In this document: one piece after another, positions 1 to 25,825 of the stretch | Position numbering within the stretch: the first letter of the stretch is position 1 | Layout: every line of letters starts with the position of its first letter | Virus record (IMG/VR): IMGVR_UViG_3300022822_000077 | Location: 1 to 25,825 of that record | Source of the DNA: a virus | Strand: one strand, 5' to 3' | DNA length: 25,825 nt | Program-made: the position numbers and the translations under genes | The notes under the pieces: generated by a model | What the model saw: the letters and a program-made list of their open reading frames with translations, nothing else | What the model was told of the DNA's origin: nothing | Databases searched by the model: none

Positions 1-99
1 GGGCTTTACTCGTCATGCGACGGAAAAACTTTGCTACCGGCTGTTGACTACAATTGCCGGTGCGGTTATATTTTAAAAATTCCAAAAATGGAGGGCTAA
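1..99 (+). CDS. Head morphogenesis (minor head) protein, C-terminal fragment
   Basis: Frame 1 is open from the window edge to TAA at 97-99 and encodes 32 residues. The fragment contains PAVDYNCRCG, followed by a short hydrophobic strand. A Pro-x-x-x-Asn-Cys-Arg-Cys ending is the hallmark of the C-terminus of SPP1 gp7 / Mu gpF-type minor head proteins, which sit at the portal and help load or protect the DNA. The context fits: the gene lies just before the prohead protease and capsid genes and ends two bases before the next start. The 5' part lies outside the window, so full length and domains are unknown. The assignment rests on this short motif plus gene order. Confidence 0.6.
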   Translation, partial: GLYSSCDGKTLLPAVDYNCRCGYILKIPKMEG

Positions 100-101
100 A
101 A

Positions 102-458
102 ATGTCTAAAAGAGAATATTTTAAAAACGCTGGATCGGATGTTTTGCCGATTGATGGCACTTTTTTAACTGATATATTCGATCCAAGCTATCAGCTAGGC
201 GTTATTGTAATTGCTTTTTATGATGCGTTAGGTGACATTGTGACTGTAACAGATGGGACTTGTATTGCATCAGCCTCACCGATTCAAGGGCAATGGCAAG
301 GCGTATCATCTGGAGATGCGAGTATTGATCTAACTCTTGCAGGCGCGGAAGCTACTTATGCAATGCCATTTTTTAACGGCCCACAAATACAAGCAAGGAT
401 CGTGCTTGCTGATGTTGTTGGTGCTGAAAGTGCTAAAGCATTTTTATGGAGATCTTAA
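102..458 (+). CDS. Hypothetical virion-associated protein (118 aa)
   Basis: The start is the ATG at 102, preceded by a strong Shine-Dalgarno GGAGGG (90-95) six bases away. An earlier in-frame ATG at 54 lies inside the upstream head gene and lacks a ribosome site. The product is rich in beta-forming and small residues, with no membrane segment, no cysteine cluster except one Cys, and no recognised catalytic motif. It begins MSKREYFKNAG and ends FLWRS. It abuts the next gene without a gap, so the two are probably co-translated. Its place between the minor head protein and the protease suggests a capsid accessory or decoration function, but this is inference from position only. I do not recognise a family. 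Confidence 0.6.
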   Translation: MSKREYFKNAGSDVLPIDGTFLTDIFDPSYQLGVIVIAFYDALGDIVTVTDGTCIASASPIQGQWQGVSSGDASIDLTLAGAEATYAMPFFNGPQIQARIVLADVVGAESAKAFLWRS

Positions 459-974
459 ATGCCATACCCTCAGATAGTTACACAAGACTCTAGGTTCACC
501 AGAACTTATTGGTTTTTTGATAATGACACCGCAACGGCCTCAACTCCCATAAATCACACAGGAGGTGCATCAAATACATATTTAACTAACAATTCTTTAG
601 GCAGTGCTACCGATGCTCACAACCCAGATTTAAAAGACAACATATGGGACCCATCGACAAACAAATTTGACTTCACAAGTCTTAAGATTGGCGACACTAT
701 AGAGTTTCGCATTAGTATTGAGATTGATAATGCGGCAGCTCAAGAAGCTGATCTTGTATTTAGTTTAGCTGAGGGTTCAGATGATGCTTATGATTTAAAC
801 ATTGGTCATGTTTATTATAAGACTGCGGCAACTGGAACACCTGTAACTGTTTTGTTTAGGATATACATGGGTGATGAAAGCACTCGCGCAAATCCTGCTA
901 GAATTAGATTTGAATCTCCAACAACTACAGCAATAAAGGTTCTTGGTTGGTTTGTGCAAATAACAGAAGTTTAG
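459..974 (+). CDS. Hypothetical beta-rich virion protein, possible head fibre or decoration
   Basis: This 171-residue protein starts at the ATG immediately after the TAA of the preceding gene, with GGAGA at 448-452 as ribosome site. It is Thr/Asn/Ala rich and alternates short hydrophobic stretches with polar turns (for example DTIEFRISIEI and VTVLFRIYMG). This is the pattern of an all-beta jelly-roll or carbohydrate-binding-like fold. No signal peptide or membrane helix is present. Such proteins in phage head operons are often surface decorations or fibres, but that role is inferred from composition and location. The gene is the last before a candidate promoter, so 102-974 may form the end of an earlier transcription unit. 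No family is recognised. Confidence 0.6.
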   Translation: MPYPQIVTQDSRFTRTYWFFDNDTATASTPINHTGGASNTYLTNNSLGSATDAHNPDLKDNIWDPSTNKFDFTSLKIGDTIEFRISIEIDNAAAQEADLVFSLAEGSDDAYDLNIGHVYYKTAATGTPVTVLFRIYMGDESTRANPARIRFESPTTTAIKVLGWFVQITEV

Positions 975-987
975 AAATTTACAATAT

Positions 988-1017
988 TTGACTATTACTA
1001 TAAATAGGATTTATACT
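988..1017 (+). promoter_or_regulatory. Candidate sigma70 promoter ahead of the protease gene
   Basis: TTGACT at 988-993 is followed after 17 bases by TTATAC at 1011-1016; read one base on, TATACT has an 18-base spacer. The site lies in the only sizeable gap (975-1043) of the head operon, and the predicted start would fall about 20 bases before the protease ATG. It would let capsid genes be boosted independently of upstream packaging genes. The match is good but unproven. Confidence 0.45.
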
Positions 1018-1043
1018 CGCGACATTATGCATAGGTTTCATTT

Positions 1044-2189
1044 ATGACTGTCAAGAAAGACAAAGCAAAATTATCTAGGCAGTTTTCTGATCTCGCCGTT
1101 TATTCGAGTGCAGACAAAACAGCCATAAGTGTTCGTGATGGGGTTCTTGAATACCTAGGATCTGAATTAGAAATTGAACCGGCTGACAAAATATTTACTG
1201 TATACAGATCACCGGCAACCATTGCTAATGCTGCTTCAGGAATGAAGGGAATACCTTTGACTGATGAGCACGTAAGCTTGGATGAGCCTGCGCCCAATAC
1301 CGGCAGCAATGTTGAATCAGCAAAGATCATTGATCAGCTTGATGAAACTACAAGCTCATACATTGCCATTAAAAACAATATTTCTGTTACTGATGCAATG
1401 CTGGCTAGCTTAGATGATAAACGTGAATTATCACTTGGTTATTTTGGGAATTTAATCCCGCATTCAAAGTGGGACTATGAGCAGATAGATATAGTGCCAC
1501 ATCATTTAGCTGTTGTTCCTGCGGGTCGTTGCGGCTCTCTTTGCAGCTTTTTAGATCGTAAACTAACATTAAACCAAAGTGAGATTAATATGAAAAAGCT
1601 CCACAAATCGTTTTTAGATGCGGAAGGCAGTGTAAACTTGGAGCAGATTGTTGAAGTTGCTACACAGTTACCTGATGCAATTCGCAAAGTTCCTATTGAG
1701 GAATTGACCAAGCTGATACCAGCCATGATGGAAATCATGTCGTATGCTAAAGAGCAAGGCATTGAAGTTGAAGACGAAGACATGGACAAAGAAAAAGAAA
1801 TGTCTGATGAAGAAAAACAAAAAATGGCAGACATGGACAAAGAAAAAATGGCCGATGCTGACAAAGAAACTGATGAAGAGAAAGAGAAAAAGTTTTCTGA
1901 TGCGGTTTCAGTTAAGGCCAAATCATTTGCCGATGCTGAAGTTAAAAAGTTTTCCTCAGTCATAAATAAAGCACGTCAATTTGTCGATGAAGATTTTGAC
2001 TTTACCGACAAAAATTCTAATGATGTAATGCGAGCCGCATTAAACACACAATCCACCGAAAAGTTTGAAGATGCTGAATTGTCAGTTGCTTTTAAGCTGC
2101 TTCGTAAATCTGCCGACTATACAAAGTTTGGCGACCACTCAAGCGAATCAGCCCTTGATGCGCGTATTTCAAAAGATCTAGGAGAGTAA
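1044..2189 (+). CDS. DUF2213-type prohead protease fused to a scaffold-like domain
   Basis: This 381-residue protein has two parts. Residues about 15-175 resemble the DUF2213 phage family, related to herpesvirus/HK97-type prohead serine proteases. A His in PLTDEH (H76) and a Ser in RELSLGYF (S130) are the likely catalytic pair, followed by the PHHLAVVPAGRCGS segment typical of the family. Residues about 183-381 form a highly charged, Lys/Asp/Glu-rich helical region with MADMDKEK-type repeats, as expected of an internal scaffold. The enzyme would assemble inside the prohead, cleave scaffold and capsid delta regions, then be lost. The start has only a weak AGG (1033-1035). An internal ATG at 1590 (Met183) lies exactly at the domain boundary and could yield scaffold alone. 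The next gene starts one base after the stop. Confidence 0.75.
   Translation: MTVKKDKAKLSRQFSDLAVYSSADKTAISVRDGVLEYLGSELEIEPADKIFTVYRSPATIANAASGMKGIPLTDEHVSLDEPAPNTGSNVESAKIIDQLDETTSSYIAIKNNISVTDAMLASLDDKRELSLGYFGNLIPHSKWDYEQIDIVPHHLAVVPAGRCGSLCSFLDRKLTLNQSEINMKKLHKSFLDAEGSVNLEQIVEVATQLPDAIRKVPIEELTKLIPAMMEIMSYAKEQGIEVEDEDMDKEKEMSDEEKQKMADMDKEKMADADKETDEEKEKKFSDAVSVKAKSFADAEVKKFSSVINKARQFVDEDFDFTDKNSNDVMRAALNTQSTEKFEDAELSVAFKLLRKSADYTKFGDHSSESALDARISKDLGE
1779..1847 (+). repeat. Two in-frame 18-bp direct repeats in the scaffold region
   Basis: The sequence GACATGGACAAAGAAAAA occurs at 1779-1796 and again at 1830-1847, 51 bp apart and in frame. It encodes DMDKEK-type heptads in the acidic/basic coiled region of the protease-scaffold protein. 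It probably arose by local slippage and serves as a spacer or helix. Confidence 0.7.
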
Positions 2190-2190
2190 A

Positions 2191-2673
2191 ATGTCATTTG
2201 ACAATACAGTTTTAGCAGCCGCACCTAACTTACCAGCAGGCGAGCTAATCAGTGACTCAGTAGGCAATGTCAGTGCTTACGAAGTTTTTCAGAATGATTT
2301 AATGGTTGGTAGGTTTGCCAAGTTCGATGGCGGCTCACTTGACATTTTAGATGGATCTGCAACACCTGTTATTGCAGGTATTGTTAAACGTAAAGTAACA
2401 AATGAGATTGGCTCTATTCTTTACAAAACTACTGGCCGCGAAATTGACTCTGTTGCAGAGGTCATCAACTTTGGTTTTGCAACTGTGACAGTGACCGATG
2501 CTGCCGATCCTTCTAAGTATGATGCTGTACAGGTTATCAATGCCGACACTGCCGAAGCTGGCAAGGCAACTGATGCTTCAGTTACGGCTGGAATCATAAA
2601 TGTTCCCAATGTTGTATTCTGGGAACTGAAAGCAACCAACGTGTGGCTAGTTCGCATCAACCAATTCATCTAA
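2191..2673 (+). CDS. Head decoration / structural cement-like protein
   Basis: A 160-residue product starts at an ATG with a clear AGGAGAG ribosome site, one base after the protease stop. It lies directly before the major capsid gene, the usual place of decoration or cement proteins (P22 gp24/DUF2190-like). The sequence fits that class. An N-terminal extension (FDNTVLAAAPNLPAGELISD) is followed by strands of a small beta-tulip-like domain containing VIAGIVKRKVTNEIGS, a Tyr-Asp-Ala-Val-Gln-Val strand and a terminal WLVRINQFI strand. It has no Cys, membrane segments or enzymatic motif. It would bind the outer capsid surface and stabilise the expanded shell. Fold assignment is inference from length, order and composition. 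Confidence 0.6.
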   Translation: MSFDNTVLAAAPNLPAGELISDSVGNVSAYEVFQNDLMVGRFAKFDGGSLDILDGSATPVIAGIVKRKVTNEIGSILYKTTGREIDSVAEVINFGFATVTVTDAADPSKYDAVQVINADTAEAGKATDASVTAGIINVPNVVFWELKATNVWLVRINQFI

Positions 2674-2685
2674 GAGATTTTTAAA

Positions 2686-3666
2686 ATGAAAAAGACTATT
2701 GAACAAATTAAGAAAGTCTACAACGTAAAGTCTTTTACAGACATTGCGGCTGTAGCTGCAAAATCGTTCAAAGATGAAGGCGGTATTATACTTGCTAGAA
2801 ATCTTGAGCATGTAAGTTCTGAAATATTCACACAAGAATTTGCAGGCTTAACCTTTTTGCAAGGTGGCGTTGTAGTCAACAATGAAGGTGGTTATGCCAC
2901 ATCAGTTCAAAAGCTAAAGCTTAGAACAGAGGGCGGGTTTGTTGAATCTGGCACTGCTACAAATGGCACTGGTCGCATTACGTTATCAGGTGAAGAAGAT
3001 TCAATTTCAGTATTTTCAAAAGAAGCAGAATCTTCTTGGTCTGAGATTGAGCTAAAGCAAGCTGAGTTGCAAAACATTAACTTGCCTTCTCGATATTTTG
3101 AAGGCCATGCGGAATTGTACAATCGTGAGATTGATCAAATCGGATATCTCGGACAAACTCGATCAGACGGCACCCAAAAAACAACAGGTCTTTTAAATAG
3201 CACTTGGGCAACTGCGGCGGCAGGCGGTGCAGCTTCAACACTTACGGGTGCTGAATTGTATGGCGAGATTTCAACCTTGATTACTTCGCAATGGTCTGGT
3301 GTCTTAAATGTTGAAACTTTTAAAGCTGATCGGGTAACCATGCCAGTTGGTGTTTACAATATTGCTACTAGCCTTATTCTCAACACTGCCGGTTCTGAAA
3401 TGTCAGTCATGGCGGCTTTGATGGCTAACTTTCCAACTGTTACCTTTGGCTTAACAAACAAAGCAAGTAACGCTGGCGCTGGTGGTGCATCGGTAACGAT
3501 TGCATACTCATCTAATCGTCGAGCATTACAATTCCGCTTGCCTGTCCCGCTAAATGTTTCTAGTGTAGATCAGCGCGGTTTTAAATACTTTGTTGAAAGC
3601 TTCTTTAGCATTGCAGGGTTGGATGTTATTGAAACTGGTGCTGCTAGAACATTGACAGCACTTTAA
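2686..3666 (+). CDS. Major capsid protein (DUF2184-like, HK97 fold)
   Basis: This 326-residue protein follows the protease and decoration genes, the standard place for the major capsid protein. The central segment NREIDQIGYLGQTRSDGTQK then TTGLLNS matches the encapsulin-like/DUF2184 capsid pattern, in which an 'IDxIGYxG...GLLN' stretch precedes the P-domain. A long acidic region (SGEEDSISVFSKEAESSWSE) is plausible for the E-loop and spine helix, and the C-terminal RGFKYFVESFFSIAGLDVIETGAARTL fits the terminal strand of an HK97 fold. The N-terminal 30 residues are Lys-rich and helical, possibly a delta-like segment for the upstream protease. It is probably the most expressed gene here, with AAGAG about 10 bases before the ATG. 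Confidence is high for role and moderate for family name. Confidence 0.82.
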   Translation: MKKTIEQIKKVYNVKSFTDIAAVAAKSFKDEGGIILARNLEHVSSEIFTQEFAGLTFLQGGVVVNNEGGYATSVQKLKLRTEGGFVESGTATNGTGRITLSGEEDSISVFSKEAESSWSEIELKQAELQNINLPSRYFEGHAELYNREIDQIGYLGQTRSDGTQKTTGLLNSTWATAAAGGAASTLTGAELYGEISTLITSQWSGVLNVETFKADRVTMPVGVYNIATSLILNTAGSEMSVMAALMANFPTVTFGLTNKASNAGAGGASVTIAYSSNRRALQFRLPVPLNVSSVDQRGFKYFVESFFSIAGLDVIETGAARTLTAL

Positions 3667-3705
3667 TTTAACAGTCATTCATAATTAAAAAGTACGGGTG
3701 TTATT

Positions 3706-4086
3706 ATGAGCAAGAAAAACAAGAAGCAATCTGCAAATGTTGATGATTCAATTGTTGGGGGTGATTCAATTAATGCACAACCTTCAATTGATGAAGCACT
3801 TTTAATTAATGATCCTATTGATGAGCCGAAAGGCTCTGATGTTGAGTTAAATGCTGAAGGTTCTCAAGACCAAGAACAACCTGATCTTGAATTAGACATT
3901 TCTGAATCTAGTCATGTTGAGCCAATTTTAAAAGTTAAAAATGCATTAGATGCAACTTATCAAGTTTTTAATACTGATGTTTTGGCAGGTAAAAAATACA
4001 CAGTTACATCTTCAGATAAAAAAAGCATTCAAGGCATGAAACGGTTGCAAAGGGCTATTGACCTTGGTCATTTAGTCGAATGTTAA
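3706..4086 (+). CDS. Hypothetical acidic protein with small C-terminal domain
   Basis: The 126-residue product has two zones. Residues about 1-75 are disordered and strongly acidic (Asp, Glu, Ser, Gln, with repeated DEAL/DEPKGSD elements). Residues about 80-126 form a compact basic domain, including YQVFNTDVLAGKKYTV and an IQGMKRLQRAIDLGHLVEC end. The ATG has GGTG as a weak ribosome site. The end overlaps the next start by seven bases, so expression is coupled. It sits between major capsid and connector genes, where small head-completion or DNA-packaging accessory proteins are common, but I do not recognise a family. The 47-residue C-terminal module could be a binding domain tethered by a flexible acidic arm; this is inference. 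Confidence 0.65.
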   Translation: MSKKNKKQSANVDDSIVGGDSINAQPSIDEALLINDPIDEPKGSDVELNAEGSQDQEQPDLELDISESSHVEPILKVKNALDATYQVFNTDVLAGKKYTVTSSDKKSIQGMKRLQRAIDLGHLVEC

Positions 4087-4424
4087 TAGATGATTTTAAA
4101 GCTCGATTTCCTGTTTTTGATGATGACAAATATGATGCAACAATAAACATATTGGCTGACGTTTGGCCGTTTTATTACGGCGGCACATATCCAGATGATC
4201 AAGAGATTATTTTAAACCTAGTGGCGCACATGCTGATTTCTGAAGAAAAAGCAGCGTCCTCAACAGTTAAAGATATTTCGTCTTCAAGTGTTGACGGTGT
4301 GTCCATATCTTTTGCGGCTGCATCTGTTTCAACTAGTGAGCGGTCAGACTGGTTGCGGTCTACTAAGTACGGTCAAAGATATTTAATGTTGACGCGAAAT
4401 AGGGCTGGAGGTGTTTTTGTATGA
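4080..4424 (+). CDS. Head-tail connector-type protein (DUF4054-like)
   Basis: The 114 residues match the pattern of DUF4054 phage proteins: an N-terminal DDFKARFPVFDD, a conserved Trp in the first helices (DVWPFYYGG), a LVAHMLISEEK helix, a Ser-rich VKDISSSSVDGVSISF hairpin, and a C-terminal WLRSTKYGQRYLMLTRN followed by GG. Members occupy the adaptor position between portal and neck in contractile and siphovirus operons (gp6-like connectors). The protein probably forms a ring under the portal. Its ATG overlaps the previous gene by seven bases and has no obvious ribosome site, so translational coupling is likely. Its own stop overlaps the start of the 33-residue microprotein gene. Confidence 0.7.
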   Translation: MLIDDFKARFPVFDDDKYDATINILADVWPFYYGGTYPDDQEIILNLVAHMLISEEKAASSTVKDISSSSVDGVSISFAAASVSTSERSDWLRSTKYGQRYLMLTRNRAGGVFV

Positions 4425-4522
4425 TGTATTTACAATATTTTGTTGAGCTAGTGATTGTCATTTCAATTATATTTGCTATCGCTTTTTTGTCTGCTCCTAT
4501 ACCTAAAACACCGCCTAGATAA
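4421..4522 (+). CDS. 33-residue single-pass membrane microprotein
   Basis: The ATG at 4421 overlaps the connector stop (ATGA) and is preceded by a near-perfect ribosome site GGAGGTG (4407-4413) seven bases away; a second ATG follows directly. The stop TAA overlaps the next start as TAATG at 4520-4524. The product is a short polar N-terminus (MMYLQYF), about 17 hydrophobic residues (VELVIVISIIFAIAFL) and a Pro/Lys/Arg tail (APIPKTPPR). This is a bitopic membrane helix with a basic end. The tight spacing on both sides and the strong ribosome site argue that it is translated. Its function is unknown. A membrane protein is unexpected in a neck operon; injection, exclusion or assembly roles are possible. 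Confidence 0.65.
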   Translation: MMYLQYFVELVIVISIIFAIAFLSAPIPKTPPR

Positions 4523-4998
4523 TGGCTAAGTTAACTCCAAAGGAAATGCAAAAACGAACGGCGGCTTATATTAAGAATATCAATAAAGCCACCAAAAGTT
4601 ATGTTGCTGTTGGCCTGCCATCTGAAAAAATAGGCGGCAAAATATACGGCGAAGGCATGACGGTTGCGGCTATTGGAGCAATACACGAATACGGCGGGAA
4701 AAAAATACCGAGACGATCATTTTTAAATACACCATTTATTGAAAAAAAAGAAGAACTTAAAAAAACAACAGAAGAGCAATTTGCCGATGTTTGGAAGCGT
4801 GGCAAGGATGCAGATATAGCATTGGGATTAATTGGTTCGGTTGCTGTAAACATATCAAAAGGCGCATTCACTACTCGCGGGTATGGGGTGTGGGATGACA
4901 TTAAGGAAAGCACTAAAAAAGCTAAAGGCAGCAGTCAGGTGCTAATTGATACAGGCATTCTTAGAGGCTCGATTACTTATGTTGTGAGGTCTTCATGA
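4522..4998 (+). CDS. HK97 gp10-like / virion morphogenesis neck or tail-completion protein
   Basis: The 158-residue protein contains the motif YGEGMTVAAIGAIHEYGG, then PRRSFLNTPF. This is characteristic of gp10-like/Mu gpG-like tail completion proteins, where 'IHEYG ... PxRxFL' is the most conserved part. It ends with LIDTGILRGSITYVV, the typical 'L-TG-LR-SI' terminal strand. It begins with a basic helix (PKEMQKRTAAYIKNINKATK). Such proteins act at the head-tail interface or on top of the tail tube. The start overlaps the microprotein stop by one base, and its end overlaps the next gene by four bases. Confidence 0.7.
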   Translation: MAKLTPKEMQKRTAAYIKNINKATKSYVAVGLPSEKIGGKIYGEGMTVAAIGAIHEYGGKKIPRRSFLNTPFIEKKEELKKTTEEQFADVWKRGKDADIALGLIGSVAVNISKGAFTTRGYGVWDDIKESTKKAKGSSQVLIDTGILRGSITYVVRSS

Positions 4999-5336
4999 TT
5001 CTTTATATGTCAGAAGCATTCGAGTTTTTTTTGCAAGAGGCAACTATAAAAACGGTTACATCAACAAGCACAAATTTTGTTGTAACTGATGTTATCGTTG
5101 GAAGATTGCAACAATGTGTCATTCAATCAGCAAGTCCAGATGATTTAAAAGCTGACACAATTGACCATTCAAATGAGCATTTAACCGTACATAGTTCAAC
5201 AGTTATGCTTAATGGTGAATACCTGCAATACAAAGGCAAAGATTATAAATTTATTGGAAAAGGTGATTTTACAGATTACGGATTTTGTAAGCAGCTTGCT
5301 GAAGAAACTAAGCGGCCATTGTTGGTAATAACATGA
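4995..5336 (+). CDS. Hypothetical neck / head-completion protein
   Basis: A 113-residue protein starts four bases inside the preceding gene, with AGG (about 4987-4989) as ribosome site, and overlaps the following gene by four bases. The sequence is beta-rich: VTSTSTNFVVTDVIVGRLQQCVIQ, a DLKADTIDHS loop, HLTVHSSTVML, and GEYLQYKGKDYKFIGKGDFTDYGF. The last element resembles the 'Y-KG-DYKVIGK-DW--YGF' strand pair common in small neck (head-closure) proteins. The neighbours are gp10-like upstream and a tail-terminator-like protein downstream. This fits the usual connector, closure, completion, terminator order. The assignment is positional, and no domain is confidently recognised. Confidence 0.55.
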   Translation: MILYMSEAFEFFLQEATIKTVTSTSTNFVVTDVIVGRLQQCVIQSASPDDLKADTIDHSNEHLTVHSSTVMLNGEYLQYKGKDYKFIGKGDFTDYGFCKQLAEETKRPLLVIT

Positions 5337-5833
5337 ACAACCCATTAATTAAAACTGCCTTATTTATTCGTGATCTTTTGATTTACGATGAAAGCTTGAT
5401 TAAAATAGGTCGAGCTGGTTATGAAATTCAAGATTATGATATCGCTTATATTGCAGTTGATTCACTAGGATCAGTTCAGACAATAGGAACCGGCAAAAAG
5501 TTTGACAGTGTTGCCGAGTCAATGAAGTATTATAAACGCCAGTCTATTCCAATGGTGCTCTCGTTTTACGGCATTGATGCATGGGACAGAGCAAACAATT
5601 TTTCATTGCTGATTGCTTCACAAAAATCAACTGACCTGCAAAGGACATTAGGCATTGCAGTATTTAACACCCAAAGCATTACTGATGTAAAATTATTGGC
5701 CGGTCAACAGTACGGTGAAAGAATCGAATTAACTTTTAATTTACAACTAACAAATGATGTGGATGTTGCTACACTAAGAATCGACACATCACAATTATCA
5801 ATTTCATCTGAAAACGGATTGGAGTATTCCTAA
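5333..5833 (+). CDS. Tail terminator / neck protein (LIC_12616-like)
   Basis: The 166-residue protein has the features of the LIC_12616 or neck-terminator family. An N-terminal helix (NPLIKTALFIRDLL) is followed by a YEIQDYDIAYIAVDSLGSVQTIGTG strand pair. Then come RQSIPMVLSFYGIDAWDRANNFSLLIASQ, with a conserved polar helix, and finally ERIELTFNLQLTNDVDVATLRID, a long strand pair. Members cap the tail tube beside the sheath gene in contractile-tailed phages. The gene is overlapped by four bases by its neighbour upstream and ends TAATG on the sheath start, so neck and sheath are translated in tight coupling. Confidence 0.65.
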   Translation: MNNPLIKTALFIRDLLIYDESLIKIGRAGYEIQDYDIAYIAVDSLGSVQTIGTGKKFDSVAESMKYYKRQSIPMVLSFYGIDAWDRANNFSLLIASQKSTDLQRTLGIAVFNTQSITDVKLLAGQQYGERIELTFNLQLTNDVDVATLRIDTSQLSISSENGLEYS

Positions 5834-7332
5834 TGAGCGCAAGCATCACAGAAGTCATCACAGTAAGCATACAAGAGGGCGGTCAATTAGCTGCTAGAGA
5901 CAATTTTAATGTTGTCACTATCATAACTGGCGAACAGCTAGGCACTCTTTCAACAGCTAATCGATTTAGCATTCATAGAGACTCGGCATCGGTTGCGGTT
6001 GCTTATGGTACAAGCTCAAAGCCCTATGATTTCGCAAAGGCTTTTTTTGGCACTAGTCCAAATCCGGTCAATGCAGGCGGCTATCTAATTATTGGCTACT
6101 GGAGAGCGGCAGAGGAGGCTATTGCAGCTTCAGCAGCTACATTGACGGGCTTGCAGTTATCTGAGGCAACAACTATTGGTTTGCTGCAAGGCATTGAAGA
6201 TGGCTCTTTTGACATTGATGTTGACGGCTCAACTGAAAACATAACAGGCTTGGATTTTAGAACAGTAACTACTTTGGCGGGTGCTGTTGCTTTAATTGAT
6301 GCGGATTTAACTGGTGCGACTGCTTCTATTGATGATCAAAAAATTGTAATTACAAGTGACACAACAGGTGGTTCAAGCTTGTTAACATTTGTTACTGATC
6401 CTTCTAGCGGTACGTTTATCGGCGATATTTTAGCGCTGGCTGACGGTACAGGCGCAGTTTTGGTTCAGGGTGCAGTATCATCAACAATCGCCTTAGAAAC
6501 GAAAGAGGCGGCAGTTACGGCCATTAAAGCAGTCACTAATTTTAAGGGCGGTATGTTTATTGACAACCCGACTGACACAGAATCGAAAAACTTGGCGACT
6601 TGGGCTCAAGCAAATAATGTGCTGTTGTATGATGTCTTCAATGCACCGGCCAACCTTGAAGTAGATGCAACAAATGTTGTTTGGGATATTAAATTAGCAA
6701 GCCTGAATAATTATCGCATGCTTTACAGTAAAGCAAACAACAGAAAAATGGCAGCTTCATATATGGCTCGCGCTCATACTGTTAATTTCAATGCTATTAA
6801 TTCAGCTTTAACAATGCAGTTAAAGGAATTAGCAGTTTCAGCAGAATCTTATACTTCTACAGAATTGCTTAAAGCTAAAACGGTTGGCCTTGATGTTTAC
6901 ACTACCATTAAACTGACACCAATTCTTTTGACAAGTGGCGCGAATGACTTTACAGATAATCGATATAATTTATTGGCTTATGTAGATGCAATTTCTACTG
7001 ATCAGTTCAATTTGTTAAAGATCACCGCAACTAAAATACCGCAAACACAAAAAGGTGTTGACCAGCTAGTTGATCAAGCTGAAAAAACAACTCGCGGATT
7101 TGTTACGGCTGGATTTATCGGTGCTGGCACATGGTCAAGTCCTGACACTTTTGGCGATGTTGAAGTATTTAAACGTAGCATTTTGAATAATGGTTTTTAT
7201 TGGTTGGCCGGTCTTTTAGCTGATCAACCTCAAGCAGATCGAGAGCTAAGAAAATCGCCAGTTTTGCAAGGTGCCATTAAATATCAAGGCGCGGTTCATA
7301 GCGTAAATTTAATCATAAACGTAAACAAATAA
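5833..7332 (+). CDS. Contractile tail sheath protein (DUF3383-like)
   Basis: A 499-residue protein with ribosome site GGAG before an overlapping ATG. The N-terminus ITEVITVSIQEGG, followed by FNVVTIITGEQLG, and the central block NPVNAGGYLIIGYWRAAEE fit DUF3383 sheath proteins. The middle (about 95-215) is an inserted beta-rich domain with repeated DIDVDGSTENITG-type strands that would decorate the tail exterior. The C-terminus has the conserved pattern FIGAGTWSSPDTFGDVE, FYWLAGLLADQPQADR and KSPVLQGAIKYQGAVHSVNLIINVNK, with the last strand expected to interlock between subunits. It forms the contractile outer tube. The tube gene follows after ten bases. Confidence 0.82.
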   Translation: MSASITEVITVSIQEGGQLAARDNFNVVTIITGEQLGTLSTANRFSIHRDSASVAVAYGTSSKPYDFAKAFFGTSPNPVNAGGYLIIGYWRAAEEAIAASAATLTGLQLSEATTIGLLQGIEDGSFDIDVDGSTENITGLDFRTVTTLAGAVALIDADLTGATASIDDQKIVITSDTTGGSSLLTFVTDPSSGTFIGDILALADGTGAVLVQGAVSSTIALETKEAAVTAIKAVTNFKGGMFIDNPTDTESKNLATWAQANNVLLYDVFNAPANLEVDATNVVWDIKLASLNNYRMLYSKANNRKMAASYMARAHTVNFNAINSALTMQLKELAVSAESYTSTELLKAKTVGLDVYTTIKLTPILLTSGANDFTDNRYNLLAYVDAISTDQFNLLKITATKIPQTQKGVDQLVDQAEKTTRGFVTAGFIGAGTWSSPDTFGDVEVFKRSILNNGFYWLAGLLADQPQADRELRKSPVLQGAIKYQGAVHSVNLIINVNK

Positions 7333-7342
7333 GGTACTAATT

Positions 7343-7774
7343 ATGAGCGCGATTATACTAGCCAATGGCAGCACAACATTAGTGCTGAATGGCACAATTA
7401 TTGACGACTTGCTTGAGGGTGAAAATGTAATGTTAACACCTGTCAATCCTGCAACCAGTCAAACGAATGGAATAAATGGAGCAGTTAACATTAACGAACG
7501 ATCTGATAGACACGTTCATGATGTAACAGTTCGAGTTATGAAATTTAGTGATAGTGATGTATTTTTAAATACGGCTTTAAATCAATCACCACCAACTTTG
7601 TTTCAGGGCAGCGCTAAAGAAAGTTACACTAAGGATGGCACACAGGCGGTTGAGTCTTATGCATTAGAAAATGGTTCTTTTACTGCACAACCACCAAAGT
7701 CTGTTAACTCAACAGATGGAAGCGCCGGTATGGAATATGTAATTCGATTCCGTCGAGGTACAAGAAACTTATAA
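7343..7774 (+). CDS. Tail tube protein (DUF3277 / KPP10-type)
   Basis: This 143-residue protein follows the sheath and precedes the chaperone pair, the fixed position of the inner tube. Its sequence resembles small tube proteins of contractile phages: SAIILANGSTTLVLNGTIIDDL, then EGENVMLTPVNPATSQTNGINGAVNINERSDRHVHDVTVRVMKFS, then a loop and a terminal strand EYVIRFRRGTRNL. The run of paired strands fits the beta-barrel hexamer fold shared with gp19 and Hcp. It polymerises into the rigid tube enclosed by the sheath. AGG about eight bases upstream is the ribosome site. A 93-base structured gap follows. Confidence 0.75.
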   Translation: MSAIILANGSTTLVLNGTIIDDLLEGENVMLTPVNPATSQTNGINGAVNINERSDRHVHDVTVRVMKFSDSDVFLNTALNQSPPTLFQGSAKESYTKDGTQAVESYALENGSFTAQPPKSVNSTDGSAGMEYVIRFRRGTRNL

Positions 7775-7779
7775 ACAGT

Positions 7780-7851
7780 TTGGATTGGCTAGGGTAGATC
7801 ACCTGAAAGCACTACTCACCCGTTAGTGTTGCCAGTCTAATTCACAACGGG
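7780..7851 (+). promoter_or_regulatory. Candidate structured RNA leader before the tail chaperones
   Basis: Bases 7780-7789 (TTGGATTGGC) can pair with 7831-7840 (GCCAGTCTAA), ten pairs including two G-U. Nested inside, 7808-7814 (AGCACTA) pairs with 7824-7830 (TAGTGTT). The inner loop contains CCCGT (7819-7823), complementary to ACGGG at 7847-7851, so a pseudoknot is possible. The ACGGG element is just upstream of the ribosome site AGGG (7857-7860) of the chaperone gene. No ORF or promoter is seen in the gap. A translational control role is inference. Confidence 0.4.
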
Positions 7852-7867
7852 AGATTAGGGTAAATCT

Positions 7868-8266
7868 ATGCCAGAGCAAAAAATCAAAGAAGTCAAAGAA
7901 GTTAAAGAAACAACTCCAGCCAATGCAGCCTTAGAAATGGCGCGTCAAATATATGAAGACAAATGTGCGACTATCAACGGTCGTGATTACTTTATAGCAA
8001 ATGTAAATCATTTAAAGCGTCGAAAGGTATTTTCATATTTCACACACATACAAAACGATTTAAAAAACAAAGATTTTTGGTTTATTGAATCTAGTGAGTG
8101 GGCCGATGTTGAATCAACAATTAACAGCGTTGTTTTATTTGATGACCAGTCGATGAGTAAAAGGCAAGATCATTGGGACACTTATCCCGAAGATTATTTT
8201 TTATACATTCAATCCATGATGCCAGCGTTGAGTTATCCTTTTTTAAAAGGTCTCAGTGGAAATTAA
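7868..8266 (+). CDS. Tail assembly chaperone, short form (gpG-like)
   Basis: This is the 0-frame product, 132 residues. It starts with a Lys/Glu-rich arm (KIKEVKEVKE) followed by a helical body and ends PFLKGLSGN. Its length, its position between tube and tape measure, and an overlapping -1 frame that continues to the tape measure identify it as the short chaperone of a lambda G/GT-type pair. These proteins coat the tape measure during tail assembly and are absent from the virion. The family has little sequence conservation, so identification rests on architecture. A structured leader (7780-7851) precedes it, and AGGG seven bases before the ATG is the ribosome site. Confidence 0.72.
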   Translation: MPEQKIKEVKEVKETTPANAALEMARQIYEDKCATINGRDYFIANVNHLKRRKVFSYFTHIQNDLKNKDFWFIESSEWADVESTINSVVLFDDQSMSKRQDHWDTYPEDYFLYIQSMMPALSYPFLKGLSGN

Positions 8267-8478
8267 AGGTTTATGCGCCATCGGCTGAGAATAATTTTAT
8301 AGAGCATACAAATATTTCTGATGATAACATGGCCATATTGCATTTAGCATCAAACGGCTATGGTTCAGTTTCAGAAATTAAAGAATGGGACACACCAATG
8401 TTTTTAGACGCTTTAGAGTATTCTGCAATAGGCAATGCAATCACTAGACATTATCAATGGAAAGCTGAGCAAAAATAA
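7868..8478 (+). CDS. Tail assembly chaperone, -1 frameshift long form (gpGT-like)
   Basis: Slippage by one base at 8242-8248 joins the first 127 codons to 76 codons in frame -1. The predicted long form is about 203 residues. The junction reads PFLK then RSQWKLKVYAPS. The -1 frame is open and protein-like (ISDDNMAILHLASNGYG, WDTPMFLDALEYSAIGNAI), but its own upstream ATG at 8173 has no ribosome site and lies in the 0-frame gene, so independent expression is unlikely. The extension would bind the tail tube protein while the shared part binds the tape measure. It ends at a TAATG overlap with the tape measure gene. The frameshift call is strong from geometry, though efficiency is unknown. Confidence 0.72.
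8239..8248 (+). promoter_or_regulatory. Programmed -1 frameshift site, two overlapping heptamers
   Basis: In the reading frame, T TTT TTA (8239-8245) and T TTA AAA (8242-8248) are both canonical X-XXY-YYZ slippery heptamers and overlap by four bases. The 0-frame stops at 8264-8266. TCTCAG (8251-8256) can pair with CTGAGA (8285-8290) as a possible stimulatory stem, although its two-base spacer is shorter than usual. Confidence 0.72.
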
Positions 8479-9884
8479 TGGCAGATGTCACAGAGTTAAT
8501 CACAAGGTTTAGTTTTGAAGGCTCATCTTCACCTTTAAATGATTACAATTTAGCGTTAGGTGACGGAATTGGATTGCTTATCGGTTTTGGTGCTGCCGTT
8601 GCTGGCAGTGCTGCACTGATTGGCACCTTTGCATCTAATACGCTTGAAGCTATACAACCATTAATTGATCTTAGCGCAGCCACAGGCGTTGCCGTTGAGC
8701 GCATACAAGAGCTCAACTTTATAGCCTCAGTTAGCAATTCAAGTATTGAGCAAGTTGCAAGTTCTCTTGAAGGGCTATCAACTAAAATTGGTGAGGCCGG
8801 TCAAAAAGGCAGTGAGGAATTTTCTCGTCTTGGTATAAGTGTTCGAAACTCTAACGGAATAATGAAAAGCACTGATACCGTTTTAACTGAAATTGGTAAT
8901 CGATTTCAAACATTAGGGCTTTCTTTAAATGAGCAAAAATCAATTTCCGAGGCTTTGGGAATTGACGCTTCTTTGCTGACTATGCTTAATCGTTCATCTG
9001 CTGAAATGGGAAAGCTTGCCAATCGTGCGAGAGAGCTTGGCATTTTAAATCAAGAACAAATCGAACAAGCACAAGAATATAATGACTCTTTGACCACTCT
9101 TAGGTTTGGTATGGATGGTTTGCGCCGTTTGATTGCTGTTGGATTGGCCCCGCAAATGAGCAGCTTAGTTGATAGCTTTACAGATATTTTAATAGCGAAC
9201 AAAGATTGGATCATTGGCGGCATCACTGCAACATTTGAGCTTTTAAGTGATTTAACAGATGCCCTTGTTCGTGTTTTCCCTTTGCTCGCCACTGGCGTTG
9301 GCATATTTGTGGCTTTAAAAGTTGCGACATTAGGATGGGCAACGGCTTTAGGTTTAATATTTTCACCGGCTATAATTGCAGCGGGGATAATATCCGCAAT
9401 TATATTTGTAGTCGATGATTTGATTGTTGCTTTTAACGGTGGTCAATCTGCTATACGTGATTTATTTTTAGAGTTTTTTAACTTTGATATTGTGCCGTCA
9501 TTAAATTTTATAGTTGACGGCATCACGGGCGCGTTTGATTCGATTTTAAATGCAGGCAAAGCTTTAATAAATGATCTCATAAACATATTTTCAAATTTAG
9601 ATAATATTGTTCCTAACTGGCTTCTTGATATGTTTAATGACAAGGCAAAGATAGAAATAAATGGTGTTTCGATGCCAGTTGCCAGCACATTTAGCGCAGA
9701 AGATTTGCCCGATAATTCTATGCTTCCTTCTGGAAGTGTTAGCAACTCAAACAGCAGGGTTGAGCAAAATGTTAATATTGATATTCGCTCAACTGATCCT
9801 GAAAGGGCCGGTGTAGTTATTAGAGATACATTGCAAGAACAGATGACAGATGCACAATATCAATCTAGGCGGGGTGGAATGTGA
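8478..9884 (+). CDS. Tape measure protein (short)
   Basis: A 468-residue protein immediately follows the chaperone pair. It has an amphipathic N-terminus, a hydrophobic helix (about 29-53, IGLLIGFGAAVAGSAALIG), and a long helical middle of the 'ATGVAVERIQEL ... LEGLSTKIGEAGQKG' type seen in tape measures. A second hydrophobic block lies near 265-315. The C-terminus VNIDIRSTDPERAGVVIRDTL is the strand-helix motif typical of tape measure ends. It sets tail length and probably threads into the host envelope during ejection. It is short for the family: at the usual ~1.5 angstrom per residue the tail would be about 70 nm. It overlaps both neighbours by a few bases (TAATG and GTGA junctions). Confidence 0.78.
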   Translation: MADVTELITRFSFEGSSSPLNDYNLALGDGIGLLIGFGAAVAGSAALIGTFASNTLEAIQPLIDLSAATGVAVERIQELNFIASVSNSSIEQVASSLEGLSTKIGEAGQKGSEEFSRLGISVRNSNGIMKSTDTVLTEIGNRFQTLGLSLNEQKSISEALGIDASLLTMLNRSSAEMGKLANRARELGILNQEQIEQAQEYNDSLTTLRFGMDGLRRLIAVGLAPQMSSLVDSFTDILIANKDWIIGGITATFELLSDLTDALVRVFPLLATGVGIFVALKVATLGWATALGLIFSPAIIAAGIISAIIFVVDDLIVAFNGGQSAIRDLFLEFFNFDIVPSLNFIVDGITGAFDSILNAGKALINDLINIFSNLDNIVPNWLLDMFNDKAKIEINGVSMPVASTFSAEDLPDNSMLPSGSVSNSNSRVEQNVNIDIRSTDPERAGVVIRDTLQEQMTDAQYQSRRGGM

Positions 9885-10639
9885 TTAAAAAATATTTAGC
9901 TGCTCAGTTTAAAAATGATGAAGCTGAACCTGTTGGCATTGGCGGCTTTAATACGCTTGCTAAAGTTAACGAAAAAGTTTCTAGAACTCGTCAAAGTCCA
10001 ACTGTATACCTTGAAGATGGTGAGCCATTGAACGGTCATATAATTCGCGAGCCTCTTATGATCACCATAGTAGGCGAAGTTTCTGACCTGCACGTTGCAC
10101 CCGTTGAGGCTAATGCAATAATTCGTGAAGCAGAGGCAACACTTGGTCTTGTCACACAATTTTTGCCTGTTAGAACACAATCACAAATAAACAAAGTATC
10201 TGCATTAGCTAATGATGTATCAGGGGCCATTGATAAAGCTGATAGCCTAATTGCATCATCAAAAAAGATTGCTTCTTATTTAGGATTTACGGGTACGCAA
10301 GGCAAAAGCAACATTGAAAAATTTATAGACACAATGGAATCAATACACGACAGCGATGTGTTAATAAATATTGATGCGCCATTTAGAACCTATAAAAATA
10401 TGTCACTTTCACTATTAGATTATGAAAGAAACAACACAACAAACAGCCTGTCATTTACACTTGAATTTATGGAATTAAGGTTTACTGAGTCTATATTTGT
10501 ATTAGATGGAAACCCTGCTAAAAATCCATCAGCGGCAAATAATGGAGCTCAAGGTAGCTTGGTTGAAAAAGGCATTCAGGAAGGTAAAAAAGTTGAGTCT
10601 ATTCTTAGTAAATATATAGGGGGTTTATTTCGTGATTGA
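9881..10639 (+). CDS. Dit-like baseplate / tail protein
   Basis: The gene begins with GTG at 9881, overlapping the tape measure stop, with GGGGTGG just upstream as ribosome site. The 252-residue product has a beta-rich N-terminal half (GGFNTLAKVNEKVSRTRQSPTV, EPLMITIVGEVSDLHV) like the Dit-like domain found next to tape measures in compact contractile phages. A helical middle follows (INKVSALANDVSGAIDKADSLI), then a second strand region (DVLINIDAPFRTYKNMSLSLLDYER, TNSLSFTLEFMELRF). It is probably the tube-to-baseplate adaptor ring. Its end overlaps the plug gene by eight bases. The domain name is moderately sure; the baseplate role follows from order. Confidence 0.58.
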   Translation: MIKKYLAAQFKNDEAEPVGIGGFNTLAKVNEKVSRTRQSPTVYLEDGEPLNGHIIREPLMITIVGEVSDLHVAPVEANAIIREAEATLGLVTQFLPVRTQSQINKVSALANDVSGAIDKADSLIASSKKIASYLGFTGTQGKSNIEKFIDTMESIHDSDVLINIDAPFRTYKNMSLSLLDYERNNTTNSLSFTLEFMELRFTESIFVLDGNPAKNPSAANNGAQGSLVEKGIQEGKKVESILSKYIGGLFRD

Positions 10640-10967
10640 AATAGAAAATATAACCGATGAGCCCATTCAGCAGCACTCAATAATTTTAGAAGATTTTGAA
10701 GTTATATTAACTTTAAGGTTTTATTTTAAAAGTTCTATGTGGGTTATTGATGCAGAATATGACGGCAAGACTGTTAAAGGTTTGAAGCTGTCAGTCGGCG
10801 TACTTCACATGCTAAGCCAAAATCAGCCATTTGATTTTGAAGTTACAGACAACAGTGGATCAGGTTTAGATCCTTTTGAAATTGGTGATTTCTTAGAAGG
10901 TCGATGCAACTTATACATGCTTGAACGAGCTGACATGGTTGGCATCCGCAACGGTATAGAAGTTTAA
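10632..10967 (+). CDS. Baseplate plug protein (Pam3-type)
   Basis: This 111-residue protein starts at GTG 10632 inside the previous gene, with GGGGG (10619-10623) upstream. It has the pattern of the small plug proteins lying before the hub in minimal contractile tails: an acidic N-terminus, a FEVILTLRFYFKSSMWVIDAEYDGK beta hairpin with the conserved Trp, GLKLSVGVLHMLSQ, and a terminal GRCNLYMLERADM strand pair. In such phages the plug closes the central channel above the spike until ejection. The next gene starts directly after its stop. The assignment comes from the motif pattern and the order tape measure, adaptor, plug, hub, spike. Confidence 0.62.
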   Translation: MIEIENITDEPIQQHSIILEDFEVILTLRFYFKSSMWVIDAEYDGKTVKGLKLSVGVLHMLSQNQPFDFEVTDNSGSGLDPFEIGDFLEGRCNLYMLERADMVGIRNGIEV

Positions 10968-11786
10968 ATGTCAACACGCGATTTTATTTTAACTCTAAAT
11001 ATTAGAGGCGGCACAGTAACGGTGATCCCACCTAAGCGAATTAATTTTACAGCAGACAAATCGATAAGTGGCCAGCTAAATAAATTAGAGCTTTCTATTT
11101 ACGGTCTAAGTGAAAAAGATCGGCTTGCTTTAGTTAAAGATGCTGAAGACCAAAAGCGAATACCTATTTCATTACAAGTTGGCTATAAGGGCTTAATTCA
11201 ATCAGTATACAAAGGAACAATATTAACTGGCAGCAATGAAAGGCAAGGGCCGGACATTGTGACTAAAATTAGCGGTCTTGATGGCGGCTTTGATGCAATC
11301 AACAGCTTTACAAATAGAACCGTCAGAGGGGGCAAAACAGCCCTTGATTCTATCTTGCTCGATATGCCCAACACCGGCGAAGGAAAAATAACGGTTAGAC
11401 CTGTATTGACTCGACCTAAAATATTGGTTGGAAACTCATTAAAGCTAATTGATGAAGCTGTCAATGTTGGTGAAACTTGGTACATTGAAAATGAGCAGCT
11501 TTACATAATTTCTGATAATGAGGTTGTAGGCCGGTTTATTCCTGTTGTCTCTGCTAAGTCAGGATTGATTAGTACGCCATCAAGGCAGAATAAGCTCGTC
11601 ACTTTTGAGACAGAAATGAACCCATCAGTTGTGATTGGTGGTCGAGCACAATTATTGAGCACTACTGCACCGCACCTTAATGGGATTTACCGAGTTGAAA
11701 CAATAAGCTACTCAGGTGATAATTACGGCGATTCTTGGAACATGGTTTGCACTGGTCGATTAGTTGGTGAGGTTAAAGTCTTATGA
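10968..11786 (+). CDS. Baseplate hub protein (gp44 / gpD-like)
   Basis: A 272-residue protein between plug and spike. Strand-rich N-terminal region (FILTLNIRGGTVTVIPPKRINFTADKS) then KLELSIYGLSEKDR and IPISLQVGYKGLIQSVYKGTIL follow the hub tube-like domain seen in Mu gp44 / P2 gpD relatives. Around 120-190 lies the small domain with GKTALDSILLDMPNTGEGKITVRP, and GNSLKLIDEAVNVGETWYIENEQLYII is the characteristic second strand-helix unit. The C-terminus has VTFETEMNPSVVIGGRAQL and GIYRVETISYSGDNYGDSWNM, matching the last hub domain. Trimeric hubs match the tube's sixfold to the spike's threefold symmetry. It ends overlapping the spike start by four bases. Confidence 0.7.
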   Translation: MSTRDFILTLNIRGGTVTVIPPKRINFTADKSISGQLNKLELSIYGLSEKDRLALVKDAEDQKRIPISLQVGYKGLIQSVYKGTILTGSNERQGPDIVTKISGLDGGFDAINSFTNRTVRGGKTALDSILLDMPNTGEGKITVRPVLTRPKILVGNSLKLIDEAVNVGETWYIENEQLYIISDNEVVGRFIPVVSAKSGLISTPSRQNKLVTFETEMNPSVVIGGRAQLLSTTAPHLNGIYRVETISYSGDNYGDSWNMVCTGRLVGEVKVL

Positions 11787-12409
11787 TGAGCAAAAAGCAA
11801 TTAATTTCAACAATACTTGGAGTGCTTAAGCCAGAGTTGGCCAACCTTCATACGGTTGCAATCGGTAAAGTTTCAAAAGTTGGTGACAAATTACTAAGTG
11901 TTGATCCTGTTATTCAATGGACGGTTGCGGCCGGAGAGTTTAAAAGTTTAACGACATTTACTGAGGTTCCCCCTATTTTTATGAGAGGCGGGTCAAGCTA
12001 TACAGCGCACCCAATAGCAGTAGGTGATTACTGTTTACTTGTAATTACAGAAAGATGTTATGATCGCTGGTATGCGGGCCAAGATTTTGCGCCACCGGCT
12101 GAGTATAGAATGCATGACTATAGTGATGGATTTGCTTTAGTTGGCATCGGTAATGCGGCCGGCTTGATTGACATTCCAGATGTTATCCAGCAAACCGGAG
12201 ACACTAACCTTGATGGAGATTATACGCATCAAGGAAACATGATACAGACTGGAGATTTAACCGTTAACGGGGATTTGAGAGTTGACGGCGACATTGTATG
12301 CACTGGCAAAATGACAATGGCTGAGGCAAGAATTGGCGGCATAGAATTTGGAACTCATACCCATAGTGGCGTGACAACCGGCCCTAGCAATACAGGAGGC
12401 CCAAACTAA
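11783..12409 (+). CDS. Membrane-piercing spike (gp138-like N-terminal domain)
   Basis: The 208 residues begin with an OB-fold-like domain (VAIGKVSKVGDKLLSVDPVIQW, VPPIFMRGGSSYTAHPIAVGDYCLLVITER) of the gp138 N-terminal family that anchors spikes to the hub. A repetitive beta-helix shaft follows (TGDTNLDGDYTHQGNM, TGDLTVNGDLRVDGDIVCTG). The tip reads FGTHTHSGVTTG, and the His-x-His pair is the known apex motif in gpV/gp138 spikes, where three chains bind one iron ion. The trimer punctures the outer membrane when the sheath contracts. The start ATG overlaps the hub stop, and the gene ends TAATG on the wedge gene. Confidence 0.8.
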   Translation: MMSKKQLISTILGVLKPELANLHTVAIGKVSKVGDKLLSVDPVIQWTVAAGEFKSLTTFTEVPPIFMRGGSSYTAHPIAVGDYCLLVITERCYDRWYAGQDFAPPAEYRMHDYSDGFALVGIGNAAGLIDIPDVIQQTGDTNLDGDYTHQGNMIQTGDLTVNGDLRVDGDIVCTGKMTMAEARIGGIEFGTHTHSGVTTGPSNTGGPN

Positions 12410-12762
12410 TGAGCGTTAGAAGCATCGACAATGAAGGTGATTGGAGATTTGGCAGAGGCAAGGCTGATTATCTAACTGGCTCAAAAGAAATACAGCAAAA
12501 TGTTGTTACTCGTTTGCGGTCATTTACAGATGATTTTTTCTTGGATGTTGAAAACGGTAATCCTTGGATTGAGTTATTTGGCAACCTTGGCACAGATCGG
12601 CGCATTATCCGTCAAGTTGAAAAAAGCATTTTAACAACTAATGGTGTCGTTTCTGTCACTAGCATTGAGCTGATTAGTAAGGATCTAAACAGAGAGGCAA
12701 AAATTGAAGTCTCTTATAATGATGTCTTTAATGAAAATATTTTAGCGGAGGTGAGCATATAA
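12409..12762 (+). CDS. Baseplate wedge protein, gp25-like
   Basis: The 117-residue protein has the family signature: an N-terminal DNEGDWRFGRGKADYLTG block, then EIQQNVVTRLRSFTDDFFLDVENGNPWIELFG, in which the 'QNV-TRL--F--E/D--G-PW' helix-loop is the lysozyme-like gp25 core. It ends with RIIRQVEKSILTTNGVVSVTSIEL and a final strand pair. gp25-like proteins anchor the first sheath ring and start contraction from the baseplate. The gene overlaps spike and J-like genes at TAATG junctions, so all three wedge/spike components are produced in tight coupling. No missing core residues are noticed. Confidence 0.78.
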   Translation: MSVRSIDNEGDWRFGRGKADYLTGSKEIQQNVVTRLRSFTDDFFLDVENGNPWIELFGNLGTDRRIIRQVEKSILTTNGVVSVTSIELISKDLNREAKIEVSYNDVFNENILAEVSI

Positions 12763-13937
12763 TGAAGCCAGAATTTACACGCGAAGGCATAAGTGTACAA
12801 ACCTTCCAAGAGATTTATGATGAGCTTGTTATCGGCTATAAAGCTATTTATGGCAATGACATAACTGTTGATCCAGATTCACCGGACGGCCAAAGGTTAG
12901 CGATTGAGGCTCAGCTTCATCTTGATTTGCAAAGTTTTGCATTAACAATGTATCAACAATTAGACCCAGACTTTGCATTTGGACAGTCACAACAGCGCAT
13001 AATGAAACTTGCAGGCGTTTATATTAGACCAGCCACTAGATCACAGGCTGATGTGACACTTGTTACTGATCGAGCAATTAACCCGCTTGTGGCTGGCTTC
13101 ACTGTTACTGATGATATAGGCCAGTCATGGAAAACATTGAGTGATTTGGTTTTAACATCGGGATCTAATACGATCACTTTGTTTTCTGATTTGTTTGGGG
13201 CCGTTGAAGCAGGGCCAGACACAATAACAGAATTTGCAACCTTTGTTGATGGAGTGGTTAGTGTTACAAATGCATTGGCGGCGACGGTTGGCATAAATGA
13301 GGAAACTGAAGAGGAGGTTCGACTTAGACGAAATCTATCTTTAGAGCTGCCAACTTCATCAGGGGTTGGCCGTTTATATTCTGCATTGGCTGCGGTTAAC
13401 AATGTCACTGGCCTTGTAATATATGAGAATGATACAGCCTCAACCGACTCGAGAAGCATACCGGCGCATTCTCTTTGGGTCGTTGTTGAAGGCGGCTCTA
13501 TTGCAGACATATCTAAAACTATGGTTTTAAATAAAACAGGAGGCAAGCCGTTATTCGGTGATGTAGACGGCACTTACACCGAAACAATTACACGACCAGA
13601 CGGCACCACTTTTAATTATATACATACTATGAGCTTTGACCGGCCCGTTGATGTGCCGCTTTATATTCGATTAAATGTTAAACGTAGAAATGCAGCCAAC
13701 CCGATTGATGATGATTTAATCAAGGAAAAGATAGCCGAAAAGACATTTAATATTGGGGTTAATATTTTGGCCGGTGAAATCTATGCTGAAATATTTAAAG
13801 CAGGCGAAGCTTTTATTCCTTACGATGTTGAAATAAGTGACGACAACTCAACCTTTACTGATGAGCGTATTTTGTCAGGATTAAAAAACAAATTTTCAAT
13901 TGATGTGGCAAATATAACCGTAACCGAGATTACATAA
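12762..13937 (+). CDS. Baseplate J-like wedge protein
   Basis: A 391-residue protein with the J-like (Mu gp47/T4 gp6) pattern. An N-terminal helix region with the family's 'DPDSPDGQRLAIEAQ' signature is followed by the helix DLQSFALTMYQQLDPDFAFGQSQQRIMKLAGVYIRPA. A beta domain comes next (ADVTLVTD to AATVGINEETEEEVRLRRNLSLE), including the conserved 'G--EETDEE-R-R' element. After that come TSSGVGRLYSALAAVNNVTGLVIYEND and the C-terminal IRLNVKRRNAANPIDDDLIKEKIAEK. It dimerises to form the ring that expands upon triggering. The length is normal for the family. Its neighbours gp25-like and DUF2612 complete a minimal wedge. Confidence 0.82.
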   Translation: MKPEFTREGISVQTFQEIYDELVIGYKAIYGNDITVDPDSPDGQRLAIEAQLHLDLQSFALTMYQQLDPDFAFGQSQQRIMKLAGVYIRPATRSQADVTLVTDRAINPLVAGFTVTDDIGQSWKTLSDLVLTSGSNTITLFSDLFGAVEAGPDTITEFATFVDGVVSVTNALAATVGINEETEEEVRLRRNLSLELPTSSGVGRLYSALAAVNNVTGLVIYENDTASTDSRSIPAHSLWVVVEGGSIADISKTMVLNKTGGKPLFGDVDGTYTETITRPDGTTFNYIHTMSFDRPVDVPLYIRLNVKRRNAANPIDDDLIKEKIAEKTFNIGVNILAGEIYAEIFKAGEAFIPYDVEISDDNSTFTDERILSGLKNKFSIDVANITVTEIT

Positions 13938-14654
13938 ATGAGTTTTGTTAGCGAATACCGAAATTTAATAATTAAGCAATATTGGGACAAACCCAAAGCT
14001 CGTGCTGAGATTGAATTAAAAGCGGCTATTTATGAACGTTCATATAATTTATTAAATCGCTTCCCCATTGAAATGGATCTTGATCAAGCTACTGGAGACA
14101 GACTAGACATAATAGGAAATATTGTTGGTATAAAAAGAATTATTCCTGATGTCATTGCTAAGATTGCCTTTGGTTTTGATGGCAATGCAAACGCCAGAGG
14201 GTTCGCAGACAAGTTTGAATTTAAGGGTAGTTCAGCCCCATTTGCTAGAAAGTTTATTTCATCTTTTACACCTTTAACTTTAAATGATCCTGATTATTAT
14301 TTATTTATTAAAGCTAAAATCGGTAAAAATATTGGCTCACCTTACATGAGCTCACTAAATGAAGTTTCAATTCAATCCGCGGTTAATGATTTATTTGACG
14401 GGCAGGCTTACGTTGTTGATAAATATGACATGACTCTTGAATTGTATATAACACCTGCTTATGACTTAGAAAGGTTAAAAGTTATCGTAAAACTTGAACT
14501 ACTGCCAAAGCCGCAAGGTGTGAAGTATTTAGGAATAACTCAGGCTATAATAGGCAACACATTTGGTTTCAGTAGCAATCCAAACTCTAACGGGTTTGCA
14601 AGTAAATTTGACAACAGAGAGGGCGGCATTTTCGCTCGAAAGGTGATTTTATAA
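13938..14654 (+). CDS. DUF2612-type baseplate wedge / fibre-attachment protein
   Basis: The 238-residue protein begins with a helical region (EYRNLIIKQYWDKPKARAEI ... DLDQATGDRLDIIGNIVGIKR). The 'A-G--LD-IG--VG--R' block is typical of DUF2612 and gpI-like wedge tail proteins. A striking internal duplication is visible: FGF-(D/S)-x-N-x-N-x(2)-GFA-x-KF ... FARK occurs at residues 78-105 and again at 209-235. The second copy ends the protein, with a helical/strand core between. It links the J-like wedge to the fibre and is followed by the fibre gene in a one-base overlap. The role is from family knowledge; what the repeated module binds is unknown. Confidence 0.68.
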   Translation: MSFVSEYRNLIIKQYWDKPKARAEIELKAAIYERSYNLLNRFPIEMDLDQATGDRLDIIGNIVGIKRIIPDVIAKIAFGFDGNANARGFADKFEFKGSSAPFARKFISSFTPLTLNDPDYYLFIKAKIGKNIGSPYMSSLNEVSIQSAVNDLFDGQAYVVDKYDMTLELYITPAYDLERLKVIVKLELLPKPQGVKYLGITQAIIGNTFGFSSNPNSNGFASKFDNREGGIFARKVIL

Positions 14655-15580
14655 TGGCTAAGATAACGAGAAAAACAGGAAATGTTGTTCCTTTTGGGTC
14701 TAATGCAACAGGCACTAATAGAACAATATTTGGCCCTGACACACAAAGCGACACCCTTGACGATAATGTTACATCAGAATTTCTTGAAGGTTGGGAAATT
14801 GTGGGACCTAATGAAAACCCAAAGCTTCAAGATTATAATGCTTTAGGTTATACACAAACTTTGTTTATTGCTTACCTTCATCAAATGGGCATGGCTGAGT
14901 GGGATGGTGCTCAAGAATATCAAATACAAAGCCTTGCAGCTCGCCCTAATGGGATTTATTTTTGCAAGACCGCAAATCATACAAGTGTAACTATCCCTGA
15001 ATCAGACGCAACAAATTGGTTTGCACTATCAATAACTGATCCAACAGTTACAGGTTCAACAGTATTTACGCAATCAACAAACAACATAGGTCTTACGGGT
15101 ATTGGCTCCATTGGTTTAGCAGTTGGTGACGTTATAAGGCCCGATGGGTCATCTAACAATGACAAAGATTTTACAGTTGAAGTTATAACGGACGCTAATA
15201 ACATCATTGTCAACCAAGCCCATGCAGGTGGTACAAGTAAAAAATCACTAGTTAATGAAACCGTTAGCACTACTATTACTTTAGTTGCTAGAGCAAAAAA
15301 TGCGCCTCTTGGCTTAGGGCAGGGAGTTGTTGATCTTACCAGTGTTAGATCGCAAGGGACTGTGTATACAAACGACACAGAAAGAACAATTGAAGTCTAT
15401 GTTATTATGAGACTTGGATCAGCCGGTGGTACAGTTGCGGAAATAGATGGAAAGGCATCGGGAAGAATGGAAGATCCTTCTAGTGGTTCTGTCGATTCAT
15501 TTTCTATTGCTGTTCCAAAAGACAGCACTTATGAAATTACGTCAGCTAACACTAAAACAGGTTGGGTAGAAATTCGGTAA
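14654..15580 (+). CDS. Tail fibre / receptor-binding protein
   Basis: The 308-residue protein has an N-terminal attachment region (NVVPFGSNATGTNRTIFG, TQSDTLDDNVTSEFLEGWEIVGPNENPKLQDYNALG) of a type found at the start of many phage fibre proteins. A carbohydrate-binding-like WDGAQEYQIQSLAARPNGIYFCKTANHT segment follows, similar to chitin-binding type 3 tail modules. Then come beta-rich repeats and a C-terminal strand domain (TERTIEVYVIMRLGS to FSIAVPKDSTYEITS) suited to trimer closure and receptor contact. It is quite short for a fibre and probably projects only slightly from the baseplate. The gene is the last structural one before its putative chaperone. Confidence 0.68.
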   Translation: MAKITRKTGNVVPFGSNATGTNRTIFGPDTQSDTLDDNVTSEFLEGWEIVGPNENPKLQDYNALGYTQTLFIAYLHQMGMAEWDGAQEYQIQSLAARPNGIYFCKTANHTSVTIPESDATNWFALSITDPTVTGSTVFTQSTNNIGLTGIGSIGLAVGDVIRPDGSSNNDKDFTVEVITDANNIIVNQAHAGGTSKKSLVNETVSTTITLVARAKNAPLGLGQGVVDLTSVRSQGTVYTNDTERTIEVYVIMRLGSAGGTVAEIDGKASGRMEDPSSGSVDSFSIAVPKDSTYEITSANTKTGWVEIR

Positions 15581-15599
15581 ACAAACAGGATTGATTAAA

Positions 15600-16016
15600 A
15601 TGAATAGATATTACAAAAACGAACAAGGTAAGTTGTTCGAAAATCCAAATTTAAGCAAATACAAAAAAGGCTATTTAACTGAGATTAGCACTAAAGAATA
15701 TAAGGATGAGTTAGCCATTATACTTGCCCCCAAACCGTTAACGCCTAAGCAGATACGCGACGCGGCAATGTTAGAAATGGAATATGACTTCGGTGACGGT
15801 CGCATTATTCAAGTGCGTCAAGGCGACTTTGATTTGATTGCAGGTGGTATTGATGATGGCATTGACTGGTGGAAAATGAAAGATAACAAGGTCTATGATG
15901 TCACTAGCGACGAGTTATACACCGCTTTAAAGTCGGGCAGGGAGCAATTAAAAACGATATGGGTAGCACACAAGGCGCTATTACCTGTAGGAGTTCGAAC
16001 AAAATCAAAAAAATGA
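15600..16016 (+). CDS. Putative tail fibre assembly chaperone
   Basis: The start chosen is ATG 15600, nine bases after AGGA; an in-frame TTG at 15591 is a weaker choice. The 138-residue product starts MNRYYKNEQGKLFENPN, like the N-terminal unit of fibre assembly (tfa) proteins. A proline-linked helix follows (KPLTPKQIRDAAMLEMEYDFGDG), then GRIIQVRQGDFDLIAGGIDDGIDWWKMKDNKVYDVTSDELYTALKSG, similar to the DUF4376-like module found next to fibres, which folds or caps fibre tips. It lies directly downstream of the fibre gene. Either a chaperone or a small tip protein is possible. Confidence 0.52.
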   Translation: MNRYYKNEQGKLFENPNLSKYKKGYLTEISTKEYKDELAIILAPKPLTPKQIRDAAMLEMEYDFGDGRIIQVRQGDFDLIAGGIDDGIDWWKMKDNKVYDVTSDELYTALKSGREQLKTIWVAHKALLPVGVRTKSKK

Positions 16017-16028
16017 GAGGTGTTTAAA

Positions 16029-16538
16029 ATGTATGATTTTATAATGGGCTTTGTAGCAGAAATGAAAACTATGCTTTTATTTATTGTTGTTATTCTTGGC
16101 TTGGCCTTTTTTTGGGTGTTCGGCATCAAAGGTAAGTCATTTAAATTTTGGAAGAATAACGAGGGCGAAGGTTCAGCGGCAAGTGCGGCACTAGGAATTT
16201 TTATTATTATAGGATTTGCTTTTGTGGGTTATTCGCTGTTTTACTCAGCCAACACCAAAGCCAGTAGTGATATGTTTATGGGTGGTACGTTGTTTAATGA
16301 GTTTGGCGTTTATATCGGCATAGATGCAACGCTTAAAACGTCCGCACAGTGCGTTGAAGGCGGGACTGATGACAAACTCACATCTAATATGGGTCTAGTT
16401 GGAAACCTATGGAGGCATCAGAATAAGCGGCATGAGCTAGACGGTAAATACACACATCATTCTTGCGTGTTTGGTAAAGACAGGAATGGCTATGACGGCC
16501 TTGGCCTGAATTACACATATTGGTTTTATCGGAGGTAA
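16029..16538 (+). CDS. Two-TM membrane protein with beta-rich C-terminal domain
   Basis: ATG 16029 is chosen because GAGAGGTG (16015-16022) sits six bases upstream; the GTG at 16020 falls inside that site. The 169-residue protein has two hydrophobic helices (about 13-31 and 53-72), joined by a Lys-rich loop and followed by a soluble part (about 85-169). This part consists of alternating strands: FNEFGVYIGIDATL, SNMGLVGNLW, HELDGKYTHHSCVFG and GYDGLGLNYTYWFYRR. Two Cys (108 and 146) could form a disulfide, suggesting an exported domain. The HHS motif and the aromatic terminal strand recall outer-membrane barrel proteins, but only about four strands exist. The neighbouring endolysin and holin genes suggest lysis or exclusion. 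Function unknown. Confidence 0.6.
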   Translation: MYDFIMGFVAEMKTMLLFIVVILGLAFFWVFGIKGKSFKFWKNNEGEGSAASAALGIFIIIGFAFVGYSLFYSANTKASSDMFMGGTLFNEFGVYIGIDATLKTSAQCVEGGTDDKLTSNMGLVGNLWRHQNKRHELDGKYTHHSCVFGKDRNGYDGLGLNYTYWFYRR

Positions 16539-16544
16539 TTTAGA

Positions 16545-16925
16545 ATGATTAAAACATTAAATTTTAACCCAGAATTAGACACTAAACTCTTATGCACTTG
16601 CGGACATAAATTGTGTGATAAGCGTAGTATCAACCAAGAGCATTTAAATAGAATGCAGCTAGTCCGATTTAATTTAGGTTTTGCGTTATCTGTGACAAGT
16701 GGGGGTCGATGCCCTTATCACGACGAAGAAGCGCACAGAACAACTCCAGCAGACCACCAGAAAGGCAATGGCGGGGATGTAAGAGTAAATGGTAGCACTC
16801 GCGGTAACGTAGTAAGAGCAGGCCAAGAGGCAGGTTGTAACGCTATTGGAGTAGCTAAAACATTTGTACATTTAGGTTTTAGGCCAGAATTGCCGAAGGG
16901 CCATATAACAATGTGGGTTTATTAA
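16545..16925 (+). CDS. Endolysin, M15-family peptidase
   Basis: The 126-residue protein contains the M15 zinc-peptidase pattern. SVTSGGRCPYHDEEAH comes near residues 49-64, then ADHQKGNGGDVRV with zinc ligands H71 and D78, and FVHLGF with the third ligand H109. M15 enzymes of phages cut peptidoglycan peptide stems (L-Ala-D-Glu or D-Ala bonds) to lyse the cell. The N-terminus carries a small Cys motif (CTCGHKLC) that may bind metal or a partner. No signal peptide is visible, so release would need a holin, matching the downstream membrane protein genes. Ribosome site GGAGG lies about nine bases before the ATG. The size equals that of single-domain M15_3-like endolysins. Confidence 0.78.
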   Translation: MIKTLNFNPELDTKLLCTCGHKLCDKRSINQEHLNRMQLVRFNLGFALSVTSGGRCPYHDEEAHRTTPADHQKGNGGDVRVNGSTRGNVVRAGQEAGCNAIGVAKTFVHLGFRPELPKGHITMWVY

Positions 16926-16927
16926 TT

Positions 16928-17518
16928 ATGGACTGGCTAGGCAAGTTAAAAGAGTATGCGCCAAGCATTGCAAGCGCAGTATTAACAGGCGGCACAACTT
17001 TGCCGCAGTTAGCCTTTAAGGCAATAAAAGATGCGACTGGCATTGACATGAAAAGTGAGACAGATCTTAAATCATTTGTTGAGTCTGCCAATCCAGAGCA
17101 ATTGATTGCAATGAAACGCGCCAATCATGATTATGATATTAAGAAAGCTGAGCTAAAGGTTGAACTTAGAAAGGTTGAATCGGAAGAGCTAGAAACGGTC
17201 AACAAAACAATTCGAGTTGAATCAAGTTCTGATGATTGGTTTGTACGTCGATGGAGGCCATTTTATGGTTATTGTGTTGCGGTTTCTTGGGCTATACAGA
17301 TGATAGGCTTTACCGGAGTTCTACTTTATACTGCTGTCAAAAATCCAACATTGCTATCTGCTCTGGTTAGCCAAATGGCTGTGTTGCTAGGATCTTTAAT
17401 AACCCTTTGGGGAATTGCATTAGCTGTTCTTGGTGTAAGCATACACAAGCGAAGCCAAGACAAACAAAAAGCACCTAAAGAAAACGGTGGGTTAATAAAG
17501 TCTTTGTTAAGCAAGTGA
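16928..17518 (+). CDS. Holin of the 3TM / gene-transfer-release type
   Basis: ATG 16928 gives 196 residues beginning MDWLGKLKEYAPSIASAVLTGG. A longer version from GTG 16913 overlaps the endolysin end and is less likely. A charged helical stretch (KKAELKVELRKVESEELETVNKTIRVE) precedes SSDDWFVRRWRPFYGYCVAVSWAIQMIGF. The segments around residues 106-128 and 138-165 form the membrane part, and the 'RPFYGY' element with 'LWGIALAVLGV' is the signature of the 3TM GTA-type holins. These make membrane lesions that release the endolysin. A basic tail ends the protein. Two clear hydrophobic helices are seen, with a third possible near the N-terminus. Confidence 0.72.
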   Translation: MDWLGKLKEYAPSIASAVLTGGTTLPQLAFKAIKDATGIDMKSETDLKSFVESANPEQLIAMKRANHDYDIKKAELKVELRKVESEELETVNKTIRVESSSDDWFVRRWRPFYGYCVAVSWAIQMIGFTGVLLYTAVKNPTLLSALVSQMAVLLGSLITLWGIALAVLGVSIHKRSQDKQKAPKENGGLIKSLLSK

Positions 17519-17524
17519 TGAAAA

Positions 17525-17665
17525 ATGCAGTGGTACACAGTAGAGGTTCTTTCATGGCTGTTGATTATCTTTTCAGTTTTAGCCGGTTTATTTAAATACA
17601 CTATAAAGGCAGTAAGGAATTATGAGCGTAAAAGAAATGATAATGACAGTGGCAACGAGCCCTAA
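17525..17665 (+). CDS. 46-residue membrane protein overlapping the next gene
   Basis: The ATG at 17525 opens a 46-residue frame that ends at 17663-17665, overlapping the downstream holin-like gene (from 17622) by 44 bases in another frame. The protein has a short polar N-terminus (MQWYTVE), a clear hydrophobic helix (VLSWLLIIFSVLAGLF) and a very basic tail (KAVRNYERKRNDNDSG). This is the topology of small lysis accessory proteins such as pinholins, antiholins or spanin-like subunits. The ribosome site (AAGTGATG just upstream) is weak, so translation may be coupled to the preceding stop. Another ATG at 17518 gives an unlikely frame. Function unknown. Confidence 0.48.
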   Translation: MQWYTVEVLSWLLIIFSVLAGLFKYTIKAVRNYERKRNDNDSGNEP

Positions 17666-17924
17666 AACGGCGGCTACAGTGTCAGCGGCCACCACCGGAA
17701 CGGGCGCTACATTTCTTTATTGGATTCCTAATGACATCGGCAAGCTAGCCACATTAGTCGGAATTATTTTATCGATCATGTTGATTAAACTTCATTTTAC
17801 GATGCTCAAAAAGCTGAACATGGAAATGGAAGACATGAGAAAAGAAAGGGAAGAACGAAAAAATAAGGTCGAATCTAGACGGTCAAAAGGTGAGCCATGT
17901 GTTAGGGCTTGCGACGAGACATAA
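17622..17924 (+). CDS. Small holin-like membrane protein
   Basis: A good ribosome site (AAGGA) lies just upstream of the ATG at 17622. The 100-residue product has a weakly hydrophobic N-terminal helix (VATSPKTAATVSAATTGTGATF), a clear membrane helix (GKLATLVGIILSIMLIKLHF) and a long charged coiled tail (MEMEDMRKEREERKNKVESRRS). This is the two-helix plus basic-tail layout of class II holins. It follows the 3TM holin, so one may be holin and the other antiholin, or this may be an envelope spanin without a visible lipobox. The stop at 17922-17924 is followed at once by a hairpin. Confidence 0.58.
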   Translation: MSVKEMIMTVATSPKTAATVSAATTGTGATFLYWIPNDIGKLATLVGIILSIMLIKLHFTMLKKLNMEMEDMRKEREERKNKVESRRSKGEPCVRACDET

Positions 17925-17950
17925 AAAAGCCCAAGAGTTTAATCTTGGGC
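17923..17950 (-). terminator. Intrinsic terminator acting on leftward transcription
   Basis: GCCCAAGA (17929-17936) and TCTTGGGC (17943-17950) form an eight-pair stem with a six-base loop. On the minus strand the stem is followed by six T (the A run at 17923-17928). No T run follows on the plus strand, so termination is mainly for leftward transcripts that pass the first terminator. Confidence 0.7.
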
Positions 17951-18049
17951 AAGCACAATAATAAACGTTAAAAAATATCAAAACTAAAAGCATAATTAAG
18001 TGTTTCGCAGGATTGCTAACACACCTAAATAGTACCACTAATTTTAGAC

Positions 18050-18090
18050 AAAAAAAAGCCTAAACTTAATTAGGCTTCTTTTTCTTTTTA
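18050..18090. terminator. Bidirectional terminator between late and early arms
   Basis: AAGCCTAA (18056-18063) pairs with TTAGGCTT (18070-18077) around a six-base loop. It is preceded by an A run (18050-18057) and followed by CTTTTTCTTTTT, so it can stop transcription from either side at the convergent junction of the late (+) operon and the small-gene (-) operon. Confidence 0.82.
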
Positions 18091-18115
18091 TCAATTATTT
18101 TCTTTGTCGGGGTCT

Positions 18116-18367
18116 TTAAGTTTGCCATCCAACTTCAGTTAATAAAATTCGATCGGTTGACTGAATAGCTTTACTATTTTGCGTGATCTCGCCAGTCACC
18201 TTCCATATATATTCTTGCTTTACATTGATCGCTGCAACCTTAACAGCCGGCGCAGGAACGACAATACAAAAAAGCTCCTGTTCTGGCTTAGCGTCATCGG
18301 CATAAGCAATTGTAAATCTAAACATCAAGCAGATGATGGTAGCGGTTAATAAAAATAACTTTTTCAT
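18116..18367 (-). CDS. Small exported protein with signal peptide (83 aa)
   Basis: The ATG at 18365-18367 is chosen because AGGAG stands about ten bases upstream and the resulting N-terminus MKKLFLLTATIICLMFRFTIAYA is a typical Sec signal peptide, with a probable cut after AYA before DDAKPEQ. A longer frame to 18418 would hide the signal. The mature part (about 60 residues) is mostly beta-prone (FCIVVPAPAVKVAAINV, YIWKVTGEI) with a single Cys (residue 34) and no known domain. It is the last gene of the leftward small-gene operon, just before the bidirectional terminator. Export to the periplasm suggests an envelope function such as exclusion or lysis control, but this is inference. Confidence 0.68.
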   Translation of the reverse strand: MKKLFLLTATIICLMFRFTIAYADDAKPEQELFCIVVPAPAVKVAAINVKQEYIWKVTGEITQNSKAIQSTDRILLTEVGWQT

Positions 18368-18448
18368 TTCATATGATCTCCTAGTTTTTGTGAAGGTACT
18401 TATTAAAACAGAATGCAAATAGTAATCTGTAATGGTTGCATGGTTAAG

Positions 18449-18886
18449 CTATACAGTCCAATCGTCACAGGCACTCATAATAAAAGAAATGTCATCTTTT
18501 GCAAAATACACAACTCCAGCATCGCACTTTATAAGCCATCCATTAGTCTTCATTTTAAAATGTGTGACATTTGAAAAATCTTGGCATATGCCTGGATTGC
18601 TTTTAGTGACTACTCTCCTTGTTTTTTCGTGATTGATTTTTACCCAGTCATTGCTTTTATTTATAACCTCTGGCTTTTCACAGTCCTTTTTAGCGTCATC
18701 GCCCCAAGAATCATTTAAATCAAGTATGTCAGCATCATAATATTTTTTGGCATGAAGCTGCCCTTGTCGATAAACTTCTGCTACAGATGTCACATTATCG
18801 TTCGAAAAGCCTGACACAATATTGCAAACCATTTGATCGATAAACTCATTTATGGCTTCGGCCTTTATTTGTTTGCTTGGTTTCAT
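18449..18886 (-). CDS. Hypothetical early protein (145 aa)
   Basis: The ATG at 18884-18886, six bases from AGGTG and just after the upstream stop, is preferred over the ATG nine codons earlier. The product has a helical N-terminus (KPSKQIKAEAINEFIDQMVCNIVSGF, then SVAEVYRQGQLHAKKYYDADI) and a strand-rich C-terminal half. This half contains several Trp and Cys: WVKINHEKTRRVVTKSNPGICQDFSN, then THFKMKTNGWLIKCDAGVVYFAKDD. There is no signal or membrane helix. It is probably a cytoplasmic two-part protein. The start overlaps neither neighbour but is co-transcribed with the small-gene operon. No family is recognised. Confidence 0.62.
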   Translation of the reverse strand: MKPSKQIKAEAINEFIDQMVCNIVSGFSNDNVTSVAEVYRQGQLHAKKYYDADILDLNDSWGDDAKKDCEKPEVINKSNDWVKINHEKTRRVVTKSNPGICQDFSNVTHFKMKTNGWLIKCDAGVVYFAKDDISFIMSACDDWTV

Positions 18887-18887
18887 A

Positions 18888-19085
18888 TTATTCACCTTTA
18901 GTTGGCTTTTCATCTGGCCATTTGATTACGTGCGGGTGGCCTTGGTTATAAATAATTAAATGATGGTTTTTAAGCAGCCATTCGTTAAAATCTAACTTTT
19001 TAGGTTTGACTGTAGGCTGATGGCTAAATCCAAGCCCGATAAAAATTACCGCAAAAGTTATGGCGATAAAAAGTAAAACTTTCAT
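18888..19085 (-). CDS. Small membrane-anchored protein (65 aa)
   Basis: The gene has AAGGTG seven bases before its ATG and ends two bases before the next gene's start. The product begins MKVLLFIAITFAVIFIGLGF, an uncleaved-looking hydrophobic N-terminus, then has a short soluble part (VKPKKLDFNEWLLKNHHLIIYNQGHPHVIKWPDEKP). This could be a periplasmic segment anchored in the inner membrane. His and Trp residues are frequent. No known motif was seen. Along with its neighbours at 18116 and 19510 it makes three envelope-targeted products in this operon. Confidence 0.65.
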   Translation of the reverse strand: MKVLLFIAITFAVIFIGLGFSHQPTVKPKKLDFNEWLLKNHHLIIYNQGHPHVIKWPDEKPTKGE

Positions 19086-19094
19086 ATATCACCT

Positions 19095-19538
19095 TTAATA
19101 ATGTACGTTTGGGTTAAGTCTGGCTAATTCTTTTTTTGTAAAATCGATTTCTTGCTGATCTTTACGTAAGCGATTTTCTAAAACTTCAATACGTTTTTCA
19201 ACACGTAGCTCATCCTCTGTCTTAGGTTGCACTATTTCATAAATGTTATCACTGCCCCAGTTTGTGCCACCTAGCTTATTTATAGTGTTAAGAGTTTTTA
19301 AATTTCTAGCTATCCCCCCATTAGCTACATGGCAGATAATATCGCAGTGCTTGTCCGGTGGGTTGGGGTAAACTGGCTTAGGTGGCACTAGCTCATAATA
19401 ATCGGGGTCAACCCAGCCATCAGTTGAAATGAATAATTCTTTGCTGCTAGGATCTATATTTTGAATTTTATGTATTCTTATAAGCCTTATTTCGTCGCCT
19501 ATTTTAAAACTATTCTGGTTTTCTGTAGAGTTCGTCAT
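19095..19538 (-). CDS. Hypothetical early protein with C-terminal coiled coil (147 aa)
   Basis: The frame stays open upstream to 19652, but the better start is the ATG at 19536-19538. It has AAGGA ten bases upstream and only a 29-base overlap with the previous gene. The product opens with MTNSTENQNSFKIGDEIRLI, a KOW/SH3-like strand pattern (KIGDEIRLIRIHKIQNID). Then come a proline-rich stretch (PPKPVYPNPPDKH) with two Cys, and finally a heptad helix (EDELRVEKRIEVLENRLRKDQQEIDF). It is probably soluble and oligomeric. The operon context links it to other small host-interaction candidates. No known family is recognised. Confidence 0.6.
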   Translation of the reverse strand: MTNSTENQNSFKIGDEIRLIRIHKIQNIDPSSKELFISTDGWVDPDYYELVPPKPVYPNPPDKHCDIICHVANGGIARNLKTLNTINKLGGTNWGSDNIYEIVQPKTEDELRVEKRIEVLENRLRKDQQEIDFTKKELARLNPNVHY

Positions 19539-19722
19539 AATTAATTTTTCCTTGTCGTCTAATAAATTCAGCTCGTGTTGCAGGAGGCGTCCATTCAGCA
19601 TAGTAATCTTCAGTTGTTGTTTGTTCGCCTTTAAAATATTTAGCGCTGTCAATAGTGTGAATCATTGCAATAACACCCAAACAGGCCAAAACAAATAGTG
19701 TGTAAAAAACTCTTGTTTTCAT
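19510..19722 (-). CDS. Small membrane-anchored protein (70 aa)
   Basis: GGAGTAAGGATT just upstream is a strong ribosome site. The sequence starts MKTRVFYTLFVLACLGVIAM, an N-terminal hydrophobic helix or signal anchor with a Cys at position 14. That Cys follows LVLA-like residues only loosely, so it is not a clear lipobox. A short acidic/aromatic segment (TTTEDYYAEWTPPATRAEF) and a basic end follow. It overlaps the downstream gene by 29 bases in a different frame, suggesting coupled translation. Function unknown. It may be an envelope protein made early to alter the host surface. Confidence 0.62.
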   Translation of the reverse strand: MKTRVFYTLFVLACLGVIAMIHTIDSAKYFKGEQTTTEDYYAEWTPPATRAEFIRRQGKINYDELYRKPE

Positions 19723-19734
19723 AATCCTTACTCC

Positions 19735-19914
19735 TTAATGATCAGATTTTGTTATTCTAAGCAATCGAAACCAATAAGCATCTATTTGCTCTGGACTAGC
19801 CTTAATAGTTTCATAATCGTCGCCGTCTTTATGAAAAAATATTTTATCTTTCGCTTTAGAAAAGCTGTCAAATTTATTTAAATTATAAATTGTATTGTCA
19901 AACTCTATAAACAT
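19735..19914 (-). CDS. 59-residue conserved-looking hypothetical protein
   Basis: ATG at 19912-19914, preceded by AGGGG six bases away; stop TAA at 19735-19737. The product reads MFIEFDNTIYNLNKFDSFSK, then KDKIFFHKDGDDYETIKASPEQIDAYWFRLLR. The compact beta-then-helix pattern and regular composition suggest a real folded protein. It lies in the 200-base gap between two larger genes with tight spacing on both sides, which supports it. It has no membrane segment or Cys. I do not recognise a family, but the strand-turn-strand start (FIEFDNTIYNL) is seen in small phage proteins that make dimeric regulators or inhibitors; this is speculative. Confidence 0.6.
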   Translation of the reverse strand: MFIEFDNTIYNLNKFDSFSKAKDKIFFHKDGDDYETIKASPEQIDAYWFRLLRITKSDH

Positions 19915-19927
19915 AATATTCCCCTAA

Positions 19928-20191
19928 TTAATGCATGTACTCATCATCACGCTCTGGCTCTTGCAACTCTTCATCAAAGCTATCAAAAATCTCTTGCTCA
20001 ATTTTATTTATAGCAGATAAGTTTATTCGATCTTTAATATCTACGTCACCAAAATTTACAGAGTTGATCGTTATTCCTTCGGGAACTGGTGGAGTTTCTA
20101 GATCGCCCGACTCTTCTGGTTGATAATCATAATCAACATTTACATAAAACTCATCATCTTCAAAAAATATAGTAGTAACAAAATTACTCAT
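19928..20191 (-). CDS. Hypothetical acidic early protein (87 aa)
   Basis: The ribosome site AGGAG lies about ten bases before the ATG. The gene overlaps its upstream neighbour by eight bases. The 87 residues are strongly acidic: TTIFFEDDEFYVNVDYDYQPEE at the start, a middle strand pair (GITINSVNFGDVDIKD) and an end rich in Glu/Asp (EIFDSFDEELQEPERDDEYMH). Strong negative charge is common in phage early proteins that mimic DNA or block basic host factors, but no such activity is demonstrated here. The gene ends 13 bases before the next start. No cysteines and no membrane segment are seen. Confidence 0.6.
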   Translation of the reverse strand: MSNFVTTIFFEDDEFYVNVDYDYQPEESGDLETPPVPEGITINSVNFGDVDIKDRINLSAINKIEQEIFDSFDEELQEPERDDEYMH

Positions 20192-20402
20192 TGCGCTCTA
20201 ACTCCTGTTTATAAATTACATCCCAAAGCATAAAAAAGGTTTCTCGGTTGCCTGTGCGCCATGCTTTATTAATTTTTATCATGTGGGCCTCAGTGTCAAA
20301 CTTATTATTGTGCGCTCGCCTATATGGGTTTTCCGACTTATCAGTTTCTATATGAAAATTTAATACTGCCGATGATGAAAACATTGGGTTTAAATAATTC
20401 AT
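20184..20402 (-). CDS. Hypothetical early protein (72 aa)
   Basis: AAGGA seven bases before the ATG gives a clear ribosome site. The 72-residue product is polar and helix-prone with several His and Trp: an N-terminal MNYLNPMFSSSAVLNFHIETD, a basic segment (NPYRRAHNNKFDTEAHMIKINKAWRTGNRE) and an end (FFMLWDVIYKQELERNE). It overlaps the following acidic gene by eight bases. Basic/aromatic content makes nucleic acid binding possible. No motif was recognised, so the function is unassigned. Confidence 0.6.
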   Translation of the reverse strand: MNYLNPMFSSSAVLNFHIETDKSENPYRRAHNNKFDTEAHMIKINKAWRTGNRETFFMLWDVIYKQELERNE

Positions 20403-20416
20403 GGCTTTTTCCTTTT

Positions 20417-20647
20417 TTACAATTTAATTGATTTTATTTCTTTAATTGATGACAAGCAGCTACCGCAAGTAATGCCGCCCATATACACTTCTTTTTCTTC
20501 AAAACCTGCATGACCTTCACCCCATCCATAAACTTGTCCACTACAAAAACACATTGTAGATCCAGCCCCTGAAACGCTTAAACACCACGCGGGTTCATCG
20601 ACTTTTTGACCGTCTTCATCAAATGTTATTTTTACTAAAGTATGCAT
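20417..20647 (-). CDS. Cys-rich small protein, possible zinc binder (76 aa)
   Basis: The 76-residue product starts MHTLVKITFDEDGQKVDEPAW. It carries five Cys arranged as C22, C33-x-C35 and C61-x2-C64, with His46 between (GWGEGHAGF). This pattern could coordinate zinc or an iron-sulfur site. The rest is short strands (EVYMGGITCGSCLSS). AGG lies eight bases before the ATG. It is the first gene after a hairpin terminator, so it depends on readthrough from the promoter at 20902. No family is recognised. Small Cys-rich phage proteins often bind host transcription factors, but this is inference. Confidence 0.6.
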   Translation of the reverse strand: MHTLVKITFDEDGQKVDEPAWCLSVSGAGSTMCFCSGQVYGWGEGHAGFEEKEVYMGGITCGSCLSSIKEIKSIKL

Positions 20648-20658
20648 TTGTTAAACCT

Positions 20659-20675
20659 AAAAGCCCCGAAGGGCT
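20659..20675 (-). terminator. UUCG-capped hairpin, probable partial terminator
   Basis: Read leftward, AGCCC-TTCG-GGGCT (20675 to 20662) makes a five-pair stem capped by a C(UUCG)G tetraloop, followed by TTTT. It lies between the 52-residue gene and the following genes. The U run is short, so termination may be incomplete and allow expression of the downstream genes. Confidence 0.65.
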
Positions 20676-20682
20676 GGTTAAT

Positions 20683-20841
20683 TTATTTTTTATGGTTTGG
20701 GTTTCTTTGAAGGTTAGCTACATGATCAGGATGCTTTTCGTATGCTTTATAAAATTCGTTAGCTTCTGCTCGATCATTGCTTTCAAATAATACCTTGCCA
20801 TTATTGCCTTTGTCGCTGTCATCTGTTACTTGATATTTCAT
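20683..20841 (-). CDS. 52-residue first gene of the small-gene operon
   Basis: ATG at 20839-20841, weak ribosome site (CAGAGA), stop TAA at 20683-20685. The product is MKYQVTDDSDKGNNGKVLFE followed by a helix (SNDRAEANEFYKAYEKHPDH) and a polar end. It is a strand-loop-strand-helix layout like small single-domain phage proteins. It lies about 26 bases after the predicted start site of the promoter at 20874-20902 and just before a hairpin terminator, so its mRNA should be the most abundant of the operon. Function unknown. Its strong promoter and position suggest an early host-directed function. Confidence 0.58.
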   Translation of the reverse strand: MKYQVTDDSDKGNNGKVLFESNDRAEANEFYKAYEKHPDHVANLQRNPNHKK

Positions 20842-20861
20842 TTTTTTTATCTCTGAATTAA

Positions 20862-20890
20862 TTAATGTAAGTTATTATAATATACATTAA
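20862..20890. promoter_or_regulatory. Operator-like inverted repeat over the small-gene promoter
   Basis: TTAATGTA (20862-20869) and its exact reverse complement TACATTAA (20883-20890) are separated by 13 bases, with centres 21 bp apart (two helical turns). The repeat brackets the -10 element (20874-20879) and start region. This is the geometry of a repressor operator; the binding protein is not known. Confidence 0.55.
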
Positions 20891-20902
20891 CCATTAAGTA
20901 AA
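20874..20902 (-). promoter_or_regulatory. Early promoter for the small-gene operon
   Basis: Read leftward, TTTACT (20902-20897) is followed after 17 bases by TATAAT (20879-20874), a perfect -10. Transcription would begin near 20867 and run through genes 20841 to 18116. The same TTTACT-17 form occurs at the two divergent promoters near 24.95 kb. The upstream HNH gene ends ten bases before the -35. Confidence 0.65.
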
Positions 20903-20912
20903 CTATTAAGTG

Positions 20913-21353
20913 TTACAAACCAGAATTTAAAGCTTCGCCGTTTAGCTGATGCCATTTGTTGTGGCAGGCAGGACAAAGCCAATTAACCACCAAAGGAAAA
21001 GCATAATCGCAGTGATGACCTTCAATTCTATCTGTGTTAATAAAACATTTTTCACAACAGGAAGGCTTTATTATTTTCTTATCTCTAACGGCATTGCCTA
21101 CAATTATATTGGCTGATCGCTTAATTGGATTTTGACTAGCCCACTTTTTTTTTGCTTTATTTGCAGCTTTTCGGCCTAAGTCGGTTTTTAAATAAGCTTC
21201 TCTTGACTTAACTCTTTGCGGGTCGTTGTTTCTTTGCTTGTCATATATTGATTGGCACAATTTACAATGCGCTGCAAGCCCGTCATTTGAAGCTGACCTT
21301 AAACCGAAGTCTTGACTAACTTTTTTTAAATTACATTTATTGCAAAGTTTCAT
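20913..21353 (-). CDS. HNH-endonuclease-like zinc protein
   Basis: The 146-residue protein has an N-terminal zinc ribbon (KLCNKCNLKKVSQDFG ... AAHCKLCQS; C4, C7, C30, C33) and a basic helical middle. The C-terminal HNH-type core has two CxxC pairs (C100/C103 and C127/C130) bracketing the catalytic region EGHHCDYAFPLVVNWLC, with H113 and H114, and the last His at 135 (CHNKWH). This is the beta-beta-alpha metal nuclease layout seen in phage HNH proteins. It could be a free-standing homing nuclease or a DNA-processing enzyme. It lies between SSB and the small-gene promoter, in the same direction. The ribosome site (GGGAA) is weak. Confidence 0.72.
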   Translation of the reverse strand: MKLCNKCNLKKVSQDFGLRSASNDGLAAHCKLCQSIYDKQRNNDPQRVKSREAYLKTDLGRKAANKAKKKWASQNPIKRSANIIVGNAVRDKKIIKPSCCEKCFINTDRIEGHHCDYAFPLVVNWLCPACHNKWHQLNGEALNSGL

Positions 21354-21395
21354 AGATTAATTCCCAAAGGAAGATATTTTAACACAACCCAAGGG

Positions 21396-21411
21396 AATGT
21401 CTATAGACGTT
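21396..21411. repeat. Near-perfect 16-bp palindrome at the end of ssb
   Basis: GTCTATAGAC (21399-21408) is a perfect ten-base palindrome, extended to AA-n-...-n-TT on both sides (21396-21411). It sits in the short gap between the SSB stop and the HNH gene start. It may be an operator or nuclease recognition site, but it is too short for confidence. Confidence 0.3.
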
Positions 21412-21896
21412 CAGAACGGAATATCGTCGCTCAAGTCTTCCATCAGTGGGCGTGAGTTTTGTTCAGGTTGGTTAGATGGGGATTGTTGGTCGTTTTTAGG
21501 CTGTTGTGGGCTGCTTGCTTGATTACCTGATGAAGTGCCAGTGTTGTTATTAGAACCGCCACCACCGCCCAGCATTTGCATTTCATTGGATATAATTTCA
21601 GTTGTATAGCGATCAACCCCATCTTTGTCTGTCCATTTGCGTGTTTGCAATTTTCCTTCTATATAAACTTGGGCCCCTTTTGTTAAGTACTCGCCTGCAA
21701 TCTCAGCTAATCGATTAAAAAATATAACACGATGCCATTCAACCTTTTCGACTGGCTGCCCCGTTTGTTTGTCCTTCCATGCCTCGGTTGTAGCAATTGA
21801 GATATTTGTGACATAGTTGCCATTAGGCATAACCCTAACCTCTGGATCTTGGCCTAGATTGCCAATAAGTGTGACTCGATTAATTCCTCTGCTCAT
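21411..21896 (-). CDS. ssb: Single-stranded DNA-binding protein
   Basis: The 161-residue protein matches bacterial SSB throughout. The N-terminal OB fold has [21 protein letters not shown], then [58 protein letters not shown] and [16 protein letters not shown] Gly/Gln/Ser/Asn-rich linker (about 112-150) follows, with the acidic tip DLSDDIPF that recruits host replication and repair proteins. It forms tetramers on single strands made during replication and recombination. The ribosome site AGAGGAAG precedes the ATG. It is in the recombination operon with RecT and the exonuclease, so it would protect and hand over ssDNA to the annealase. The tail form fits a gammaproteobacterial host. Confidence 0.96.
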
Positions 21897-21908
21897 TGTT
21901 ACTTCCTC

Positions 21909-22115
21909 TTAATTTAAGTTATAGATTTTTTCATCGTAGCGATTAACTTTTGTTAATGCCTCCACTGCAACACAGCCAGCCTTGCCCTCAAGCCATGCCA
22001 CATTGCTTCCGCAAACAACACCTAATTCAACAACTTTATATGCTTGATGCATTAATGGTTCTTGACCAATAACTGAGCTATAAAAAACATAATCATCAAT
22101 TTTTATTTTTTCCAC
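21909..22115 (-). CDS. Hypothetical small protein, GTG start (68 aa)
   Basis: The frame extends upstream to a TTG at 22160, which would lie on a hairpin, but a GTG at 22113-22115 has AAGGGA about six bases upstream and is preferred. The product begins MEKIKIDDYVFYSSVIGQE (initiator GTG read as Met) and continues PLMHQAYKVVELGVVCGSN, WLEGKAGCVAVEALTKVNRY. The strand-rich pattern suggests a small barrel, with two Cys. A perfect 9-bp hairpin (22133-22160) lies in its leader. It sits between the exonuclease and SSB genes, so it may modulate recombination. No family is recognised. Confidence 0.55.
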   Translation of the reverse strand: MEKIKIDDYVFYSSVIGQEPLMHQAYKVVELGVVCGSNVAWLEGKAGCVAVEALTKVNRYDEKIYNLN

Positions 22116-22132
22116 AATTATTCCCTTATTAA

Positions 22133-22160
22133 TTGCAAGGCCGATAAAACAGCCTTGCAA
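22133..22160 (-). promoter_or_regulatory. Perfect 9-bp hairpin in the leader of the GTG-start gene
   Basis: TTGCAAGGC (22133-22141) and GCCTTGCAA (22152-22160) form a nine-pair stem with a ten-base loop (22142-22151). It lies between the exonuclease stop and the ribosome site of the small gene. There is no proper U run after it on either strand, so it is less likely a terminator and more likely an mRNA processing, stability or translation-control element. Confidence 0.5.
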
Positions 22161-22170
22161 TATTTAATGG

Positions 22171-22971
22171 TTAGTTAGATAAGCCAAGCTTTTTTGCAAA
22201 CTCATCTTTTATTCTTTTTGCTATAATTAATCGCTCCTTCATTACTTCAATAAAGTAATTATCGCGTTGAATTATGATATGACAAAACTTAAATTTGTCC
22301 AACTTTGCATAAGGATTATAGTTGGCAAAGTACCAATGATCTGCGCCTGTGACAAACATCGCTGTCTGTACCTGAACAAAATGGTCGAACTCTTCCCGCA
22401 TAAGGTCATCATTGTTTTTTATCATCATGTTTCTTAAATGAACCAAAGGGCTTTTGCATTTTACTTCTGCGCCAGTCTCAATAATATCAAACTCATTAAT
22501 CACAATGCCATCTGGCGTAACACCAACACTGTCAGCGTGTATGTGTATTTGCTCATCACCGATATTTGTAAAGTTTAACCCTGTCGCTTCAATTAGTTTT
22601 TCCATGCATTCAACTTCTCGCTCCTCACCGTTGCGAGTGCTTGCTGTACTAAAGTTAAGTGATGGGTCAATATAAAAGTGTTCTTCAAGTGCCTTTGATT
22701 CTGCGTATGTAACAAGGCCTACAGAAGGTTTGTGAAACTGCATGGCTTTCCATGTCTTATTGATTAAGTCGCCCGTAACATTGCATGAAACACTTGCTTT
22801 GGCTTCACCAACAAGAGGTTTGCCACCATGAATTTTAATAAAATGCGAAAGCTCTCTAAATTCTGGAAAGTTTGAATCGGGCTCTACATCTTGCCACCCT
22901 GCCATTAGTGCGTGATTGCCTGATGCAGTAAAGTTGCCTTGTCGTTGTTGCAATAGTTCTTCTGATAACAT
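22171..22971 (-). CDS. YqaJ-type viral exonuclease (alkaline exonuclease-like)
   Basis: The 266-residue protein follows RecT and has the YqaJ/lambda exonuclease core. An N-terminal helix region (EELLQQRQGNFTASGNHALMAGW) precedes FSTASTRNGEEREVECMEKL. The catalytic block GVTPDGIV with Asp154 is followed by TGAEVKCKSP with the E-x-K pair (E169, K171) and by FDHFVQVQTAMFVTGADHWYFANYNP, in which the conserved Gln-x-Gln lies. It degrades 5' ends to leave 3' overhangs, which RecT anneals. AGGAG precedes the ATG, and the recT stop is three bases upstream. It is a working recombinase pair by position and motifs. Confidence 0.82.
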   Translation of the reverse strand: MLSEELLQQRQGNFTASGNHALMAGWQDVEPDSNFPEFRELSHFIKIHGGKPLVGEAKASVSCNVTGDLINKTWKAMQFHKPSVGLVTYAESKALEEHFYIDPSLNFSTASTRNGEEREVECMEKLIEATGLNFTNIGDEQIHIHADSVGVTPDGIVINEFDIIETGAEVKCKSPLVHLRNMMIKNNDDLMREEFDHFVQVQTAMFVTGADHWYFANYNPYAKLDKFKFCHIIIQRDNYFIEVMKERLIIAKRIKDEFAKKLGLSN

Positions 22972-22973
22972 TT

Positions 22974-23918
22974 TTATTCTCCTGATACTGGGTTTTGTGG
23001 GCTGTCTTCAATTTCACCATCGAGTGGTTCAAGAACTTGCAGCTTGCTTATTGAAAACGTCATTTCTGGCGTTAGTGTGTGTTGCGCTTGCAGTTGAGTT
23101 AAAATCGATGTTGCTTTTGTTCTCCCTGTCTTGACATATTCTGTCCATGTTGGGAAAAAATTGTCAAACTTTTCTTGAGGATAAAGCGCTGGCTTTGTTA
23201 AGTCTTTTTGTGCCTCTTGTTCAGAAACATTTGTAAGGTTGATCGCTGACTGTAAATCTGTTGATTTAGAAAGGTCGACTGGCATTTTAGAAATAACTTG
23301 TTTGATAGCCTTAGCTATAAACATTTGCTCAGCCCATTTGTTATGCGGTGAGTGAGGTGATGCTATAGAAGGTGAGCTAGCAACAATTTTATGAATCATG
23401 TCGGCAGGTACAAAGGCTGATGTGTCTTGGCCACTTTCAATATCTTTTACTGATACGATTACACCCGTTAAATTTGTCTTAGCCCATTTATCATTTGATG
23501 ATTGCCTTTGTGTAAAGTCAGGCGTGAAATTCATTTCTTTGTTAAAGCCAAAGCCAGCTTGTGAAAAGTGGTCACATGAATAAACAATGTCTGCAAGGAC
23601 TAAATAGCCAGATCTTTTGGCTAACACTTGCCAGCCTTTATACCCAATGTCCAAGGTTGCTTTTTGTTTATAAGTTACAACATACCCTTGGCCTGCTTCA
23701 AGTGGCAAATTAAGTGTCAATGCCTGAATGCCACATTCAATAATAGATTCAGGGGTGCAATTTTTGAGGCCATCATTGAGACAGATTTTTAATATTCTGG
23801 TCTTAAAGATTTCCATTTTCTTTGCGTCTTTGCCTAACAATGATGTGACTTGCTCTTTTATCTGATCGACCTCCAGAGCATTCATTGCCTTGTCTTCTCT
23901 TTTAGCTACCTGTGTCAT
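22974..23918 (-). CDS. recT: RecT-family single-strand annealing protein
   Basis: The 314-residue protein shows the RecT pattern. An N-terminal helical part contains CLNDGLKNCTPESIIECGIQA and LTLNLPLEAGQGYVVTYK, the 'L-P---GQ-Y-V-Y----TL-IGYKG' hallmark. IGYKGWQVLAKRSGYLVLADIVYSCD and the GVIVSVKDIESGQDTSAFVPADMIHK strands follow. A helix bundle with WAEQMFIAKAIKQVISKMPVD comes next, and the C-terminal quarter (from about 250) is low complexity. It binds ssDNA and pairs it with homologous strands, working with the downstream exonuclease and SSB. AAGGA precedes the ATG. Typical length is about 270, so this one has a modest extension. Confidence 0.92.
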   Translation of the reverse strand: MTQVAKREDKAMNALEVDQIKEQVTSLLGKDAKKMEIFKTRILKICLNDGLKNCTPESIIECGIQALTLNLPLEAGQGYVVTYKQKATLDIGYKGWQVLAKRSGYLVLADIVYSCDHFSQAGFGFNKEMNFTPDFTQRQSSNDKWAKTNLTGVIVSVKDIESGQDTSAFVPADMIHKIVASSPSIASPHSPHNKWAEQMFIAKAIKQVISKMPVDLSKSTDLQSAINLTNVSEQEAQKDLTKPALYPQEKFDNFFPTWTEYVKTGRTKATSILTQLQAQHTLTPEMTFSISKLQVLEPLDGEIEDSPQNPVSGE

Positions 23919-23929
23919 AATATTTTCCT

Positions 23930-24892
23930 TTAGTATTGAACGGTGAGGTTTCTCATTTGTTTTCTATGCAAAGCCAATGCGATTGCTTTGGCTGTAGGCT
24001 CATCTATATCAAACCACATTAAGTCTGCTTTTATTTCACCAAGCACCCTAATGGTGTTTAGTTGATCGGCTTCTCGGACTTCTTTGGCTTTGTCAATAAC
24101 CTGTTGGGCATCTTTTTGGCGTTGTATTTCATCAAGCCTTGCCTCTTCAACTAATTGATCGGCTTTAATTTTTGCAACCCTTATAGCTTCCAGTCTCATA
24201 ACTTCAACATTTTCATCATGTATTTTTTTTTGCTTTTCATATAATATTTTATCATCTGCAAGTTTTTGAGTTGCTTGTTTTGCTTCTTCTAAAAGCCTAA
24301 CTGATTCAATGTCTCTTGCTATGCCGTCAGCAATAATTTTGGCCGTTGCATCTGCCGCTATTTTTTTATCACGAACCTCTTGTTCAGCTTTTTGCTCGGC
24401 CTGCCTTTTGATGGCCATTTGATTTTCAACCTCAATATTGTCAGCCAATTCTCTGTCATATTTGCCAGCAAATAATAATGCAATTTCATGGTCAGTTTCT
24501 TTTTGCTCGGCAACATCTATTAGCCTTTGAGCTTCAAGTGATGCGGCAAAAGCAACACGCTGGTCATCTTCCCATTTAACAACCGACTTAATGGCTTCGG
24601 CTTTTAGCTCATCAAGATCATCACGCATTGACTTTCTATTTATATCAACCGCTTTTTTCTTTTGAGCCCAATCATCAGTGAGTGATTTACCGAGGGCATC
24701 TAGCTTTGTTTTTAGCTTGGAAACTTTATGGCCTAATGACTTGGTTTTTTTGCGGCCTACCTCGGTTGATAAATCATGCTTAAAAGATCTTACAAAAAGC
24801 CTAGTTTCATTAATGATTGAATCTAAACCTCCGCTTTTAGAAAATGCAGCCAGTGCAGTTTCATCTTTGATTTCTGTCATTTCTTTATTCAT
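23930..24892 (-). CDS. Coiled-coil protein leading the recombination operon
   Basis: The 320-residue protein is almost wholly helical. A globular N-terminal zone (residues 1-110) contains KSLGHKVSKLKTKLDALGKSLTDDWAQKKKAVDINRKSMRDDLDELKAEAIK. A long charged coiled coil follows (roughly 115-280, rich in Ala, Glu, Lys, Gln), then a short end (IKADLMWFDIDEPTAKAIALALHRKQM). Similar proteins precede recT in several phage recombination operons, where they are uncharacterised; some are labelled DUF1351-like. It may be a structural or annealing cofactor. The promoter at 24944-24972 lies about 45 bases upstream and the ribosome site is AAGGA. It ends 11 bases before the recT start. Confidence 0.65.
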   Translation of the reverse strand: MNKEMTEIKDETALAAFSKSGGLDSIINETRLFVRSFKHDLSTEVGRKKTKSLGHKVSKLKTKLDALGKSLTDDWAQKKKAVDINRKSMRDDLDELKAEAIKSVVKWEDDQRVAFAASLEAQRLIDVAEQKETDHEIALLFAGKYDRELADNIEVENQMAIKRQAEQKAEQEVRDKKIAADATAKIIADGIARDIESVRLLEEAKQATQKLADDKILYEKQKKIHDENVEVMRLEAIRVAKIKADQLVEEARLDEIQRQKDAQQVIDKAKEVREADQLNTIRVLGEIKADLMWFDIDEPTAKAIALALHRKQMRNLTVQY

Positions 24893-24943
24893 ATGCTTTA
24901 GTTCCTTAATGTTTTAATAGATTTGTTATATATTTAGAGTTAC

Positions 24944-24972
24944 ATAATAAACGATAAAGCATTACAAGTAAA
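24944..24972 (-). promoter_or_regulatory. Leftward early promoter for the recombination operon
   Basis: Reading left, TTTACT (24972-24967) and TATTAT (24949-24944) are 17 bases apart; transcription would start near 24937, about 45 bases before the first ATG. The -35 lies within the inverted repeat at 24962-24982. The hexamers are identical to those of the rightward promoter at 25004. Confidence 0.62.
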
Positions 24973-24982
24973 TACTTTGTAA
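24962..24982. promoter_or_regulatory. Candidate operator overlapping the leftward -35
   Basis: TTACAA (24962-24967) and TTGTAA (24977-24982) form a six-base inverted repeat with a nine-base centre. They straddle the -35 of the leftward promoter, a suitable position for a repressor. The half-site differs from that at 20862-20890. Confidence 0.42.
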
Positions 24983-25003
24983 GACTTTAATTCATATAAT
25001 ATG

Positions 25004-25032
25004 TTTACTTTATAAGGAATAGCTATTATTAT
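25004..25032 (+). promoter_or_regulatory. Rightward early promoter for the replication genes
   Basis: TTTACT (25004-25009) and TATTAT (25027-25032) are separated by 17 bases, giving a start near 25039, about 23 bases before the ATG at 25062. AATAGCTATT (25018-25027), a perfect palindrome, covers the spacer up to the first base of the -10 and may be an operator. Confidence 0.6.
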
Positions 25033-25061
25033 GACGTTTTACACTAACTCAAGGATCAATC

Positions 25062-25214
25062 ATGGCCAAGAAAGCTATCATCGCATTAACTGAATCTCAG
25101 TGGACACACCTCAATGATGTGAAATCTAAAACCTTAAAAAGCTATACGGTACAGATTAGGGATTTACTGCAAAAGGAAATAGACAGCATTAAGCAGGCAA
25201 AAGAAGCGGGGTAA
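25062..25214 (+). CDS. Small ribbon-helix-helix-like regulator candidate (50 aa)
   Basis: ATG 25062 has a strong AAGGA ribosome site six bases upstream, and its stop is three bases before the next start. The 50-residue product has the strand-helix-helix pattern of Arc/MetJ-type proteins: a short N-terminal strand (KKAIIALT), a helix (ESQWTHLNDVKSKT) and a second helix (SYTVQIRDLLQKEIDSI) with a basic/polar end. Such proteins bind palindromic operators as dimers. Its gene lies at the divergent promoters, next to inverted repeats, consistent with autoregulation. The fold is inferred from sequence pattern only, and a short replication accessory protein is also possible. Confidence 0.55.
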   Translation: MAKKAIIALTESQWTHLNDVKSKTLKSYTVQIRDLLQKEIDSIKQAKEAG

Positions 25215-25217
25215 TTA

Positions 25218-25825
25218 ATGCACTATTATAAATTTAACATTTCTGATTGGGCTCTTGGTACGGCTCACCTTAGTTTGATTGAAGAGGCTATTTATTTTCG
25301 ACTGATTAATCATTATTACGATACAGAAAAGCCAATACCAGAGGAAACCCACTCGGTTGTTCGTCGCTTAAGGTTGGGTAGCGAGTCGGATAGCGTTCAG
25401 ATAATTCTTGATGAATTTTTTACATTAACTGATAAAGGTTATGTTAATTATCGATGTGAAGAAATTTTAAAAGATTATAGAAAAACTTCAAAGAAAAACA
25501 AGCAAAATGGGTCAAAGGGCGGGAGACCTAGCAAAAATGCGGCCCCCAAAGAAACCCAAGAAGAACCCAGTGGGTTAATTTCGGTTAGCCAAAATAACCC
25601 TAACCAAGAACCACTAACCACTAACCAAGAACCACTAACCACTAACCAAGAAATACTAACCACTAACCAGAAACCAATAGCTAAAATTAATGAAAAGAAT
25701 AAAACAACTAAAAAAACATCTGTTGTTGATTCAGTTGATTACTCACCATTAAATATTAGTGATTGCCAAATTGATGAGATATTAAAAATTAGGCTTAAAA
25801 ATTGCCTTACATCAAAAAAAGCAAA
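25218..25825 (+). CDS. DUF1376 replication protein, partial at 3' end
   Basis: The 5' 202 codons are present and the frame runs to the window edge. The N-terminus MHYYKFNISDWALGTAHLSL, then EEAIYFRLINHYYDTEKPIP, is the DUF1376 (YdaU-like) winged-helix signature of phage replication initiator proteins. The domain ends near residue 90, followed by a basic segment (KTSKKNKQNGSKGGRPSKN) common in this family. Then a tandem repeat linker occurs (NQEPLTT repeats, residues about 129-153), coded by 21-bp direct repeats (25602-25675). Such proteins act like lambda O, binding origin repeats within their own gene. GGGG before the ATG and the three-base gap to the previous gene indicate coupled translation. 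Confidence 0.82.
   Translation, partial: MHYYKFNISDWALGTAHLSLIEEAIYFRLINHYYDTEKPIPEETHSVVRRLRLGSESDSVQIILDEFFTLTDKGYVNYRCEEILKDYRKTSKKNKQNGSKGGRPSKNAAPKETQEEPSGLISVSQNNPNQEPLTTNQEPLTTNQEILTTNQKPIAKINEKNKTTKKTSVVDSVDYSPLNISDCQIDEILKIRLKNCLTSKKA
25602..25675 (+). repeat. 21-bp tandem direct repeats, candidate origin iterons
   Basis: Units begin at 25602, 25623 and 25644, with a partial fourth at 25665. The first two are identical and the third differs at two bases. The unit is built on AACCAAGAACCACTAACC and encodes NQEPLTT. It lies within the DUF1376 replication gene, where lambdoid phages place their origin repeats. The minus strand has GG-rich spacing. Function as iterons is inferred. Confidence 0.7.

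Follow-up and report, generated by a model that had tools for sequence, protein, structure and literature searches.

What are ten small minus-strand genes, packed between positions 18116 and 20841, doing at the end of a leftward operon of a marine phage, and do they form a unit? The window, by which we mean the whole viral contig analyzed here (25.8 kb), contains genes that run off both of its ends and is probably a fragment of a longer genome. It comes from a contractile-tailed marine phage whose structural genes are related to those of Vibrio phage XM1, with 40-50% identity to their counterparts in Vibrio phages XM1, VBM1, 1.052.A and 1.154.O; its early genes are not close to those of XM1-type Vibrio phages (RecT 24%). 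The minus strand encodes, in order, a 320-aa protein, RecT, a YqaJ-like exonuclease, an 83-aa ORF, SSB and an endonuclease-like protein (phrog_2340), followed by the ten-gene block. Endopeptidase and holin-like genes are located on the plus strand immediately before the block, where the converging transcript has a predicted terminator of its own:

18056 to 18077, plus strand: terminator of the converging plus-strand (late) transcript, by terminator prediction

The ten ORFs, all starting with ATG and encoding 52 to 147 aa, cover 94% of the interval; neighbours lie 1-81 nt apart or, in two cases, overlap. Among 500 dinucleotide-preserving shuffles, in which ORFs of at least 52 aa were counted, the mean was 1.0 such ORFs (largest 5) and the mean coverage 7% (largest 33%). 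According to a codon-usage model trained on the large genes of the window, the annotated frame outperformed the other five frames for all ten genes, and a purine-rich ribosome-binding site precedes most of the ten starts. The small genes listed in an earlier note on this DNA can thus be regarded as genuine, given a density far above that of shuffled sequence and codon usage in the right frame. An upstream TTG considered as the start of g1 was replaced by the ATG at 18367. In the direction of transcription the block comprises:

20683 to 20841, minus strand: g10, 52 aa, an ORFan by ORF list, PHROGs and codon usage, absent from the related contigs L006, L007 and L008
20662 to 20675, minus strand: hairpin AGCCC-UUCG-GGGCU with a weak U tract between g10 and g9, a possible attenuator
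20417 to 20647, minus strand: g9, 76 aa, Cys-rich, phrog_15583 (PHROGs 2.8e-11, residues 4-76)
20184 to 20402, minus strand: g8, 72 aa, core gene with homologues in L006, L007 and L008
19928 to 20191, minus strand: g7, 87 aa, net charge -21, core gene with homologues in L006, L007, L008, L087 and L114
19735 to 19914, minus strand: g6, 59 aa, its slot in L006 and L008 filled by an unrelated 62-aa Cys/His protein
19510 to 19722, minus strand: g5, 70 aa, core gene for a predicted single-pass membrane protein (hydrophobic N-terminal stretch, KD19 2.14)
19095 to 19538, minus strand: g4, 147 aa, core gene, phrog_13152 (PHROGs 2.4e-6), homologues in L006 and L008
18888 to 19085, minus strand: g3, 65 aa, predicted N-terminal membrane anchor (hydrophobic stretch, KD19 2.65), no relative found
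18449 to 18886, minus strand: g2, 145 aa, an ORFan by ORF list, Pfam and PHROGs, no relative found
18116 to 18367, minus strand: g1, 83 aa, predicted signal peptide and short periplasmic product by sequence reading, no relative found

The hairpin behind g10 could split the transcription unit.

Searches of Pfam and NCBIfam yielded no family above cut-off for any of the ten products, PADLOC returned no defence-system match for the block, and tblastn of the ten joined products against annotated phages gave no match. Only PHROGs assigned families, both of 'unknown function', to g4 (phrog_13152) and g9 (phrog_15583). The former family, whose profile matches g4 (2.4e-6) and its counterparts in L006 (3.6e-6) and L008 (6.8e-11) over most of the chain, is shared with Pseudoalteromonas phages RIO-1 and HP1 and Nitrincola phage 1M3-16. 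Neither a signal nor a membrane anchor was found in g4, and its predicted structure was of low confidence (pLDDT 68.5, pTM 0.32) and too poor to conclude from, with the uncharacterised RIO-1 homologue as the best fold match and PDB matches at Z <3. Five of the 76 residues of g9 are Cys, three of which (Cys35, Cys61 and Cys64) are common to an Aeromonas phage 59.1 protein of 36% identity, and g9 may possibly bind metal. As single-protein queries in viral contigs, g4 and g9 gave no match. The signal peptide of g1, read by eye, ends at AYA followed by DDA. The tail of g5 carries the motif W..P....EF.RRQGKINY[DE], and the gene overlaps the start of g4 by 29 nt. RRQGKINY was not accepted as a proven protein motif, since the ribosome-binding site and start of g4 lie in the same DNA, a fact that in part accounts for its conservation.

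The most acidic product, g7 (pI 4.1, 25 of 87 residues acidic), allowed a more informative prediction. Its AlphaFold model (pLDDT 78.5) was matched to PDB entry 3PES, confirmed as gp49 of Pseudomonas phage YuA, with Z 6.9 over 70 of 87 residues and an rmsd of 3.5 A; 3PES was the sole PDB entry among the matches listed, and a Z below 8 may reflect a common arrangement. Many uncharacterised phage proteins also match the model by fold. 3PES was not among the matches listed in a profile search of PDB sequences with g7, and the aligned identity is about 20%. Taken together, there is moderate evidence that g7 takes the YuA gp49 fold. Relatives of g7 adjoin recT in L087 and SSB-like and integrase genes in L114, a bacterial contig, and YuA gp49 itself lies at the end of the YuA early region, four genes after an annotated anti-restriction gene.

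These results bear out the earlier inventory of one signal peptide (g1), two membrane anchors (g3 and g5), one acidic (g7) and one Cys-rich product (g9). The claim that none has a recognised domain stands for Pfam and NCBIfam but has to be modified for g4 and g9, which have PHROG relatives, and for g7 with its predicted YuA gp49 fold. Likewise, "several aimed at the envelope" applies to g1, g3 and g5, by hydropathy only, and does not extend to the other seven products.

To place the block in context, we compared it with related contigs. Searching with an alignment of the DUF2612-type tail protein yielded L006, L007 and L008, which are 73-74% identical in that protein, and a RecT single-protein search in viral contigs found two relatives, one of them L006. 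By tblastn and phmmer, g8, g7, g5 and g4 are kept in the same order and place in these three contigs, which amount in effect to one or two lineages (L007 hardly differs from L008, to which L006 too is closely similar in this unit), while g10, g9, g6, g3, g2 and g1 are absent from all three. The description of the block as small ORFans consequently fits most of its genes, but not g4, g5, g7 and g8, which form a conserved core. Between promoter and g8 the window carries g10, the UUCG hairpin and g9, where L006 and L008 carry nothing. In L008 the first copy of g5 is frameshifted, a 58-aa gene is additionally present, and a second copy of g5 is joined to g4. The dN/dS values between L006 and L008 were 0.13 for g7 and 0.22 for g8, which we read as purifying selection on both genes; at the synonymous sites of the operon the window is near saturation relative to L006 and L008 (pS 0.67-0.84). 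The upstream module differs as well, with RecT/YqaJ in L006 and Sak4 plus a different SSB in L008, while the unit itself stays. This swap just upstream of the promoter fits a block inherited as a unit between exchangeable neighbours. Beyond viral contigs, the DUF2612 alignment led in a genome scan to one MAG only, and 369 genomes from its class, a set without positive control, contained no g4 relative and no copy of the 3' element described below, along with two weak g7 matches.

Transcription of the block can be assigned to a promoter in the 71-nt gap upstream of g10, overlapped by an inverted repeat:

20858 to 20902, minus strand: block promoter TTTACT-17-TATAAT, -35 at 20902-20897 and -10 at 20879-20874, conserved in L006 and L008
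20865 to 20887, no strand assigned: 23-bp dyad ATGTAtaTTATaATAActTACAT over the -10, candidate operator, with perfect arms in the window, L006 and L008

The same 45-nt segment is present upstream of g8 in L006 and L008, and all three sequences fit a 45-nt consensus with no mismatch outside its variable positions. Identity to two other contigs was 46/51 and 42/45 nt (about 90%), corresponding to a z of about 15 over shuffles, compared to -0.4 to 0.3 for control intergenic pairs, and this at a divergence that has brought the synonymous sites of the operon close to saturation. A promoter scan of the window by itself remained at chance level (28 found, 28.6 expected); the promoter is credible because it is conserved across phages, not because of the scan. 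Its resemblance to sigma-70 promoters and its position downstream of recT, yqaJ and ssb lead us to infer that it fires early. The dyad is probably an operator bound by a dimeric repressor. No second copy with up to 3 mismatches was found in the window, and a scan of all viral contigs with the dyad core returned the known contigs and three further matches that, given their other surroundings and lack of core genes, were attributed to chance. A 50-aa gene at 25062 that by eye resembled a ribbon-helix-helix repressor received no Pfam support and was dropped as a candidate.

Such a promoter invites a stricter reading, namely an anti-defence island resembling acr-aca loci, in which a strong immediate-early promoter drives several immunity inhibitors and a repressor acts on an inverted repeat. 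The block's own conserved promoter with its dyad, the small, diverse and mostly ORFan products including the acidic g7, and the turnover of cargo all agree with it; conserved early promoters are described as accompanying predicted anti-defence genes in archaeal viruses (PMC11065993), and acr operons as being repressed by Aca proteins (PMC9410881). Against it, neither Pfam, NCBIfam nor PADLOC gave a match, no HTH product is recognisable among the ten (the HTH search returned only a sub-threshold match of g4 to PF20310, E 0.096, taken as noise), and the predicted fold of g7 resembles a phage protein that is itself uncharacterised, not a known mimic of DNA. We therefore regard the strict form as possible but doubtful.

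At its other end the block is closed by a second conserved element:

17920 to 18033, minus strand: 3' element of the unit, about 114 nt, consisting of a hairpin (18000-18022), an A/T-rich linker and an intrinsic terminator (17950-17929) with U6

In the window this element comes after g1, in L006 and L008 after g4, and the plus-strand genes on its far side differ too. Its sequence is identical at 64 of 79 nt (z 9.7-10.7 over shuffles), an intrinsic terminator with a U run is found on the minus strand of all three sequences, and these fold better than shuffles (z -2.8, -3.2 and -2.4). One clean compensatory change of a stem pair from C-G to G-C lends weak support to an RNA structure; some pairs are broken in one sequence, and the best single-sequence fold of the L006 element differs. 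When 98 sources were searched with a covariance model, the element was found only in the window, L006, L007 and L008, which are the model's own sequences and a near-copy. Conservation as coding sequence was considered for a 51-aa minus-strand GTG ORF (17883-18038) crossing the element in the window and discarded, no counterpart being listed there in L006 or L008. Promoter and terminators sit where the earlier note had put them. A block that is bounded by a promoter of its own and by terminators, and whose genes turn over from one relative to another, is what is expected of accessory early genes.

The 3' element combines a conserved stem-loop with a Rho-independent terminator and U tail, as in Hfq-dependent phage sRNAs, and Rfam returned only sub-threshold matches, to VrrA/MicX (E 0.13-0.14). 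It might hypothetically be a phage 3'UTR small RNA, and it could also be simply a conserved terminator region. Extending the former idea, the block might be an exchangeable frame in which a repressor-controlled promoter and a conserved 3'UTR small RNA, set free from the tail of the transcript and acting in trans on host or late-phage messages, enclose changing anti-host genes; we attach a rather low probability to this tentative version. If the element is a small RNA, this marine phage would have an early accessory operon that is also an RNA regulator.

Conservation at both ends also bears on whether the leftward operon ends in an ordinary leftover of degenerate or near-neutral small ORFs, under no particular selection. 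Most of the genes are indeed ORFans absent from relatives, and L008 contains a decayed copy of g5. Ten open frames with coding-like codon usage, purifying selection on core genes, and a promoter and 3' element conserved far above neutral expectation nevertheless make this reading very improbable. A lysis role for the membrane products and the g5-g4 pair (spanin-like or holin-related) is the least likely of all and unlikely for g5-g4, as endopeptidase and holin-like genes directly precede the block on the plus strand, g5 of L008 is without Cys for a possible lipobox and g4 is without signal or anchor, even though XM1-like phages carry lysozyme and TM proteins at the same distal place of the leftward operon and g5 encodes a short membrane protein and runs into the following gene.

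The block appears to be one framed unit with conserved ends, a conserved core of g8, g7, g5 and g4 and a changing remainder. We consider it fairly probable that it represents one regulated, early accessory transcription unit of known kind in a marine phage; the single message, early timing, repression and host-acting cargo are inferred. RNA polymerase would initiate immediately after the recombination genes, at the sigma-70-like promoter, this promoter would be turned down by a dimeric repressor on the 23-bp dyad over the -10, and the ten genes would be read as one message ending in the conserved hairpin and intrinsic terminator. By analogy, the cargo would consist of small host-interaction proteins, with g1, g3 and g5 at the envelope and the remainder cytoplasmic, and anti-defence, takeover or exclusion roles are plausible. 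Cargo may turn over because the usefulness of each product depends on the given host; fixed ends around changing genes are commonly the sign of a site for dispensable genes that act on the host. The steady core would more likely serve a general infection step close to early DNA metabolism, given that g7 relatives are also found next to recombination or SSB genes elsewhere among phages. Promoter/operator and 3' element allow such units to be looked for by sequence even when none of their genes is known, the conserved ends limit functional screening to a single operon, with a likely on-switch, and the core can be separated from the cargo for testing.

Lambdoid left-operon and nin-type regions consist of packed small early genes beside recombination genes, with turnover between conserved ends. 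The block resembles them in its small packed genes, their position by recombination genes and the turnover between conserved ends, but no sequence relation was found, and it has its own promoter/operator and 3' RNA element. With acr-aca operons and early anti-defence genes under conserved promoters it shares a dedicated promoter with an inverted repeat and a small, fast-changing cargo; in contrast to acr-aca, no Acr relative was detected in Pfam or NCBIfam, which are not dedicated Acr libraries, and no HTH Aca gene was detected among the ten. Likeness to YuA gp49 lies in the predicted fold of g7 and its place among early small genes, at about 20% identity and with gp49 itself deposited as uncharacterised. 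Phage lambda encodes the sRNA PreS between ea10 and ral, within a group of small early genes (PMC12197685), and the candidate RNA proposed here would have a comparable setting. The region is of a known phage kind in a new lineage, and newly seen are its conserved promoter/operator, its conserved 3' element and the separation of a retained core from an exchanged remainder.

The 23-bp dyad over the -10 of the block promoter may be bound by a 50-aa protein, encoded, in the window phage and in the related contig L008 alike, near where the rightward operon begins. This protein and the other features considered here are as follows.

25062-25214 in the window and 17716-17868 in L008, plus strand: 50-aa protein
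20662-20675 in the window, gap between g10 and g9 (first two genes of the block): stable UUCG hairpin whose U tract is weak
20913-21353 in the window: endonuclease-like protein, phrog_2340
11735-12235 in L087 (contig with a g7 relative beside recT): 166-aa ORF

By eye, the sequence of the 50-aa protein looks like a ribbon-helix-helix DNA-binding protein, a reading that a Pfam search of the protein did not support. Within the block, the hairpin is possibly an attenuator. The Cys-rich N-terminal part of the endonuclease-like product weakly matched a Lar-like restriction-alleviation PHROG (8.5e-5).

Directly upstream of the conserved promoter, the related contigs L006 and L008 differ by a clean recombination-module swap, with RecT/YqaJ replaced by Sak4 and a different SSB within one phage lineage. 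The L087 ORF is built from repeats of ~26 residues (KYSKEEHQKAxPTADDMRWWNxKNEE).

In the stretch 1-17924 of the window the structural module is XM1-like, its sheath protein sharing about 50% identity with those of the Vibrio phages compared (L002-L005). The lysis genes are on the plus strand, 3' of the tail genes, whereas in XM1-like phages they end the leftward operon.
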